A stretch of 64,000 bases of DNA, taken from NCBI RefSeq assembly GCF_901538265.1, contig NZ_LR593886.1:6283738-6347737 (forward strand). Reading direction: 5' to 3'. Made by a program: the position numbers and the translations under genes. Positions 1 through 64,000 of this stretch are shown here, one piece after another. The stretch's first letter is position 1, and each line of letters begins with the position of its first letter. The notes under the pieces were generated by a model. It was not told where the DNA came from, made no database searches, and saw only the letters and a program-made list of their open reading frames with translations. Origin of the DNA: Gemmata massiliana. GTDB taxonomy: Bacteria; Planctomycetota; Planctomycetia; Gemmatales; Gemmataceae.

Positions 1-402
1 CTATTTGAACACACCGCCGATCTCGGGCTGCGGGCGACCGCACCGACACCCGACGCGCTGTTCGCGGAGATGGCCGCGTGCCTCGTTTCCGCGATGGTCG
101 AAGACCCGGCGCGGGTCCAGCCGGCGCAGGAGTTGCAAATTGAAATTGCGGGAACCGACCGCGAGTTCCTGCTCTTCGACTGGCTCAAAGAGCTCCTGCT
201 CCGCTTCGAGACCGACCGAATGCTATTCGCAGCTTTCGATGTGCGCATCGGCGAAGCGGGGGTAACCGCAACCGTTCGCGGCGAACCGTTCGACCCGGAT
301 CGGCACACGTTCGCGCACGAGGTAAAAGCGATCACTTATCACGAATTGAAAGTGGTCGAAATTGACGGTGCTTGGCTCGCGGAAGTCATTGTCGATATTT
401 GA
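1..402 (+). CDS. Archease, 5'-truncated by window edge
   Basis: Frame 1 is open from base 1 and begins LFEHTADLGLRATAPTPDA, the archease N-terminal signature (HTADxG-like); the true start lies just outside the window. The end (VIVDI) is also typical of archease. Archease is the activating partner of the RNA ligase RtcB: it promotes RtcB guanylylation and multiple turnover (family knowledge). The next gene on the same strand is rtcB, about 100 bases downstream, which supports the call. About 133 residues are visible, so only a few residues are missing relative to the family length of about 140. Confidence 0.9.
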   Translation, partial: LFEHTADLGLRATAPTPDALFAEMAACLVSAMVEDPARVQPAQELQIEIAGTDREFLLFDWLKELLLRFETDRMLFAAFDVRIGEAGVTATVRGEPFDPDRHTFAHEVKAITYHELKVVEIDGAWLAEVIVDI

Positions 403-410
403 AAATCAGC

Positions 411-437
411 CACGGATAACACGGATAACACGGATCG
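411..437. repeat. Short tandem repeat, unit CACGGATAA
   Basis: The nine-base unit CACGGATAA occurs twice and is followed by CACGGAT, in the gap between the archease and rtcB genes. Motifs of this kind recur in intergenic DNA of many bacteria. It sits where the rtcB leader would be, but no function can be assigned. Confidence 0.7.
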
Positions 438-500
438 GAAGAATTTGATCTTTCGGATCTGCGTTGTCGGCGTCATTTGCGGCTCTTCTGGGTTGCGTTC

Positions 501-1961
501 ATGAAGAGCGGATTTACCGGCCCGTTGGAAAGTATCGGCTGTTGCTGCCACCGCATCCCGAAGAGCTACAAGACCGGGATGCGCGTGGACGGGCACATCT
601 ACGCGAACGACAAGCTCCTGGAAGCCATCCGCAAGGACCAGGCGCCGGACCAGGTCGCGAACGTGGCGATGCTCCCGGGCATCCAGGTCGCGAGCATCGC
701 GATGCCGGACATCCACTGGGGCTACGGGTTCTGTATCGGCGGCGTGTGCGCGACCGACCCCGAAGAGGGCGGCGTGATCTCGCCCGGGGGCGTCGGGTAC
801 GACATCAATTGCGGCGTCCGGTTCATCAAAACCAACCTCTACCTGGACGACGTCAAGCACCACATGAAGAAACTGGTGAAGGCACTGTTCTACACCGTTC
901 CGAGCGGGGCCGGGCGCACCGGGCGCTACAAGTTCGACGCCACCGAGACGCGCCGGCTGATGGGCGAAGGCCCGCGCTTCGTGATCGACCGCGGGCTGGG
1001 CGTGGCGCGCGACCTCGACCATACCGAGGCGAACGGCCGCATTGACGACGCGGACCCGCACCAGGTCTCCGACCACGCGGTGAAGCGCGGCGCGGAACAG
1101 TGCGGCACGCTCGGCAGCGGCAACCACTTCCTCGAAGTGCAGGTGGTGGACAGCGTCTTCGACGCGGACGTCGCGAAGGTGTTCGGCCTGGAGCTGAACC
1201 AAATCTGCGTGATGATCCACTCGGGGAGCCGCGGGTTGGGCTACCAGGTGTGCGACGACTCGCTCGCCGCGTTCCGCAACTGCTCGACGAAGTACGGCTT
1301 CGAGCTGCCCGACCGACAGCTCGCGTGCGCCCCGGTCGATTCGCCCGAGGGCCGCAAGTACATCGCCGCGATGCGGGCTGCTGCGAACTACGGGTTCTGC
1401 AACCGGCAGCTCCTCATGCAGCAGGCGCGCGAGGTGTTCGCGGGCGTCTTCGGCCGGTCGTGGGAAGACCTCGGCATGGAGCAGCTCTACGACGTCGCGC
1501 ACAACATCGCGAAGCTCGAAGAGCACACGGTGGACGGGAAGAAAAAGAAGGTCTGGGTCCACCGCAAGGGCGCGACGCGGGCGTTCCCGGCCGGGCACCC
1601 GGAAGTGCCCGAGAAGTACCGCACTGTTGGGCAGCCGGTGATTATCCCCGGCGACATGGGGCGCGCGTCGTGGGTGCTGGTCGGTTCGCAGGGCGCGATG
1701 GAGAAGACCTTCGGCACCACGTGCCACGGGGCCGGGCGCGCGATGAGCCGTACCGCGGCGCTGAAAGACGGTGCCGGGCGCAGGATCGACCGCGAGCTCG
1801 AACACAAGGGCGTGATCGCGATGGCGAGCAGCCGCAACGGGCTCGCGGAGGAACAGCCGAAGGCGTACAAGAACGTGGACGACGTGGTGGACGTCGTCCA
1901 CGAGGCCGATTTGTCACGCCGCGTCGCGCGGATGCGGCCCCTGGGTGTAATTAAGGGCTGA
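501..1961 (+). CDS. rtcB: RNA-splicing ligase RtcB
   Basis: RtcB joins RNA 3'-phosphate or 2',3'-cyclic phosphate ends to 5'-OH ends using GTP and Mn2+. Counting from the ATG at 501 (486 residues), the metal ligands and guanylylated histidine fall at C104 (DINCGVRF), H209 (GSGNHF), H240 (MIHSGSRG), H334 (AHNIAK) and H409 (TCHGAGR), with K485 in the terminal GVIKG. Each is offset by only 5-6 from the Pyrococcus horikoshii enzyme (C98, H203, H234, H329, H404, K480), so the protein is full length and the start is about right; a TTG at 477 is the alternative. The N-terminus contains an unusual CCC run (residues about 13-15). It follows the archease gene, its known cofactor. Confidence 0.96.
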   Translation: MKSGFTGPLESIGCCCHRIPKSYKTGMRVDGHIYANDKLLEAIRKDQAPDQVANVAMLPGIQVASIAMPDIHWGYGFCIGGVCATDPEEGGVISPGGVGYDINCGVRFIKTNLYLDDVKHHMKKLVKALFYTVPSGAGRTGRYKFDATETRRLMGEGPRFVIDRGLGVARDLDHTEANGRIDDADPHQVSDHAVKRGAEQCGTLGSGNHFLEVQVVDSVFDADVAKVFGLELNQICVMIHSGSRGLGYQVCDDSLAAFRNCSTKYGFELPDRQLACAPVDSPEGRKYIAAMRAAANYGFCNRQLLMQQAREVFAGVFGRSWEDLGMEQLYDVAHNIAKLEEHTVDGKKKKVWVHRKGATRAFPAGHPEVPEKYRTVGQPVIIPGDMGRASWVLVGSQGAMEKTFGTTCHGAGRAMSRTAALKDGAGRRIDRELEHKGVIAMASSRNGLAEEQPKAYKNVDDVVDVVHEADLSRRVARMRPLGVIKG

Positions 1962-1996
1962 GCGCGACGTATGCGGTGTTGAAAGCATTTCTGTTC

Positions 1997-2023
1997 GTGG
2001 CACGGGCCTCTGGCCCGTGCCAC
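1997..2023. terminator. Perfect 12-bp hairpin between convergent genes
   Basis: GTGGCACGGGCC, loop TCT, then the exact reverse complement. It lies between the 3' ends of rtcB (+) and a lipoprotein gene (-), so it probably terminates both. There is no long T-run. The high-GC perfect arm with a 3-base loop resembles other palindromes in this window. Confidence 0.6.
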
Positions 2024-2061
2024 AACACAAAAGACCAAACACAGGACGTCAACGCAGTCAA

Positions 2062-2529
2062 TTAATCGTCGTCGTCACCACCCGGGGCCGGCGGCTTTCC
2101 TTTCTCGTTGGGCTTCTTCGCCCCCGGGCTCGGGAATTCGTCCGGCAAGTTCAGTACGAGCGTGTTGTCGCGCGCCTCCACGGTCACGGCGTCCGGGAAG
2201 TGGTACTCCCCGCCGACGACCTGCCCGTCGCTCGGCGGGTGGTACGCGACCTTGTACCGGCCGGCCGGAATTCCCGGGGTTACGGTCGTGGCCGTCGACG
2301 TGGTTCGCGAGGTCTCGGCGGTGAAAGTTCCGTCCGCCTTCACGCTCGCGTTTACTACCATCCCGCCCCAATTGTCCGATTCCGGCATGAAAATAAGACC
2401 GCCCCCGGCCACCGGCTTCTTCCCGTGGGTGAGTACACCGGTGAGCGGGTACAGGGTCGGTGGGGCGTCCGCCGCGCACCCGGCCGCGAGCAAACAGGCG
2501 ACAAACGGCAGGAAGAACAGGCGAGTCAT
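2062..2529 (-). CDS. Lipoprotein with carboxypeptidase-regulatory-like fold (cassette A)
   Basis: The 155-residue product begins with a lipoprotein signal (VACLLAAGC, cleavage before the Cys near residue 18), so it should be membrane-anchored outside the cytoplasm. The body has a short beta-rich domain with PLTG..., GGGLIFMPE, KADGTFTAET and PAGRYKVAYHP motifs, as in planctomycete transthyretin/carboxypeptidase-regulatory-like lipoproteins; the tail is acidic (GGDDDD). It is the last gene of cassette A, after the DUF1559 gene (3878) and the tiny lipoprotein (2748), and is clearly paralogous to the protein at 6382-6822. Function unknown. Confidence 0.85.
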   Translation of the reverse strand: MTRLFFLPFVACLLAAGCAADAPPTLYPLTGVLTHGKKPVAGGGLIFMPESDNWGGMVVNASVKADGTFTAETSRTTSTATTVTPGIPAGRYKVAYHPPSDGQVVGGEYHFPDAVTVEARDNTLVLNLPDEFPSPGAKKPNEKGKPPAPGGDDDD

Positions 2530-2571
2530 GGGGGGTCTCAGTGAGTACGAAAAACGGGCGACTCACGGGCT

Positions 2572-2748
2572 TCACTTGTTCCGCGATTTGCGGTCCTTGA
2601 TCTCCTGCTTCTCCTCGTCGTCGGCCTTTTGTTGTGCCGCTTTCTGCTTCTCCTCGACTTCTTTGCCCGTTTGCCCACTGGGGACCGACGAATCGCACCC
2701 GACAAGCAGGGCCGCGAACAGCGCGGCGAGCATCAAACGATGGCGCAC
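2572..2748 (-). CDS. Tiny charged lipoprotein (cassette A)
   Basis: 58 residues from a GTG start (positions 2746-2748) that has a GGAG six bases upstream. The longer open frame in this phase is unlikely because it runs through the DUF1559 gene. A lipobox (ALLVGC) near residue 17 is followed by a very charged Gln/Lys/Glu-rich helix with no fold motif. The same lipobox plus charged tail design recurs in the middle gene of cassettes B and C. No function is known; an anchored helical spacer or partner of the prepilin-like protein is only a guess. Confidence 0.75.
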   Translation of the reverse strand: MRHRLMLAALFAALLVGCDSSVPSGQTGKEVEEKQKAAQQKADDEEKQEIKDRKSRNK

Positions 2749-2796
2749 AGTGATCTCCGAGTAAAAAAGCGTCTCGCGTAATTTGAAGAAATGATC

Positions 2797-2828
2797 GTCG
2801 GTGGCCGGGATTCCTCCCGGCCACCGAC
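2797..2828. terminator. 14-bp perfect hairpin downstream of DUF1559 gene A
   Basis: GTCGGTGGCCGGGA, loop TTCC, exact complement. It stands between the stop of the DUF1559 gene (2844) and the start of the tiny lipoprotein (2748). It could be a partial terminator that lowers expression of the two lipoprotein genes relative to the prepilin-like gene, or an mRNA-end stabiliser. Confidence 0.55.
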
Positions 2829-2843
2829 CGGTAACATCACCCG

Positions 2844-3878
2844 TCAGTCCATGTTCACGACTTCGCCGCCGTTTCGGGTGCAGACGCCCGCGAACACGAC
2901 GGGATCGATGCCGAAGCGGATGCTGCGAACGGAGCCGTCGCACAGAACGAAGTTGCACCCGCTCGGGTGGGACGAACCGAACAGTTCGTTCCAGATGGTG
3001 ACGGCCCCGCCGGACGAGTTGACGACGAAGGGGGCGTCGCGGTCCGGTTGCGGGGTGCGGGGGATCGTGCGGACCTGGGCGGCACCCTGAACGGCCGGTT
3101 GACCGTTGTTGTAGTCGTAGGAATAGGTGCCCCCGCCAATGCGGACGACGCACTGGTCCCAGCCGGCGTTCATGGTGTTCTCGTTGTCCCCGCCGTCGGC
3201 GTTGTGCCGCTGCGGGTGCAACCACTTCTCCCCGAGCATCACGGTGTTGCTGGTGCCGTCGGTGATGCCGGTGATGGGCACGTCGGCGACGTTCTCGCGA
3301 ACCATCGGCCCGTTGAACGCCTGGACCCGGGTGGACCCGCCCGGCCCCCCGTCACGTGCGGTCCCGTTGTCGAAGTCGGTGCCCGCGTTCCCGTTGTAGT
3401 CGCAGCGGGTGCCGGCCCCGTACACGGTCGGGGCGCGGCGCGTCGGGCAGTAGTAGATCTTCACCGGCGAGGAGTACAACTGCGCCCGGGAGACGACCTT
3501 GTACAAGTTGTCTTGTTCGATGTACGGCAGGACGTGGTAGCGCCAGTTGAACCCGGTCCGGTCGTCCATGATTCCCGCGGCGTTCTTCGTACTCGCGTTC
3601 GGGTCGGTCCAGTTGCAACAGTCACGGGTTTGGGCGTTGTTCGGCGCCCCGACGTCGCCGTCGCGCCCGCCCTTGGGGAGCTTGCTGTTCGCGTCGTGAA
3701 AGCTGTGGAACGCGAGGCCCAGTTGCTTCAAGTTGTTGGAGCACTGCATGCGAGCCGCAGCCTCGCGGACCTTCTGAACCGCGGGCAAAAGGAGCCCGAT
3801 GAGAACCGCGATGATCGCAATGACGACGAGTAATTCGATCAGCGTGAACCCCGACCGGCGTGTGGCACGATGTTGCAT
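2844..3878 (-). CDS. DUF1559 prepilin-like protein (cassette A)
   Basis: 344 residues from the ATG at 3878; an AAGG lies 8-9 bases upstream and the upstream part of the longer frame is not family-like. A class III prepilin signal [19 protein letters not shown] starts near residue 10 (processing after the Gly, Glu at +5), followed by the family block [20 protein letters not shown]. The C-terminus carries the H-x9-DG motif ([16 protein letters not shown]). DUF1559 proteins are greatly expanded in planctomycetes and are thought to be pseudopilin-like surface proteins; their role is unproven. It is the first gene of cassette A. Confidence 0.93.
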
Positions 3879-4120
3879 GTGGGAACCTTTTTCGGCGGGC
3901 GAGCAGAATGAGACCAGCGACGGAGTTGATCTTCGTCGCCGGTCGCAGCCCCCTCCAGTCCAACACGCCCTTATTCGCACAAGCCTCAGCCTTTCGTGAC
4001 GCGCCCTCCTTATAAACTTAATCTGCCCCTCATTTTTCACACGTCGTACACGGACTTAACATCATTCGGGTGGGAACTCACCCGCCCAACTGACGTCAAT
4101 TTCCTGTACAGGAACGCGGT

Positions 4121-4756
4121 TTACGGGACGGTAACCTCGACCACGTCCTCGCTCGTGGTGTTCGCCAGAGTGGACTGCTTCATGACCTGCTTGACGATGC
4201 GCCCGGGCATCTCCTCGCTCAGCCAGAGCTTCACTTCGAGCGGCCCGGCCTCGGTCGAATCGCTCCACGAGTAGACCGTCGTCTTGTACTTCTTCCCCAA
4301 CACGGTCATCTCCTCTTCACCGACCACCTTCGCCTTGCGCGAGGGCTTGTTGAAGTCGTCCGCGGTCATCCCGTTCGGGATCGCGAACTGCCGGTTGAAG
4401 CGGTTGGTCTCGCCGGGGTTCACAGCCGGCGCGGTGCCGTCCCCGCGGTCCGTCGTGTTCTGGCGCGTCACCTCTACGACGTCCGCGCCGACGGTGCGGA
4501 GCGTGTAGGTGTTCACGCTCGTGACTTTGTTCGTGGAGCGCTCCGTCGAGGTGACCGACTTCCGCTTGACCGTCGTACCCACCGGGAACCGCTTCCAGTT
4601 CGCGTACTCGAGTGTGTCGAACATCGGCCCGGCGGGAGCCGCACTGGGGGTCACGGTCACCGCGCCGGCGCCGGGCGCGGGTGGGGCAGAACTCCCGCCG
4701 CATCCGGCCGTACAAACGACAACGAGTGCCAGGGAAATAAAGGTGAAGAGGCGCAT
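4121..4756 (-). CDS. Lipoprotein, unknown family (cassette B)
   Basis: 211 residues with a lipoprotein signal (VVVCTAGC, Cys near 19), an Ala/Pro-rich linker to about residue 45, then a beta-rich domain with no motif I recognise. It is the third gene of cassette B (DUF1559 at 6123, tiny lipoprotein at 5041, this gene). Unlike the third genes of cassettes A and C it lacks the PLTG/GGG/DGTFTA pattern, so the cassette has kept its layout but this position holds a different lipoprotein. Probably exported and lipid-anchored. Confidence 0.85.
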   Translation of the reverse strand: MRLFTFISLALVVVCTAGCGGSSAPPAPGAGAVTVTPSAAPAGPMFDTLEYANWKRFPVGTTVKRKSVTSTERSTNKVTSVNTYTLRTVGADVVEVTRQNTTDRGDGTAPAVNPGETNRFNRQFAIPNGMTADDFNKPSRKAKVVGEEEMTVLGKKYKTTVYSWSDSTEAGPLEVKLWLSEEMPGRIVKQVMKQSTLANTTSEDVVEVTVP

Positions 4757-4793
4757 GATTTAAAACCCTTCAATAAATGTGGGTCGATAAGTG

Positions 4794-4827
4794 CGGACGG
4801 ACGGAGCCAGAGGGCTCCGTCCGTCCG
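4794..4827. terminator. 15-bp perfect hairpin between cassette B lipoproteins
   Basis: CGGACGGACGGAGCC, loop AGAG, exact complement; the arm contains the tandem tetramer CGGA. It lies between the tiny lipoprotein stop (4844) and the next lipoprotein start (4756) on the minus strand. No T-run follows, so it may be an attenuator or mRNA stabiliser rather than a full stop. Confidence 0.5.
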
Positions 4828-4843
4828 CGCGTCGGTGTCGAAG

Positions 4844-5041
4844 TTACTTCTTGCCGCCCTTTTTGGGCGGCGCCTTACCCGCGGTGCCGCCGCTTTCTTC
4901 GTCGGCGGTCCGCTTGTCTTCTTCGGCGATCTGTCGCTTCTGCTCGTCGGTCAGCGGAGTCGTGTTGATCGTCGTCTTCGCCCCGCACCCGCTCAGCCCC
5001 AGGGCGGCCCCCACGAGCGCGATCAGGAAATAGTTCCGCAC
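4844..5041 (-). CDS. Tiny charged lipoprotein (cassette B)
   Basis: 65 residues from a GTG at 5039-5041 with a GAGAGGG Shine-Dalgarno sequence upstream. A hydrophobic signal ends in LGLSGC (lipobox), followed by TDEQKRQIAEEDKR and a Lys/Gly-rich tail. Same design and position as the tiny lipoproteins at 2572 and 6889. It starts 23 bases after the DUF1559 stop, so it is almost certainly co-transcribed with it. Function unknown. Confidence 0.8.
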   Translation of the reverse strand: MRNYFLIALVGAALGLSGCGAKTTINTTPLTDEQKRQIAEEDKRTADEESGGTAGKAPPKKGGKK

Positions 5042-5064
5042 GGTACCCTCTCGCGGTAAGTGGG

Positions 5065-6123
5065 TTAGAACTGGCTCGCGTCGATGACCTGGCCGTCGTC
5101 GATCACGCACGCGCGCATCCAGCTAATCGGATCGACGTTGAACCGCACGAAGCGGACCGAACCGTCGCCCATCACAGCGTTCAAGCCGCCGGTGTGGGCC
5201 GAGCCGAAATACCGGCGCCACGTGTTCGTGCCGTCCGGGTTCAGCGGGATGTTGGTCGGGTCGGTGTCGTGCTTCGGCGGGAAGTGGTAGCGGATCACGC
5301 ACTCGTCCCAGCCGGCGTTGTTCCAGCGCTCGTTGTCCCCGCCGTCGGCGCCCTGGCGGCTCGGGGGCAGGGCCTTTTCAGCGGCCAGCACGCTGTTCGA
5401 CAGGCCGTCGGTCGCGTCGGTGATCCGGCGCTTGGCCCCTTGAGCGGACCACACGATCATGCCCTTGCGCCCCGGGTAGTCGCCGAAGTTTTCCGGGGTG
5501 CGCTCGTTGCGCCGCGGGGTCATCCCGATCGGCGGGGCCGGAATGTCTCCCTGGTTCTCGTGAACCTCGCCCTGGTAGAACCCGGCGCTCCCGGCGTAGT
5601 CGCACCGACCGAACAGCCCCGAGCCGTAGCCCGTAGGGGCTCGGCGGGACGGGCAGTAGTAGGTCTTGATGAGGGCGCGAGCGACGTCGTCTTCGCCGTT
5701 GTAGTTCGCCGGGCGCCCGCTGTGGATCGGCGGCAGGTCGAACTTGGCGAGCTTGTACACGTTGTCCTGTTCGATGTACGGCAGGATCTTGAACCAGTGG
5801 CTCCAGCCGTCCGGGTGGGCGGCGTTGCAGCAAGTGGTGCCGCTCTCGTAGGCGCCGATCGGCTCGTTGTACACCATGCCCGGCAACCGGGGGTCGCCGT
5901 CGTAGGGGCCTTGCGGGAAATGGCTGTTGGCGCTCTCGAAGTTGTGGAACGCCAGACCGATCTGTTTGAGGTTGTTGGAGCACTGCATCCGGGCCGCGGC
6001 CTCCCGGACCTTTTGGACCGCGGGCAGGAGGAGCCCAATGAGAATGGCGATGATCGCAATGACGACGAGTAACTCAATCAATGTAAATGCCGACCGAGAA
6101 CCGTTCCGGTACCTATGACCCAT
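5065..6123 (-). CDS. DUF1559 prepilin-like protein (cassette B)
   Basis: 352 residues from the ATG at 6123, with GGAG 8 bases upstream; an in-frame ATG at 6159 is less likely. The prepilin signal [19 protein letters not shown] comes near residue 12, then the same [19 protein letters not shown] block as its paralogues. A DUF1559 body follows ([17 protein letters not shown]), ending with H-x9-DG ([16 protein letters not shown]). First gene of cassette B. Two Cys (TTCC region) and YYCPSRR align with those in the other copies, suggesting a conserved disulfide. Confidence 0.93.
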
Positions 6124-6308
6124 CGAAGTACTCCGAGAGTGGGCGACGGAAATGAACACCGCGAACGTGGGTTAACATTGGCAACCTCCGCCGTGTCCCT
6201 CCAGGGCATCCAACCAATATTCGCACAACTCTCAACATCTATACATGGCACTTGAGCGCATTGTTCATCGGTCCCTCACATTCTTCAAACCCACGCAGAG
6301 CCGACACG

Positions 6309-6342
6309 AAAAAAAAATACGGGACCGGAATAACCGGCCCCG
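6309..6342 (-). terminator. Rho-independent terminator after cassette C
   Basis: On the minus strand a stem of ACGGGGCCGG/CCGGTCCCGT (one mismatch) with loop TTATT is followed by A and nine T residues. This is the clearest intrinsic terminator of the cassette region and ends the transcript of the lipoprotein gene 6382-6822, so cassette C is a separate unit from cassette B. Confidence 0.85.
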
Positions 6343-6381
6343 TGTGAGGTGCGTTCGAGTTCATCAAAGAAGGGGCGTCGT

Positions 6382-6822
6382 TTACTTCTCTGGTTTTGGG
6401 TCGGCCGCGGGACGCACCGGAACAACTACGGTTACCGTCGTCGCCTTCCCTTCGACCAAAACGCGATCACTGATCTCACGGGCGAGGTCGGTTTTGGAAC
6501 CGTCGCCTGCGGGATGATAAATGGCCTTGTACTTACCGGCTGGGGCACCGGGACGTGTCACCGTGCCATTATCGCCAGCGTACTCGGTCTGCGCAGTAAA
6601 CGTCCCGTCAGGTTTGACGGCCGCGTTGACCACGAGCGCGGATCGTTCACCCGAATCGAGGACAAAAATCACCCCGCCGCCGGTTACACTCTTACCGTCA
6701 AGTGCCACGGTCCCGGTGAGGGGGTAGAGCTCGGGGAACGGGTCGCGCGGGGAACAGCCGATCGGCAGAATCCATACGACGAACAGCGCGACCGGGAGCC
6801 AGAAAAAACGACGAATTGGCAC
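6382..6822 (-). CDS. Lipoprotein with carboxypeptidase-regulatory-like fold (cassette C)
   Basis: 146 residues; signal ends with lipobox ILPIGC (Cys about residue 23). The body matches the cassette A lipoprotein position by position: YPLTGTV, GKSVTGGGVIFV, ALVVNAAVKPDGTFTAQT, GAPAGKYKAIYHPAGDG. It is the third gene of cassette C after the DUF1559 (8161) and tiny lipoprotein (7116), and ends at an intrinsic terminator. Likely a secreted lipid-anchored beta-sandwich protein; function unknown. Confidence 0.87.
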   Translation of the reverse strand: MPIRRFFWLPVALFVVWILPIGCSPRDPFPELYPLTGTVALDGKSVTGGGVIFVLDSGERSALVVNAAVKPDGTFTAQTEYAGDNGTVTRPGAPAGKYKAIYHPAGDGSKTDLAREISDRVLVEGKATTVTVVVPVRPAADPKPEK

Positions 6823-6888
6823 GTCCGAGTTCCTTGATGAACTAATGAGGTGCGCCCGGGCGAATCCGCGGGCGCTCCCGTTAAAAGA

Positions 6889-7116
6889 TTAGTTCCGCTG
6901 CTTCTTCGCGCGAGCGGCCTCTTCGTCTTCGGCCGAGGGCTTGCCGGTCTGCTTCTGGTTCTTCTGTTGGAGCGTCTCCTCGTTGCGCACCCGCTTATCC
7001 ATTTCCTTTTGCTCGGCTTCCATTTCCGGCGTCACGGCGACCGGAGCGGGCTTCGAGCCGCACCCAACCGCGGCGGTGATGAACACCGCCGCGCCCACGA
7101 GCATCATCTTTCGCAT
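6889..7116 (-). CDS. Tiny charged lipoprotein (cassette C)
   Basis: 75 residues from the ATG at 7116 (AAGG about 9 bases upstream). Signal ends in ITAAVGC (lipobox), followed by a highly charged Glu/Lys/Gln helix (EAEQKEMDKRVRNEETLQQK). Same position and design as the tiny lipoproteins of cassettes A and B. It begins 40 bases after the DUF1559 stop. A weak GC-rich hairpin follows near 6850-6875. Confidence 0.8.
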   Translation of the reverse strand: MRKMMLVGAAVFITAAVGCGSKPAPVAVTPEMEAEQKEMDKRVRNEETLQQKNQKQTGKPSAEDEEAARAKKQRN

Positions 7117-7156
7117 CGAGAGTACCTTGTTGGAAGATTGCAAGAGTTCGGTGGGG

Positions 7157-8161
7157 TCAGTTGTCCAACGAGAGCGTTTCGCCGCCGTTGCGCGAGCACG
7201 CCGCGGACCACGCGTTGGCATCAACCGAGTACTTCACGGTGCGAACCGACCCGTCACAGAACACCGCATTCATCCCGCCCGTGTGCGAAGACCCGAACTG
7301 CTGGTTCCAGATGTTAACGGTCGCGCCCGACGAGTCGACCACTTGCGGGGCCTCGCTGTCGTGCCGCGGGGTGCGGGGGATGGTGCGCGACGAGCTGCCG
7401 GACACGGCCGGGCCGTTCGGGTTGTAGTCGTAGGTGAACGTGCCACCGCCGATGCGGACCACGTCCTCATCCCAGCCCGCGTTGAACATGGACTCGTTGT
7501 CGCCCCCGTCCGCGTTGTGCCGCTTCGGGTGCAGCCACTTTTCGGCCACCATGACCGTGTTCGAGGTACCGTCGGTGATCTGGTTCAGCCCGACCGCCGG
7601 AACGTCGGCCCGGACGACCACGCCGTCGAGCGACCCGTTACCGCTGGAGCTGGACGTGGTGCTCGTGTACTGGGTGCCGGAGTTACCGCAGTAATCGGAC
7701 CGGGTCGAAGCGCCGTAGAGTGCGGTGGTGCGGCGCGTGGGGCAGTTGTAGACCTTCACCTGGGTCGCGAGCAGCGTGGTCCGGCTGACCGTGTTGAACA
7801 GGTTGTCCTGCTCGATGTAGGGGAGGATCTGGTAGCGCCAGTTGAACCCGGTCCGGTCGTCCATCTGGCCCGCCGCGTTCTTGGTCGTAACCAGGCTGTC
7901 GTCCCAGTTGCAACAGGTTTGGCTCGTCTGTCCGGCCGGGCGCCCGTCGCGCCCGCCGTGCGGAAGGGCCTTATTCGCATCGTTAAAACTGTGGAACGCC
8001 AAACCGAGCTGCTTGAGGTTGTTTTGGCAGCTCATACGGGCCGCGGCTTCGCGGACCTTCTGGACCGCGGGGAGCAGTAACCCGATTAATACAGCGATGA
8101 TGGCGATGACGACCAGCAGCTCAATCAACGTAAACCCACGTGGCGCGTTTTGTCGCGTCAT
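7157..8161 (-). CDS. DUF1559 prepilin-like protein (cassette C)
   Basis: 334 residues from the ATG at 8161 (GAGG upstream); the 93-residue upstream extension of the open frame is not family-like. Prepilin signal [19 protein letters not shown] near residue 8, then [20 protein letters not shown]. The C-terminus has H-x9-DG ([16 protein letters not shown]). It is closer to the cassette A copy than to B (shared [14 protein letters not shown], HNADGGDN, WNxxFGSSH), which helps order the duplications. Confidence 0.93.
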
Positions 8162-8543
8162 CCGATTCGGCCTCAAAGAGAAAAAGGAGGGCAGGCAACG
8201 GGCGATGTTCGGGGGGCGAAGGCGGGAAAAACGAGCACCAAACCAATGGCACACACGATCCCAACACACCCAATCTACCCCCGCAAAAGCGGCCGAAGTG
8301 TGCTTCACAGTTTCTTCAGTGACATTCCACATTAAGAGGCGTCGCAAAAACAGCAACTCGTTGCCTAGAAACAACTTGCAAAACGAGGTGATGAAATGAT
8401 GAAGGAATTTTGAGGACAACTTGTGCGGTACAGCAGCCAATTTAGACGCCGAACAACTCGCCTATAGACATTAGCCATTCGTGAGTATCAACATTCATCT
8501 ATCATCAAGAATTCACATGCTGCATCAACTCTCTCGATCTGAT
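8162..8543. other. Intergenic leader of cassette C
   Basis: About 380 bases without a credible gene, with lower GC than the flanks. It must hold the promoter of cassette C on the minus strand. I see no confident -35/-10 pair; a weak minus-strand candidate is TTGCTG-16-TAATGT near 8330-8360. Short plus-strand frames here lack coding character. Confidence 0.4.
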
Positions 8544-8585
8544 CGTGATCGAACGGCCTGGTAAATACCACGCCGTTCGATCACG
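8544..8585 (-). terminator. Long hairpin after the ECF sigma gene
   Basis: Arms CGTGATCGAACGGC (8544-8557) and its exact complement (8572-8585) enclose TGGTAAATACCA, which can itself pair, giving an extended stem with one mismatch. It lies 14 bases downstream of the sigma-factor stop on the minus strand. No T-run, so it may be a factor-dependent terminator or an mRNA 3'-end stabiliser. Confidence 0.6.
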
Positions 8586-8598
8586 ACGGAGACTCGGA

Positions 8599-10818
8599 TT
8601 ATTTCTCGGCCTTCACTTGCACAAAGAGTTGATCGCCTGCTTTGAGCACGTAGTTGGTCTTCGTTTCGCCATTTTTGATTCCGGCAAGATCGATCGGCAG
8701 AACCTCCTTGCCGCGCACCAACCAAGTGCTCACGGTTCCCGTCATAATCGAGACATCGTCGATCGCCTGGAGCAGCCCGTCGAGTACCGTCTCCTTGCCG
8801 GTCGCCTTCACGTTGATGACCTTCTCCGGCGCGGTGAGCGTCCGGATGTGAATCGTAAACACCGAACCCGCTGGGGCGACACCGCCCGGCGCGACCGCGG
8901 GCACCGGTTTGTCTTTAGCCGCTCGTGCCGATTTCGCGTCCTCGTACTCGCGGACGGCCAGTTGCCACCGCTGGTTCGCGCCGGCCCAGCGCGTTTCGGC
9001 GAGTTCCGCGGCCTTTTTCGTGGTTTGGAGCTGTGCGTTCGCATGAGCCAGATCGAGCCTGGCCTGCTGTGATTCAAGTTGCGTGCTCTCAACAAGGGCC
9101 CAAAGCTGTGCGAACACGCGATCGCTCGCCCGCTCGTCGCCGGCTTGCTTGCCGAGTGCGTCCAACCGGGACTTGAGTTCACGCCACCGCTCGTCGTCCG
9201 TTCCTACGGGTTTCGCGTCGGCACGGACCATCTCGAACACGATCACCCCTTCCCCGCCGAACTTCGTGGGGCGCTTGCCGTCGATCGTGAACGCCAGCCG
9301 CAAACCGGCCGCGTGCTTCGTCGCCTTGTCCTTAAGGGCCGGTTCACACAAGACATTCTCGTTCGGGAACCGCCCGGTCACCAGGGTGCGCAAGTTATCA
9401 CTCGCCTTGTGGCACTGCATGCACGCGAATTCCGACGCGGTGAACTCGTAGATCCCGCGGCCCACCGGTTCGCGCGGGGCGATCAGGTCGATCGTGTTGC
9501 GCTGCATGATGGCTTCGGGCTTCTGAAGGGCGAACTCGACCGCGATTTTGTAATCACGTTGTTTCCACGCACCGGTCGCCTCCCGGTACGGCATCTTCAT
9601 GGTGCTCCCGCTGATTTCGATCACCCACGGGTCACTCGGCTCGATCTTCAAACTCTTGCTCCCGTCCTTCACGCTCGTAACGCGCCACGACCCTTGAAGC
9701 GGATCGAGATCGGCCCCGGGCTTCACGGGCGGGACCGGGGTCATCATCGCGTCGTTCGGGTCGAGCAACCGCCCGATTACTTCGATCTGTGCCCGCAACC
9801 GGGCCAGTGCCTCGGGGTCCACGTTCTGCTTGTTTGCGGCTTTTAGTTCCTCGATCAGAATTAGTAGTTCTTCTTGCGCGAGGCCCAGCCGTGGGCCGCG
9901 TTGCACGGTCCCTTTCGCGGGTGGTTCGCCCAGCTTACCGGCCACCGGAACCGGCGCGCTCGATTTCTGACTCTGGCCCGGTTGCGTGCCGGCGCCGTCG
10001 CCACTGCCTGAACCGGAGGCCGCGAACGCGCCGAAGCCGAGCGCGCAGGCGGCGAACACGACCGCCGTCATTGCTTTGAGCTTGAAGAGCGCCATACTGG
10101 AAACCACCCCTTCGGTAAGAGCCGCTACGGGCGCCGAAACGCCCGGCCCGGCTCCGATCGCGAGATCGATTGTTGATTGAATCGTTGCGGCCGGCGCACT
10201 TTCTGGTCCCGCACACACGGCCGCCAGCCCGCCCGCGGGTAGCGAAAGCCCGACGCGCCGGAGCCGCGTGGCGAGCAACTCGCGCGCACGGGCGAGCCGG
10301 CCGGAGAGCGTCCCCTCGCTCCACCCCAAGCGCTCCGCGGCCTCTTTCCGGCTCAGGCCCTGGAGGTCGCACGCGATGACCGCCGAACGATAGATTTCCG
10401 GCAGCCGACACACGATGCGGTGAACCACTTCCGCGAGATCGGAGTCGGGTCGGGCCGGTTCAGTCGTGGCAACGTCTTCGAGCGGACACTCGCGTGTCGA
10501 GCGCCGAGTACGCACCGCCCGCGCCCTGAGCGAAACTCGGCGCGCCACACCGAACAACCACGATGCGACCGCTTCGCGCGGCCAAATGTCACCCGCCCGG
10601 CGCGCGAGAACAAGGAACGTCGCCTGGAGCGCGTCTTCCGCGTCCTGTCGGTGGTGCAAAATGCGCTGACAGGACGCGAAAACCAGCCCCGCGTACCGGT
10701 GAACCAGCACGGCAAATGCGCTCTGGTCACCCGCGAGGAACGCCGTGAGCAACGCCCCGTCGGAAGAGGGACCGGGGGCCGTCGATAATCGATTCAACTT
10801 GGTGAGGATCGCGTTCAC
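8599..10818 (-). CDS. ECF sigma factor fused to membrane anchor and TIGR03067-like sensor domain
   Basis: 739 residues from the GTG at 10818 (AGGAG five bases upstream; another GTG at 10824 abuts the SD). Residues 1-190 are an ECF sigma factor: sigma-2 (FLAGDQSAFAVLVHRYAGLV, QDAEDALQATFLVLAR) and sigma-4 HTH (LSRKEAAERLGWSEGTLSGR). A transmembrane helix lies at about 240-260 (AVVFAACALGFGAFA). The outer part holds a TIGR03067-like domain (LQGSWRVTSVKDG near 360, FTIDGKRPTKFGGEG near 500) with a CxxCH motif at 466-470, then a heptad-rich stretch and a C-terminal SLBB-like or ubiquitin-like domain (LDGLLQAIDDV, VLKAGDQLFV). Planctomycetes are known for ECF sigmas with C-terminal extensions that may replace anti-sigma factors. 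Heme binding is not proven. Confidence 0.9.
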   Translation of the reverse strand: MNAILTKLNRLSTAPGPSSDGALLTAFLAGDQSAFAVLVHRYAGLVFASCQRILHHRQDAEDALQATFLVLARRAGDIWPREAVASWLFGVARRVSLRARAVRTRRSTRECPLEDVATTEPARPDSDLAEVVHRIVCRLPEIYRSAVIACDLQGLSRKEAAERLGWSEGTLSGRLARARELLATRLRRVGLSLPAGGLAAVCAGPESAPAATIQSTIDLAIGAGPGVSAPVAALTEGVVSSMALFKLKAMTAVVFAACALGFGAFAASGSGSGDGAGTQPGQSQKSSAPVPVAGKLGEPPAKGTVQRGPRLGLAQEELLILIEELKAANKQNVDPEALARLRAQIEVIGRLLDPNDAMMTPVPPVKPGADLDPLQGSWRVTSVKDGSKSLKIEPSDPWVIEISGSTMKMPYREATGAWKQRDYKIAVEFALQKPEAIMQRNTIDLIAPREPVGRGIYEFTASEFACMQCHKASDNLRTLVTGRFPNENVLCEPALKDKATKHAAGLRLAFTIDGKRPTKFGGEGVIVFEMVRADAKPVGTDDERWRELKSRLDALGKQAGDERASDRVFAQLWALVESTQLESQQARLDLAHANAQLQTTKKAAELAETRWAGANQRWQLAVREYEDAKSARAAKDKPVPAVAPGGVAPAGSVFTIHIRTLTAPEKVINVKATGKETVLDGLLQAIDDVSIMTGTVSTWLVRGKEVLPIDLAGIKNGETKTNYVLKAGDQLFVQVKAEK

Positions 10819-11693
10819 CGCCACTCCTGGGTTCGCGTCTCTAACCTGAGATTGCCCGCCTCACTGCGGGCGCGTACAGAATTTCACGAGCCGGATTTTT
10901 TGTTTCCCGCCCCACCCGGCACTAGCGAAGACTCGAAATGGTTCCCCGCACTCCGGCAGGAGGCTAACATTTGCTAACCTTTTGCCCCGCCGGGTAGCAG
11001 AATCGCTCAAAAAATGGAGCGAATGGCTACAAGTTAGGGGGTATTCACCCCGCGGACGGCCTTGCGAGAGGGGTGCGCGGCTAACATTCGCACACAATTC
11101 GTCCCCGTTTCCTTCGTCCCTCTGGCGCGGTTGCTCCCGACATGCCTGCGTGCGAACCGCCCGCATCACCAATTTTAACCAATTAGTGTACTAAAATCCA
11201 TTAAATTTACCCCATGCCCGTCGACTTTTTGCTTCCAGTGCGAAGTGAGACACGCCCGAACTCGCCACTTCAGCGCAACAACCGCGCGGGAAAAGCGGAA
11301 CATCGAACAGGAACCGGACGTTTCCGTTGCAGAGCTACTTTGCTCTCGCCATAATGAGCCTCAAGCCTCGCGCGGTCACGGTCGACCGCGCGGGATTATC
11401 CCGGTCGCGGATGTACCGCCGCCGGTCTACCACGGACGGCTCGCGCTCCGTTTTACTTAAATAAAGACCCCGGTTCGCCCGTCGCACCTCGGACCCGCGC
11501 TGGAGGCGGGACTTGACACCGACGAACGCGGCCCGAGATCGCTCGCGCCGCGACTGTCCGATCATGTGGGGTTCGGGACTGGATTCGTGACTCGTGACGC
11601 GCACCCGACTGCCCGGTCGGGTGCCGCGTGTGGTATTTGTCCCGGCCCCGCTGCCGAGCTTCGACGGGCCACCGGTTTGGAGTGGCCCTCATC
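10819..11693. other. Long divergent intergenic region (sigma factor / RNase Y)
   Basis: About 870 bases between divergent genes. I see no gene with coding character. It contains a GCTAAC direct-repeat pair at 10962-10978, a single GGCTAACATTCG copy near 11081, an AT-rich patch at 11165-11215 that could hold promoters, and a perfect 9-bp hairpin (CGCGCGGTC arm) at 11369-11392. Confidence 0.5.
10962..10978. promoter_or_regulatory. Tandem GCTAAC direct repeat upstream of the sigma gene
   Basis: GGCTAACATTTGCTAAC: two GCTAAC hexamers on a 10-base period, 144 bases upstream of the ECF sigma start. The identical 17-mer occurs at 45169-45185 upstream of hemL and a variant at 45284-45300. One-helical-turn direct repeats are typical of response-regulator sites; the binding protein is unknown. 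Confidence 0.45.
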
Positions 11694-13292
11694 ATGGAAC
11701 CGCTGTTGATCGGCGGGCTCGTCGTCGTCGCTGCCCTGATGGGCATCGGCGGCACGTACCTTGTCGTGCGCCGATCGCCCCCCGTCACCGTCCGCGAACC
11801 CGCCCCCCCCGATCCCGAAGTGATGCGCCGCGCCGAAGCGCGCGGCGAGGAGCTCGTCGAACAGTCCCGGCGCGACGCCGAGCGCATCGTCCGGGAGGCC
11901 GAACTGAAAGCCCGGGACGAGGCCGTCCGGCGCCGCGAGGAACTGAGCCGCGAACTCGATACCGCCCGGTCCGAGGTGCGCGACCTGGAGCGCCGGGTCG
12001 AGAAGCGCGAGGACGCGGTCGAGCAGCACCAGCGCGAACTCGTTCGCAAAGAAAAGTACGTGGACGGGCTGAAAGAGAAGATCGCCGAGCGCGAGGACGC
12101 GCTCGACAAGAAGGCCCACCACCTCGACGGCCTCATCGACAAGCAGACGAAGCAGCTCCACGAACTCAGCGGGCTGTCGCGCGAGGACGCACAGAAGCTG
12201 CTCCTCGAGCGCCTGGAGCGCGAGCTTTCCGACGAGATCGCGAAGAAGATCCGCCAGCACGACGAGCGGATGAAGCAGCAGGCCGAGGCCACCGCGCGCG
12301 AGATCGTCACCATTGCCATCCAGCGCTACGCCGCCCACCAGACCGCCGGCGCGACCGTGAGCACGGTGGACATCCCGTCCGACGACATGAAGGGGCGCAT
12401 CATCGGGCGCGAGGGGCGAAACATCCGCACGTTCGAGAAGCTGACCGGCGTGGACGTGATCGTGGACGACACCCCGGGCGTGGTGATCGTGTCCGCGTTC
12501 GATAACGTGCGCCGCGAAACGGCCCGGATCGCGCTCACGAAGCTCATCCAGGACGGGCGCATTCACCCGACTCGCATCGAAGAAGTGGTTGCTGAAACAC
12601 AGGCCGAGATGGAGAAGCACATCCAGGAACTCGGCACCCAGGCGGTACTCGATGCGGACGTCCAGATGCCGCACGAGAAACTGGTGTACCTCCTGGGCCG
12701 GCTCCGGTTCCGCACCAGTTACAGCCAGAATGTGCTGGCCCACTCGGTCGAGGTCGCGCACCTGTGCGGGATCATGGCGTCCGAACTCGGACTGAGTCCC
12801 GCGATCGCTCGCCGGTGTGGATTGCTCCACGATGTGGGCAAGGCCGCGGACCACGAGATGGAGGGCGGGCACCCGAAGGTCGGGGCGGAACTCGCGAAGC
12901 GGTACGGCGAGACGAGCAAGGAAGTGCTGCACGCGATCGCCGGGCACCACGACGACATCACGATCGACAACATCTACACGGTGCTCGTGGCCTCAGCCGA
13001 CGCGATCAGTGCGTCGCGCCCCGGTGCGCGGCGCGAGACGCTCGAAAAGTACGTGAAGCGCCTCGCGGACCTGGAAGCAGTGGCGTGCGGGTTCCCGGAA
13101 GTGGATCAGGCCTTCGCGATCCAGGCCGGGCGCGAGTTGCGCGTCATCGCGAACGCCCAGCGCACCAACGACGCGGACGCGGTCCGCATCTGCCGCGACA
13201 TCGCCCGGTCCATTGAGCAGCAGCTCGATTACCCGGGGGAGATCAAGGTTACAGTGATCCGCGAGAGCCGCGCGACGGATACCGCGAAGTGA
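11694..13292 (+). CDS. rny: Ribonuclease Y
   Basis: 532 residues from the ATG at 11694. Domains in order: N-terminal membrane helix ([20 protein letters not shown]), a long Arg/Glu coiled coil to about residue 200, a KH domain ([19 protein letters not shown]) and an HD domain ([12 protein letters not shown] with the HD pair, then HAIAGHHDD). This matches RNase Y, the membrane-anchored endonuclease that starts mRNA decay in many bacteria; length is close to the usual 520. It stands alone with a long upstream region. Confidence 0.96.
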
Positions 13293-13352
13293 CGTGGAAT
13301 GGCTGCGGGCGCTGCTGTGCAGCGCCCGCGGTCGCAGTGAACAGAAGCCGGA

Positions 13353-13568
13353 TTACATTTCCTCGCGGCGCCCGTTGCTGGCGAGCAGAATCAGGCCGCT
13401 CACCACCGCGATCCCACTCACGAGCGGCGGAACCCAAACCGTTCTTTCCTTTTCGCGCCACACCGCGTTGGGACCGTCCTCGGTCTTCTCGATCGTGACG
13501 TAGCTGAAGCCCTGCCAGCCAAGCCCCAGCGCGCCGATGGCAACGAGTATGATTCCCACGATTCGCAC
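13353..13568 (-). CDS. Small two-helix membrane protein
   Basis: 71 residues if started at the GTG at 13568, with a G-rich Shine-Dalgarno (GGGGAGGGGG) just upstream; an ATG at 13586 would add six residues. Two hydrophobic segments (IVGIILVAIGALGLGWQGF and VSGIAVVSGLILLA) flank a charged loop (TIEKTEDGPN...EKERTVWVPP). It resembles widespread small DUF3185-type membrane proteins often seen beside stress genes. It opens the membrane-stress island that continues to about 25.1 kb. Confidence 0.65.
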   Translation of the reverse strand: MRIVGIILVAIGALGLGWQGFSYVTIEKTEDGPNAVWREKERTVWVPPLVSGIAVVSGLILLASNGRREEM

Positions 13569-13640
13569 GGCCCCCTCCCCCATCAATCGTTCCGCGACCT
13601 GACCTCGTTAGTGTCCGGTCGCGGAATCACCGTTCGAGTT

Positions 13641-14300
13641 TCATGCGGAAGTTCTGCGGGCATCAAGCCGGGCGGCGAAAGCGGCTGTATCTGATTCGGT
13701 ATTGTGGCGATCGGTCAACGTCGAGGCGGCTTCATCCACGAGGCGCGGAACACTGCTCTCGATGGTTGCTTTCAACGATGCCGAGACGGAGTTGAGCGCG
13801 GTCTCGGCCAGTTCCCTCAACTTGCCACCGATCATCCCCATGAACTCGTCCGCGATCCCCGGTTCTCGCGGCACTGATGGCGCGGATGGCGTCAGCGTCG
13901 GTTGAGGCGGAACCGGAGCCGACACCGCGGCGAGTGCGCTGAACGACTCGCGCCGCGATGCCGTCAGGAACCCGACAATACCGCCGACCAGCGCTGAAAT
14001 CCCGACCGCGGCCAACGGGTTCTGGCGCACGTGCGACGAAATATCAAATGCGCCTTTCATACTTTCGCTCACAGCGGCCGTTGCCTGTTTGACCGTTTCG
14101 CTCACCGTTTCCGGGGCCTGCGACACGAACGACCGGACCGCGCTGACGGTATCGGAGATCGTGTCCGCCGCGGTCTGCACCGTCCCAACCACCTGGTTCT
14201 CCAAGGCGGTCACTTTTTCGGTCAGGGACTCGCGCGTCTGGAGCATGTCCCGCTCGATCTCCTCGGGCGTCTTTTCGGCGGGGGTTACTTGGTCTGCCAC
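13641..14300 (-). CDS. DUF3618-type membrane-associated protein
   Basis: 219 residues from the GTG at 14300 with AAGGAG 8 bases upstream. The start of the domain is clear (KTPEEIERDMLQTRESLTEK), the DUF3618 signature. Amphipathic helices with VSETVKQATAAVSES-like repeats follow, then a membrane helix near 97-115 (NPLAAVGISALVGGIVGFLT) and a helical tail. The start overlaps the end of the upstream holin-like gene by 16 bases, so the two are translationally coupled. This pairing recurs in alphaproteobacteria and planctomycetes; function unknown, assumed envelope stress. Confidence 0.85.
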   Translation of the reverse strand: MADQVTPAEKTPEEIERDMLQTRESLTEKVTALENQVVGTVQTAADTISDTVSAVRSFVSQAPETVSETVKQATAAVSESMKGAFDISSHVRQNPLAAVGISALVGGIVGFLTASRRESFSALAAVSAPVPPQPTLTPSAPSVPREPGIADEFMGMIGGKLRELAETALNSVSASLKATIESSVPRLVDEAASTLTDRHNTESDTAAFAARLDARRTSA

Positions 14301-14722
14301 GAGATGTTCTCCTTGAGCGCGTTGAAGGTTTTGTCCGGGAGCGGATTGAATCGTTCGAGCAGGCCGTAGCTCAACCAGCCGAGTACCCCGCCGGCCACCA
14401 GGAACAGGCTGCCCACGATGCCCCACGACGCCCACATCGGGAAGTGGAACTGTTCGTGCAGTAAGTACGCCAGTGCGGTGATTAGTCCCAGTGCGCCGAC
14501 GGTGGCGAACACGATGCCCAGCGCGCCGAACTCGGCGGCCCGTTTCGAGCGCTTGAAGTCCTCGCGCACTTCCGACTTCAGCATCTCGGCCTGTTGGCGG
14601 AGGAGCGTTTGTGCGTCGCTGATGATCCCCGAAACAAGTCCGGCTACCGAGGTCGAGGAGTCGCTCGGTGCCTGCGGTGAACTGCCGTATGTATTGGGAG
14701 GAACGGCTTCGGTGGTAGCCAT
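14285..14722 (-). CDS. Holin-superfamily-III-like (DUF1469) membrane protein
   Basis: 145 residues; AGGAG lies 7 bases before the ATG. Residues 25-65 form a charged helix (LLRQQAEMLKSEVREDFKRS), followed by two membrane segments (FGALGIVFATVGALGLITAL and ASWGIVGSLFLVAGGVLGWL). This is the DUF1469 / phage-holin family 6 layout found in bacterial stress operons, not evidence of a prophage. Coupled to the DUF3618 gene by a 16-base overlap. Confidence 0.85.
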   Translation of the reverse strand: MATTEAVPPNTYGSSPQAPSDSSTSVAGLVSGIISDAQTLLRQQAEMLKSEVREDFKRSKRAAEFGALGIVFATVGALGLITALAYLLHEQFHFPMWASWGIVGSLFLVAGGVLGWLSYGLLERFNPLPDKTFNALKENISWQTK

Positions 14723-14792
14723 CGAGTTCTCCTGGAGCTGTTAACCAATGCACCACTCGAATGCACGTTGCGTGCCGCGGGCAGACGTAACT

Positions 14793-15074
14793 CCACCCGC
14801 TCAGTTCCGGGAGTTTGGCGAACGGCTGATGTAAGCCGGCCGGTGAGAAGCCCTGCATGTCATCAACGACCAGTAAAGTGCGAAATCAAGAAGCGTTTTT
14901 GACAGGATTAACAGGATCGCCAGGATTCAAAAACAATCTCGCATGTGGTCTTAATCCGGTTGATCCTGTTTATCCTGTCAAAACTCTTCTGCTTCGTAAT
15001 TGGAGACATGCACCAGCCGGCTTACACCGGCCGTTCGCCTGAGCCTCCTGGATTGCGAGGTAACGAGCGGGTGG
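14793..15074. repeat. Nested inverted repeats (two palindrome families)
   Basis: The outer arms 14793-14845 and 15011-15074 are imperfect inverted copies sharing CCACCCGCTC, GCGAACGG and TGTAAGCCGGC. Inside them lies a second inverted pair, GACAGGATTAACAGGATC at 14901-14918 against the complement of GACAGGATAAACAGGATC at 14961-14980. No gene is visible. The outer sequence is related to the palindromes at 22078 and 45348. The arrangement resembles a non-autonomous mobile repeat or a long cruciform. Confidence 0.7.
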
Positions 15075-15169
15075 AATGTCCCACATTGCAGTCCGGGCGT
15101 GATGCGCGCTCGCAAGTCTCGGGCCGCGCATGGGAGTGCTCCCTAATAGGCACACCAGCACCAGTAAAC

Positions 15170-15201
15170 GAAAAGAAGCCGGCCGAGTTTCCCCGGCCGG
15201 C
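15170..15201 (-). terminator. Rho-independent terminator
   Basis: On the minus strand a GCCGGCCGG/CTCGGCCGGC stem with loop GGAAA is followed by TTCTTTT. It lies 23 bases past the stop of the gene 15224-15736 and closes the YihY/branching-enzyme/membrane-protein transcript. Confidence 0.75.
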
Positions 15202-15223
15202 CCCGCGAGTCAAGCGACACGAA

Positions 15224-15736
15224 TTAGTGCTTGGCCGCTTCGATGAGCTGTTTCACCGCGTCCCTGGCATCAGTCTTCGATTCCTCCGGGTCGAAGGCGA
15301 TCCCGCCCTCCCCCTCCAACCGCGAAATATCATCCTTGCTCTCGATCTCGTGAACCGTCGGGAGGTTCTTGAAGTCGCCCCGGAGCGCACGCAGTGCGAA
15401 CCGCTCCTGGTCGATGTCCGATCCCGACCGGAACCCCATCTCGCGGAACGTTGCGCCCAACCACGACGAGCGCCCGAACAGGTACTGGAGCAGGAACACC
15501 CCACCGGCGGCCGGGAGCACCAGCCACCACGGGTTCGAGAGCGCGGTCAGGGCCAGGCCCGCCACAATCATCACACCGATCGTCGCCTTCGTCATCCGTC
15601 CCGCGCTCCACTCGCGCTCCAGTTGCGCGATCCGATCCGAAATGGCCTGCGGGCCGGCGTCGGCCAGGCACGCGAGGCGGCTCTCTAGCGAATTCTCCTT
15701 CAGGCACTCGCGGTTCGCGGTGATGCGGAGGTTCAT
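15224..15736 (-). CDS. Membrane protein, DUF2892-like core
   Basis: 170 residues; GAGG is 7 bases before the ATG. The N-terminus is polar, then a two-helix hairpin at about 50-85 (ATIGVMIVAGLALTALSNPW, LVLPAAGGVFLLQYLFG) like the DUF2892 / YgaP transmembrane unit, then an acidic soluble tail (EIESKDDISRLEGEGG). It begins only 9 bases after the stop of the branching-enzyme gene, so it is in the same operon. Role unknown, probably envelope-related. Confidence 0.75.
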   Translation of the reverse strand: MNLRITANRECLKENSLESRLACLADAGPQAISDRIAQLEREWSAGRMTKATIGVMIVAGLALTALSNPWWLVLPAAGGVFLLQYLFGRSSWLGATFREMGFRSGSDIDQERFALRALRGDFKNLPTVHEIESKDDISRLEGEGGIAFDPEESKTDARDAVKQLIEAAKH

Positions 15737-15745
15737 GGTGCGTCC

Positions 15746-17617
15746 TCAGGAGTTATGAGCTTGTGCGAACACCAGCACGCTGTACGGGCCGATGTTCACA
15801 GCCCCGTGGTTCGGCAATCCGTCGCACTCGCCGGATTCGGCGGTGACAGCGGAGGAAGGGTGATTGCCGAACAGCGTGCTGTAACCCTCCCAGTCCGAGT
15901 TAAGTAGCAACTGCCATGCCCCGGGCGCGGGAAAACCGATACGAAAATCTTCGCGCGCGTCCCGGTGGAAGTTCGCAACTACAACCACAGAATCACTTTC
16001 CCCGCCGTCCATCCACCGGTGAAACGCGATCACTTTTGCGGTCTCATCGGCCCGAATAACCTGAATGTGCTGCCCGGCCAACCCGCGCGTTTGCCCGCCC
16101 CGGTTCAACCGCAGATTAATCAGATCGCGGTACAGTCGAACGATGCCCTTAAATTCCGTGCGATTGTCCCAGTCCACCGGGACCGTATCGCGGAACCACT
16201 CGCCTTCGAGAAACTCCTGCCCCTGAAAGAGCATCGGAATGCCCGGTGCCGTGAACACCAGTGCCGCGGCGAGCGTGGACCGTTTTTGCGCGAACCAGTT
16301 CTTCGGATCGCCCGGCGCGATCTCGTGGACCACGCGCGCCTTCCCGTTGGCCACCTCGTCGTGGCTCTCGCTGTAAATCACGCGCTGGAAGACGTCCGCG
16401 TTGTAGCGGTTGGTGAGGGCCGCCGCGACCGCCTCCATCGACCGGTGCTCGTCCTCGGCCGTGATGACGGCCTCGCGGATCGGGTGAACGAACTGGTCGT
16501 CCCACTGGCTCCCGTACCCGGCTCCGCCCTCCCCCACCGGCTTCGTGATCCAGTCGTTGTGTTGCAGGTCTTCGGCAATGGTGATCGTGTTCGGGTGCTT
16601 CTCCCGGATCTCGCCGTTGATCCACTGCATCAGCGTCCAACCGTCCGGGAGGTTCGGCTCCCCGTCCGCGCGCACGCTGCGGATGTACAGCGTCATGTCC
16701 ATCCGCAGCCCGTCGATGTGGTAGTCCTCGATCCACATCAGGGCGTTATCGCGAATGAACTGGCGCACTTCGGGGCGCCCGTAGTCGGGCCGCGTGGAGC
16801 CCCACGGGGTCTCGTTCCGCCAGTCCTGGTAGAAGTAGATGCCGCCGCCGTCGTTCTCGCTCCACCCGTCGAACCGCCACAAATCGAGGTCGCTCGGGCC
16901 GAAGTGGTTGTAGACCACGTCCAGAATGACCGCGAACCCGTTGCGGTGCGCCTCGCGCACGAACTCCTTGAACTTCCGCGGCCCGCCGTAAGAACTCTCC
17001 ACCGCAAAGATATGGGCCGGGTTGTACCCCCAGGACCGGTCTCCCGCGAACTCCGCGACCGGCATCACCTGAATGCAGTTCACGCCCAGGCGCTTGAGGT
17101 GATCGAACCGCCGGACGATGCTCTCGAACGTCGCGGGCAACGGGTCGTCCGGCTTCTCGTCGTTGAACGTACCAACGTGCAGTTCGTAGATGACCATTTC
17201 GTTCCACTTCGGGCTGGGGAAGAACTCCTCGCCCCAATCGAAGTTCGGGTCGTGGACGACTCCGTTGCCAACGGAGTTGGTCACCTCGCGTGCGTAGGGA
17301 TCGATCTTCGAGAGCTCGCCGGTCGGTGTGTTGAGAACGAACCGGTACTCCGCGCCGATCTTCGCGCCGGGCACGTCCACATACCAGTACCCCTCGCCGT
17401 TCTCGCGGGTGAACAGGTTCTTGGTTTTGTCCCAGTTGTTAAACGTCCCGACCACGGCCACGCTCTCGGCGTGCGGCGCCCACACGCGGAACGCGACCCC
17501 GTTCGCGTGGGGAATCGCCCCCATACCGGGGTGAACGGTCGCCGTCGAGTTCCGCCCGCGCCGGACTTCTGCGGCGGGGTACGGACGGGTGCGTGCGATG
17601 GGCTTCGTCGCGAGCAT
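15746..17617 (-). CDS. GH13 alpha-glucan branching enzyme-like protein
   Basis: 623 residues from the ATG at 17617 (AGGAG 9 bases upstream); upstream sequence in the open frame is antisense to the YihY gene. A CBM48 domain at about 40-130 (GVAFRVWAPHAESVAVVGTF) precedes a GH13 barrel with DVVYNH, nucleophile Asp in DGLRMD (about 307), acid/base Glu in TIAEDLQ (about 348) and Asp in SESHDE (about 419). 1,4-alpha-glucan branching activity (GlgB-like) is the best guess, but the protein is shorter than classical GlgB; a trehalose-pathway hydrolase is an alternative. Its place among stress genes fits glycogen or compatible-solute metabolism. Confidence 0.82.
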   Translation of the reverse strand: MLATKPIARTRPYPAAEVRRGRNSTATVHPGMGAIPHANGVAFRVWAPHAESVAVVGTFNNWDKTKNLFTRENGEGYWYVDVPGAKIGAEYRFVLNTPTGELSKIDPYAREVTNSVGNGVVHDPNFDWGEEFFPSPKWNEMVIYELHVGTFNDEKPDDPLPATFESIVRRFDHLKRLGVNCIQVMPVAEFAGDRSWGYNPAHIFAVESSYGGPRKFKEFVREAHRNGFAVILDVVYNHFGPSDLDLWRFDGWSENDGGGIYFYQDWRNETPWGSTRPDYGRPEVRQFIRDNALMWIEDYHIDGLRMDMTLYIRSVRADGEPNLPDGWTLMQWINGEIREKHPNTITIAEDLQHNDWITKPVGEGGAGYGSQWDDQFVHPIREAVITAEDEHRSMEAVAAALTNRYNADVFQRVIYSESHDEVANGKARVVHEIAPGDPKNWFAQKRSTLAAALVFTAPGIPMLFQGQEFLEGEWFRDTVPVDWDNRTEFKGIVRLYRDLINLRLNRGGQTRGLAGQHIQVIRADETAKVIAFHRWMDGGESDSVVVVANFHRDAREDFRIGFPAPGAWQLLLNSDWEGYSTLFGNHPSSAVTAESGECDGLPNHGAVNIGPYSVLVFAQAHNS

Positions 17618-17697
17618 TTGCGCTAACTCCTGAATGACGTCAGCGGGTGACAAACGCACCCGCCGACCGAAAGGAAAAGAAAACGTGAACCGTTCCG

Positions 17698-18624
17698 TTA
17701 ACTCACGGCCGCCGGAGCGAGGTCCGGGGTCGTCGCGGCACGCGGTTCCACCAGCGCGCCGTCCGCGGTGCGGACCCCGGAACCGAATCGCTGGGCGTAC
17801 ACGAACGTGAGTTCCGCACCGAACAGAAGGATTTGCGTCGAGTAATAGATCCACACCAAGAGTACCACGAACGCGCCCGCGGCACCGTATGTCGATCCGA
17901 CCGCGGCCTTCCCGAGGTACAGCCCGATTAAATAGCGCCCGATCGAGAACAGCCCCGCGGTCACGCAGGCACCGATCCCCACGTCGCGCCACGCGAGTTG
18001 CGTTTCCGGGAGCCACTTGAAGATCATCGCGAATAGCGCCGCGGTGAGTGCGAAGTTCAACCCGAAATTGATCACCTGTGCCAGCGAGTCCATTCCGGGC
18101 ATCCACCCGGCGATGTGACTGTTCACCCCCGCGAGCACCGCGGTCACCACGAGCGAAACGAGCAGCAAGAACGCGGCCCCGCACACGAGCGAGAACGAGA
18201 GCAGGCGCTCCTTGATGATGATGAGAACCCCGCCCTCGGGCTTGCGCCCGGGCACCTTCCAGATCGTGTTCAGCGCGCTCTGCATGTCCGAGAACACGCC
18301 CGACGCCCCGAAGAACAGCACCCCGAGCGCGATCACCGTAGCGATGATACCGTCGGACTGCGACGAGCTTTTCAGCACGAGTTGCTCGACGAAGCTCGCG
18401 GCCTCGACGCCGATCGTGTCGCGAAACTGCTCGACGATTTCCCCCCGCGCGGCCTCCTGACCGAACGCGAGTCCCGCGATCGCGACTACCGCGAGCAGCA
18501 GCGGTGACAGCGACAGCGCGGTGTAGTACGCGAGCGCTGCCCCGATCCGCGGGGCCTTGTCCTCAATGAACTTCGAGCCGGAATCTCTCAACAGATTCCA
18601 GGTGTCTCGTGGTGTGATCTTCAT
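17698..18624 (-). CDS. YihY/BrkB-family inner membrane protein
   Basis: 308 residues; GAGG 9 bases upstream of the ATG. Six membrane segments are visible, with family motifs AALAYYTALSLSPLLL, FFGASGVFSDMQSALNTIW and TYGAAGAFVVLLVWIYYSTQILLFGAEL. YihY/BrkB proteins are widespread membrane proteins once annotated as RNase BN; their role is unsettled. The branching-enzyme gene starts 80 bases further on the same strand, so co-transcription is likely. Confidence 0.93.
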   Translation of the reverse strand: MKITPRDTWNLLRDSGSKFIEDKAPRIGAALAYYTALSLSPLLLAVVAIAGLAFGQEAARGEIVEQFRDTIGVEAASFVEQLVLKSSSQSDGIIATVIALGVLFFGASGVFSDMQSALNTIWKVPGRKPEGGVLIIIKERLLSFSLVCGAAFLLLVSLVVTAVLAGVNSHIAGWMPGMDSLAQVINFGLNFALTAALFAMIFKWLPETQLAWRDVGIGACVTAGLFSIGRYLIGLYLGKAAVGSTYGAAGAFVVLLVWIYYSTQILLFGAELTFVYAQRFGSGVRTADGALVEPRAATTPDLAPAAVS

Positions 18625-18680
18625 TGCTTTGACCTCGCTGGTGACAAGCCCATTGCAACGTGCGCGCCAAATACCGGCCC

Positions 18681-18718
18681 AAAAACACAGCGACCCACCC
18701 GGACTGGGTGGGTCGCTG
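18681..18718 (-). terminator. Rho-independent terminator after DUF1328 gene
   Basis: CAGCGACCCACCC, loop AGTCC (minus strand), exact 13-bp complement, followed on the minus strand by TGTGTTTTT. It separates the small DUF1328 gene from yihY. Confidence 0.85.
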
Positions 18719-18737
18719 CGAGCGGCACACTACACCG

Positions 18738-18911
18738 CTAGACAACGTCTCTGGTGGACCGGCCCCCCAAGACGAGGGACACGACGAACATCACCAGGAA
18801 GACGAAGAACAGGATCTTGGCTGCGACCATCGAAGTACCTGCCACGTCGGTGAACCCGAACAGGGCCGAAATCAGCGCGACGACCAAGAACATGAGTGCC
18901 CAGCGGAGCAT
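18738..18911 (-). CDS. DUF1328 (YtjA-like) small membrane protein
   Basis: 57 residues from the ATG at 18911, with GGGAG upstream; too short for most ORF lists but convincing. The translation begins MLRWALMFLVVALISALFGF, continues with the TDVAGTSMVAAKILFFVFLV block, and ends in a short charged tail (GGRSTRDVV). This is the DUF1328 / YtjA family: two hydrophobic helices with a conserved G-F...AG...AKILF pattern. Commonly linked to osmotic or general stress genes, as here. A strong terminator follows. Confidence 0.9.
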   Translation of the reverse strand: MLRWALMFLVVALISALFGFTDVAGTSMVAAKILFFVFLVMFVVSLVLGGRSTRDVV

Positions 18912-19358
18912 GACTATCTCCCAGTTGGTGGTAAGTGAGTGAAGGAGTATTGGTGAGCTGCCGCGACTCGGCGAGCGCGACAGGTTGACACGAAAATCAA
19001 ATCATTTTTATTGATTCTGTTGATCTATTCGATCAGCAGCTTGTTCTATCATCCCACCTTGCGGCGAGTTGATTGATACTAATGCAGCCCTCGTGCCAAT
19101 TCGCTACTCACCAATTCCCTGCGGCGCAAAACACGGCACAAACGAGCCACCAAACGCAGGAAATCGCAGCATTTTTCTACTTCGCATGCGATGCGGCTCG
19201 TTTGCCAAGTTCGCGATTTTTATCTTTGCCGCGCGACTCAGAGCAGAGAAGTTCCCAAGTTGATTCGCGGATTCCGCGCTCTGCGTAGAATGGTGCGTCT
19301 GGTCTTCTGCTACCGGACAATTCTCCAGCGCACTTCGCCTCTCAATCCGGAGAAACAC
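18912..19358. other. Divergent intergenic region (DUF1328 / DUF2934)
   Basis: About 450 bases with lower GC. A TTGACA hexamer at 18985-18990 followed 17 bases later by TTATTG is a weak plus-strand promoter candidate; TAGAAT near 19286 has no well-spaced -35. No open frame here shows coding character. Confidence 0.4.
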
Positions 19359-19595
19359 ATGGCCAATAAGAGTCCCAGTCCTGCGCAGAGCAACCACACA
19401 CCGGTCAGCCAACGCACGAACCCGGCAACCGCATCGGAATCGGTATCGCTACAACCTGCGTCTAACCCCGCGAAAGTGAGCACTGACAAGATTCGAGCGC
19501 GAGCGTTCTTCTTGTGGGAACAAGCTGGCCAACCGGAAGGTGACGGAGTCGAGTTCTGGCTGCGTGCGGAACAGGAGCTGGCCGCCCCGCGGTAG
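19359..19595 (+). CDS. DUF2934 small protein
   Basis: 78 residues from the ATG at 19359, GGAG 7 bases upstream. A disordered Ser/Asn/Pro-rich N-terminus is followed by the DUF2934 core KIRARAFFLWEQAGQPEGDG with WxRAEQEL at the end. These small proteins are common in soil bacteria and rhizobia near stress genes; no biochemical role is known. The longer upstream frame has no family-like sequence and no ribosome site. Confidence 0.85.
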   Translation: MANKSPSPAQSNHTPVSQRTNPATASESVSLQPASNPAKVSTDKIRARAFFLWEQAGQPEGDGVEFWLRAEQELAAPR

Positions 19596-19607
19596 GTTGC
19601 GGCTGTG

Positions 19608-19770
19608 CCCCCTCCCCAACCCCTCCCCTAAGCGGAGAGGGGCTTAAAACCGTCTCGGGCCGTATTGTGTCTGCTGTTTTTGGTTCTGTTCCCCCTCCTT
19701 CTTAGGGAAGGGGGTTAGGGGGGTAGGTTGCCTCCCCTTCCCTTTAGGGAGGGGGACGGGGGGTAGGTTC
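19608..19770. repeat. Dispersed C/T-rich hairpin repeat (CCCTTCCCTTTAGGG type)
   Basis: Several short stretches related to CCCCTTCCCTTTAGGGA and its complement are arranged as inverted pairs, ending in GGGGGGTAGGTT. A close relative is found at 51596-51668 after the SGNH hydrolase. They lie directly downstream of genes, so they may act as 3'-end hairpins as well as being dispersed repeat elements. Confidence 0.7.
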
Positions 19771-19791
19771 TAACTCCCACCAGAAACACAA

Positions 19792-19820
19792 GCGGCCCGC
19801 TCGATGATCGAGCGGGCCGC
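19792..19820. terminator. Perfect hairpin between convergent DUF2934 and tspO genes
   Basis: GCGGCCCGCTCGAT, one-base loop, exact complement (14-bp stem on paper). It sits between the ends of DUF2934 (+) and tspO (-) and is flanked by A-rich sequence on the left and CTCTGTTTG on the right, fitting a bidirectional terminator. Confidence 0.75.
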
Positions 19821-19845
19821 CTCTGTTTGAATTTGCTCACACTTC

Positions 19846-20361
19846 TCAGCCACCATGAATCACAATCGTGGCATTCAAAGCCGCAGCGAACGTGACCCAC
19901 AACCAGTACGGCACCATGAGCAGCCCTGCGACCCGCGACACTAGGAAGAACTCGGCCATCGTGACCGCGACCATGACCCACAAAAGGCAGATGTCGAGGA
20001 AGCCCAAGAGCGGGCTGTGCAGGCCGAAGAAACACACGCTCCACGCGAGGTTGAGCCCCAGTTGCACACCGAACGCACTCAACGGACAGCACACATCGTC
20101 ACTGTTGCGCTCGACCCAGACGATCGAGGCCGCGATCGCCATCATCGCGTACAGAGCCGCCCAGACCGGGCCGAACACCCAGTCGGGCGGGGTCCACGAC
20201 GGCTTCGAGAGTTCGCGGTACCAACTGTCCACCGCGGGAGCGGTGATAAGACCACCGAGCACACCAACGAGAGCGGTCGCGGAAACGATCACCGCGACCC
20301 CGGTCAACCCCGGCCCCGGCTTGGTCGTGCTACCGACAGAATTGCACGTGAGTGAAGACAT
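19846..20361 (-). CDS. tspO: TspO/MBR-family membrane protein
   Basis: 171 residues from the ATG at 20361. Five membrane helices with family motifs: LSKPSWTPPDWVFGPVWAAL after helix 1, NLAWSVCFFG in the middle, and MVPYWLWVTFAAALNATI at the end. TspO binds tetrapyrroles such as protoporphyrin IX and is linked to oxidative and osmotic stress. The gene precedes no tetrapyrrole genes here (hemL is 23 kb away) but lies in the membrane-stress island. An N-terminal extension of about 20 polar residues precedes helix 1. Confidence 0.93.
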   Translation of the reverse strand: MSSLTCNSVGSTTKPGPGLTGVAVIVSATALVGVLGGLITAPAVDSWYRELSKPSWTPPDWVFGPVWAALYAMMAIAASIVWVERNSDDVCCPLSAFGVQLGLNLAWSVCFFGLHSPLLGFLDICLLWVMVAVTMAEFFLVSRVAGLLMVPYWLWVTFAAALNATIVIHGG

Positions 20362-20399
20362 GACGGAAATCCTTTCGGGCGCCGAGGTGCCTTTACCAC

Positions 20400-20864
20400 T
20401 CAATCGTGGTGACTGCAACCGAGAAGATGATTAAGCCCCTCGACGTGCCTCCGGCACGCGGGCAGCAGATCACTGAGAATCATTCGGTGACAGTCCGGGT
20501 GGATGTCCTCGTTGTGGAGCGCGTCCTCGTAGGCGCCGATCCCGTGTTCTTCGCCCTGACGCAGTGCGGCCAGCACGGTCGCGGGCCCGAGCGCCTTTGC
20601 GGTCGCGGTCACAGTCGCGGTGAACGTTCCCCAAACTTCAGAGCTTTCCGCGGGTGCCCCGCCGAACGTAATCACGTGGTCGCGCAACTCGCGCACCGCG
20701 CGGCTGTGTTCGTCACGGATCTTTTGCAGTTCGGCGACGACTTCCAGATCATCGAACTTGCCCATCGCCTGGGTGTACGTTTCGACCGCTGACAGCTCGC
20801 CCCGCAACAGTGAGTTCAGGGCGTCGGTATCACAGGTCATCGGCTCGTGCGTTGCAGTACTCAT
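20400..20864 (-). CDS. DUF2383 / PA2169-family four-helix (ferritin-like) protein
   Basis: 154 residues; AGGAG 7 bases before the ATG. The N-terminus (DALNSLLRGELSAVETYTQA) is the DUF2383 signature, with Glu at helix positions typical of ferritin-like folds, then EHSRAVRELRDHV, EEHGIGAYEDAL and a His/Cys-containing tail (LLGCSHHD). DUF2383 proteins are ferritin-like stress proteins of unknown activity. The downstream tspO start is about 40 bases away on the same strand. Confidence 0.88.
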   Translation of the reverse strand: MSTATHEPMTCDTDALNSLLRGELSAVETYTQAMGKFDDLEVVAELQKIRDEHSRAVRELRDHVITFGGAPAESSEVWGTFTATVTATAKALGPATVLAALRQGEEHGIGAYEDALHNEDIHPDCHRMILSDLLPACRRHVEGLNHLLGCSHHD

Positions 20865-20885
20865 CGGGGACTCCTCATGTGAAAC

Positions 20886-20909
20886 GCCCGCCGGCGGGTG
20901 CCGACGGGC
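20886..20909 (-). terminator. GC-rich hairpin after Ig-like lipoprotein gene
   Basis: GCCCGTCGGC, loop ACCC, GCCGGCGGGC on the minus strand (10-bp stem with one G-T pair), 23 bases past the stop of the gene 20932-21360 and followed by GTTTC. Likely terminator or partial terminator. Confidence 0.55.
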
Positions 20910-20931
20910 CTGAAAGTGTGCCGCCGACCGG

Positions 20932-21360
20932 TTACTTGTTCTCGATCACCTTCACCTTGAAGGTGCCCTCTGTCGCTTTGCCGCCGTCAGCCGGCGCAGC
21001 GCTGATCTTGATCTCGTGTTCGCCGATCGCCGCGTCCTTCGCGGGCGCCACGGTGATCGTAAACTTTGTATCGCCCTCACCCGCCTTGATCGATTCCTTG
21101 TTCAATTTGACGTCGATCTTCTCCGGCTTCGACGCAACGGTCAGCTTCACGTCCTTCTTGAAATCGGACCCGCGATCGATGCTCGCGTCGTAGCTCTCGC
21201 GGTCGCCCTGCTTCACGTCTTTGGCGAGAGGTGAGCCAGAAAGACCGGGTAACGCGATTTTGAACGACGCATTTGTACCCGGCGTTCCACCCTCGGGGCT
21301 CTTGTTGCACCCGAACCCGAATGCCACCAGTGCCGCTGCTGCGATATACCAAACGCGCAT
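20932..21360 (-). CDS. Lipoprotein with Ig-like/cadherin-type repeat
   Basis: 142 residues; AGAGGA upstream of the ATG. Signal ends in lipobox VAFGFGC (Cys at 18). The mature part is Lys/Asp-rich and beta-predicted (DVKLTVASKPEKIDVKLN, GDTKFTITVAPAKDAAIGEH), as in planctomycete lipoproteins with a single immunoglobulin-like domain (DUF11- or BACON-like). No catalytic motif. Lipid-anchored outside the cytoplasm. Confidence 0.82.
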   Translation of the reverse strand: MRVWYIAAAALVAFGFGCNKSPEGGTPGTNASFKIALPGLSGSPLAKDVKQGDRESYDASIDRGSDFKKDVKLTVASKPEKIDVKLNKESIKAGEGDTKFTITVAPAKDAAIGEHEIKISAAPADGGKATEGTFKVKVIENK

Positions 21361-21538
21361 TATGTGTCCTCTTTGGATCAGCAGATTCTCCCGACGGGAG
21401 TGCCGGGTACGACGGAGTTACGCAACCGCTGTGCCATACCGAGCCGCGCCGCGGCATGAGCGTTGCATTGAAAGGAGTCAGTAGGTCGTAACTGGAACGG
21501 GCCAGCGGCCCTTAACTCATGCGAATTGGAGCAGAATC

Positions 21539-21943
21539 ATGCCCATGCTTTCCCACCCGGCGTTCGGCCCGCGGACGGCCCTCGGATACGTCACCGGTGG
21601 TTCCTTGTTGTGTGTGTGGACCCTCGTGTGGTATTTCACGCGCGAGTACGAGTTGAACCGGTCTCAGTGGTTCTGGGTCGCGGGCCTGTTCCTCACGGGC
21701 GTGACGTTCATATTCCTGGGCCTCATACTCGGGCCGCTCGGTCGCGCGGCGCGACAATCGGAACTGCCCCCACAAGCAGCTCTTAACGCCGAAGCCATTA
21801 TCCAACAAACCGCGGCCGCACACCCGCCCGCGGTCGTTGCACCGGCCAACGCGGTTCCGGCCACGCCGGTCGCTCCCGTGGTGACCGCCGCCCCCAACAC
21901 GCCAGCAGCACAAGCACCGCCGCAAATCGTGCCCGCGCACTGA
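21539..21943 (+). CDS. Two-helix membrane protein with Ala/Pro-rich tail
   Basis: 134 residues from the ATG at 21539 (GGAG 8 bases upstream). Two membrane segments (GYVTGGSLLCVWTLVWYF and FWVAGLFLTGVTFIFLGLIL) are joined by a short charged loop; the remainder from residue 75 is a low-complexity Ala/Pro/Val tail. No known family recognised. An excellent intrinsic terminator follows, so it is a single-gene unit. Confidence 0.8.
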   Translation: MPMLSHPAFGPRTALGYVTGGSLLCVWTLVWYFTREYELNRSQWFWVAGLFLTGVTFIFLGLILGPLGRAARQSELPPQAALNAEAIIQQTAAAHPPAVVAPANAVPATPVAPVVTAAPNTPAAQAPPQIVPAH

Positions 21944-21968
21944 GAAGCCACGATCTCCATTCAACGCG

Positions 21969-22005
21969 AACCGCTCCCGAACTTCGGGAGCGGTTTTTGT
22001 TTTTC
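21969..22005 (+). terminator. Rho-independent terminator
   Basis: AACCGCTCCCGA, loop ACT, exact complement, then TTTTTGTTTTT. Textbook intrinsic terminator 25 bases after the stop of 21539-21943. Confidence 0.93.
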
Positions 22006-22077
22006 CTCCAACTGCGTTATCCCGTTTATTGACGAATGCCCCGTTGAACAGAATGACTCGACGCACGACAAAATTCG

Positions 22078-22147
22078 CCACCCGCTCGTTAACACTCGCG
22101 GTCCGCCTTAGCGATTGGCGAACCGCGAGTGTTAACGAGCAGGCGGG
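22078..22147. repeat. Dispersed palindrome, CCGCTCGTTAACACTCGCGG family
   Basis: Left arm 22081-22107 and right arm 22118-22144 are inverted copies with few mismatches; the core CTCGTTAACACTCGCGGT pairs fully. The same family forms a 33-bp perfect stem at 45348-45425, and related arms lie at 14793-15074. No gene overlaps it. Confidence 0.8.
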
Positions 22148-22225
22148 CTCAACAAACGACCCAGAAAAACAACCGCGGCCGGGAGATCCCCGGCCGCGAT
22201 GACGTTCGGTTGTCACGTCCCGTTC

Positions 22226-22699
22226 TCATTTCGCTCCGCTCCGTTGCCGGTCGACAACCAGCTCGGCGAGCGGCTTCACGGCGCGCTTCGCGGCGATGAT
22301 CCGGCGCACGCGCTTCGCGAGCCCCGGTTCGCCCGCGGCACGAAGCTGGCCAGCACGCTCGTGGAGCCGGCGCAGCGTTTCCGTGGTCCAACCGGCCTGG
22401 GCCACGCGGTCCGCGTTCAGTACCGCGTTGAGTTCGTCGAGGTCGTTCGCGACGACCCCGCCGTAGTCATAAATGAGCTGACAGAGTGCCAGCGACGCGA
22501 GGACCGTTTCCTGCCCGGCTCGTGTGACGGCGGCTGATGTCGCTGCGTCCGTGTCCTTGAGGCGCTCCGCGAACACCGCGTGCGCGTAGATCGCACGGCA
22601 CTCGCGCGTGAAATCATCATTGAGCAGTTCGAGCAGATCATTTTTCGTGACGACAGATGGTGCGTATTTCGAGCGACGTTGAGTAGTAGGGGTGACCAT
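22226..22699 (-). CDS. Ferritin-like four-helix protein
   Basis: 157 residues from the ATG at 22699 (GGAG about 12 bases upstream; an ATG at 22756 is the alternative). After a basic N-terminus comes LLNDDFTRECRAIYAHAVF, with an E...ExxxxH-like arrangement as in ferritin-like folds, then ETVLASLALCQLIYDYGG and an Arg-rich C-terminus. I read it as a planctomycete ferritin-like domain protein; metal binding is not certain because the full ExxH pairs are not evident. It sits among other stress genes. Confidence 0.65.
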   Translation of the reverse strand: MVTPTTQRRSKYAPSVVTKNDLLELLNDDFTRECRAIYAHAVFAERLKDTDAATSAAVTRAGQETVLASLALCQLIYDYGGVVANDLDELNAVLNADRVAQAGWTTETLRRLHERAGQLRAAGEPGLAKRVRRIIAAKRAVKPLAELVVDRQRSGAK

Positions 22700-22790
22700 C
22701 GAATGGGGTCTCCGTGACATTGGGCACACGTCACAGAATCGCAAAGCATGTGCCACTCAACACTTATTGCAAAAACAACAGTACAAACGA

Positions 22791-22822
22791 CAGCGGCCCC
22801 GGGACTGTTCCCGAGGCCGCTG
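22791..22822 (-). terminator. Hairpin after DUF883-like gene
   Basis: A 14-bp stem with one mismatch (CAGCGGCCTCGGGA on the minus strand), loop ACAG, then TCGTTTGT. It lies 22 bases past the stop of 22844-23251. Confidence 0.7.
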
Positions 22823-22843
22823 CGGTACGTCACCTTTTCGAGA

Positions 22844-23251
22844 TCAGATCACGCGAGCGGTGCGACCGATGAGCAGCCCGACGCCGAAGCCGATGAGCAG
22901 AGCCGGGAGCGGGTGCTTCCGCACGAGGTTCGTCACCTCGCGCCCGAAGTCGCCGACCGAATCGGACGCGGTGCTGTAGGCGTCTTCCGCCCACTGTTCC
23001 GCTTTGCCGCCCGCGTGCCGAACGGTTTCACGCGCGTCGCCGGCCCACTCTTGGAGCTTTTCGCGTGCTTGACCGGCCACGTCACCGGCGCGGTCGATCA
23101 GCCCCTGTGCGTTGTCGCGCACGCGGTCGACGACGTTCGCCCCCTCTTGCTTCGCGTTCTGAGCGCCACCCGCGGCCCGGTCGGTCGCGTTCTTAGCGGC
23201 GTCGGCAGCGTTATCGATACCGGTCTTCATGCGGTCTTTGAGATCAGCCAC
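22844..23251 (-). CDS. DUF883/CsbD-like helical protein with C-terminal anchor
   Basis: 135 residues from a GTG with a strong AGGAGG 8 bases upstream. Residues 1-105 are an Ala/Asp/Lys-rich amphipathic helix with LEA-like 11-residue periodicity (NAADAAKNATDRAAGGAQNA). The end is RKHPLPALLIGFGVGLLIGR, the ElaB/YqjD/DUF883 membrane anchor with its usual GxGxG-like pattern. Such proteins are linked to stationary-phase and envelope stress, and YqjD-type proteins bind ribosomes; that function cannot be read here. Confidence 0.82.
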   Translation of the reverse strand: MADLKDRMKTGIDNAADAAKNATDRAAGGAQNAKQEGANVVDRVRDNAQGLIDRAGDVAGQAREKLQEWAGDARETVRHAGGKAEQWAEDAYSTASDSVGDFGREVTNLVRKHPLPALLIGFGVGLLIGRTARVI

Positions 23252-23317
23252 GGTAGAAACCTCCTGAAGAGTTTGAAGTCCGGAGGGAACCGATTCCTCC
23301 CCGATGACGGGACACCA

Positions 23318-25132
23318 TTATGCACCCGCCGTGCCAACCAATTCGGCTTCCGCCCGCGTGAGGCGCTCCGTACCCGATGCCTTTTGGGGCAATAGCGTTG
23401 GGTGCATCTCGGCGAGCCGCTTGCGCGTATCGGCCAGGGTCCGATCGATCCCGTCCGTGTTCTTGATGGTTTCGCTGCGCGGATCGAGCACCGCCGATTC
23501 GCAGCCCCAGCGCCCCACAAGGAGCTTCACGTCCGGGAACCGCTGGCGCATCCGGGCCAACAGGTAGCGCGCGTGAGATACACCGCCGGGCGGCATCGTG
23601 GCGATCACGACCACCACGGGCCGGAACTCCGCGACCAGTTCCATCAGTTCGGAAGCCAGCGTCTCATCGCCCGCGACCTTCACTTCCCAGCGGGTCGAAT
23701 CGAGGGTCATCGCGAACACTTCGGCAGTCACGTGCTCGGCTTCGTCCCGGGCCGGGACCACGAGCACACGCACGCGCGACTCAAATGCGCCGCTCGTCGG
23801 TGCCCTTAGTTCTGCAATCTCCTCCGCCACCTCGCGCGTCGCGCCAACTACGAACCGCAGATCGGCCTTGTCCAGATCGCCCTCGTCGTGGTCGCGTCGC
23901 GCCAGGCAGAGCGCGGGGATGATGACCTGATCGAACGCGGCATCAGGCCCGCGCTCCTCTGCTACGGCGAGTGCGATTTCAGCGGCTTCGTCCTGGTCGC
24001 GTGCCGTGAGGCGCTGGTAAAAAGCGACTTGTGGCTCCAGTGCGGGTTCGTCGCCCAGCAGCACAACGAAGAACTCGAACTGCCGGACGTGGCGCCCCAG
24101 CACCAAGAGACACACGGTGAGCGGACCGGACAGGATCAAGCCGATCGGCCCCCACAGGAACGCCCAGAACGCTGCGGCCACCAGTTGTGCCACTTCCGAC
24201 AAGCCCATGCTCTTGCCGTACAGCGTCGGCTCGACCACGTTATTGCAGAACGTTTCCAGTCCGATGAACAGAACGAGCACCGCGACCGGTTGCCCCCACC
24301 CGCCGCCCCAATCGGGGGCCGTTGCGAACGAGAACAAGACCGGCGGGATCAGTCCCACCCACGTTCCGATGTACGGCACGTACCGCATCAGCGTGGCGAT
24401 GAACCCCCACAACAGGCAGTACTTCACTCCCAGAATGAACAGCCCGACCGTGATGACGGCCCCGAACGCACTGTTCACCATCAACTGGCTGAACAGGTAC
24501 CGGCTGATGCGCTGGGACGCATCGTCCACGGCCTTCGTGGTCGTGGTGACCTTCCCGGAACCCAGGAGTCGAATCATCCGGTTGCGCAAGTCTTCGCGCT
24601 TCAGGAGCATGAACACGGTCAGGATGAACGTGAACGCCGCTTGCCCCAGGAACTCGGCCGCGGGGCCGAGGTACACGTCCAACTGAGAAGTGAACGACGA
24701 CGATTGCGTTTCAACCACCATCGGGGGCGTAGCGGGTTTCGGGGACACGGCGTTCGATACGTCGTCGATCAGTTCCCCGAACCGACTGTTCCCGTTCCCA
24801 ACAACCCATTCCTTCGCGGCCGTGACCTTCTGCCGGATCGTGTCCCTTTTGTCCGGGAGCGTGTCGGCCAGTTGCGTGACCTGCTGCGTGATCGCGGCCC
24901 CGACCCCCGCGGTCACGAGGACCAGGAGCCCGACCGTAACGATAACGGCCGTAGTTCGCCCCAACCCGCGCCGCTGCAACCGGTTCACGACCGGCGCCAG
25001 CACGAACGACAGGAAGATCGCGAGCGTCACGGGAATGAAAATCGAGCGCGCCCAAAAGAGCAGCGCGATGAGCGCCGTACCGACGACCGTCGCGGAGAGC
25101 GCGACGAGAGCGCGTTGCCAGTCCGATGCCAT
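23318..25132 (-). CDS. AI-2E-family transporter fused to a cytosolic alpha/beta domain
   Basis: 604 residues; AAGGGG upstream of the ATG. Residues 1-350 are a PerM/AI-2E exporter-like protein: FIPVTLAIFLSFVLAPVVNR near the N-terminus, the long extracytoplasmic helix region (about 85-160), and the family block RYVPYIGTW...P and ETFCNNVVEPTLYGKSMGLS. Residues 370-604 add a soluble part with a Rossmann-like core (ESRVRVLVVPARDEAEH, VVVVIATMPPGG, DVKLLVGRWG) that resembles the B12-binding fold. The cobalamin DxHxxG is absent, so cofactor binding is doubtful. No close neighbour explains the fusion. Confidence 0.88.
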   Translation of the reverse strand: MASDWQRALVALSATVVGTALIALLFWARSIFIPVTLAIFLSFVLAPVVNRLQRRGLGRTTAVIVTVGLLVLVTAGVGAAITQQVTQLADTLPDKRDTIRQKVTAAKEWVVGNGNSRFGELIDDVSNAVSPKPATPPMVVETQSSSFTSQLDVYLGPAAEFLGQAAFTFILTVFMLLKREDLRNRMIRLLGSGKVTTTTKAVDDASQRISRYLFSQLMVNSAFGAVITVGLFILGVKYCLLWGFIATLMRYVPYIGTWVGLIPPVLFSFATAPDWGGGWGQPVAVLVLFIGLETFCNNVVEPTLYGKSMGLSEVAQLVAAAFWAFLWGPIGLILSGPLTVCLLVLGRHVRQFEFFVVLLGDEPALEPQVAFYQRLTARDQDEAAEIALAVAEERGPDAAFDQVIIPALCLARRDHDEGDLDKADLRFVVGATREVAEEIAELRAPTSGAFESRVRVLVVPARDEAEHVTAEVFAMTLDSTRWEVKVAGDETLASELMELVAEFRPVVVVIATMPPGGVSHARYLLARMRQRFPDVKLLVGRWGCESAVLDPRSETIKNTDGIDRTLADTRKRLAEMHPTLLPQKASGTERLTRAEAELVGTAGA

Positions 25133-25278
25133 GATGAGTCCCCTTCCGTGTCAGAAGCGCCAGCAAACGTGCCTCAGTACACGCAAGGGGAGTGCCACCG
25201 CGCGCGGCAACTTGGTGCCCGGTCGAGTGAACCGGCGTGCGCGGTTAGAAGTGTCTAAACTGCTCCAATTACTGCGAA

Positions 25279-26466
25279 TCAAGCCACGCGAGTCACGGGC
25301 AAATAGACCGTGAACGTAGCCCCGGTTCCCGGCCCTTCACTGTGTGCAGAGACCGTGCCGCCGTGCATCTCTACGAGCTTGCGCACGAGCGCCAGACCGA
25401 TCCCCAACCCGGACTGCGACCGGTTCAGTGTGCGGTCGACCTGCGTGAACAGCCCGAAGAGTTGCGGGAGCACAGTGGCCGAGATGCCAACCCCCGTGTC
25501 GCGCACGCTGACCGTCACGCGCCCCCCAACGGGCTTCACGGTGAGCCACACCCGACCGCCCGGTTCGGTGAACTTGCTCGCGTTGTTGAGGATGTTGCCA
25601 AACACCTGCGTGAGCCGGACCCGGTCGCCGTCCAGTTTCACCGGGGCGGTTGGGACATCCACGATCAGTTCCAGCCCGGCCTTCTCGAATAGCGACCGGC
25701 TCATATCGAGCACGGATTCCATGATGTCCTGAACCGTCAGCGTCTCGATGGTCAAACGCAACTTCCCGGTCGTGATCCGGGACACGTCCAGGAGGTCTTC
25801 CACGAGGCGCTTGAGCTGCGCGACCTGGCGCTCCATGCGCTCGCGTTGGCGCCGGACCGTGTCGCCCGTATCGTTCGCGAGCCGCAGAATTTCCAGAGCA
25901 TTCGTGATGGGTGTCAGGGGGTTCCGGAGTTCGTGCGCCAGGAGCGCGAGGAACTCGTCCTTGCGCTTATCGGCCTCGCGGAGCGCGGCATTCACGCGCG
26001 CCAGTTCCTCGGTACGTTCCTGGACCTTTCGCTCCAGTTCGGCCGCGGCCCGAGATTGGGCTACTGCGAACCGAATCGCCCGGTCCAGCAGCGAGGCAGT
26101 GAGTCCGGCCTTCTCCAGATAGTCGTCCGCGCCCGCGTCGAGTGCCTCAAGGTCCGTGCGCGAGTGCGCCTGCCCGGTGAACAGAATCACCGGCGCCGAG
26201 CGCCCGCGGGCACGGGCCTCGCGAAGTAACTCGATGCCGGTGCGCGCCCCGAGGTGGAAGTCCAACAGGTACACGTCGTGCGTACCGGTGCAAATCGCCT
26301 CAAGTCCCTCCCCGTAATGGGGCGTCCAGTCCAGGGTGTACGGCCGACCGGGAACGTCCGCCAGGCGCTCCTCGGTCAAGAACCGGTCGTCCTCGTCGTC
26401 GTCAATCAACAGTACCCGGGTGGCGGGTCCGGGGGCGGCGCGATCAGCCTTAAGGTCCGTTCCCAT
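25279..26466 (-). CDS. Receiver-histidine kinase hybrid
   Basis: 395 residues from the ATG at 26466. An N-terminal receiver (VLLIDDDEDDRFLTEE, phosphoacceptor Asp in VYLLDFHLG, Lys in DDYLEKAG) is joined by a coiled coil to HisKA (FLALLAHELRNPLTPI) and a HATPase_c domain (NILNNASKF, DTGVGI, GLGIGLALVRKLVEMHGG). No membrane segment, so it is cytosolic. The start overlaps the end of the upstream receiver gene by 17 bases. This layout (receiver feeding a kinase) suits a phosphorelay in which the upstream kinase or receiver modulates it. Confidence 0.93.
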   Translation of the reverse strand: MGTDLKADRAAPGPATRVLLIDDDEDDRFLTEERLADVPGRPYTLDWTPHYGEGLEAICTGTHDVYLLDFHLGARTGIELLREARARGRSAPVILFTGQAHSRTDLEALDAGADDYLEKAGLTASLLDRAIRFAVAQSRAAAELERKVQERTEELARVNAALREADKRKDEFLALLAHELRNPLTPITNALEILRLANDTGDTVRRQRERMERQVAQLKRLVEDLLDVSRITTGKLRLTIETLTVQDIMESVLDMSRSLFEKAGLELIVDVPTAPVKLDGDRVRLTQVFGNILNNASKFTEPGGRVWLTVKPVGGRVTVSVRDTGVGISATVLPQLFGLFTQVDRTLNRSQSGLGIGLALVRKLVEMHGGTVSAHSEGPGTGATFTVYLPVTRVA

Positions 26467-26911
26467 CTGGAGGCAGCTCCACAATTTCTAACCAATACTT
26501 TCCGAGCGTTCTCACCACATCAACCAGGCGCTCGAAGGTGACCGGTTTCGTGATGTACGACGCGGCCGATAAATCGTAACTCCGCAGCACGTCCTCCTCG
26601 GCCTTGGAGGTCGTCATAACCACAACACGAATGTTGCGCAAGCGCGGGTTCGCCTTAATTTCTTGAAGGGCCTCGCGCCCGTCCTTCCGCGGCATGTTCA
26701 GATCAAGGAGGATCAGCCCCGGGAGGGGAGCGGCCCCTTCCGCCGCGTACTTCCCGCGCTGGTTCAAATAATCGAGTAGCTCCTCCCCGTCCTCAACGAA
26801 CCGCAAATCGTTGGCCAAATGGTTCTCCTCGAACGCCTCCCGGGTCAATTGCCGGTCATCGGGATCGTCATCGGCCATCAGGATGGTGATCGGTTTGCTC
26901 CGGTCGGACAT
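26450..26911 (-). CDS. Single-domain response regulator (Rcp1/CheY-like)
   Basis: 153 residues from the ATG at 26911. Acidic pocket ADDDPDDR, phosphoacceptor Asp in LILLDLNMPRKDG, Thr in VVMTTSKAEED, Lys in YITKPV. The long loop after beta-2 (YLNQRGKYAAEGAAP) is typical of Rcp1-type regulators that pair with phytochrome-like kinases. The start lies 44 bases inside the end of the big kinase gene and the end overlaps the next hybrid gene by 17 bases, so the three form one coupled operon. No output domain. Confidence 0.95.
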   Translation of the reverse strand: MSDRSKPITILMADDDPDDRQLTREAFEENHLANDLRFVEDGEELLDYLNQRGKYAAEGAAPLPGLILLDLNMPRKDGREALQEIKANPRLRNIRVVVMTTSKAEEDVLRSYDLSAASYITKPVTFERLVDVVRTLGKYWLEIVELPPDGNGP

Positions 26912-29900
26912 CGGTCTTGGTACCCTCGTGCGGTTGAGTTTGGTGGACCGGGATGGTGACCACGAACGTGGTGCCCTCACCCGGCCGACTGTGAGCCGTA
27001 ATCGTCCCGCCGTGCCGCTCGGCGATCTTGCGACAAATAGCGAGCCCGACCCCGGTCCCTTCGTACTCGTCCCGCCCGTGGAGCCGCTGGAACACTTCAA
27101 AGATCCGGTCCCGGTACTTCTCGTCGAACCCGATCCCGTTGTCCCGCACACAGAAGCGGTACACCGGTCGGTCGGCCCCCGGCTGATTTTGGTCCGGGGC
27201 CACGAGTTCGGACGTGATCTCTACCACGGGTGGGACACCCGGTCGGTGAAATTTTACCGCATTGGCGATCAGGTTCTGAAACAACTGCCGCATCTGGGTC
27301 GGGTCCGCGTGGACCGCGGGTAGCGCACCGATTACGACCCGCCCGTTCGCCTGCCCGATACGAATGTCCAAATCCGATATCACTTCCCGGACCAGTTTGT
27401 CCAAATCGATCTGTTTGAACGGGCGCTGCTGTGTGGTGACGCGGGAGAACGTGAGCAGGTCGTCGATGAGCCGGCGCATCCGGCCCGCCGCGGTCAGCAT
27501 GCGATCAACGTACTCTTTCCCCTTGTCGGGAAGTTCCTCACGGCACTTCGTGACGAGCCGGTCACCGAAGGCCTGGATTTTGCGAAGCGGTTCCTGCAAG
27601 TCGTGTGAGGCGATGTATGCGAACTTCTCCAGTTCCCCGTTACTGCGTTCCAGTTCCGTGGCCACCGCCCGAACCTTCTGTTCGGTCCCCTTCCGCACCT
27701 CGATTTCACTGGTCAGTGCCGCGTTCGCCTGTTCCAGTGCGGCCGTGCGCTCGCGCACCACTTGTTCGAGGAAATCCCGCTGGCGCTTCTGATCGTCAAT
27801 GTCGGTGAGCGTCCCCACCCACTCGCCGACCGCCCCTGTCGGATCGCGCAGCGGAATGGCCGCGGAGAGGAACCAGCGGTACTCGCCGTCAGACGCCCGG
27901 CGCAAACGGAACTCCTGCGAGAACCCGTCGGCCTGCTGCGCGACCGCGATCTGCCACCCGGCGCGGAGCCGGTCCGCGTCGTCCGGGTGGAGTAAATCGC
28001 CCCCGAACCCGGTCTGGCGCCCGGACTCCAGTTCCGTTCCGGTGAACTCGGTCCAGCGCCGGTTGAAGAACGTCACCGCGCCCTGCGGGTCGGAAGTCCA
28101 GACGATTTGCGGAACGGTCTCGGTCAGCGTCCGGAACCGCAACTCGCTGGCCCGCATTTGCTCTTCGGCCCGGCGCTGTTCGGTCACGTCACGCGAAACC
28201 CCGAGCAACCGGTCCGGTTGACCGTTCGCACCGGGGAGCGGAGCCACCGACACGTCCCAGTACCGCGGTGTCCCCTTCGCGGTCGGGCAGAACCCCTGGA
28301 ACCGCCCGACGTTTCCGACCCGGGCGCCTGTCACGACCTCGCGAATCGTTTCGCGGTTCGCCACCGGCCACTGTTCAGCCCACAAGCTCCCGCGGATCGC
28401 AGTAAAATCGTCCAACTCCATGAGCCGACACCCGGCCTCGTTCATCTCCAGCACGCGCCCGTCGAGGTCGAACACCTTGAGGCAGTCGGGGCTGTTCTCG
28501 AACACGCTCCGGCGGAACGCTTCACTCTCCCGGATCTTCTCCACGGCCGTCTTCTGATCGTGGATATCGGCCATCGACCCGATCCACTGGTCCACGCGCC
28601 CATCCGCGTGCCGCAATGGGACCGCGACACTTTGGAACCAGCGGTAGGTGCCGGTTTCGGTGTGCATCAACCGGAACTCCTCCGTGAACCGGTCCGCGGT
28701 GCCGTCGGCCGCGTTGCCCACGGTGCTCCGCCACGCCGTGTACACGCGATCCCGGTCGTCGGGGTGAATCGCTTGCGTCCACCCGCGCCCGTGCGCCTCG
28801 TCGAGTTGCAGCGCGGTCTGTTCGATCCAGCGCTGGTTGAAGTACGTGATCTCGCCGTTCGCGTCCGCGTTCCAGACGATGTGCGGCACTGCCTCGGTCA
28901 ACGTCCGGTAGCGCTCCTCGCTCCTGCGCACCGCGAGTTCGGCGTCGCGCTGATCGGTGATGTCCAGGCACAGGCCCGCGAACCCCACGAACGCGCCCCC
29001 GGCCGTGTGGCGCGGGGTTCCGCGTGCCAGCACCCACCGGTACTCCCTGTCGTGCCGGCGCAGGCGGTACTCCAGCCCGAACGGTTCGCGCCGGTCGGCG
29101 GCACCGTTGTAGGCGTCCATGTACCGGGCGCGGTCGTCGGGATGCATGTCGTCGACCCAGCCGAACCCGGCCAGTTCCTCTGGAGAGCGCCCGGTAAATG
29201 CCAACCACGTCTTGTTGAAGTACGTCCGGCGCCGGTCCGGTTCCGAAAGCCAGATGAGCGCCGGTGAGCTGTCGGCCATCGTCCGGAACCGCTCCTCGCT
29301 CTCGCTCAGCGCGCCGCTCGTCCGGCGCCGGTCGATGTACTGCGCGACGCTCGCGGCGATCGGGTCGAGGTCCGCGATCAGCGCGCCAGGGAGTCGCGTG
29401 CCTGAAACGAGTTCCAGCACGCCGAACGCGCGCCCGTCCACGGTCAGCGGGTAGCCGGCAAAGGCACGCACTCCTGGTTGACCCAAATCCGGGTCGTTCT
29501 GTGCGTCGTTCGTCACGTGCCGGCGTCCGGTCCGGGCGATCCGACCGATCAGAGAGTCAGACATCAGCACGCGCTCGGGAGCGCCCGGGAGGTCGTCCGA
29601 GCCGGCGCCCGCGACTCGTTCCAGGCACTCGCTACTCGCATCAGTGAGCCAAATGCGTGCGGACGCCATATCAAGCGCGTCGGCCAGCGTTTCCACACAA
29701 TTCTGAAGCGCCGGCGTCGTTTCGCGAGTGGTCGCGAGGGCCGAGGCCACGTCAGCCCGGAGCGCGGTCGCTCGGGCACGCTCGGCCAGTTCGTCGGCCG
29801 TGCGTTTTTGCTCCGTGATATCGTGGAGCACGACCCCGGCCCCAAATGTCTTTCCGTCCGCCCGGCGCACCGGGAACGCGGTGACGTGCCACGCCAGCGT

Positions 29901-31064
29901 GTCGCCCCCGGTGGCGTGATTGGGGCGCTGAAGGGTGCCCGAAAACCCGCCGATCTCACCAGTCGCGATCAGGCGGTACGTTTCGGCCACGTCACGCGGG
30001 AAGTCGGGCAGTACGTCCGTGAGTTTGCGACCCAAGTGCTCGCTCACCGGCTTGCCGTTCGCCGCGGCGAGGTACGTGTTCACCTTCTCGTACCGCAACT
30101 CGGGATCGAAGAACACGATCCCCACCGGCGCGTTGTCGAAGAACGCATCCAGCCGCGCGAGCGCTTCGGCGGTCTGGTTCCGCGCGGCCGTCAGTTCGCT
30201 CTCGCGCTGACGCAAAGCCGCTTCCACCACCCGGCGCCGGGTCACTTCGGATTCCAATTCCTCCTGGCGGTTCAGAGCCGATGCGAGGGCGACCCGCGCG
30301 CGCCGCTGGGCGACACGTTGCGACTCGCCCAGCGCCGCACACGCCACACCGCAGAAGAAGAACAGCGCGCTCGCCAACTGGTTCCCCAGCCCCGAGACGA
30401 GGAACGATCCGCGCGGGTGCAAGAAGAAGTACATGTACCCGGCCACGCTAAGCATCAGCGTGACGAGCGCGGGCCGGAACCCGTGCTGCCAGCTCACGTA
30501 CACGACTCCGAGCAGCGCGACGACGAAGATCTGGTCGCTGCTCAAGAGCGGGTCGACGAGCCCGCGCACGAGCAGCGCGAGAACCCCGACCAGGATGCCG
30601 ATGATGTAAGCGCGCCACGGCACCCCGCGCCCGGCGCCCCGAGTGAGCGGTCGGTGGGATTTGGTGCCGGTATCGGCCGCGGACACGGCCTCGGCCACCG
30701 TGGGCATGACCCGCGGGATCACCTGAATCAGCGCCACGACCGTGATCCACGACAGGACCGCGGTGACGGCCTTCATCACCCCCTCGAACCGGTACACCGG
30801 GTACTCGAACAGCAGCGCGTCGATCAGGTGCGTGGTGCCGCACGCGAGGATGAACAGCGCGAAGAGGACGAAGAGGCGCGGGAACGGCAGGTCGCGGCGC
30901 CGCGTAAAATAAAACAGGACTAGCGGAATCGAAACGTAGGCCAACCAGATCAAAAAGTCGCTGGTCGCGTGCAGCCAAATCAGGGCGGGGGTCCAACCGC
31001 TTCCACCCTCCCCGCGGCGCGTGAAGTCCGCGGGGTCGAACAGGCCGGTGAGTACCTCGAACAT
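26868..31064 (-). CDS. Ethylene-receptor-like multi-PAS/GAF histidine kinase
   Basis: 1398 residues from the ATG at 31064 (AGGGGAG upstream). Residues 25-115 form a three-helix membrane domain like the ethylene-binding domain of plant ETR1: ATSDFLIWLAYVSIP and FILACGTTHLI. D36, Y43, I46, P47, I72, C75 and H79 match the seven ETR1 residues D25, Y32, I35, P36, I62, C65, H69; C65 and H69 bind Cu(I) in ETR1. A DUF4118-like membrane unit follows (about 150-260), then PAS (about 320-435), GAF (about 440-570), four PAS domains (about 590-1110), HisKA with His at about 1155 (SHDLQEPLRK) and HATPase_c to about 1390. No receiver is present; two receiver genes overlap downstream. Ethylene, another olefin or copper are possible ligands. 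Confidence 0.93.
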   Translation of the reverse strand: MFEVLTGLFDPADFTRRGEGGSGWTPALIWLHATSDFLIWLAYVSIPLVLFYFTRRRDLPFPRLFVLFALFILACGTTHLIDALLFEYPVYRFEGVMKAVTAVLSWITVVALIQVIPRVMPTVAEAVSAADTGTKSHRPLTRGAGRGVPWRAYIIGILVGVLALLVRGLVDPLLSSDQIFVVALLGVVYVSWQHGFRPALVTLMLSVAGYMYFFLHPRGSFLVSGLGNQLASALFFFCGVACAALGESQRVAQRRARVALASALNRQEELESEVTRRRVVEAALRQRESELTAARNQTAEALARLDAFFDNAPVGIVFFDPELRYEKVNTYLAAANGKPVSEHLGRKLTDVLPDFPRDVAETYRLIATGEIGGFSGTLQRPNHATGGDTLAWHVTAFPVRRADGKTFGAGVVLHDITEQKRTADELAERARATALRADVASALATTRETTPALQNCVETLADALDMASARIWLTDASSECLERVAGAGSDDLPGAPERVLMSDSLIGRIARTGRRHVTNDAQNDPDLGQPGVRAFAGYPLTVDGRAFGVLELVSGTRLPGALIADLDPIAASVAQYIDRRRTSGALSESEERFRTMADSSPALIWLSEPDRRRTYFNKTWLAFTGRSPEELAGFGWVDDMHPDDRARYMDAYNGAADRREPFGLEYRLRRHDREYRWVLARGTPRHTAGGAFVGFAGLCLDITDQRDAELAVRRSEERYRTLTEAVPHIVWNADANGEITYFNQRWIEQTALQLDEAHGRGWTQAIHPDDRDRVYTAWRSTVGNAADGTADRFTEEFRLMHTETGTYRWFQSVAVPLRHADGRVDQWIGSMADIHDQKTAVEKIRESEAFRRSVFENSPDCLKVFDLDGRVLEMNEAGCRLMELDDFTAIRGSLWAEQWPVANRETIREVVTGARVGNVGRFQGFCPTAKGTPRYWDVSVAPLPGANGQPDRLLGVSRDVTEQRRAEEQMRASELRFRTLTETVPQIVWTSDPQGAVTFFNRRWTEFTGTELESGRQTGFGGDLLHPDDADRLRAGWQIAVAQQADGFSQEFRLRRASDGEYRWFLSAAIPLRDPTGAVGEWVGTLTDIDDQKRQRDFLEQVVRERTAALEQANAALTSEIEVRKGTEQKVRAVATELERSNGELEKFAYIASHDLQEPLRKIQAFGDRLVTKCREELPDKGKEYVDRMLTAAGRMRRLIDDLLTFSRVTTQQRPFKQIDLDKLVREVISDLDIRIGQANGRVVIGALPAVHADPTQMRQLFQNLIANAVKFHRPGVPPVVEITSELVAPDQNQPGADRPVYRFCVRDNGIGFDEKYRDRIFEVFQRLHGRDEYEGTGVGLAICRKIAERHGGTITAHSRPGEGTTFVVTIPVHQTQPHEGTKTDVRPEQTDHHPDGR

Positions 31065-31223
31065 GGCTCCCCTGGGTCGGGCGAAGGGCCGAACGGGTCG
31101 GCGCAACCGGCACACTCCGTGTACCGTGACGCCGAACGGCGGGCGCGGCTGCTCTTAATTTGTGTCGCCCCAGAGTTCGGAACGCAGCGAATCCGAAAAC
31201 ACTCGGGTCAAAGTGCGTGTGTG

Positions 31224-31252
31224 TTCCACAGGACCAGTCCGGGGTGTAGAAT
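31224..31252 (+). promoter_or_regulatory. Candidate sigma-70 promoter for NtrC-type gene
   Basis: TTCCAC (31224-31229), 17-base spacer, TAGAAT (31247-31252) in the 220-base divergent region between the kinase and the activator. It would start transcription about 26 bases before the ATG at 31285. It is a visual match only. Confidence 0.5.
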
Positions 31253-31284
31253 ACACGAGCAGACAATCAACGTGGGAACAGCGC

Positions 31285-32739
31285 ATGGTTAACGACACGA
31301 CTCCTGCACCTTCCGTGCCAGCACCCCCTCCCTCTCCTGCACAACGAGTCCTGGTCGTCGAGGATCTGGAAGACACTCGCACTTCGCTCCAAGAACTCTT
31401 GCAGATGAGCCTCGGGCTGGAGGTCGACACCGCCGAAGACGGCGCCGCGGGGCTGACGCTGCTCCGCAGCAAGCCGTACAGTTTGGTCATTACCGACCTG
31501 CGGATGCCGAAGGTCGGCGGGATGAAGCTGATCGAGGCGATTCAGGCGGAGAAGATCCCCGTAACCGTGATCGTCACCACCGGCCACGGAAACGTGAAGG
31601 ACGCGGTCGAAGCGATGCGGATGGGCGTCTACGACTTCATGACCAAACCGCCGGACCCGCAGCACCTCCAACTCATCGTCCAGCGTGCGCTGCGCGAGCG
31701 CACGCTGCGGGACGAGGTCGCCGCCCTGCGGCGCGAACTCGGCGACCGCCACGCCTTCCAGAACGTGCTGAGCCGCAGCACCAAAATGTACGACATGTTC
31801 GAGCTGATCGGCAACGTCGCCGACACCAGTTCGACGGTGCTGATCCGCGGGGAGACCGGGAGCGGGAAAGAACAGGTCGCGCGGGCGATCCACCAAGCGT
31901 CCACCGCGTTCCGGCCCGGCGAGTTCGTCGCGGTCAATTGCGGCGCGCTCAACGAGAACCTGCTCGAGAGCGAACTGTTCGGCCACGAGAAGGGGTCGTA
32001 CACCGGCGCCGACCGCAAGCGCATCGGGCGGTTCGAGTTGGCCCACAAAGGCACGCTGTTTCTCGACGAGATCGGCGACGTGCCGATGTCGATGCAGATC
32101 AAACTGCTCCGCGTGCTCCAAGAGCGCCGGTTCGAGCGCGTGGGCGGCACGGAACCGATCGAGGTGGACGTGCGGGTGGTCGCGGCGACCCACCAGGACA
32201 TGGAAAAACTGGTAAAAGACGGGAAGTTCCGCGAAGACCTCTACTACCGGCTGAACGTGGTGCGGATCGATCTACCGCCGCTGCGCGAGCGCGTCGAGGA
32301 CATCCCGGTACTCGTGTCGCACTTCTGTGAGAAGTTCGCGCGGATCAACCAGAAGCCACCGACGGTCAGCCCGGAAGCACTGGCGATGTTAACGAAGTGC
32401 CCGTGGCCCGGGAACGTGCGCCAGCTCGAAAACGCCATCGAGCGCGCCTGCGTGACCGCACGCGACGGCGTCATTCGCACGAAGGACTTACCTCCGGAAG
32501 TGGGGCGCAAAACCGAAGGTGGGAAGAACCCGTTCCACGTCGACCTGACCCGTAAGTTACCGGATCAGTTGGCCGAACTGGTTGCGGCGTTCGAGGAGCG
32601 GTACATCCGCCGGGCGCTGAAACGGTCGCGGGGTCACGTGGGCAAGTGCGCGAAGATCACCGGGCTGTCGCGCCGCAGCATCACGGACAAGATTGCGCAG
32701 TACAAGATCGATAAGTCGCAATTCAAGGGCGGCGAGTGA
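31285..32739 (+). CDS. NtrC-type sigma-54-dependent response regulator
   Basis: 484 residues from the ATG at 31285. Receiver domain (VLVVEDLEDTR; phosphoacceptor D71 in VITDLRMPK), AAA+ domain with Walker A GETGSGKE near 190, the sigma-54 contact loop at 237-242 reading GSYTGA instead of GAFTGA, Walker B GTLFLDEIGD, and arginine-finger region RVVAATHQD. A Fis-type HTH ends the protein (GHVGKCAKITGLSRRSITDK). It is divergent from the ethylene-receptor-like kinase, so it may be its transcriptional output. Targets would have -24/-12 promoters; none was confirmed in this window. Confidence 0.95.
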   Translation: MVNDTTPAPSVPAPPPSPAQRVLVVEDLEDTRTSLQELLQMSLGLEVDTAEDGAAGLTLLRSKPYSLVITDLRMPKVGGMKLIEAIQAEKIPVTVIVTTGHGNVKDAVEAMRMGVYDFMTKPPDPQHLQLIVQRALRERTLRDEVAALRRELGDRHAFQNVLSRSTKMYDMFELIGNVADTSSTVLIRGETGSGKEQVARAIHQASTAFRPGEFVAVNCGALNENLLESELFGHEKGSYTGADRKRIGRFELAHKGTLFLDEIGDVPMSMQIKLLRVLQERRFERVGGTEPIEVDVRVVAATHQDMEKLVKDGKFREDLYYRLNVVRIDLPPLRERVEDIPVLVSHFCEKFARINQKPPTVSPEALAMLTKCPWPGNVRQLENAIERACVTARDGVIRTKDLPPEVGRKTEGGKNPFHVDLTRKLPDQLAELVAAFEERYIRRALKRSRGHVGKCAKITGLSRRSITDKIAQYKIDKSQFKGGE

Positions 32740-32831
32740 GCGGCGAAGTGCGCAACACTCGGCACCACTCCCGCCAGTGCTGATCCTGGAGTCGCGGACG
32801 ATCTGCAACAGGCTCTCACAATAAGCTCACC

Positions 32832-32862
32832 AAAAAAGGCGGACGAGATCATTCTCGTCCGC
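32832..32862 (-). terminator. Rho-independent terminator
   Basis: On the minus strand GCGGACGAGA, loop ATGA, exact complement, then CTTTTTTGG. It lies 43 bases beyond the stop of the minus-strand gene 32906-34798, between convergent genes. Confidence 0.85.
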
Positions 32863-32905
32863 GCTTGCATTTAGTTACTGCACGTCCGCGTTCCAGAGAA
32901 AGACA

Positions 32906-34798
32906 TCACTTCGGCGCTACTTTCAGAACCGGTGGAGGAGCCGGGCGCGCTCCGAGCGGTGGGCGAGTAGAGTCTGCCGCCTCCTCGGGATCGATGGTCA
33001 CTTCGCCACCATCGACCGTGACATACGGCCAGAACAATTCCGGTTTGAGGTTAGTCGGGAACAGGCTCACGCTTCCGTCGAAGCGCAGCGCAGGAGTGCG
33101 GTCCCAGCCCTTGTCGCCGAGTGGAGGAACCGCCCCACCGAACGGCAGGTCGGCGGGCTTCGACCAGATGACGCCCTCACCGGCTTCGATCACCGCGAGC
33201 GTGTTCGAGGTGCCATCGTGGATCGACGTGATCGCGAGACCGGTCTTTTCCCCCTGCCGCAACCACGGGCGCCCGAAGATTCCCTTCGGTTGGCCCTTTT
33301 GCGGATCGGAACCGATGAAGCCTTGGTAGTACGTCTCGCCCTTCGCGTGGTCCCGGTCGGGCGCGAGGTACACCTTCGGCATCTTCTCGATGAGCGCTTT
33401 GTTGTTCGGGCCGTCCCAAGCCTCGTCCATCTTGAACTGCCGGTAGAGAGCGTCCTGTTCGAGATACGGCAACAGGTGAACGCGCCAACTGAGGAGCACT
33501 TCACCCTTCGGCCCGTAGACGTTCGTGGGGAACTTGCCGTTCGCGTCGTGGTAACTGTGAAGCGCGAGGCCGATCATTTTCAGGTTGTTCATCCGCTGTT
33601 CGGCCTTCTTGCGGCTCTGAACGGCTTGGAGCAGGTCACCGAACGCCTTCGACGCGACCGGCCCGGCATCGACCTCCGTGCTCGCGAGCACGGCCGCGCC
33701 TTCGGTCTTCACGCTGGCCTTCTTCAAGCTCGCGGCGAACGTGCTCACGATCGGCGCCGCGGACTTCTCGAACGGCCGGCGGCTCTCCTTCATCTCCGCG
33801 GCCCACTCGTTCAGCTTCTCGGCGACCGTCCCGATGCCCTCCTCGAGCACGGGCGCGGCCCGCTTCGCGGCCGTCGCGTCGTCGAACGTGAGCGTCAGTT
33901 TGAGTTTCGCGGACTCGTTGAGATCCCCTGTAATGACCGCGTTGCGCGTTCCCAGGAGCGCGGTGTACGGCACCAGATCGCGCGGCACGTGGCGATCGAA
34001 TTCGCGGAACAGCGGCGACAGGTGAACGCCCGCAGCGAACGTGTGGTTCCCCGCAGCCGCGAGCGCGTCGGCGAGCGGACCGGTCGCGTTCTTCTTCAGG
34101 CTCGCGCTGAGCAGGGCCAACCGTATGAATTCGCCGTTCCGCTCCCCCGGGAGGAACACGAGCGTGCGGTCGTCCACCAGGAACAGCACCGAGAACACGT
34201 TGCGTGCGAGCGAGTAGCACAACGGTTCGGCGTCTCCGCCGTCCGCGTTCGCCAAGCCCGAATCCGCGTCCTTGGGATCGGGAATCACTTCGACCGGCCG
34301 CTCGATGGGAGTAGGCGATTTCGCCTCGACTCGCGGTGGGGAGCCATTAAAGCCGGGCCGACCGGGGTGCCTGTGGTTTTCAAATACCGGTTCGGCCTTC
34401 AAGTTCTTCAGCACGCGGACTTCGTTAAAAGGTGCGCTTGTGGTCACAACCAGGATCGGCTCCGATCCGCCGCGAGGTACGAGGCGCGGCCAGAACAGCG
34501 TGACGCGATCGATCTCCGTCGGCGCCACGCCGATCACTTCGGTCAGTCCCGCGAGCGCGTCCGGTTGCTTCGCGAGTTGCGTAAGTGCGGCCTTCAGATC
34601 AGGGTTGCGGGCGAGGTCGGAAACTTTGAGCGTCACGAACGCGCCGGCCGACTTCGGCACGACCGGCAGCGCGGAATTCGCTGGCGGCCCCTCACCGGGT
34701 CCGCTTCCCGGTTGGGGCGGCTGTTGTGCGGTCGAGGGCGCGTACAAGGACAGCCCGGCTATCAGCGCCAGCGCGGGCAGGAATCGTGCCTGGATCAC
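32906..34798 (-). CDS. Secreted protein with DUF1559-type C-terminal domain (copy 1)
   Basis: 630 residues from a GTG at 34798 with GAGGTG upstream; the upstream part of the open frame lacks a signal. A classical signal peptide (ARFLPALALIAGLSLYAPST, cleavage near AQQ) replaces the prepilin helix. Residues 30-430 are a repeat-free alpha/beta region with PKSAGAFVTLKVSDLARNP near the start. From about 440 a DUF1559-like domain follows (NNLKMIGLALHSYHDANGKF, LLPYLEQDALYRQF, HDGTSNTLAVIEAGE, DGSV). No H-x9-DG. Paralogous to the next gene upstream. Probably periplasmic or surface exposed; function unknown. Confidence 0.85.
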   Translation of the reverse strand: MIQARFLPALALIAGLSLYAPSTAQQPPQPGSGPGEGPPANSALPVVPKSAGAFVTLKVSDLARNPDLKAALTQLAKQPDALAGLTEVIGVAPTEIDRVTLFWPRLVPRGGSEPILVVTTSAPFNEVRVLKNLKAEPVFENHRHPGRPGFNGSPPRVEAKSPTPIERPVEVIPDPKDADSGLANADGGDAEPLCYSLARNVFSVLFLVDDRTLVFLPGERNGEFIRLALLSASLKKNATGPLADALAAAGNHTFAAGVHLSPLFREFDRHVPRDLVPYTALLGTRNAVITGDLNESAKLKLTLTFDDATAAKRAAPVLEEGIGTVAEKLNEWAAEMKESRRPFEKSAAPIVSTFAASLKKASVKTEGAAVLASTEVDAGPVASKAFGDLLQAVQSRKKAEQRMNNLKMIGLALHSYHDANGKFPTNVYGPKGEVLLSWRVHLLPYLEQDALYRQFKMDEAWDGPNNKALIEKMPKVYLAPDRDHAKGETYYQGFIGSDPQKGQPKGIFGRPWLRQGEKTGLAITSIHDGTSNTLAVIEAGEGVIWSKPADLPFGGAVPPLGDKGWDRTPALRFDGSVSLFPTNLKPELFWPYVTVDGGEVTIDPEEAADSTRPPLGARPAPPPVLKVAPK

Positions 34799-34866
34799 GG
34801 TGAACACCTCGGGAAGAGGTCGGTGTTGAATGTGAAGCGGCGGCCCACGTTGACCGCCGCACCCGA

Positions 34867-36480
34867 TCACGGCAGGTTGATGATTTCGCCGCCCTGAATC
34901 GTGATGAGTGAGCGGAGCGTTTGTTCCCCGACCTTGCTCGGCCGGAGGATACGAACGCTCCCGTCACCCATCGCGGCAATGAACTTGTCCGCGTTCTTGT
35001 CGCCGAGTTGCGGCAGCGGAAGTTTGCCGTCATACGCGAACACGTCCGGCTTGTACCACGGCACCGCTTCGCCGGCTTCGACGATCATGAACGTGTTGCT
35101 CGTACCGTCGGTGACCTCAACAATGCGCGGCCCCTTCTGTCCTTCGATGAGCCACGGGCGATCGGTCCCCTTCGCGCCCTTGGGGGAGCAGAAGACGCGG
35201 AAGTACGTGTGCCCCTTCGGTGCCGGGCGCCCGGGGATCTCGAACACCTTCGGCATCTCGACCGCTTCGAGCTTCTTCAGGTTGGCCGGGTCGTCCCAGG
35301 GTTTCGTGAGATCGAGCCCTCTGTACAAATTATCCTGCTCGATGAACGGCAACAGTTGAACGCGCCAGCTCCACGGCTGTGACTTGTCACCGGCCGGATG
35401 CACATCGCTGACCATTTGGCCGTATGCGCTCTCGTAGTTGTGCATCCCGAGTGCGAGTTGCTTGAGATTGTTGAGCCCGCGTGCGCTGTTTGCGGCGGCC
35501 GCATAGGACTTGGGCAGCGCGGTGGCGATTTTCGCGATTGCGTCCTGGTAGGGGAAGTCGGCGGTCGCGAAGACATCAACCCCATTGGCCTCGATCTTTG
35601 CCGCTTTCAGAACCGCGATAAGCGCCCCGAGTACCGCGTGTTCGGCCGAATCTTCTTTCTCTTTGCGGCCCGCAAGCCCCTTCTCGGCGGCGGCCGTGAT
35701 CTCACTCACGCCCTCCTTCAGGACGGGTGCCGCACGTTGCGCGGTCGCCTCGTTGGGGAACGTGATCTTCAACGCGCCTCGCGCGGTCTTGTCGAAATCC
35801 GCCGCGAACGTCACCGTGCGTGCTTTGAGGAGGGAAACATAGGGTGCCAGTTCTCTGATCTCGGAGGCCCGCGCGAATTCGGCGAGCGGGCGGGCGTCGA
35901 GTGCGAACGCGATATCGTGCTTCGCGGCGTCGGTCAGTGCGACCGCCAGCGGGCCGTCCGTCTTTTTCGCAACGAGCTGGCCGACCAGCCCGGCTAGCGT
36001 GAGTTGACCGCGTTCGGGGACGTACAGCACGGTGCGGTCATCGGCCAACACGATCAGTGAGAACGCACCACCCTTGGTGCGAATGATATTGCTGTTCGCT
36101 TGCGATTCGCGCTCGCCGTTCAAGAGCTTGATCAATTTCGCTTCGTTGTACGGCTTCTTCGTTGTCACGAGCAGCAGCGGTTCCGGATCGCGCGTCATGG
36201 CCGGCACGAACAGCGTCAGGCGCTCGATCTCGCCCATCGGCACGCCGATCGCGTCTTCCGTGGGGCCAGACTTTTGTGCGCCGAACCAGTCGCGGAGCGG
36301 TTTGAAGTCAGGGTTATCCCACAATTTCCCGACGTTCACCGTGAAGAACGCGAAGGAGTCGGTGGGAACCCCTGCGAGTGTCTCTGGCTTCGCGGTGGTA
36401 GCAGCCGGTTGTGAGATCGCCGGTGGTGCCGTGGCCGAAACAATCAGGAGCGGCACAAACAACGCGAGACGGGTGCGCAT
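34867..36480 (-). CDS. Secreted protein with DUF1559-type C-terminal domain (copy 2)
   Basis: 537 residues from the ATG at 36480 (GGAG upstream). Signal peptide (LALFVPLLIVSATAPPAI), then PTDSFAFFTVNVGKLWDNPD, which parallels the copy 1 N-terminal module. The last third is DUF1559-like: LNNLKQLALGMHNYESAYGQ, LLPFIEQDNLYRGL, VTDGTSNTFMIVEAGEAVPW, GDGSVRIL. The stop lies 68 bases before the copy 1 start, so they form an operon from a tandem duplication. These are DUF1559 folds detached from the pilin helix. Confidence 0.87.
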   Translation of the reverse strand: MRTRLALFVPLLIVSATAPPAISQPAATTAKPETLAGVPTDSFAFFTVNVGKLWDNPDFKPLRDWFGAQKSGPTEDAIGVPMGEIERLTLFVPAMTRDPEPLLLVTTKKPYNEAKLIKLLNGERESQANSNIIRTKGGAFSLIVLADDRTVLYVPERGQLTLAGLVGQLVAKKTDGPLAVALTDAAKHDIAFALDARPLAEFARASEIRELAPYVSLLKARTVTFAADFDKTARGALKITFPNEATAQRAAPVLKEGVSEITAAAEKGLAGRKEKEDSAEHAVLGALIAVLKAAKIEANGVDVFATADFPYQDAIAKIATALPKSYAAAANSARGLNNLKQLALGMHNYESAYGQMVSDVHPAGDKSQPWSWRVQLLPFIEQDNLYRGLDLTKPWDDPANLKKLEAVEMPKVFEIPGRPAPKGHTYFRVFCSPKGAKGTDRPWLIEGQKGPRIVEVTDGTSNTFMIVEAGEAVPWYKPDVFAYDGKLPLPQLGDKNADKFIAAMGDGSVRILRPSKVGEQTLRSLITIQGGEIINLP

Positions 36481-36600
36481 GAGAGAACTCCGGGAGCGAG
36501 ACGTGTGGGCCGCCGGTCCCAGAGATAATACCGCGAAGCGCGCGCCGGGGCCAACACCCACCAACGGGCTTTATCACGTCTTCACGCCGGAGTCATTTCA

Positions 36601-38001
36601 TCAATAGGCGTGTTTCTGTTTTGAAAAGAGCATGCGCCAGACCGTGAGGAACACGATCCGCAGGTCAAAAAGTGGGTTCCAATGACTGATGTAATAGAGA
36701 TCGAACTGGACGCGCTTGCGGAGCGACGAGTTGCCGCGCCAGCCGTTTACCTGTGCCCACCCGGTGATACCGGCCTTCACCGCGTGGCGGGCGTTGTAGT
36801 TGGGGATCGACTTCGCGAACTGCCGCACGAACACCGGGCGTTCCGGGCGCGGGCCAACGATGCTCATGTCGCCCCACAACACGTTGAAGAATTGTGGGAG
36901 TTCGTCCATGTTCGTGGCCCGAAGCACGGCCCCCAGGCGCGTGCGCCGCGGATCGTTCTTCGCGGTCATTTGCGGACCGTTGGCTTCCGCGTCCACTCGC
37001 AGCGAACGGAACTTCATCATCATGAACGAGCGCCCGTTCAGACCGCACCGCTCTTGCCGATAGAGAACCGGACCGGGACTGGTGAGTTTGACGAGGGCCG
37101 CGATCAGCGCCATGAGTGGCCCGGTCAACACGATTGCGATGAGCGCGAGCACGATGTCCATCGCGCGTTTCACGATCACGTTCAGCCCGTGGTGCGGGTT
37201 CTCGCGCAGCCCGACCACTGTCATCCCGTGGATCTGCGTCGTGGTGAACGTCATCCCCGCAACGGCAGGAAGATCGGCGATAAGTTGCACGTCCACGACC
37301 GTTTGCGACAGAGCCGTAAACACCCGGCGTGCGTCCGCGTAGCGGTTCAGCGGGAGCGCGACGAAAACGTGCTCAATGTGGTGCTTCTCAACGAGTTGCG
37401 GCAGTTCCGCGAGCGAACCAAGGAGCGGCAAATCGGCCCCGGACCCGCGGTGCCCCTCGTCCTCGACGTAACCCACAGGTTGAATGCCGGACCAGTTCAC
37501 CGCGCGCAGCGTGCGAACCGTGCGCCGAGCGAGCCGCCCCGTCCCGACGATGAGTGCGTGACTCTGATTCACCCCGCGTGCGCGCAACCGACGCATCCCG
37601 GTCCAACTGATGCGCCGGGCGACGAGCAGGGAACAGAGGGTACCCACGGCGAACATCACCATCGCACCGCGGGACTCGTACTGGGCTTGTCGGGCGAAGC
37701 TGGTCGCCATTACGAGCAGGGCCATCAGCCCGACACCGCGGGCCGCAGCCGCGAGCTCCTCGCGGAATCGACGCAACCGGTGGACCTCGTACATCCCCGC
37801 GAACCGGTAAGCGATCCCCGCCACGAGCATAATGAGCGGGAGCGTTCGCAAATACAGGGTGAATTCCGGGACGCCCCGGTGCGCGGTGAACAGTCCGGAG
37901 TAGAACCGTACCGAGTACGCGGCGAGCCACGTTCCTGCGGTGAGGACGACGTCCCACACGAAGAACCAAGCGACGAGCGACTGACTGACGCGGCGGACCA
38001 T
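36601..38001 (-). CDS. Polyprenyl-phosphate sugar-phosphate transferase (WcaJ/PglC-type)
   Basis: 466 residues from the ATG at 38001, which has AGGGGC 7 bases upstream; ATGs at 38022 and 38106 are alternatives. Four N-terminal membrane helices, a Rossmann-like CoA-binding-type middle (ALIVGTGRLARRTVRTL), then the bacterial sugar transferase domain: KRAMDIVLALIAIVLTGPLM, SPGPVLYRQERCGLNGR, MMKFRSLRVDAE, TNMDELPQFFNVLWGDMSIV and GPRPERPVFV. It transfers a hexose-1-phosphate to undecaprenyl phosphate to start an exopolysaccharide or capsule repeat. No glycosyltransferases lie nearby. Confidence 0.93.
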   Translation of the reverse strand: MVRRVSQSLVAWFFVWDVVLTAGTWLAAYSVRFYSGLFTAHRGVPEFTLYLRTLPLIMLVAGIAYRFAGMYEVHRLRRFREELAAAARGVGLMALLVMATSFARQAQYESRGAMVMFAVGTLCSLLVARRISWTGMRRLRARGVNQSHALIVGTGRLARRTVRTLRAVNWSGIQPVGYVEDEGHRGSGADLPLLGSLAELPQLVEKHHIEHVFVALPLNRYADARRVFTALSQTVVDVQLIADLPAVAGMTFTTTQIHGMTVVGLRENPHHGLNVIVKRAMDIVLALIAIVLTGPLMALIAALVKLTSPGPVLYRQERCGLNGRSFMMMKFRSLRVDAEANGPQMTAKNDPRRTRLGAVLRATNMDELPQFFNVLWGDMSIVGPRPERPVFVRQFAKSIPNYNARHAVKAGITGWAQVNGWRGNSSLRKRVQFDLYYISHWNPLFDLRIVFLTVWRMLFSKQKHAY

Positions 38002-38149
38002 CGGGCGCCCCTGCCCTTCCATTCTGCGGCGCCATCTTGGCGCGCGGCTCGAAACGGTAGCACCCGCGCCGCGCCGCGTCAAGATGGGTAGAATTCCCAT
38101 CGACACCGCGCGACCGCCGCGCTCAGTTCCAGTGCCCGAGGGCCGACCC

Positions 38150-38323
38150 GTGCCGAACTCCGATCAGTTGCTCGCGAAGCTTTATGCGCTGCGTAAGGAT
38201 TATGCCGACGATCCCGAAGACGAGACGTATCAGGCGCTGCACCACGCCTTTCTGTTCATCAGCTACAACATGGCCGCGTTCAAGGATTACGTGAAGAAGG
38301 AAGCCGAGAAGGAAGAGAAGTAG
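38150..38323 (+). CDS. Small helical protein, unknown
   Basis: 57 residues from a GTG at 38150 with GAGGG 7 bases upstream; an ATG at 38084 would add 22 residues and would overlap longer starts of the divergent sugar transferase gene. Two predicted helices (SDQLLAKLYALRKDYADDP, FISYNMAAFKDYVKK) and a Lys/Glu tail. No family recognised. It lies 81 bases upstream of the putative retron RNA and on the same strand, but nothing links it functionally. Confidence 0.6.
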   Translation: MPNSDQLLAKLYALRKDYADDPEDETYQALHHAFLFISYNMAAFKDYVKKEAEKEEK

Positions 38324-38404
38324 CAGAGACTTCACGCGCTCGGCATCACGAGACAGCGTCTACCGACGTTGACACTTCGCGAACCGTCGGCCACCATCCC
38401 TCCA

Positions 38405-38574
38405 CCACGAGCGGGCCGAGCACGGTGGCCGAGATGGTTCGTAAGAGCCCAATTTGCCATCGCTCCGGGGTTACCCCGGGGCTTTCCACAACCTGGTACT
38501 GCAAGCGCGCGACAGCTTGGGCGCTTCCACGCCCGTCTTGTCGCGCGAGACAAGACTCGTCGGCCCGCTCGTGG
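38405..38574 (+). ncRNA. Candidate retron msr-msd RNA
   Basis: A perfect 15-bp inverted repeat, CCACGAGCGGGCCGA (38405-38419) and its complement (38560-38574), brackets 140 bases and ends 19 bases before the reverse transcriptase ATG. This is the a1/a2 layout of retron RNAs (msr-msd-ret order). a1 runs straight into AGC (38419-38421), as at the branching-G site of retrons, making G38420 the candidate priming base. Inside are CCGGGG-TTA-CCCCGG (38465-38479), AAGCGC/GCGCTT (38503-38526) and a perfect 8-bp stem GTCTTGTC/GACAAGAC (38535-38556), suitable for msr and msd stem-loops. Exact msr/msd boundaries cannot be set by eye. Confidence 0.78.
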
Positions 38575-38593
38575 CTCAATATTCGCGAGCGCA

Positions 38594-39955
38594 ATGACCA
38601 CTCAGCAACGATTCGTGCAAAACCTCGCGGCCGGGATGCTCGCGGGAGAGTGGACAGCGGCGGGAATCCGCGAGTCGGTTTATCGGGCAACCGGGCGCCG
38701 ATTCGCCTGGGGGCCAGCACTTGCGAAGCGCCTTCTCAACGCACACGCGACGGCTCCCACCTTCCCCACACTTCTTGCCACTCTCACCGCCGATGCCGGT
38801 TTTCAGCGCGGGTTAACGGTACTCGCGTCTGCCCGAAACGCGGACAATCGTTTCCCAGTGTGGCACCTGTTCTCAGCGCCGGCACCGCCCCCACTCCCGC
38901 GCCCTCAATGGGCCGCAGAACTGCCCGATCTGCCGAACGAACCCGCGCTAGCCGAATGGCTCGGGGTATCGCTCGAGCGCCTACTCTGGCTCGCGGATAC
39001 GAAGAGCCGCAATACGGGACACCGCCCCGGTTCGGTACGCACCTACCGAGCGCGATGGGTGCCCAAAACACACGGTCGGGCGCGGCTATTGGAGGTGCCC
39101 ATTCCCGCTCTCATGCGCGCCCAACGAAAGATCCTCGCCGAACTACTGAATCTTGTCCCGGCGCACCCCGCCGTACACGGTTTCCGACCGGGCCACTCCG
39201 CGATCACGAACGCGGCGCAGCACTGCGGACGCGCCTGTGTGATCCGCTTCGACCTCACAGACTTTTTCCCTTCAATCCCGGTCGGGCGCATCTTCCGAAT
39301 GTTCCTCACGCTGGGTTATTCCGAACCCGTCGCGCGACTGTTCGGGTGCCTCTGCACCACGCGGCTCCCGGCCGAAGACTGGAACAGGCGCCCCAACCCG
39401 CGCAACGACAGCTCCGAATACCAAACCCAAACTCGACTGGCCTCCCGACACGTGCCCCAAGGCGCGCCGACCTCACCCGCACTCGCGAACCTGACGGCCT
39501 ACCGCCTCGATTGCCGACTCGCGGGCCTCGCGTCCGCGTGCGGTGCCACGTATTCGCGGTACGCAGACGACCTGACCTTCTCTGGTGACGACACGTTGAG
39601 GCGTTCGGCCGCACGGCTCGCCCGCCGAGTAGCGCTCATCGTGGTCGAGGAAGGCTTCGCCCTGAATCGCGGGAAAACGCGCGTGCAAGGGCGCGGTGAG
39701 CGCCAGCTCGTAACCGGTGTGGTCGTCAACGTGCGCCCGAACATTCCCCGCGAGGATTTCGACCAGTTGAAGGCGATTCTCACGAACTGCGTGCGCCACA
39801 ACCCTGCAACCCAAAACCGCACGAACCATCCCGATTTTCGTGCTCACCTCGCGGGGCGGATCGCTCACGTCGCGTCTGTGAACCCGACCCGCGGCCGGAA
39901 ACTGTGGGCCACCTTCGACCGCATCGTGTGGGACACTAATTCCGCCCAATCGTGA
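38594..39955 (+). CDS. Retron-type reverse transcriptase
   Basis: 453 residues from the ATG at 38594; the upstream open frame would run through the structured RNA. Palm catalytic residues are D220 (CVIRFDLTDFFPSI) and D325-D326 in YSRYADDLTFSG. Retron-specific features are present: region X NAxxH as N206-AAQ-H210 after VHGFRPGHSAI, and region Y VTG at 373-375 (QLVTGVVVN). QGAPTSPALANLTA is RT motif 4. An N-terminal extension of about 110 residues has no known fold; some myxobacterial retron RTs also have long N-terminal regions. Retrons make msDNA and act as anti-phage systems, normally with an effector; here the next gene is a broken LRR gene, so an effector is not identified. Confidence 0.93.
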   Translation: MTTQQRFVQNLAAGMLAGEWTAAGIRESVYRATGRRFAWGPALAKRLLNAHATAPTFPTLLATLTADAGFQRGLTVLASARNADNRFPVWHLFSAPAPPPLPRPQWAAELPDLPNEPALAEWLGVSLERLLWLADTKSRNTGHRPGSVRTYRARWVPKTHGRARLLEVPIPALMRAQRKILAELLNLVPAHPAVHGFRPGHSAITNAAQHCGRACVIRFDLTDFFPSIPVGRIFRMFLTLGYSEPVARLFGCLCTTRLPAEDWNRRPNPRNDSSEYQTQTRLASRHVPQGAPTSPALANLTAYRLDCRLAGLASACGATYSRYADDLTFSGDDTLRRSAARLARRVALIVVEEGFALNRGKTRVQGRGERQLVTGVVVNVRPNIPREDFDQLKAILTNCVRHNPATQNRTNHPDFRAHLAGRIAHVASVNPTRGRKLWATFDRIVWDTNSAQS

Positions 39956-39996
39956 TAGGATGATTGAGAATCACGTCTTCCGCCGAGAACCGATCA

Positions 39997-40861
39997 ATGG
40001 CACGTCAGCGCGATGCACAAACCGAGCCCGCCCAGCAAACCGGCCCGGTGATGACTGCTCAGGAGCGAGAGGAACTCGAGCCGTGCGTCGAGCTGATGCT
40101 CTCTGAACCCCACAAACGAAACCTCGGCGGCGGTAGTCGGTAACAACGGAATCACTGCTGACTCTGCGACCGCGCTGATCCGTTCGCCGCACCTCGGGTA
40201 GCTGGCCGAACTTGATTTAAGTGGTGCGGAACTGGACTCAACCACCGCGAGCGCGTTTGCCGGAGCCGCGTTCGCGCACACCCTTCAACAACTCGGGTTA
40301 GAAAGCGTGATATTCCAGCCGGAGGCGTTCGCACAGTTGGTACGGAATCCGTTCCCCGCACTGGAGTCACTGAAACTCAACAACGTTCGGCTCCGTGCGA
40401 GAGAAGCGACTCAACTCGCAGGGGCCGCGTTCACCACAACGCTCAAGGAACTGCTTCTTGACAACTGCGAATTGGGTGTCGCCGGGGTTGAAGCACTTGT
40501 GGCGACTCGCTTCCCGGTCCTCACGACACTCGATCTGTCGCGCAACCGGCTGGGGAGCCGCGGTGGAATCGCACTCGCGAACGCGGCCCCGAGCTTCCTC
40601 GTGCTCACCACACTGAAACTTTGGGACAACAAATTGAACTCGGATGCGGTCACGGCCCTCGCGGACAATCCGCTTCTCGCGAACCTCACGGAACTCGATC
40701 TCAACAGCAACAAAATCGGCCCCGCCGGTGCAATAGCGCTCGCGAACTCGAAGTACCTCAAGCACCTCAAAACATTCACCGTGGACGAGAAGACCGTGGG
40801 CAAGAAGGGGAAACAAGCGCTCCTCGACCGGTTCGGCGAGGACGTTATCAGTTGGAGGTAG
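39997..40861 (+). pseudogene. Broken leucine-rich-repeat gene
   Basis: An ATG at 39997 opens a short frame (about 48 codons, ends at 40143). The following sequence in another frame encodes LRR-type peptides (GNNGITADSATALIRSPHLG), then an in-frame TAG at 40199-40201, then more repeats (LAELDLSGAELD) continuous with the open part from 40307 to 40861. That part has ribonuclease-inhibitor-like repeats such as LKLNNVRLRAREATQLA, LDLSRNRLGSRGGIALA and LDLNSNKIGPAGAIALA. One frameshift and one stop therefore break the gene; 40307-40861 could still be translated from a GTG as a 184-residue fragment. It is the first gene after the retron RT. Confidence 0.75.
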
Positions 40862-40926
40862 CCCCCGTTGCTATAACACCTTCGGCCCGGTTCGCTCGCT
40901 CCACCCGTTCTCCAGGGCTCGCTGCT

Positions 40927-42279
40927 ATGGCGGTTCCGTCCGATCTGATCGTGTCCGTGTCCGGAATCCGTGGAATCGTCGGCGCCGGGCTGACGGCCGA
41001 GGCCACGGCGCGGTTCGCCGCCGCGTATGGCTCCACGGTCGCCGGGAAGCGCGTCATCCTGTCGCGCGACGGCCGGCCCAGCGGCGAAATGCTGCGCCAC
41101 GCGGTCATGTCGGGGTTGCTCGGGGCCGGATGCACTGTGGAAGACATCGGGATCGCTCCGACCCCAACGTGCGGGTTCGCGGTGCGCCAGTCGAACGCGG
41201 CCGGCGCGATTCAGATCACCGCGAGCCACAACCCGGCGCCGTGGAACGGGCTGAAAATGTTCGGCCCGGACGGGTCCGTGCTCCCGGCCGGCGCGGGACA
41301 GATCATCCGCGCCCTGTACGAAACCGGGGACTTCGCGCGGTCCGCGTGGGACGGCATCGGGAGCGTCAGCGTCCCGCCGGACGTGAGCGCCGATCACGCC
41401 CGCGCGGTGCTGGACACGATCAGCGTCGCGGCGGTCGCGGGCCAACGGTTCCGCGTGTTCCTCGACGCGAACGCGGGCGCGGGTGGGCCGCTCGGCACGC
41501 GCCTGCTGGCCGACCTCGGGTGCGACGTGATCCAGTACGGCTGCGAACCGACCGGGCAGTTCGCCCACGAACCTGAGCCGATCCCGGCCAACCTCACCGA
41601 AGTGGCCCCCTGGGTGCAACAGCACGAGTGCGCCCTGGGCTTCGTGCTCGATCCGGATTCGGACCGGCTCGCGCTCATCGATGAAACCGGGACGTGCGTG
41701 AGCGAGGAAGCCACACTCGCGCTCGCGGTGAAGTACCGGTTGCGCCAGCAGCGCGGCCCGGTGGTCGTGAACATGTCCACGTCGCGCATGAACGAGGACG
41801 TCGCGACCGCGGCCGGGTGCCCGTTCTACCGCTCCGCGGTGGGCGAGGCGAACGTGGTCGGCCTCATGCGCGACACGAACGCGGTCATCGGCGGCGAGGG
41901 CAACGGGGGCGTCATCGACCCGCGCATCGGCTGGGTGCGCGACCCGTTCATCGGGATGGCGTCCATCCTGAGCCTGATGGCCGAAGAGAAGAAGCCGTTC
42001 TCGCAACTCGTGGCCGAATTGCCCAAGTACGCGATGCTCAAGACGAAGTTCACCGTTTCGCGCGAGCGCCTGCCCGGCGCGCTGGCTGCACTGGAAGCGC
42101 GCTGGCCGGACGCCGAGATCAACCGCATCGACGGGTTGCGGCTCGACGGGGCAGACTGGTGGCTGCACGTCCGCGGGAGCAACACCGAGCCGGTGGTCCG
42201 TGTGATCGCCGAAGCGCCCACCGCCGAGCGCTCGGAGCAACTCTGCCGCGAGGCCGGGGCGGTCGTTACGGGTGGGTAA
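40927..42279 (+). CDS. Phosphohexomutase (GlmM / phosphomannomutase family)
   Basis: 450 residues from the ATG at 40927. Active-site phosphoserine loop TASHNPAPWNGLK, metal loop DPDSDRLALID, sugar loop GGEGNGGVIDP and phosphate loop RGSNTEPVVRV are all present, with the N-terminal SGIRGIVG. The GEGNGG sugar loop resembles archaeal-type phosphoglucosamine mutases, so GlmM-like activity (glucosamine 6-phosphate to glucosamine 1-phosphate) is favoured over plain phosphomannomutase, but the substrate cannot be fixed from sequence. No sugar-nucleotide genes adjoin it. Confidence 0.92.
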   Translation: MAVPSDLIVSVSGIRGIVGAGLTAEATARFAAAYGSTVAGKRVILSRDGRPSGEMLRHAVMSGLLGAGCTVEDIGIAPTPTCGFAVRQSNAAGAIQITASHNPAPWNGLKMFGPDGSVLPAGAGQIIRALYETGDFARSAWDGIGSVSVPPDVSADHARAVLDTISVAAVAGQRFRVFLDANAGAGGPLGTRLLADLGCDVIQYGCEPTGQFAHEPEPIPANLTEVAPWVQQHECALGFVLDPDSDRLALIDETGTCVSEEATLALAVKYRLRQQRGPVVVNMSTSRMNEDVATAAGCPFYRSAVGEANVVGLMRDTNAVIGGEGNGGVIDPRIGWVRDPFIGMASILSLMAEEKKPFSQLVAELPKYAMLKTKFTVSRERLPGALAALEARWPDAEINRIDGLRLDGADWWLHVRGSNTEPVVRVIAEAPTAERSEQLCREAGAVVTGG

Positions 42280-42291
42280 TAGCCAGAAAGT

Positions 42292-42320
42292 GCGTGCCGC
42301 TCAATCACTGGGCGGCACGC
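42292..42320. terminator. Hairpin between convergent genes
   Basis: GCGTGCCGC, loop of about 11 bases, GCGGCACGC, between the stops of the phosphohexomutase (+) and the PQQ-propeller gene (-). Likely bidirectional; no T-run. Confidence 0.55.
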
Positions 42321-42323
42321 GGG

Positions 42324-43697
42324 TTACGGGCGCACGTCGAAGCACAGCACCTTCTGCTCGTCGCGAACATACAACAGGCCGTTGACGAGCGTGGGCGTGG
42401 CCCAGTTGTTGTTCCCGCTCAACACCTTCGGGATCTTCGCGATCAGATTGAACTCTTTCGGGTTCGCCTCGACCAGGCACAAATCCCCGCGCTCCGTTTG
42501 GAGAATGAGGTGGTCGCCGGCAAGGATCACGCTCGCCTGCCCGCTCTCGGCCCATTCCCAATCCGGCACCGTTTTGCCGGTCATGAACTCGATGCACGTG
42601 AGTCCGCGTGCGCCGCGTGTGCCGTCGACCCCGAACAGGTGCTTGTCTTTGAACACGCTCGTCGCGTGGTGGCTCTGGAACGCGCGCCCGCGGTTCTCGT
42701 AGACCTTCACCAGCTTCACTTCGTCGCCGCGCTTCTCGGCCCGCAACAGCGCGCAACCCATTTCGTAAGCCGACGAAATAAAAACGTACTCGTCGTCAAC
42801 GACGACGGGCGTTGCGATGTTCCCGCTGAACCGCGTGCCCCAATTGAAGCTGTCGGTCACCGCGCCGTCGGTGGGGCGCACCGCCAGGAGCGCGTCGCCC
42901 AGGAACGCGAACACGGTCGCTTGCCCGCCAATGTTCGCGGCGATGGGCGAACTGTAACCCGGTGGGTTAGAACCGGCGCGCCACTTCACCTCGCCCGAAT
43001 TCTTGTCGAACGCGACAACTGCGGCGTTCTTGCCGCCCGGCATCACGATGACCAAGTCACCGAGAACGAGCGGTGAGCACGCCACGCCCCATTGCGGCAT
43101 CGGCGCCTGGAACTCGGGCAGAAGGTCGTGTTCCCACTTCAGCTTCGCCGCGCTGTTTTCGACGTCGAGCACGAGCAACTTGCCCGACCCGCCGACCGCG
43201 TACACCGTGTTCCCGATCACGGTTGGTGTGGCACGCGGGCCAATCGCGTAGGTGCTGTCGTTGCCGGCTTGTCCGGCTTCGTAAGCGTAATCCCAGACCG
43301 ACTTGCCGGTTTCCGCGTCCAGACACACGACGCGCTCGGTCGAGCCCTGACGGTCCTGAACGTAGAGTTTCCCGCCGACGACCGCACACGACCCGTACCC
43401 GCCGCCGATCGGTTGGCGCCACAACTCCTTCGGCTTCTTCTTGTCCCAGTCGGTCCGGAACGATCCGACCGGCGCGACACCCGAGCGCGACGCCCCGCGC
43501 CACTGCGGGGAGCCGGTGGCGGCGTCCGCGGCCTGGTGGTTGCGCTGCGGCGCGTTCATGCCGCGTTCGAGTTCGACGGGATCGACCGAGCTGCGTGCGA
43601 GCAGGGAGCGCACCCACGGGCTCTGGTACGCGATGAACCCGCCGAGTCCCAGGATCGTGGTGATTCCGACGACGAGAACGACGGCGCGGGCCTTCAT
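42324..43697 (-). CDS. PQQ-like beta-propeller repeat protein
   Basis: 457 residues. A signal anchor (VVLVVGITTILGLGGFIAY) is followed by WRG, then repeated propeller blades such as CLDAETGKSVWDYAY, VLDVENSAAKLKWEHDL, AFDKNSGEVKWRAGSNP and CIEFMTGKTVPDWEW. The blades match the PQQ_2/BamB-like type. There is no dehydrogenase domain, so it is a binding or scaffold protein outside the membrane; planctomycetes have many. The hemL gene ends about 95 bases upstream on the same strand. Confidence 0.9.
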   Translation of the reverse strand: MKARAVVLVVGITTILGLGGFIAYQSPWVRSLLARSSVDPVELERGMNAPQRNHQAADAATGSPQWRGASRSGVAPVGSFRTDWDKKKPKELWRQPIGGGYGSCAVVGGKLYVQDRQGSTERVVCLDAETGKSVWDYAYEAGQAGNDSTYAIGPRATPTVIGNTVYAVGGSGKLLVLDVENSAAKLKWEHDLLPEFQAPMPQWGVACSPLVLGDLVIVMPGGKNAAVVAFDKNSGEVKWRAGSNPPGYSSPIAANIGGQATVFAFLGDALLAVRPTDGAVTDSFNWGTRFSGNIATPVVVDDEYVFISSAYEMGCALLRAEKRGDEVKLVKVYENRGRAFQSHHATSVFKDKHLFGVDGTRGARGLTCIEFMTGKTVPDWEWAESGQASVILAGDHLILQTERGDLCLVEANPKEFNLIAKIPKVLSGNNNWATPTLVNGLLYVRDEQKVLCFDVRP

Positions 43698-43793
43698 TGG
43701 CGGTCCCCGATGCGGGCGAGATGACGTGTACGCGGGCGAGTTCCGCGGCGCCGAAAACTAGAACGGAATCCACCCGCGCGCCCGCGGAAAGTC

Positions 43794-45101
43794 TCACCCT
43801 TTGGCGACGGCTTGAAGGCTCTCCGCACCGGCCTGAATCGTCGTCGCGATGTGCTCGTCCGTCATCGCGCCGCACGTGAACGCGGCCTCGAACTGGCTGC
43901 ACGGCAGGTACACACCGCGGTCCATCATTTCCCAGAAGAACCGGCCGAACCGCTTCGTGTCGCTCGTCTTCGCGGTGTCGAGGTCGCTCACGGGCGTGTT
44001 AGTGAAGAACAGTGTCCACATGCTCCCGACGCGGTTGAACTGCACCGGCACGTTCGCGCTCGTCGCAGCCTTCAACAGCCCCTCGCCGATACGCTTGCTC
44101 TGTTCTTCGAGCCGCGCATAGGGCGGATTCACTTTCAGTTCGTTCAGCGTTGCGATCCCGGCGGCCATCGCGACCGGGTTGCCCGAGAGCGTACCGGCCT
44201 GGAACACGGGCCCGGCGGGCATGATCTTCTTCATGATGCCCGCGCGCCCGCCATAGGCCCCGACGGGGGACCCGCCGCCGATGATCTTGCCGAAGCACGA
44301 AAGGGCCGGCTTGTCGCCGAGCAGCTCCTGCGCGCCGCCGTACCCGAGCCGGAACCCGGTCATCACTTCGTCGTAAATGAGCAGCGCGCCGTGTGCCTGC
44401 GTGAGCCGGCGCAGTTCGCGGCGGAACTCCGCGGTAGGCGGGACGAGCCCCATGTTGCCGACGATCGGTTCGAGGATCACCCCCGCGATCTTGTCCCCCT
44501 TCGCGGCGAACACCTCGGCGAGCGCAGCGGTGTCGTTGAACTTCAGGACGATCGTGTCCTGCGTGCAGCCGACCGGGACGCCGGGGCTGTTCGGGACGCC
44601 GAGCGTGAGCGCGCTGGACCCGGCGGAGACCAGGAGCGAATCGACGTGCCCGTGGTAGCACCCGGCGAACTTGATGACGAGGTCGCGCCCGGTGAACCCG
44701 CGCGCGAGCCGAATCGCGCTCATCGTCGCTTCGGTGCCGCTGGAAACGAACCGCACCATCTCCACCGACGGCACCGCATCGATCACCATTTCGGCGAGCC
44801 GCGTTTCGAGTTCACACGGCGCACCGTAGCTGGAGCCGTTCTTCACCGCGGCGATCGTCGCTTCGACCACGGCCGGGTGACAGTGCCCCAAAATCATCGG
44901 TCCCCACGAACCGATGAAGTCGAGGTACCGGTTGCCGTCGAGGTCGTAGAGAAACGGTCCGTCCGCGCGCGCGATGAACAACGGGTTCCCGCCGACCCCG
45001 CCGAACGCGCGGGCCGGGCTGTTCACGCCCCCGGGGATCACCGCTTTAGCACGATCGAACGCGGCGGCACTTGCAGGGCGGGCGGTGGAGAGATCGAGCA
45101 T
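43794..45101 (-). CDS. hemL: Glutamate-1-semialdehyde 2,1-aminomutase
   Basis: 435 residues. PLP-dependent class III aminotransferase fold; Schiff-base lysine K272 in CFGKIIGGGSPVGAYGG (close to K265/K273 in well-studied HemL proteins), SSGTEATMSAIRLARG, KFAGCYHGHVDSLLV and GNPVAMAAG. It makes 5-aminolevulinate in the C5 tetrapyrrole pathway. No other heme genes are adjacent. The promoter region upstream holds GCTAAC direct repeats. Ends just upstream of the PQQ-propeller gene. Confidence 0.96.
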   Translation of the reverse strand: MLDLSTARPASAAAFDRAKAVIPGGVNSPARAFGGVGGNPLFIARADGPFLYDLDGNRYLDFIGSWGPMILGHCHPAVVEATIAAVKNGSSYGAPCELETRLAEMVIDAVPSVEMVRFVSSGTEATMSAIRLARGFTGRDLVIKFAGCYHGHVDSLLVSAGSSALTLGVPNSPGVPVGCTQDTIVLKFNDTAALAEVFAAKGDKIAGVILEPIVGNMGLVPPTAEFRRELRRLTQAHGALLIYDEVMTGFRLGYGGAQELLGDKPALSCFGKIIGGGSPVGAYGGRAGIMKKIMPAGPVFQAGTLSGNPVAMAAGIATLNELKVNPPYARLEEQSKRIGEGLLKAATSANVPVQFNRVGSMWTLFFTNTPVSDLDTAKTSDTKRFGRFFWEMMDRGVYLPCSQFEAAFTCGAMTDEHIATTIQAGAESLQAVAKG

Positions 45102-45168
45102 TTCGGTTCGTTCTCGCTATCGGTAATCAACTTACTCAGAAATTGGCCCAATCGCAGCTCGCGCGGTC

Positions 45169-45300
45169 GGCTAACATTTGCTAACTCTTTGGCCGGGCTA
45201 CCAGAAGCTCCCGGCTCACATCGGCGAAACCCTACGATTTCCAGCGCATCTGCGGCGTTTGTCTTAGTTGGCCCGCAGTTACCGGCTAACAAACGCTAAC
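45169..45300. promoter_or_regulatory. Two GCTAAC direct-repeat sites upstream of hemL
   Basis: GGCTAACATTTGCTAAC at 45169-45185 is identical to 10962-10978; GGCTAACAAACGCTAAC at 45284-45300 is a second site with the same 10-base period. They lie 68 and 183 bases upstream of the hemL start. Probably binding sites of one regulator. Confidence 0.45.
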
Positions 45301-45347
45301 TATTCCGCTCGCATTTCTCAGAGTCGCTGGGTTTTGGTGGGTGTCTC

Positions 45348-45425
45348 ACACCACCCGCTCGTTAGCACTCGCGGTTCGCCAAGAAACCTCCGGGCGAACC
45401 GCGAGTGCTAACGAGCGGGTGGTGT
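45348..45425. repeat. 33-bp perfect palindrome, CCGCTCGTTAGCACTCGCGG family
   Basis: Arms 45348-45380 and 45393-45425 are exact inverted copies around a 12-base loop. The sequence is a close relative of 22078-22147. It stands in the 490-base gap between hemL and the kinase gene; the rest of that gap (45426-45592) is AT-richer, with ACATATATATAG near 45520, and holds no gene. Confidence 0.9.
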
Positions 45426-45592
45426 TTCCCGCGTCTGCCCACTCCCACACTCAACGGCTGAAACTCCACCTTCACGGGCGGATCTATTTCACCAGTTCAT
45501 TATACCCAGCAGAACGTGAACATATATATAGAATCCAGCAGTTTTCCCGGTTACGCAGGAGCAGGGTACAAGGGGTATCATCCACCGCGGAG

Positions 45593-47572
45593 TTAGGATT
45601 TCTTGGGGACCGATTCCGCGATTTTGGCAGCGCGAGTCACGGCCGCACGTACCTTGTCGTCGGTTTCGTCGTCGTATAGTTCGGCGACCTCGCGGCACCG
45701 AGTGCGCACGTTGCGCTCGACGACCATTTGCTCGGGGCTTTCCGGACCTTCCTTGAGCTGCTTCACGGCGCGGTCCATCTCATTCAGCGCGTTGGTGAGG
45801 TGCTGGAGGCGCACGGCGATCGGGTCACTCGCCCCCTTGGACGTGTTGCTCCTCATGCTGGTACCGACCAGGAACCATGCGTGCTTCTCGCTGTCCTTTT
45901 CGGTCAGCGCGATGAGTGTTTCGCACGTGCGATAAGCCTTTTCCGGGTCGCTGAACTCTTTGAGGCGCAGCACGCGGAGCGCGATCGTTTCTGGGTTCCC
46001 GGAGTCGAACTTCATCGGTTGCTCGTAGAGCCGACTTTCTTTGATCTTCTGTTGCAGCTTCCCGAACTCCGCGCGAGCGGTCTTGATGTCCAGGAGCCGC
46101 TTCTCCGCGACCCACCCCCAGCGCGCCTTCGGGAGCACCTCATCGTTTACCGTGTACGGCAAGTTCCCCTCCTCCGGGAACCGGCCCTTCACCTTTGTCC
46201 AGAATGCTTCGGCGAGACCGAGGTCGCCACCCTTCTCGGCGTCGATGGCCTGCATCGCATTGTCGAAGGCGTCCTGGTCGTCGCCGTCGGCGGCCTTGCG
46301 CAGCGCCGATTTCTCGTTCCGGTTCCCCAACTGTTTCTCGCGATCGCTGACCGTTGCGGCCTTGAAGATTGCCGCGGCCCGGTCCACGAGTTCGCCGCCC
46401 TTGGAACCGTGCGCTTCCAGGAAGCGTTTCGCGGCGTCGGCCTTCGCCCCGGCCGAGTCCGCCTTCTCGATCGCGGCGAACATCTTTTCCGGTCCCGCCG
46501 GCTTCAGCGCGAAGTACACCCCCGTCCCGATCGCGGCGAGGACCGCAATGATCGCGAGGGCGTGAACCCACGTCTGCTCGTAAAGCGGAACCGCGACCTT
46601 CTTCTTGGTTTTCTTCTTCTTGCCGCGCAGCGCGCGGGCGGCGTCCTTGTCGGTCGCGTCCATCTTCTCGCCGGACTGGTTCATCGGCTTCGCGGTGCGC
46701 ACCTGGGCGACCGCGAGCCCGGCGCTCTTGCGCGCGAAGGCGTCTTCCTCGATCTCGCCCAGAATCCGCGCGACCCACGCCGCGTCCACCGGCCGGTCAT
46801 CCTTGTCCTTTTCGAGCAGTTGGAGGATGAGCGACTCGAACTTCGGCGGCAGCTCGTTCACCATCTTGCCGATGCGCGGGGCGCTCTCGTTGACGTGCTT
46901 AAGGAACATCTCGACGGTGGTTTCCGCGGCGAACGGCTTCCGCCCAGTGAGCAGCTCGAAGAACACGATCCCGAGCGAATAGAGGTCCGACTTGTTGCTC
47001 AGGTTGCGGTCGCCCTTGCACTGTTCGGGCGACATGTACGCGGCCGTACCGATGGTGCTGTTCGCCCCGGTGAGGGCGGTTACGTCCGTGTCCTTCGCGA
47101 TCCCGAAGTCGGTGAGTTTCATCGCGCCGTCTCGCGTAATCATCAGGTTGGACGGCTTCAAGTCGCGGTGGATGATGCCCTTGTCGTGTGCGTACTGGAG
47201 CGCTTCGGCCAACTGTTTCCCATATGAAACGACCTCTTCCCACCCGAGCTTTCCGCGGCGCGCGAGAATCCGGTCGAGGGCCTCGCCGTCGATGAACTCC
47301 ATCGCGATGTACGGGTTCGCCTTGTTGATCTTCCCGTGCGCGATCAGCCGGACGATGTGCGGGTGTCGGAGCTGTTTGAGGATGTTGGCCTCGCGCTCGA
47401 AGCGCGCCATCGCCCCCTCGTTCCCGAGCAGCCCGAGCGCCACGACCTTCAGCGCGACCGGAACGACCTTCTCGGCGCTGCGGTGGAATTTGGCCCGGTA
47501 CACGGTGCCCATCGCGCCGCTGCCCAGTTCCTTCTCAATTTCAAACGGGCCGATCTGCTGGCCGATCAGCAT
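45593..47572 (-). CDS. Hanks-type Ser/Thr protein kinase with TM and extracytoplasmic domain
   Basis: 659 residues from the ATG at 47572. Kinase domain at 1-275: glycine loop LGSGAMGTVY, Lys42 (VALKVV), H135-RD-LKPSN, D155-FG, APE-equivalent GTAAYMSPEQ. A Lys-rich linker (KKKKTKKKV) precedes a TM helix at about 335-355, then a mainly helical extracytoplasmic region of about 300 residues with no family recognised. PknB-like membrane kinases are expanded in planctomycetes. No phosphatase gene adjoins it. Confidence 0.93.
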   Translation of the reverse strand: MLIGQQIGPFEIEKELGSGAMGTVYRAKFHRSAEKVVPVALKVVALGLLGNEGAMARFEREANILKQLRHPHIVRLIAHGKINKANPYIAMEFIDGEALDRILARRGKLGWEEVVSYGKQLAEALQYAHDKGIIHRDLKPSNLMITRDGAMKLTDFGIAKDTDVTALTGANSTIGTAAYMSPEQCKGDRNLSNKSDLYSLGIVFFELLTGRKPFAAETTVEMFLKHVNESAPRIGKMVNELPPKFESLILQLLEKDKDDRPVDAAWVARILGEIEEDAFARKSAGLAVAQVRTAKPMNQSGEKMDATDKDAARALRGKKKKTKKKVAVPLYEQTWVHALAIIAVLAAIGTGVYFALKPAGPEKMFAAIEKADSAGAKADAAKRFLEAHGSKGGELVDRAAAIFKAATVSDREKQLGNRNEKSALRKAADGDDQDAFDNAMQAIDAEKGGDLGLAEAFWTKVKGRFPEEGNLPYTVNDEVLPKARWGWVAEKRLLDIKTARAEFGKLQQKIKESRLYEQPMKFDSGNPETIALRVLRLKEFSDPEKAYRTCETLIALTEKDSEKHAWFLVGTSMRSNTSKGASDPIAVRLQHLTNALNEMDRAVKQLKEGPESPEQMVVERNVRTRCREVAELYDDETDDKVRAAVTRAAKIAESVPKKS

Positions 47573-47699
47573 GGCGCTACCTCGGGACGCAACCTGGGAA
47601 CGGCAACATTCTACCGACCGCGACAAGCAGTTGCGCCCTGATTTATAGTCCCGAAGAGCGTTCCCCTCCAAGAGTTAATGTTCCGGCCGAAAGTGTCGG

Positions 47700-48608
47700 T
47701 TAGTTCGACGCGCTGGTGTGGGATCGATGAAGCACGTCCCGGGCGGGATCGGTATCCGCGCGAAGTGTGTCTTTGAGTGTGCCCCACGGTAGGAGAAGTC
47801 GTGCGAATTCGGCCAAACACTCGGGCGTATCCGCGTGAACCCACCACGCGGACAGCGGATCGGGATGCGCGGGGTCGTCCGCAGTCACGCGAATCGTGCC
47901 GCCTTCGGGTCGGTACGTGCAGGTGGTGACGTCCCCCGACCGGGGGATGCGTTCCGGTTCGCCGAATTGTTCAGTGAGGAGGTCGATTATTGGCGCTGTG
48001 AATGGCTCGTCCGGGGTGCGTAACCAGAGCCCATTGATGTGTACTTTTACGAATCGCGGCTTTATTGGCGAATCATCGAATTCGTCATCATTCCAACCAT
48101 GCCACGTCTCTGAAAGAGGTGTGTGAGATTCGAGATAGGAACCCACCATCCACCCAAACACAAAATCCGAGAATCGTTCAGCGGCTTGCTCCCAACCAGT
48201 GGTGTCCTCCCAGTCGGTACCTACCCACACGGGCGGGTCTTCGGATTCGTCTACCTCAATGAACCACGAAACAACCCCCTGTTGATCGCTAATCACCCGA
48301 ACATGAGGTGGGGCTATTTCTTGTGCGACCGCGGCGAAATTATCGAGCACTTGATCGAGAGTGACGGGATGGTCATCGCCACTGAATTCGTGCCACAATG
48401 TCCCGTGTTCGTTCTCAAGCGACCACTCGTCGGTCCGTGGTATTACCACATTGGGCACTTGATACCACTCGCATACCGCGGCAGGGAGAAACCCACACTC
48501 AAATTCGTGCGCCGCGATCATGCGAGCAGCTATTGGGCACTCACCCGGCTCCAGTTGAAGCAAATCGTAGACGTTCTGGTGGTAGAGCACGCGACTCGTT
48601 CGGCTCAC
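47700..48608 (-). CDS. SUKH/SMI1-KNR4-like protein
   Basis: 302 residues if started at the GTG at 48608; the start is not fixed by a good ribosome site. Motifs such as AHEFECGFLPAAVCEWYQVP, SGDDHPVTLDQVLDNFAAVA and SDQQGVVSWFIEVDESEDPP follow the pattern of SMI1/KNR4-like (SUKH) proteins found as polymorphic-toxin immunity proteins and in large planctomycete and actinobacterial families. No toxin gene is adjacent. Lower GC than its neighbours suggests it may be acquired. Function not established. Confidence 0.6.
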   Translation of the reverse strand: MSRTSRVLYHQNVYDLLQLEPGECPIAARMIAAHEFECGFLPAAVCEWYQVPNVVIPRTDEWSLENEHGTLWHEFSGDDHPVTLDQVLDNFAAVAQEIAPPHVRVISDQQGVVSWFIEVDESEDPPVWVGTDWEDTTGWEQAAERFSDFVFGWMVGSYLESHTPLSETWHGWNDDEFDDSPIKPRFVKVHINGLWLRTPDEPFTAPIIDLLTEQFGEPERIPRSGDVTTCTYRPEGGTIRVTADDPAHPDPLSAWWVHADTPECLAEFARLLLPWGTLKDTLRADTDPARDVLHRSHTSASN

Positions 48609-48723
48609 GGCGGCATTTCCGCGGAATGTGGGCTATCGTGCGATATGCGAGCGCACCATCTCAGCACGAATTCGCCGGAAAACCAAGCGAATTCGCGCGA
48701 AGATGGGACGTCATTCGACAGAG

Positions 48724-49824
48724 TTATGTGTGAACGGAGTCGAGCGCAACGAGCGCGGGTGGGCCGAAGACGATAACGGGGAGCCACGCGGCCAGCGCCG
48801 CGGGTAGCACGTCCTGGTCTCCCAGGTACTTACACGCGATCACAGACAGGAACACCGCAGCGGAGGTCGCGAGACACAGGCCCGAACTGATGATGACGTG
48901 CCGGTTCGGGTTCCACAGGATCACCGCTATCCCGAACACCACCATCAGCATCCCGACGAACGGGCGCGTCATGCGGGTGTGGAACAGCACGGCCATTTTT
49001 CCCCGGCGCCGCGGTTCTGGGTCGATGAGCATCGCACGCAGTTCCGTGGTGGATGCGTAGATGAACCACGCCCCCCCGCGACACACCGCGTCGTAGTCCG
49101 CGTCCTGAATTTTGACGAAGAACCGGCTGGTGCCCAGCACCGTGAGGTTGGTCGGCAGGTCGCCCTCGAACGATTCGGGCGTGGTCTGGGTCAGGAGCCA
49201 TCCGCCGGTGAGCGGGTCGTCCCCGTTCTTGGGGATGAAGTGCGCTTTCTCGGCGAACAGGTGCAGCATCCCGCTGGGCGAAGTCTCCGGGAACGTGACG
49301 CACATCCGCTCGACTTTTAGCTCTTTGCGGTACCCGGCGAACCCCTCAAAGTGGATGCCGCTGGCGTCGTAGGCGCCCATTATCGCCTGGGCCTTCGCCT
49401 GGTTCGGGTCATCGCGCTGCATCGTCAATTGGTCGGCCACTTCGGGGATCACGAACTGTTGGTTCAGCGGCCCGAGCGCGAGCGTAACGGCCGCACCGAG
49501 CAGCACCGGCCGCACGGCCCGGCGCGTCGGCACGCCCGCGGACAGGAGCGGCAGCAGTTCGTTGTTCCGCTGCATCCAGGCCACCGTGAACGCGGCCCCG
49601 ATGAGCGTGATGAAGTTACCCAGCAGGTCGAACAGTTCCGGTACGCGGTTCCCCTGGTACGTCGCGATGTGGCGGACGGACGCCGCGAACCCGCCCGGCT
49701 TGTTCACGAAGTCGTCGAGGTGCGTGAACACGTCGATCACGATGAACAGCGAGATCAAACTGATCAGCACGATCAGGTAGGACCGGACGAACGTAATCAG
49801 GAACATGCGATCGATGGCGGTCAT
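48724..49824 (-). CDS. LptF/LptG-family permease
   Basis: 366 residues from the ATG at 49824. Family start DRMFLITFVRSYLIVLISL, N-terminal membrane helices, GVPTRRAVRPVLLGAAVTL, an extracytoplasmic beta-jellyroll segment (residues about 130-260), and C-terminal helices (TRPFVGMLMVVFGIAVILWN). LptF/G move lipopolysaccharide or other lipids from the inner membrane with LptB. Only one permease is seen here; a second LptF/G and LptB are not adjacent. The start overlaps the upstream phosphatase stop in TGATG. Confidence 0.9.
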   Translation of the reverse strand: MTAIDRMFLITFVRSYLIVLISLISLFIVIDVFTHLDDFVNKPGGFAASVRHIATYQGNRVPELFDLLGNFITLIGAAFTVAWMQRNNELLPLLSAGVPTRRAVRPVLLGAAVTLALGPLNQQFVIPEVADQLTMQRDDPNQAKAQAIMGAYDASGIHFEGFAGYRKELKVERMCVTFPETSPSGMLHLFAEKAHFIPKNGDDPLTGGWLLTQTTPESFEGDLPTNLTVLGTSRFFVKIQDADYDAVCRGGAWFIYASTTELRAMLIDPEPRRRGKMAVLFHTRMTRPFVGMLMVVFGIAVILWNPNRHVIISSGLCLATSAAVFLSVIACKYLGDQDVLPAALAAWLPVIVFGPPALVALDSVHT

Positions 49825-50498
49825 CACGGGCGCGGCCCTCCGGCGCCCAGCGCCCCCCCGACCACCTGCCACGCGGCGCCCGTCACCGCGCGTTCGCTCT
49901 TCGAGCGCGGTTTGTAGTTCTGGATGAACTGGATCACGAAATTGTCGCCCTCGCTCGCCGCAACGAACCCGTACCCGTTCGCGCGCGCCTCGCGCAGGGC
50001 CTCGCCCGTGGACCAGCCGTGGTACTCCATCCGGTAGATCGCGGTGAGCCGACCGGTGCGGTGCAGCCCGGCCATGCAGTGCAACAGAATGGGGTAGTTC
50101 TTCTCGTCGTCGAGCAGCGAGATCCACTCCTTCACGGCCGGCGGCTCCGTTTCGAGCGTGTTGCCGGGCGGGAGAATATCGGGCGTGATGAGTTTGTACC
50201 CCACGCCGAGTTCCTTACACAGTTCGCTCTCGCGCACTTTTCCCTTACCGAGCCAGTTGTCTGGCAGCAGCGGGTCGGGCTCCTCGTGCTGGAGGTTCAC
50301 CACGGTCTTGATGCCGTGGCGCGCGATGAACTCCCGGAATCCACTGGCGGTCATCTGTCCGGACCGGTAGAGTCTGCCCGATTCGACCTCGTGAAACCGC
50401 TTCGCGTGGATGTACTGGGCGCGGTACAGCGCGAACGGCGGGCCGAGGACGACCACCACCACGAACGCACCGAGAACCCACTGCAATACGATCCGCAT
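49824..50498 (-). CDS. Membrane-anchored dual-specificity/tyrosine phosphatase
   Basis: 224 residues from the ATG at 50498. An N-terminal membrane helix (VLQWVLGAFVVVVVLGPPFA) is followed by LYRSGQMTASGFREFIARHG and the catalytic loop HCMAGLHRTG (HCx5R), as in PTEN/DSP-like bacterial phosphatases. WPD-loop equivalent may be ITPDILPPG. The stop overlaps the LptF/G start by one base (TGATG), so the two are co-translated; the phosphatase may act on envelope lipids or on proteins. Confidence 0.87.
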   Translation of the reverse strand: MRIVLQWVLGAFVVVVVLGPPFALYRAQYIHAKRFHEVESGRLYRSGQMTASGFREFIARHGIKTVVNLQHEEPDPLLPDNWLGKGKVRESELCKELGVGYKLITPDILPPGNTLETEPPAVKEWISLLDDEKNYPILLHCMAGLHRTGRLTAIYRMEYHGWSTGEALREARANGYGFVAASEGDNFVIQFIQNYKPRSKSERAVTGAAWQVVGGALGAGGPRP

Positions 50499-50646
50499 CC
50501 CGTGGCCTGCTGTAGCGGGAACCGTGATCCCGCCGGTGCGGGAGCGTGTCGAAAACGAGTGCGACACTAATACACAACCGCGCGGGCGTGTCAACCGCGA
50601 CCGCGAGGCGTATCTTGACCCAACCCCACCCCACGAGGAACCCCAA

Positions 50647-51591
50647 ATGCTCCTCTCCACTGCGTTTGCCATACTCCTCGGCACGCAAGTTCTTCCGCCC
50701 GGTTTCGTCAGCACGCCAGGTACCAGATTACAACCCGCCCAACCCGCGAACTCGCCCCAATCGTTCAGCCTCAAAGACGGCGACCGGATCGTGTGGCTCG
50801 GTAACACGCTCGTCGAGCGCGAGCAGCGCTACGGCTACTGGGAAACGGCGCTCATCGCGGCGAATGCCGACAAGAACATCACCGTTCGCAACCTCGGCTG
50901 GAGCGGCGACACCGTGTTCGGCGACGCCCGCGCCGGCTTCGACAACGCCGCAAAGGGCTACGAGCGGACGGTGTCGCTCACCCTGGAACTGAAGCCGACC
51001 GTGATCTTCGTAAACTTCGGCTCGAACGAAGCGTTCGAGGGCAAAGAAGGGTTACCGAAGTTTGAGAAGGGGCTGGAAAAACTCCTCGACTCGCTCAAGC
51101 CCGCCAACGCGCGCGTGTTTTTGTTCTCACCAATTCCCGTCGAAAAATCCACGAGCCTCCCGGACCCGAAGGCGCTCAACGATAAGCTCGCGCTCTACAG
51201 CGGGGCGATCAAAGAGATCGCGGAAAAGCGCGGGCTCTCGTTAGTAGACCTGTTCCGCGATTTTCAGAACATCCGTTCTGCGGGTCCGTTCACGGATAAC
51301 GGCATCCACCTGACCGAAGCCGGCTACAAGCAATTTACTCCGTTCTTCACGAACAGTTTGGCGCAACCGGGAACGGTTGTGAGCGAAGAAAAACTCGAAC
51401 CGCTCCGCCAGGCGATCATCGCGAAGAACGAGCAGTTCTTTAACAAGTGGCGCCCGCAGAACGAGACGTACCTGTTCGGGTTCCGCAAGCACGAACAGGG
51501 GAAGAACGCGAAGGAAATCGTCGAGTTCGACCCGTTCATCGCGAAGGCCGAAGAGGAGATCGCCAAGATCCGGAAGTCGCTGAACAAGTAA
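50647..51591 (+). CDS. Secreted SGNH/GDSL-type hydrolase
   Basis: 314 residues from the ATG at 50647 (GAGGAA upstream). Signal peptide to about residue 20. Block I reads GDRIVWLGNT, so the usual Ser of GDS is replaced by Asn, as in some planctomycete members; block II NLGWSGDT supplies a conserved Gly; block III FVNFGSNEA; block V DNGIHLTEAGY with Asp-His. Without the nucleophilic Ser, activity is doubtful or unusual. It precedes the CxxCH cytochrome gene on the same strand. Confidence 0.8.
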   Translation: MLLSTAFAILLGTQVLPPGFVSTPGTRLQPAQPANSPQSFSLKDGDRIVWLGNTLVEREQRYGYWETALIAANADKNITVRNLGWSGDTVFGDARAGFDNAAKGYERTVSLTLELKPTVIFVNFGSNEAFEGKEGLPKFEKGLEKLLDSLKPANARVFLFSPIPVEKSTSLPDPKALNDKLALYSGAIKEIAEKRGLSLVDLFRDFQNIRSAGPFTDNGIHLTEAGYKQFTPFFTNSLAQPGTVVSEEKLEPLRQAIIAKNEQFFNKWRPQNETYLFGFRKHEQGKNAKEIVEFDPFIAKAEEEIAKIRKSLNK

Positions 51592-51595
51592 GACA

Positions 51596-51668
51596 CCTAC
51601 CCCCAGCCCCCTCCCTAAAGGGAAGGGGCTTCGTTTTACTCCCCTTCCCTTTAGGAAGGGGTAGGTTC
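51596..51668. repeat. Dispersed hairpin repeat, CCCTTCCCTTTAGGG type
   Basis: CCCTCCCTAAAGGGAAGGGG and CCCCTTCCCTTTAGGAAGGG are adjacent inverted copies; GTAGGTTCT follows. Same family as 19608-19770. It lies between the SGNH gene and the cytochrome gene and may act as a 3' hairpin of the former. Confidence 0.75.
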
Positions 51669-51702
51669 TTCGACTCACACCAAACAACCACCCTCCCAAC
51701 TC

Positions 51703-54700
51703 ATGCGCCAATACACCTTTTCGCTACTACTTCTGCTCTCGCCCTCACTCGCGTTCGCACAGAACGACGCGAAGGTGCCCGACCCGGACCCGGAACTGGA
51801 GCGCAAGACGTTCACCGTCGCGCCCGGGTTCGAGGTGAGCCTGTTCGCGGCGGACCCACTGCTGGCGAAGCCGATCCAGATGAACTTCGACCCGCAGGGG
51901 CGGTTGTGGATCGCGTCGAGCGAGATCTACCCACAAATCAAGCCGGGTGAGAAGGCGAACGACAAAATCATCGTCCTCGAAGACACCAATGGGGACGGGA
52001 AGGCCGACAAGACCACTGTGTTCGCGGACGGGTTGCTCATCCCGACCGGACTCGAACCCGGGGACGGTGGCGTGTACGTCGCGAACAGCACCGAACTTGT
52101 TCACCTGAGCGCGAGCAAGCCCGGCGGCAAGGCCGACAAGCGGAAGGTGCTGCTCAGCGGGTTCGGCACGGAAGACACGCACCACATCATCCACACGTTC
52201 CGTTGGGGACCGGATTGCCGGCTGTACTTCAACCAGTCGATTTACATTCACAGCCACATCGAAACGCCGAGCGGCGTGAAGCGCCTGAACGCGGGCGGCA
52301 TCTGGCGGTACAACCCGGACAAAACGGAACTCGACGTCTTCGCCCGCGGGTGGGTGAACACGTGGGGCCACGCCTTCGACAAGTACGGGCAATCTCTTGC
52401 GACGGACGGCGCCGGCGGTGAGGGGATTAACCACGCGATCCCGGGCGGTTATTACCTCACGTCGGTCGGCCCGCACGCGCAACGACTGCTGCACGGGATG
52501 AACCCCGGCTCGCCGAAGTATTGCGGCCTCGAAGTGATCTCGGGCCGGCACTTCCCGGACGACTGGCAGGGCGATGTCGTCACCAACGACTTCCGCGGGC
52601 ACCGCGTGTGCCGGTTCAAACTGCAAGACGACGGCAGCACGTTCGCGGCGCGCGAAATGACGGAAGTCGTCAAGAGCAACCACCCCGCGTTCCGCCCGAT
52701 CGACGTGAAGATGGGGCCGGACGGCGCGCTGTACATCGCGGACTGGTACAACCCGATTATCCAGCACGGCGAAGTGGACTTCCGCGACCCGCGCCGCGAC
52801 CACACGCACGGCCGCATCTGGCGCGTGACCGCGAAGGGCCGCGACCTCGTGAAGAAGCCGAAGCTCGTGGACGCGACCATCCCCGAACTGCTGGAACAAC
52901 TGAAGGCGCCCGAACAGTGGACGCGCCAACAAGCGAAGCGCGTGCTCAAGGAACGCGGCGCCGAGAAAGTGCTGCCGGAACTAGAGAAGTGGATAGACGA
53001 TTTGGCCAAGAAGGACGAGATGGCTCACCTTGAGGCAATGTGGGTACGAATCGCTCTAGGAGAACGGGCAGGAGGTGAGACGAGCTATTTCCGCGACCCG
53101 CGAGCGAAAGCGATCGCCGTGCGCGGATACACGTATGGTCTGAATACCCCAAAGCCAACCGATGAAATCTTTGCAATGGCATGGGCTGCAGATCAAAAAT
53201 TCATCACATCCGAGTTACAATTCGCGACCGTGCAATACGACAATCCGCGTGCTCGGCTGGAAGGAGTTCGAGCCTTATCGCTCCTTAAATCGGCTGAAGC
53301 AGCCGAAGCCGCACTCCGCGTGCTCGATTTCCCAATGGACCGCACGCTCGATTACGCGCTGTGGCTCACGCTTCGCGAACTCGAACCGTACTGGCTCCCC
53401 GAGTTCAAGAGCGGCAAACTTACTTTTGGTGGGGACGCAAAGAAATTAGCGTTCGCGCTCAACGCGATCGGCAACAAGGACACCGTGAAGCCGGTTCTCG
53501 CGCTCATCGATTCGGGCAAAGTACCGAAGGAGAACGTTCACGGGCTGTACCTGCTGCTCGCGCAGATCGGCGGGTCGGAAGAGTTGGGCAAGGTGTTCGC
53601 CCACGCGGACCGCGACACCGGTGTGAGCGCGGACCAGCGAAACGCCCTCTTCCTCGCACTGGAAGACGCGGTCCGCACACGAAAGGTCGCCGCACCCAAA
53701 AACGCCGATCAGCTCCACGCGGTTATTGACGAGATCAACACCCAACCGGACAGCAAAACGCGGCCGGCGTCGCGTTCGGCCCTGCGGCTCGCGGGATTGT
53801 GGAAGGTCGGCGGGCTGCGCCCGGCACTGGAAAGCATTGCGAAGTCCGAAAAAGCGATCGATCCGGTCGACCGTGCCGCAGCATTGGAAGGGCTTGCACT
53901 GTTCGGCGACGCGAATGCGAAAACGTTCATCACGAAGTTGAGTGGCGCGGAGCAGAAACCGGACGTGCGCCGACTCGCACTCGTGGCTCTCGCCGCACTC
54001 GACACACCCGTGGCAGCGACCGAAACGGCGAAGTTCCTCCCGGACGCCAAGCCGGACGAAGCGCTGATCGACCTGTTCGCGGCGTTCGTCAACCGAAGGG
54101 GCGGCGCGTCCGTGCTGGCAAAAGCGCTCGCGGACAAGAAGCTCCCGGCGGATGTCGCGAAGATCGGTCTGAAGGCAGTTCGTGCCGCGGGCCAACCAGC
54201 CGACGACCTGACCGCCGCACTCACGAAGGCCGGTGACCTCACGGCCGCTCGCAAACCACCGACCGAGGCCGAGGTGAAGGCGCTCGCCGCGGACGCGCTC
54301 AAAACGGGCGACGCGGCACGCGGGGAGGCGGTGTATCGCCGCAAGGAACTCCAGTGCCTCGCGTGCCACGCCTACGGCGGCGCCGGCGGGCAGGTCGGCC
54401 CGGACCTCACCAGCATCGGCGCCAGCGCCCAAGCCGACTACGTCGTCGATTCGCTCCTGTTGCCGCACAAGGCGATCAAAGAGGGCTTCGACGTAACGCG
54501 GGTCGTTACGACCGAGGATCAGGTCGTTCAGGGGATCAAGGTGCGCGAAGGTAACGGGGTGCTCGTGCTCCGCACGGCCGAGGACAAGGAGATCACGATC
54601 CCGGTGAAGGACATCGCGGAGCGCACGAAGTCCACCAAGTCCCTCATGCCCGAAGGGTTGACGGACCAACTCACGAAGCAGGACTTCACGGACCTCGTGC

Positions 54701-55203
54701 GGTACATCTCGGAACTCGGCAAGGTCGGCGGGGCTTACGCCCCGAGCAAGGCCCGCGTCGTCCGGCGCTGGCAGGTGATCGAGCCGACGAACGCGAACCT
54801 GAACGCCTTCCGGCGCGCCCGCGTGTCGGCCGCCGCGGAAGCGGAAAGCCCGTTCTCGTGGGCTCCCGCGTACTCGAAGGTGTCGGGCGATCTGCCGCTC
54901 GCAGAGCAACCGAAGTTCACCGTGTGGAACGATACCGCGCCACAAACGGTGCTCCGCTTCCAGCTTGATGTAACTACCGCCGGGGCCGCGAAACTGAAGT
55001 TCAACTCGGTCGCGGGCCTGACGGTGTACGTGGGCAACACGCCGATCGAGCCGAAGCCGGAAACGGTCCTCGACCTCAAGGCCGGCGTGCAAACGGTCAC
55101 GATCCTCATCGACCGCTCGAAGCGCGCGACCGAAGACGTGCGGATCGAGTTGGACGACGTGGAGAAGTCGCCCGCGCGCGTCGCGGTTGTGGGCGGAAAA
55201 TGA
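51703..55203 (+). CDS. PVC-type dehydrogenase with HEAT-like repeats and CxxCH cytochrome c domain
   Basis: 1166 residues with a signal peptide (FSLLLLLSPSLAFA). Residues about 30-390 are a membrane-bound-dehydrogenase-type propeller (TIGR02604-like: VSLFAADPLLAKPIQMNFDP, ALYIADWYNPIIQHGEVDF); 400-800 are HEAT/ARM-like helices; C885-LAC-H889 lies in a cytochrome c domain (TIGR02603-like: GPDLTSIGASAQADYVVDSL), followed by a beta domain. Such proteins are abundant in planctomycetes and thought to oxidise sugars or alcohols outside the cytoplasm. A stretch at about 52980-53330 has lower GC and rare codons (ATA, CTA) unlike the rest. Confidence 0.93.
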   Translation: MRQYTFSLLLLLSPSLAFAQNDAKVPDPDPELERKTFTVAPGFEVSLFAADPLLAKPIQMNFDPQGRLWIASSEIYPQIKPGEKANDKIIVLEDTNGDGKADKTTVFADGLLIPTGLEPGDGGVYVANSTELVHLSASKPGGKADKRKVLLSGFGTEDTHHIIHTFRWGPDCRLYFNQSIYIHSHIETPSGVKRLNAGGIWRYNPDKTELDVFARGWVNTWGHAFDKYGQSLATDGAGGEGINHAIPGGYYLTSVGPHAQRLLHGMNPGSPKYCGLEVISGRHFPDDWQGDVVTNDFRGHRVCRFKLQDDGSTFAAREMTEVVKSNHPAFRPIDVKMGPDGALYIADWYNPIIQHGEVDFRDPRRDHTHGRIWRVTAKGRDLVKKPKLVDATIPELLEQLKAPEQWTRQQAKRVLKERGAEKVLPELEKWIDDLAKKDEMAHLEAMWVRIALGERAGGETSYFRDPRAKAIAVRGYTYGLNTPKPTDEIFAMAWAADQKFITSELQFATVQYDNPRARLEGVRALSLLKSAEAAEAALRVLDFPMDRTLDYALWLTLRELEPYWLPEFKSGKLTFGGDAKKLAFALNAIGNKDTVKPVLALIDSGKVPKENVHGLYLLLAQIGGSEELGKVFAHADRDTGVSADQRNALFLALEDAVRTRKVAAPKNADQLHAVIDEINTQPDSKTRPASRSALRLAGLWKVGGLRPALESIAKSEKAIDPVDRAAALEGLALFGDANAKTFITKLSGAEQKPDVRRLALVALAALDTPVAATETAKFLPDAKPDEALIDLFAAFVNRRGGASVLAKALADKKLPADVAKIGLKAVRAAGQPADDLTAALTKAGDLTAARKPPTEAEVKALAADALKTGDAARGEAVYRRKELQCLACHAYGGAGGQVGPDLTSIGASAQADYVVDSLLLPHKAIKEGFDVTRVVTTEDQVVQGIKVREGNGVLVLRTAEDKEITIPVKDIAERTKSTKSLMPEGLTDQLTKQDFTDLVRYISELGKVGGAYAPSKARVVRRWQVIEPTNANLNAFRRARVSAAAEAESPFSWAPAYSKVSGDLPLAEQPKFTVWNDTAPQTVLRFQLDVTTAGAAKLKFNSVAGLTVYVGNTPIEPKPETVLDLKAGVQTVTILIDRSKRATEDVRIELDDVEKSPARVAVVGGK

Positions 55204-55316
55204 AGTTTCGTGGGGCGCGGGGCGCCACCCGCTGAATGCGTGCTCCGGGTAACTAAAATCGCCCGGAACTAAGTGCTCTGTTTTGCGGGTAAGCCCCGCG
55301 CTCCACCGAAGGTGAC

Positions 55317-55994
55317 ATGCACGTACCCCTCTTCGCCGTTCACTTGTCGGACGGCGCGCTCGCGACCGCGTGGTTGGCGTCCGGATTCGCTGGCCTGGTT
55401 CTCATGCTCGCATTCGCGATGTGGAAGGTGCGCGAAGAGGAGATCCCGCGCATCGGCGTGTTCACCGCCGCGTTCTTCGTCGCGTCCAGCGTTCACATCA
55501 AGCTCGGTGTGCTTCCCACGAGTGTTCACCTCATCCTGAACGGCCTCGTGGGTGTCGTGCTCGGGCGCCGGGCACCGATCGCGGTCGCAATCGGCCTCGC
55601 ACTCCAGTACCTGCTGCTCCAACACGGCGGGCTGAATACCATCGGCATCAACGCCTGCATCGTGGGCGTTCCGGCACTCGCCGCGGGCGCGCTGTATCCC
55701 GTGTTCCGCAGGTTGCGCGTGCCCGCGTTCGTTCGCGGTGTGCTCCTCGGTGGCGGAGCCGTTGCCGGCGCGGTTGTGCTGAACTTCCTCGTGCTGCTTT
55801 TGGGCGGAAAGGACAATTGGGAACGACTCGCGCAGTTGGTTCTGCTCGCGCACATCCCCGTTGTGATCGTCGAAGGGGCGATGCTCGGCGTTTTGGTGAG
55901 CTACTTGGAGAAAGTGAAGCCCGAAATGCTCGGCTCGCGCCGCGAGCTTCCGAAGTTGGACGCCCCAACAGAAACAGAAGAGGCGTCCAGGTAA
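55317..55994 (+). CDS. CbiM-like cobalt/nickel ECF transporter component (orphan)
   Basis: 225 residues; AAGG just before the ATG. The N-terminus MHVPLFAVHLSDG resembles the metal-binding MHIxDG start of CbiM (N-terminal Met and His2). Seven or so membrane segments, with HLILNGLVGVVLGRRAPIAV and LNTIGINACIVGVPALAAGA as in CbiM/NikM. CbiN, CbiQ and CbiO are absent from the window, so it either works with remote partners or as a solitary channel. It is convergent with mutS2, only 26 bases apart. Confidence 0.87.
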   Translation: MHVPLFAVHLSDGALATAWLASGFAGLVLMLAFAMWKVREEEIPRIGVFTAAFFVASSVHIKLGVLPTSVHLILNGLVGVVLGRRAPIAVAIGLALQYLLLQHGGLNTIGINACIVGVPALAAGALYPVFRRLRVPAFVRGVLLGGGAVAGAVVLNFLVLLLGGKDNWERLAQLVLLAHIPVVIVEGAMLGVLVSYLEKVKPEMLGSRRELPKLDAPTETEEASR

Positions 55995-56020
55995 TCCGCG
56001 GCAACGTCCCACACACTCGC

Positions 56021-58015
56021 TCACGTCACCGGGAATATCTCTTCAAAAGGGACTTCCCACTGCCCGATGCCGACGCTGACGGTCACGGTTTGTTTCTTCG
56101 CGTCCACCTTCACGACCTTGCCTGTCGAACCGAACCGCTGCACCGTCACCACCGTGCCGGCCTTGAGCGTCGCGCGTAACTCGTTGAGCGCGGCCCGGTC
56201 CGCGGCTTCCTTATCGAGCGCGCGGCGCTCGCGCTCGAACGATTCCTTCGCGCGATCCGCTTCGTGCTTGGCGGCGAGCGCGTCCACCTTCGCCTGCTCC
56301 GCTTCGAGGCGCAGTTCCTGGAGGCGGGCGAGTTCGCCGGTCTTGCCCTTGCGCCGCTTCAGGTACTTGTGGGCCTTGCGGAGCAGTTCCTTCGGCAGTT
56401 TCAGGCGCCGGGCGATCTTGAGCGCGTTACTCATCCCGAACTGGCCGATGTGCAGTCGATAGGTGGGGCGCATCGTCTCGATGTCGAACTCCACCGCACC
56501 GTTCTCGGCCCGGTCGTTGTTGAAGGCGTAGGTCTTCAGGTCGCCGAGGTGCGTCGTCACGATCGCGCGGCACCGGACCGCGTCGAGTTGGTCGAGGATC
56601 GCGCGCCCGAGCGCCGCCCCTTCGGTGGGATCGGTGCCGGCCCCGAGTTCGTCGAGCAGGATCAGGCTTTGGTCGTCCGCGGTGCGGAAGATCGACGCGA
56701 TGCGCGAGACGTGCGAGCTAAAGGTGCTGAGTGACTGTTCGAGACTCTGCTCGTCGCCGATATCGGCCAGGATGTGCCTGAACACCGGAACCAGACTACC
56801 CTCGCCCGCGGGTACGTGCATCCCGCACTGGGCCATTAAGCACAATAACCCCGTCGTCTTCAGCGTGACCGTTTTCCCGCCCGTATTCGGCCCCGTAATC
56901 ACCAACAGGTTGAACCCGATCCCGAGCCGGATATCGATCGGAACCACCGAGCGGGGACCACGAGTCGCAGAACGCGGAGCGGAAGCGTCAGGCGGATCAG
57001 TCGCTCTCTGTGCCTCGTTCGCCTTCTGTTCCGCGCTCCGCGATCCGGGTTCCGCGCTCGGAGTGGGGTCGTTGCGGAACAGCGATTCGAGGAGCGGGTG
57101 GCGCGCTTGTCGGAGCCAGAGCCGGCCCTCGGTATTCACGTCCGGCGGATACATGTTGAAGTCGCGCGAGTACCGGGCTTTCGCGGTGATGAGATCGAGC
57201 TTCGCGATCACATCCAGAGCGTACACCAGCGGGTTCGCGACTCGACCGACTTCGCTACTGAGGCGCCGGAGCACGCGCTTCACTTCGCGGTCCTCGTCGG
57301 CCTTTAGTTGCACGCGCTCGGCACTGAGGTTCGAGATGCTCGCGGGCTCAATGAACACCGTTTCGCCGGTACCGCTCATGCGGTGAACGACGCCGTTGAC
57401 CTTGTGCCGGTGGTTCACAGAGACGGGTAGGACGTAGTGATCGCCGTGGACGGTCGCGTTCGGGTAGCTCAGAATCTTCCGGAGTTCCGGGTCACGCAGG
57501 AGGCGCCGGATTTCGGCCTTCACCTTCTCGTCGAGGTCAAAGAGCTTTTGGCGGACCGCCGCGAGGTCGCGACTCGCCATATCGAGAACGTGCCCGCGCC
57601 CGTCGATGCACCCGCCAATCGACTTTCCGACCGTGCCGAGGTCTTCGATCCCCGAGAGGTGGTCAATAATGCCCGAGAGGTGTTCCGCGAGGCGCATCCG
57701 GTAGCGGTACATCGCGCCGGTACAGTTGAGGGCTTCGGCCACTTCGATGAGCTGTTCGGCCGTGAGCATGGTGCCGATCTTGGCGCGCCGGGCAATTAGC
57801 CGCACGTCGTGGAGGCCGCTAAACGGCGGCGCCTGGTTCAGCCCCAGCGCCTCGACCATTTCGGAGGTGAGGGCGATTTCCTTGCGAATCGCGGTCGCGT
57901 CGGTCGAGGGTTCGATCTGCCGGGCGAGGTCGCGCCCGAGTGACGAAGCCGCGTAACCGGCAAGCAAAGCACGGACCTTGTCGAATCCGAGCAGATCGAG
58001 CGTGTGAGCGTCCAT
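56021..58015 (-). CDS. MutS2-like ATPase without Smr domain
   Basis: 664 residues from the ATG at 58015; a longer frame exists (ATG 58321) but overlaps aspS. Clamp/lever region with GTGETVFIEP, ATPase with Walker A GPNTGGKTVTLK and LLDELGAGTDPTEGAALGRA, coiled coil (LARLQELRLEAEQAKVDALA), and a final beta module (GTVVTVQRFGSTGKVVKVD). It ends there, with no Smr nuclease domain (LDLRG), so it is shorter than the usual 780. A low-complexity insert (about 355-395) sits between clamp and ATPase. MutS2 acts on recombination intermediates and, in Bacillus, on collided ribosomes. Confidence 0.92.
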   Translation of the reverse strand: MDAHTLDLLGFDKVRALLAGYAASSLGRDLARQIEPSTDATAIRKEIALTSEMVEALGLNQAPPFSGLHDVRLIARRAKIGTMLTAEQLIEVAEALNCTGAMYRYRMRLAEHLSGIIDHLSGIEDLGTVGKSIGGCIDGRGHVLDMASRDLAAVRQKLFDLDEKVKAEIRRLLRDPELRKILSYPNATVHGDHYVLPVSVNHRHKVNGVVHRMSGTGETVFIEPASISNLSAERVQLKADEDREVKRVLRRLSSEVGRVANPLVYALDVIAKLDLITAKARYSRDFNMYPPDVNTEGRLWLRQARHPLLESLFRNDPTPSAEPGSRSAEQKANEAQRATDPPDASAPRSATRGPRSVVPIDIRLGIGFNLLVITGPNTGGKTVTLKTTGLLCLMAQCGMHVPAGEGSLVPVFRHILADIGDEQSLEQSLSTFSSHVSRIASIFRTADDQSLILLDELGAGTDPTEGAALGRAILDQLDAVRCRAIVTTHLGDLKTYAFNNDRAENGAVEFDIETMRPTYRLHIGQFGMSNALKIARRLKLPKELLRKAHKYLKRRKGKTGELARLQELRLEAEQAKVDALAAKHEADRAKESFERERRALDKEAADRAALNELRATLKAGTVVTVQRFGSTGKVVKVDAKKQTVTVSVGIGQWEVPFEEIFPVT

Positions 58016-58213
58016 GAGGGCCGAATCAGCCTGTATAGCTTCAATAAGTATCATGCCCACAAGACACTCCGGCGCGGAGCCGGGTTCGGGGTCAGGGAAT
58101 TGTACGCACGCGGCTAGCCGGGACTCCTCGGGTGCAATGCGAACCGCGCACGGCGAACCCGGTCCGTATACTGAGCTTCCGCGGACCGAGACATTTTTTG
58201 TCGGGAGATGGCA

Positions 58214-60130
58214 ATGGCCGAGTGGCAACGAACACACACCTGCGAACAGCTTCGCGAGGAACACGTCGGGCAGACGATCACGCTCAACGGATGGGTGCTG
58301 ACCGTCCGCGATAACGGGCACCAGATCTTCATCGACCTCCGCGACCGCTACGGCTTAACGCAGGTGGTGTTCAACAAGGCCGACAACGCCGAACTGTTCA
58401 CCCAAGCCAAGGAACTGAAGAGCGAGTGGGTCGTGTCGGTGACCGGTCTCGTCCGCAAGCGCCTGGAAGGGGCGGCCCGCGCCGACATTTCCACCGGCGA
58501 AATCGAGGTCGAAGCGAAGACGCTGCGCGTGTTGAACCAGTGTCCGCCGCTCCCCTTTGAAATCAGCGAGTTCGGCAGCGAACTGGCGAACGAAGACCTC
58601 CGCCTCCAGTACCGCTACCTCGACTTGCGCCGGCGCTCGCTCCAGAAGGTGCTGATCCTGCGCCACCGGTTGTGCAAGGTGATCCGCGACTACATGGACG
58701 CCCACAACTTCCTCGAAGTCGAAACGCCGCTGCTCGGTAAGAGCACGCCCGAGGGCGCGCGCGACTACCTCGTGCCCAGCCGCGTGTTCAACGGCGAGTT
58801 CTTCGCGCTGCCGCAATCGCCGCAGTTGTACAAGCAACTGCTGATGATTTCGGGCTACGACCGGTACTTCCAGATCGCGCGCTGCCTCCGCGACGAGGAC
58901 TTGCGGGCCGACCGCCAGCCCGAGTTCACGCAGCTCGACGTCGAAATGTCGTTCGTCGAGCGCGAGGACGTGACCGGGATCATGGAGCGCCTCGCGGTCG
59001 ACATCTTCGACAAGTGCCTCGGCGTGAAACTGAGCGTGCCGTTCCCGCGGCTGAGCTACGCGGAGGCCATGTCCAAGTACGGGTGCGACAAGCCGGACCT
59101 GCGGTTCGGGCTGGAAATCGCGGACATTACCGACATCGCCGGGGCGAGCGAGGCCCAGTTCTTCAAGGACGCGGTCGCGGCCGGAGGGGTGATTCGCGCG
59201 ATCAACGCGAAGGGTGCGGCCGCGGCGCAAGACGCGAAGAAGGCCCCGCTGTTCAGCAACACCGCGCTAAAGCCCGGTGGCGAACTGGCGAAAGTGACTG
59301 AGACGTACAGGGCCAAGGGGCTGGCGTGGCTCAAGGTGGAGGGAGGTAAATTCACCGGCTCCATCGAAAAGTTCTTCTCGGACGAGCTGAAGGCCAAGCT
59401 CACCGAGCGCCTCGGCGCGGTCGACGGTGACCTGCTCCTGATCGTCGCGGGACCGGAATCGGTCGTGTGCGACGCTCTCGGCGCACTGCGCCTTCACCTC
59501 GCGGCGCGGCTCAAGCTCTACCGGAACTGGTGGGAGGAGAAGGCCGAGCACGACGAGTCCGAGAAGAAAAAGGCAGACGCGGCCAAGAAGAAGAAAGAGA
59601 ACTACGCCCCGGTGCCGTTCCAACCCCGCGCCGAGCACTTTAACTTCGCCTGGGTGCTCGACTTCCCAATGTTCGGGTGGGACGACGAGGAGAAGAAGTG
59701 GGCTGCGATGCACCACCCGTTCACCGCGCCGATGGACGAAGACCTGCCGCACTTCTGGCAGAACGAGTCGCTCGGTAAGGTGCGGGCAAAAGCTTACGAC
59801 ATGGTGCTGAACGGCTACGAGGTCGGCGGCGGGAGCATCCGTATCCACCGTCAGGACGTGCAGAGCCGCGTGTTCGAGATCCTCGGCATGAACCCCGAGG
59901 AAGCCAAGGCGCGGTTCGGCTTCCTGTTGGACGCGCTCCAAAGCGGCGCCCCGCCCCACGGCGGTATCGCCCTCGGTCTCGACCGCTGGGCCATGATTAT
60001 TGCCGGGACGACCAACATTCGCGACGTGATCGCGTTCCCGAAGAACCAGCGCGCCCGCGACCTGATGACGGGCGCCCCGGCTCAGGTCGACGACCGGCAA
60101 TTGAAGGAACTGGGAGTGAAGTTGAGTTAA
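58214..60130 (+). CDS. aspS: Aspartyl-tRNA synthetase
   Basis: 638 residues from the ATG at 58214 (GGAG six bases upstream; an ATG at 58208 abuts the SD). OB-fold anticodon domain (LNGWVLTVRDNGHQIFIDLR), class II motif 1-2 (YRYLDLRR; FQIARCLRDEDLRADRQPEF), bacterial GAD insertion (about 290-430) and motif 3 (GIALGLDRW). Bacterial-type, longer than usual because of a Lys/Glu-rich insert near residues 450-475 (EKKKADAAKKKKE). Divergent from mutS2 with a 198-base gap. Confidence 0.96.
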   Translation: MAEWQRTHTCEQLREEHVGQTITLNGWVLTVRDNGHQIFIDLRDRYGLTQVVFNKADNAELFTQAKELKSEWVVSVTGLVRKRLEGAARADISTGEIEVEAKTLRVLNQCPPLPFEISEFGSELANEDLRLQYRYLDLRRRSLQKVLILRHRLCKVIRDYMDAHNFLEVETPLLGKSTPEGARDYLVPSRVFNGEFFALPQSPQLYKQLLMISGYDRYFQIARCLRDEDLRADRQPEFTQLDVEMSFVEREDVTGIMERLAVDIFDKCLGVKLSVPFPRLSYAEAMSKYGCDKPDLRFGLEIADITDIAGASEAQFFKDAVAAGGVIRAINAKGAAAAQDAKKAPLFSNTALKPGGELAKVTETYRAKGLAWLKVEGGKFTGSIEKFFSDELKAKLTERLGAVDGDLLLIVAGPESVVCDALGALRLHLAARLKLYRNWWEEKAEHDESEKKKADAAKKKKENYAPVPFQPRAEHFNFAWVLDFPMFGWDDEEKKWAAMHHPFTAPMDEDLPHFWQNESLGKVRAKAYDMVLNGYEVGGGSIRIHRQDVQSRVFEILGMNPEEAKARFGFLLDALQSGAPPHGGIALGLDRWAMIIAGTTNIRDVIAFPKNQRARDLMTGAPAQVDDRQLKELGVKLS

Positions 60131-60231
60131 TTTCGCGCAAGTGATTGAAAAAGGTGCATTCGAGTGGCAGAACGGGATGCGGGTCGCCCACTCGCTACCC
60201 CGCTCACAAGCACAACTCTTCCCCGAGTTGC

Positions 60232-60268
60232 TACCCCGGAGGGCGTTCCTCCGGGGTATGTGTTTTTC
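60232..60268 (+). terminator. Rho-independent terminator after aspS
   Basis: TACCCCGGAGG, loop GCGTT, exact complement, then TGTGTTTTTC. Another shorter hairpin (CGAGTGG/CCACTCG) lies at about 60160-60194. Marks the end of the aspS transcript. Confidence 0.85.
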
Positions 60269-60324
60269 TAGGGGTTTTATGCGATCTTAATAGCTTCAAT
60301 ATCATTTGCAATTTCTTCCAAATC

Positions 60325-60336
60325 ATTTGAAATCAT
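60325..60336. promoter_or_regulatory. Candidate operator, ATTTGAAATCAT
   Basis: The 12-mer occurs here and inverted at 60743-60754, on both sides of the minus-strand gene 60377-60622. The region 60290-60350 is AT-rich with related words (ATCATTTG, AAATCAT, CGATTTC). Resembles an operator or attachment-side signal at the left edge of the accessory block. Visual evidence only. Confidence 0.4.
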
Positions 60337-60376
60337 ATCGATTTCACGCATAAGGTGGGATTGAGTGGGCGTTGCA

Positions 60377-60622
60377 TCACCCCACTTCACTCTTGTCTTC
60401 GAGCTCGTCGTCTGCCTTCATCTGCTTCAGCAATTTCGGCCAGTCCATTGGATCGAGATCTAGGGACCACTGCCGCAGGATCTCGTTCGCTAGTTCCGTC
60501 TCATCGCGGTAACCCCGTATGCGCGCTTCGCGGTAAAGGAACTGCGCTGTCACAGGGTTGATGCGAACCACGCAGTGCGCGGGCTTTCCGTCCGCGGTGT
60601 ATCGCTTTCGTTCACGCGGCAT
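60377..60622 (-). CDS. Small basic protein, paralogue of 60837-61061
   Basis: 81 residues. It begins MPRERKRYTADGKPAHCVV and has a helical core (LYREARIRGYRDETELANEI, LRQWSLDLDPMDWPKLL). The pattern MPRxRxRxTxDGxPAxCVV...LYRExRxRGY...ETxLxNxILRQWS...WP is shared with the divergent gene 60837-61061. The fold could be a ribbon-helix-helix-like DNA-binding protein, which would fit control of the shared 214-base intergenic region, but this is not proven. Confidence 0.75.
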   Translation of the reverse strand: MPRERKRYTADGKPAHCVVRINPVTAQFLYREARIRGYRDETELANEILRQWSLDLDPMDWPKLLKQMKADDELEDKSEVG

Positions 60623-60742
60623 GCGACCTCCTTCGTTAGCTGCTGGCGGCTGGAATTGTCTCTTGTATCGGTTGTTACGTAAAGCCCGATGAAGTGACTT
60701 GAGACGATATTGCGCCCAGGAGCCTCGCTTTAGCGATCTGAA

Positions 60743-60754
60743 ATGATTTCAAAT
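60743..60754. promoter_or_regulatory. Inverted copy of the ATTTGAAATCAT operator candidate
   Basis: ATGATTTCAAAT, exact complement of 60325-60336, in the divergent region between two paralogous small genes, about 85 bases upstream of the ATG at 60837. Nearby GATCTGAAATGA and CGAATCCAATTC are related AT-rich words. Confidence 0.4.
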
Positions 60755-60836
60755 CGAATCCAATTCATTTCCCGTGGGCGATACTGTTGATGTGGCCTTC
60801 ACGCCAACTGCGCTCACCGCCGCGAAGGGGGCAACG

Positions 60837-61061
60837 ATGCCTCGGAAACGATCTCGTATCACGCCGGATGGCCAACCTGCAAAGTGCGTTGTGAACGTCG
60901 TGCCTCACCTGGCTGCTTACCTGTACCGCGAAACACGACAGCGCGGATACAAGAACGAAACCGACCTGGTGAACGACATCCTGCGGCAGTGGTCAGTATC
61001 GCTGCCCGCGCTGAGCTGGCCCGAGGTAGCCGAGAGCCTCAAGGCTCCGACTGCCGCATAG
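60837..61061 (+). CDS. Small basic protein, paralogue of 60377-60622
   Basis: 74 residues from the ATG at 60837, with a strong GAAGGGGG ribosome site. N-terminus MPRKRSRITPDGQPAKCVV, core YLYRETRQRGYKNETDLVND, ILRQWSVSLPALSWPEVAES. Same family as the divergent gene. Likely a regulator or accessory protein of the mobile block; no database identity can be given here. Confidence 0.75.
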   Translation: MPRKRSRITPDGQPAKCVVNVVPHLAAYLYRETRQRGYKNETDLVNDILRQWSVSLPALSWPEVAESLKAPTAA

Positions 61062-61101
61062 CGCCCTTCCCTGCCCCCTCACCCACACCAGGAGAGCGAT
61101 C

Positions 61102-61356
61102 GTGCCCCGCAAGACGAAACCCCTGCCCGCGAACGGTGGCGACCGCGCGCTCGTAGCCGAGCTGTGCAACCGCCCGAACGTGCTGCGCCTGCTCCTGCTG
61201 TGGGGCTCTTACCGCGACGGGTTCGGCCAGGACGCGGTTGCGCGGGAGTTGGAGCAGCTCACCCCGACGGTTGTCGTCAAGGCGGATGAGCTGTCCTCGC
61301 TCTATCACGCGGTGCTCGATCACCTCACGGGGTGGGTGCGAGACAAGGCCGCCTAG
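61102..61356 (+). CDS. Small protein of the accessory block
   Basis: 84 residues from a GTG with AGGAG 7 bases upstream, about 40 bases after the preceding gene. The sequence is helical (ALVAELCNRPNVLRLLLLWG, ELEQLTPTVVVKADELSSLY). No family recognised. Its spacing indicates co-transcription with 60837-61061. Confidence 0.65.
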   Translation: MPRKTKPLPANGGDRALVAELCNRPNVLRLLLLWGSYRDGFGQDAVARELEQLTPTVVVKADELSSLYHAVLDHLTGWVRDKAA

Positions 61357-61619
61357 TGCGGTCGAGATCACGCGGGCGCTCGTTGCGGTGGGAAAGGCGC
61401 GACGAGTCCCGTTAAGCGGTTGACCTCGAGCCGTGTGAGTAATCGGGGTGTTGGTTCCGAGGCGGGGGTTCGAGGCCAGATGACCCGCTGTCCAGATGGT
61501 AAGGACGACCGACGATCCCTGACGCAATTGCCATCGCGTGCGGGGTGTGTTCGGAACCCGGGGCAGAACCGGGCGGAACCAGTTCGGTAATCGACAACCT
61601 CACTAATCAGGAGCAGGCA

Positions 61620-62402
61620 ATGGTGGCTCTAGCGAGTTCCGCCGGGGGCGATCGCGCGCCCAAATCGGCGCCGGTCTACAACCCGGGTGACCTGGTACGG
61701 TTGCTCACGGCGAGCACCGCGTCCCCGTTCGTCATCACCGACGTGATTCACGTGCGCCGGCTCCACGGGGAGTACGTCCGGTACGTGATCGTCTCCGGGA
61801 CGATCGAGCTGTCGGTGGACCCGGCGAACGTGGTGTTGATCGGTGAGGCGGCCACGCAAGCCGGGGCGCCCATCGCGTGCGAGCCCGAGAGTGCTGCGGC
61901 CGAGCCCGAGGTGAAGCCGGCGCCCGCGCCGAAAGCGGAACCGGGTTCGATGATCGAATGGCACACCGAGCAGAACCCGAACCCTTGTTCCGTGAGCGCG
62001 GACGGTCGGTTCGAGGTCTCTCAGACCGTTAAGGGCAAGTCCCAAGTGGTCACCTCGGACCGGTGGACCGGTGAGCGGATGATCGGCGATTCGCTGTTCG
62101 CTTCCGAGGAGTGGTGTGAGAAACGGCTCGCCGGGTTCCCGCTCATGTGGATGACGGGGCGGTCCGGGTGGGCGGCCGAGTTCTTCGACTCCCGGTTCAC
62201 GGTTCGTCAGCTCCCCGACTCGACGACTTTCGAGAGCGTGGATTGCCGGTTCCACGTCAGTGATCCGTTGCGCCGCGCGAGGTTCGAGACGCTCGAAATC
62301 GCGAAGAAGTGGTGCGAGGTGCGGGCCGTGTGCCGGATCGACGGAAGCGGCGCCAAGACCACGCTCAATTACGTCGGCCCGCCCGACAGCCTCCAATCCT
62401 GA
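61620..62402 (+). CDS. Hypothetical protein of the accessory block
   Basis: 260 residues from the ATG at 61620 with AGGAG upstream. An SH3-like beta region (YNPGDLVRLLTASTASPFVI, YVRYVIVSGTIELSVDPANV) is followed by a Pro/Ala linker near 100-115 and a second beta-rich part (DSTTFESVDCRFHVSDPLRR). Nothing catalytic is visible. It precedes the Sak4-like ATPase in the same direction with about 40 bases between. Confidence 0.7.
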   Translation: MVALASSAGGDRAPKSAPVYNPGDLVRLLTASTASPFVITDVIHVRRLHGEYVRYVIVSGTIELSVDPANVVLIGEAATQAGAPIACEPESAAAEPEVKPAPAPKAEPGSMIEWHTEQNPNPCSVSADGRFEVSQTVKGKSQVVTSDRWTGERMIGDSLFASEEWCEKRLAGFPLMWMTGRSGWAAEFFDSRFTVRQLPDSTTFESVDCRFHVSDPLRRARFETLEIAKKWCEVRAVCRIDGSGAKTTLNYVGPPDSLQS

Positions 62403-62442
62403 ATCGCTCCCCGCTCACACCACTGCACACAGAGGATGCGTT

Positions 62443-63510
62443 ATGTCCGTGTTCGAGGTCCGCAAAGCGAAGCGCCAGCGCCGCCCGTTGAAGATCGCGC
62501 TCGAGGGGTTGAGCGGGTCCGGGAAGACGTTCACCGCACTGCGCCTGGCGTTCGCCCTGAAGCGCGCCGGGATCGGCTCCCGCATCGTCGTTGCCGACTC
62601 GGAGAACGAGTCGGCCGGGCTGTACGACGGCGTGCAGATGGACGGCGAGAAGTGGGAGTACGAGGTGTGCCCGATCCCCGCGGATAAGCACACCCCCAAG
62701 GGGTACACGGAGTGTTACGAGTTCCTGGTGAAAGCCGGGTTCGACATCATCATTTTCGACTCGCTCTCGCACGCCTGGCACGGGGCGATGGAGTCGGTTG
62801 ACAAGTACGCCCAACAGAACAAGGGCGACAAGTTCGGGGGATGGGCGAAGGTCACCCCGGACCAGCGGAAAATGCTCACCGCGCTCACCGACCCGCGCGC
62901 ACACATGATCGCGACCATGCGGGTGAAGAGTGAGTACGAGCGCATCGACGACAGCGGGAAAGCGCGGATCAAGAAGGTCGGAATGAAGACCGACCAGCGC
63001 GAGAACACCGAGTACGAGTTTGATTGCGTCGTGCGGCTCGAGCCCGAATCCCACACGGCCCACGTCGAGAAGGTGCGCGGTTGCACGGCGATGGACGGTG
63101 CAACCGGCGAGCACCCCGGCCCGGAGTTCTGGCAGCCCCTTATGACATGGTGGCTCTCGGCCGAGGCGGTTCCGCCCCCACCCCCGCCCGCGCCGGCGCA
63201 ACCGCCGGTCACTCCCCTCTCGACCGCACCGGCCGAGGACGCGGCCCGCAAAGCGTTCGCCGCGGCCAAGAACCTCGACCAGCTCCTCGCGGCGTGGAAC
63301 GGGCTCCCGAACCACATCCGGGAGAAGGTCGAGAAAGACAAGGACGCGCGCAAGGCCGTGCTGTCGGCGCCCGCGCCCGTGACCTCGAAAGTGGGCGCGG
63401 ACGGGGTGGAACGCGACGAACTCGGCGCCCGCATCTTCGCCAACGGTGCGCCCCCGGATGTGGACCAAACCGAGTTGTTCGAGAACTCGAGCGGTGGCCC
63501 GCCGCGCTGA
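62443..63510 (+). CDS. Phage-type Sak4-like P-loop ATPase
   Basis: 355 residues from the ATG at 62443 (GAGG 8 bases upstream). Walker A at 22-29 (GLSGSGKT), Walker B DIIIFDSLSH near 100, then HMIATMRVKSEYER and RENTEYEFDCVVRLEP, typical of the phage AAA_24/Sak4 recombinase-associated family. A Pro/Ala linker (VPPPPPPAPAQPPV) leads to a helical tail (AEDAARKAFAAAKNLDQLLA). Sak4 proteins assist single-strand annealing in phages, so this marks a phage-derived region. Confidence 0.85.
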   Translation: MSVFEVRKAKRQRRPLKIALEGLSGSGKTFTALRLAFALKRAGIGSRIVVADSENESAGLYDGVQMDGEKWEYEVCPIPADKHTPKGYTECYEFLVKAGFDIIIFDSLSHAWHGAMESVDKYAQQNKGDKFGGWAKVTPDQRKMLTALTDPRAHMIATMRVKSEYERIDDSGKARIKKVGMKTDQRENTEYEFDCVVRLEPESHTAHVEKVRGCTAMDGATGEHPGPEFWQPLMTWWLSAEAVPPPPPPAPAQPPVTPLSTAPAEDAARKAFAAAKNLDQLLAAWNGLPNHIREKVEKDKDARKAVLSAPAPVTSKVGADGVERDELGARIFANGAPPDVDQTELFENSSGGPPR

Positions 63511-63559
63511 GCGCGGGCGCAGGCGGGCGCGAGTCAACACCAGGTGCGAAGGGGCGAAC

Positions 63560-64000
63560 GTGATCGAGTTACCGACAGAGCTTGAGCCGGTGCGCGTGTT
63601 CCAGGGCGATTCCCTGGTCGCGCTCCGGGCACTGCCGGACGGGTGCGCCGACGCGCTCATCACGGACCCGCCGTACTCCTCGGGCGGCATGGTCCGGGCG
63701 GACCGCGTGAACCACACGACCGACGCCAAATACACGCTCACCCAGCACGCGGGCAAGCGCCCGAACTTCGGCGGGGACAACATGGACCAGCGCGCGTGGC
63801 AGAGCTGGTGTTACGAGTGGTTGGTCGAGGCGAAGCGGATCGTGAAGCCGGGCGGGTACCTGGTCACGTTCACGGACTGGCGCCAGCTCCCGGCGCTGAC
63901 GGACGTGGTGCAGTGGGCCGGGTGGGTGTGGCGCGGGGTGAACGTGTGGGACAAGACCGAGGCCGCGAAGGGGCCGCACCTCGGCTACTTCGGGTACCAG
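63560..64000 (+). CDS. DNA methyltransferase, 3'-truncated by window edge
   Basis: Open from a GTG at 63560 (AAGGGG six bases upstream) to the window end, 147 codons visible. N-terminus has VFQGDSLVALRALPDG and the catalytic DPPY motif (ALITDPPYSSGG), then AKRIVKPGGYLVTFTDW, as in N6-adenine/N4-cytosine methylases (pfam01555-like). Target recognition cannot be judged. It starts 50 bases after the Sak4-like gene and is probably part of the same phage or mobile operon. Confidence 0.88.
   Translation, partial: MIELPTELEPVRVFQGDSLVALRALPDGCADALITDPPYSSGGMVRADRVNHTTDAKYTLTQHAGKRPNFGGDNMDQRAWQSWCYEWLVEAKRIVKPGGYLVTFTDWRQLPALTDVVQWAGWVWRGVNVWDKTEAAKGPHLGYFGYQ

Follow-up and report, generated by a model that had tools for sequence, protein, structure and literature searches.

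Ethylene receptors have been proven in few microbes, according to the accessible part of PMC11819568. Receptors or their homologues are described in cyanobacteria and proteobacteria in the available portions of PMC11819568, PMC6682694, PMC9603746, PMC6586836, PMC7700396 and PMC6944256, and the first of these adds other, unnamed bacterial phyla. Planctomycetes are not mentioned in the accessible portions of PMC11819568, PMC6682694, PMC9603746 and PMC7700396. An earlier note on the DNA studied here held that no ethylene receptor is established in planctomycetes; our open-literature search is consistent with this statement but is not proof of it, and key earlier papers may list such genes.

A close bacterial counterpart is AzoEtr1 of Azospirillum brasilense Sp7, which has been shown to bind ethylene and was expressed as a GST fusion in Pichia; the available part of PMC11819568 gives one such gene in this strain, with a forward primer encoding MFGGVEAF. 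We took locus L246 as AzoEtr1 because it comes from strain Sp 7, for which one such gene is given, and has a domain starting with MFGGVEAF, as in the primer. AzoEtr1 is a protein of 525 aa with one PAS domain, and neither a DUF4118 domain nor a sigma-54 activator is mentioned for it in that part of PMC11819568. SynEtr1 (slr1212) of Synechocystis, compared here by its description, is an ethylene-binding kinase that signals to a response regulator and, unlike the kinase reported here, is also a light receptor (PMC11819568, in part); the cyanobacterial domains that we aligned are L247 and L248. Plant ETR1 signals through CTR1, according to the part of PMC7700396 available, and the corresponding part of PMC6586836 describes ETR1 T94 as important for signal transmission and S98 as having a moderate role in binding.

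We analysed a stretch of 64,000 nucleotides from Gemmata massiliana (the window), which encodes a kinase that is a sigma-54-linked, two-membrane-sensor variant of the known bacterial ethylene-receptor kinases. Like AzoEtr1, it combines an N-terminal three-helix ETR1_N domain, the seven pocket residues, a histidine kinase and a neighbouring response regulator, and the two ETR1_N domains are approximately 48% identical. The pocket residues were placed by alignment with ETR1 and with the real sequence of AzoEtr1. In this alignment plant ETR1 has three additional residues between H69 and T94, and it has an N-terminal Cys pair that the window protein lacks. The seven binding residues of plant ETR1 and its T94 and S98 (PMC6586836, in part) all have equivalents in the window protein. 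The locus further resembles NtrC-type sigma-54 two-component systems in its activator, composed of receiver, AAA+ and Fis HTH domains, and in the promoter-like sites nearby, and differs from these systems, as compared, in that the neighbouring kinase carries ETR1_N.

The sensor kinase and its ethylene-receptor-type domain

The kinase (Table 1) is composed of ETR1_N, DUF4118, PAS repeats with GAF, HisKA (residues 1145-1210) and HATPase_c (residues 1254-1374), in this order in Pfam, the latter two both above the Pfam cut-off and forming the predicted kinase core. ETR1_N (PF25487) matches with 119.9 bits (E 5.9e-35) against a curated cut-off of 27, and only one copy in the 10.1 Mb single-contig genome exceeds this cut-off. 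The proposal that an ETR1-type domain is present here is borne out by this match, the pocket and the three-helix model. The interval first assigned to it, 30700-31064, corresponds to residues 1-121 and takes in the domain together with a leader.

Table 1. Features of the kinase locus in the window
Feature	Coordinates	Strand	Basis
Sensor histidine kinase, 1398 aa	26868..31064	-	Translation from ATG 31064, Pfam
ETR1_N, residues 28-120	30705..30983	-	Pfam, alignment, AlphaFold
DUF4118, second membrane module, residues 153-257	30294..30608	-	Pfam, 57.6 bits
HisKA and HATPase_c kinase core, residues 1145-1374	26943..27632	-	Pfam
Single-domain response regulator, overlaps kinase 3' end	26453..26908	-	Pfam Response_reg
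Receiver-HisKA-HATPase protein, overlaps response regulator gene	25279..26484	-	Pfam, synteny
AI-2E family permease	23318..25132	-	Pfam AI-2E_transport, 170.5 bits; synteny
NtrC-type sigma-54 activator, divergent, upstream of kinase	31285..32739	+	Pfam
Sigma-54-like site upstream of kinase operon, inside activator gene start	31305..31320	-	Score 10 of 11
Sigma-54-like site, 65 bp upstream of AI-2E permease	25182..25197	-	Scan
Sigma-54-like site, 85 bp upstream of ORF 22844-23251	23321..23336	-	Scan
Sigma-54-like site before ORF 22226-22756, whose real start is probably near 22729	22740..22755	-	Scan
Sigma-54-like site, 76 bp upstream of ORF 20932-21360	21421..21436	-	Scan
DUF2383 gene, after ORF 20932-21360	20400..20864	-	Pfam
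TspO gene, after ORF 20932-21360	19846..20418	-	Pfam
Sigma-54-like site, 187 bp upstream of DUF1328 ORF 18738-18911	19083..19098	-	Scan
Sigma-54-like site, 45 bp upstream of BrkB-type gene 17698-18624	18654..18669	-	Scan

All seven pocket residues named in the earlier note (D36, Y43, I46, P47, I72, C75 and H79) were found at the claimed positions in the translation and alignment, and their spacing within the motifs (7-3-1 and 3-4) agrees with that of ETR1; T101 and S105 align with T94 and S98 of ETR1. The comparison with other planctomycete kinases, which that note had proposed, gave a clear result: all seven residues are kept in 87 of 104 planctomycete copies collected with the Pfam model, which was derived from sequences of this kind. 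The 104 copies comprise 51 from the family of the window, including the window itself, and 53 from the phylum sample, with two rows sharing one contig counted once. Conservation is highest for H (103 copies) and C (102), followed by D and Y (100 each), P (99), I46 (96) and I72 (95), and T101 and S105 are kept in 99 and 101 copies, respectively. The 17 copies with non-complete pockets include single isoleucine changes (e.g. L206 and L056), partial copies (L242 and L244), P to F replacements (L233 and L235), a weak outlier (L245) and two copies that lack the cysteine (L188 and L201).

An AlphaFold model built on a 54-row alignment confidently predicts a bundle of three putative transmembrane helices (residues 26-54, 62-84 and 91-124; mean pLDDT 92.9), as expected of ETR1-type receptors. 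No solved homologous structure was found by sequence at E <= 1 or by fold at E <= 0.001. A longer model, of residues 1-275, was set aside as poor (pLDDT 71); the likely cause is that CHASE3 takes the place of DUF4118 in four of the aligned sequences (L083-L086). Membership of another membrane-sensor family with only chance similarity to ETR1, the objection that the earlier note had itself raised, is excluded by the Pfam match, the pocket conservation, the three-helix model and the domain tree described below. Judged by its sequence, then, the window kinase is a member of the ETR1 transmembrane-domain family, and we infer that its domain could bind Cu(I) and ethylene or another olefin. The copper-ATPases of the genome (two matches above the cut-off) are uninformative on a Cu(I) cofactor, since 13 of 14 control genomes also have one.

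Spread of the domain and turnover of the sensor

The ETR1_N domain exceeds the cut-off in 35 of the 95 genomes of the family to which the window belongs and in 42 of 392 genomes sampled across the phylum, and in none of 14 control genomes. The rarity implied by the earlier note was thus overstated, as Pfam's own model also recognises the domain, and confinement to one genome is ruled out by its spread through the family. In a scan of named genomes, the best 80 of at least 524 relatives carry mostly planctomycete names, with some from Bacteroidota and Verrucomicrobiota, and the closest among the matches listed is Gemmata sp. IIL30, with 98% identity over the domain. In four of these 80 loci, with Bacteroidota-type names (L124, L135, L138 and L152), the first pocket D is replaced by N and the other six residues are kept; pocket states in this set are biased, the search patterns having covered some pocket residues.

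In a tree of 105 domain rows, from which L221, L242 and L244 were excluded, ETR1, AzoEtr1 and the two cyanobacterial controls group with five planctomycete rows (SH-aLRT 97, from 100 columns only). Another group (SH-aLRT 97, from the same 100 columns only) is composed of 19 copies linked to the activator and four others. The decayed domains described below fall inside the activator-linked group, at an exact place that is unsure owing to long branches.

Domains resembling ETR1_N also occur on 15 viral contigs (L063-L077), in 13 of them within short ORFs of 125-183 residues. Cysteine and histidine are kept in all 15 (the scan pattern covered the cysteine), the first D is replaced by H, N or G in eight, and P by S, G or A in eight. 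On one contig (L064, IMGVR_UViG_3300028800_000270), a stand-alone ETR1_N-like ORF of 129 residues at 4989-5375 has the pocket D Y I S I C H and comes immediately after a phage terminase large subunit gene (phrog_979, E 2.7e-158); a match to a virion structural protein lies upstream, and the same ORF is present in L065. It would encode an ethylene-domain protein that lacks a kinase, amid genes for phage packaging.

We used the divergent activator to follow the kinase through orthologous loci. The activator tree contains 31 of 45 matches, the other 14 being weaker or partial, and sensor states were assigned by hand (G050 unknown, G054 and G029 doubtful, G089 a fragment at a contig end). Next to these 31 activators, the kinase has ETR1_N in 16 cases, with pockets intact except for one I72L, and a decayed ETR1_N in two; the remaining 13 comprise DUF4118 alone (three), CHASE3 alone (four), no kinase (three) and doubtful or unknown states (three). 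Well-supported branches force at least five changes of the intact-domain state. The module after ETR1_N varies as well: it is DUF4118 in the window, L202, L203 and L205, and CHASE3 in L083-L086. The copies with CHASE3 only may reflect sensor replacement in either direction.

The two decayed copies, L188 and L201, are the only ones among the 104 without the cysteine, and both lie in this orthologous locus. In L188, Y, I46, I72 and C are changed and D, P and H are kept; in L201, D is the sole pocket residue kept. Their kinase cores are kept (57-58%). Each of the two genomes (G094 and G006, respectively) has another, intact copy elsewhere (L005 and L030). A third kinase, L189, has DUF4118 only, and at its N terminus the ethylene-domain leader persists (score 70 over 31 aligned residues, against 54 for the best of 1000 shuffles). 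This scar supports loss of the domain in L189, and the pocket changes support decay in L188 and L201. In the intact orthologues listed, identities to the window for domain and kinase core are 94/87, 81/75, 74/74, 62/60 and 57/55%, with L204 (60/68%) as the exception, so that in five of the six the ethylene domain matches the window at least as closely as the kinase core does. The decayed domains, the deletion with a scar and the absent domains, all with the kinase core kept, argue that the ethylene module is a genuine ligand input which the kinase can do without. Since orthologous loci lacking the domain exist, the locus does not depend on ethylene.

A conserved locus with sigma-54-like sites

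What is new here is the setting of the ETR1_N kinase, a conserved gene neighbourhood that also contains a receiver, a receiver-kinase, an AI-2E permease and, in divergent orientation, a sigma-54 activator. The activator has a receiver, a sigma-54 AAA+ domain containing the GSYTGA loop and a Fis-type HTH in Pfam, and is matched at E <= 1e-140 in 42 of the 95 family genomes. Within the genus, 13 of 19 genomes have the activator, the same 13 have ETR1_N, and six have neither; kinase and activator lie side by side in 12 of the 13; in G025 the two fall on different contigs, of which the one with the kinase starts inside the activator gene. The single-domain response regulator adjoins the kinase in most orthologous loci examined. 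The full gene order is repeated in L078 (Gemmata), L083-L086 and the Fimbriiglobus-named L093 and L114; in L080 the permease is matched over a short stretch only, and L079, L081 and L082 are consistent as far as their contig ends. On the activator side, the window also contains two adjacent DUF1559-type proteins beside a sugar transferase (32906-38106, the transferase at 36601-38106), and Gemmata sp. IIL30 (L078) has the same three genes next to its activator.

Sigma-54 promoters have -24/-12 elements, which we searched for as TGGCAC-N5-TTGCW with GG and GC fixed, taking scores of at least 10 of 11 as strong. Seven strong sites were found on the operon strand, from 18654 to 31320, and none on the other strand, against 0.23 expected on the operon strand from first-order Markov copies of that 20 kb. 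Lowering the threshold to 9 yields 19 sites in the window as a whole, hardly an enrichment over the 8-18 in five shuffles. The exact form TGGCACN6TGCA occurs 29 times genome-wide (three of them here) and its reversed control 58 times; because the control is commoner, only local clustering counts as evidence. Across 17 loci, which are related and not independent, there are 36 forward and 6 reverse sites (29 and 6 without the window), with 3.07 forward sites expected. Six of the 17 have at most one forward site (none in G044, G006, G051 and G008, one each in G022 and G088), and in three of these six reverse sites outnumber forward ones.

By script, the seven sites lie 26-205 bp before ORF starts; the kinase site is 256 bp from ATG 31064. 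The genes predicted to be controlled are those of the kinase operon and the AI-2E permease, together with four small ORFs (one is DUF1328, and another precedes the DUF2383 and TspO genes) and the BrkB-type protein. The kinase-operon site has identical letters in G011, G010 and G024 and a changed form in G014. Sites upstream of the permease recur at 55-58 bp in G018, G015, G014 and G087, and counterparts of the site before ORF 22844-23251 at 69-86 bp in G011, G010, G026, G018 and G015. RpoN is encoded in the genome (383 bits). The minus-strand stretch 18654-25197 is a putative sigma-54-dependent cluster (AI-2E permease, DUF1328, DUF2383, TspO, BrkB and unnamed ORFs) and, going by its gene content, looks like an envelope-stress regulon.

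Candidate signalling pathway and its meaning for the family

The reading that we favour, and that we consider evenly poised between right and wrong, is an ETR1-type Cu(I)/ethylene receptor kinase driving a local sigma-54 regulon. One Cu(I) ion, the number per monomer expected from ETR1 (PMC6586836, in part), would be held by the three membrane helices through C75 and H79 and would bind ethylene, or a small olefin like it, next to D36, Y43, I46, P47 and I72. Helix 3 could relay the change via DUF4118 and the PAS/GAF modules to the kinase, which would pass phosphate to the co-encoded receivers and probably also to the divergent NtrC-type activator. The activator would in turn switch on the local sigma-54 regulon, comprising the kinase operon and the AI-2E permease along with small genes of envelope or stress type. 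Ligand binding and the effect of the helices on kinase activity are proposed by analogy with ETR1 and AzoEtr1; we infer the direction of signalling, the activity of the promoters and, from gene neighbourhood only, the pairing of kinase and activator.

The pocket might instead hold Cu(I) and answer to a natural signal other than ethylene, such as copper supply, redox state, carbon monoxide or another small unsaturated gas, an alternative that we regard as unlikely yet serious. The sequence reveals only copper and pocket residues, of which C and H are the most fixed, the AI-2E permease, DUF1328, BrkB and TspO look envelope- or stress-like, and ethylene-metabolism genes are absent among the linked genes scanned. 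However, the remaining pocket residues (D, Y, I, P and I) show conservation as well, Y, I46 and I72 changed alongside the cysteine in both decayed copies, and AzoEtr1, with the same seven residues, binds ethylene (PMC11819568, in part). That the domain binds ethylene or copper while the activator and promoters serve another kinase, their neighbourhood being historical, seems improbable to us. The activator does persist without an adjacent kinase (in G092, in G047 and at the second copy in G088), and close relatives of the domain lie elsewhere in G089, G092 and G047 (L008, L213 and L219), but the co-occurrence of kinase and activator in the genus and the sigma-54-like site upstream of the kinase operon speak against such a separation. 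To a domain acting as a ligand-free membrane anchor or dimerisation module we give hardly any credence: relatives do retain the kinase with a decayed domain or none, yet the degree of pocket conservation would be unexpected for a mere anchor, as would a domain as conserved as the kinase core in most of the intact orthologues listed.

Returning to the ethylene-receptor reading, a wider evolutionary version of it can be offered tentatively, at less than even confidence: an old, vertically inherited ethylene-receptor kinase drives a neighbouring sigma-54 envelope-stress regulon in Gemmataceae, and sister lineages have shed or lost the pocket or carry CHASE3 or DUF4118 instead.

Intact pockets are extended by this work to a phylum for which our literature search found no tested member. 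The locus supplies predicted output genes for measurement, so that ethylene or copper sensing in this group is now testable. Orthologous kinases with intact, decayed (L188 and L201), deleted (L189) and absent domains provide natural controls, which allow a test of the role of ethylene in a non-phototrophic bacterium that is not known to associate with plants. If the evolutionary reading is true, which we hold possible though somewhat doubtful, this one locus would be a natural series for the gain and loss of ethylene sensing outside plants.
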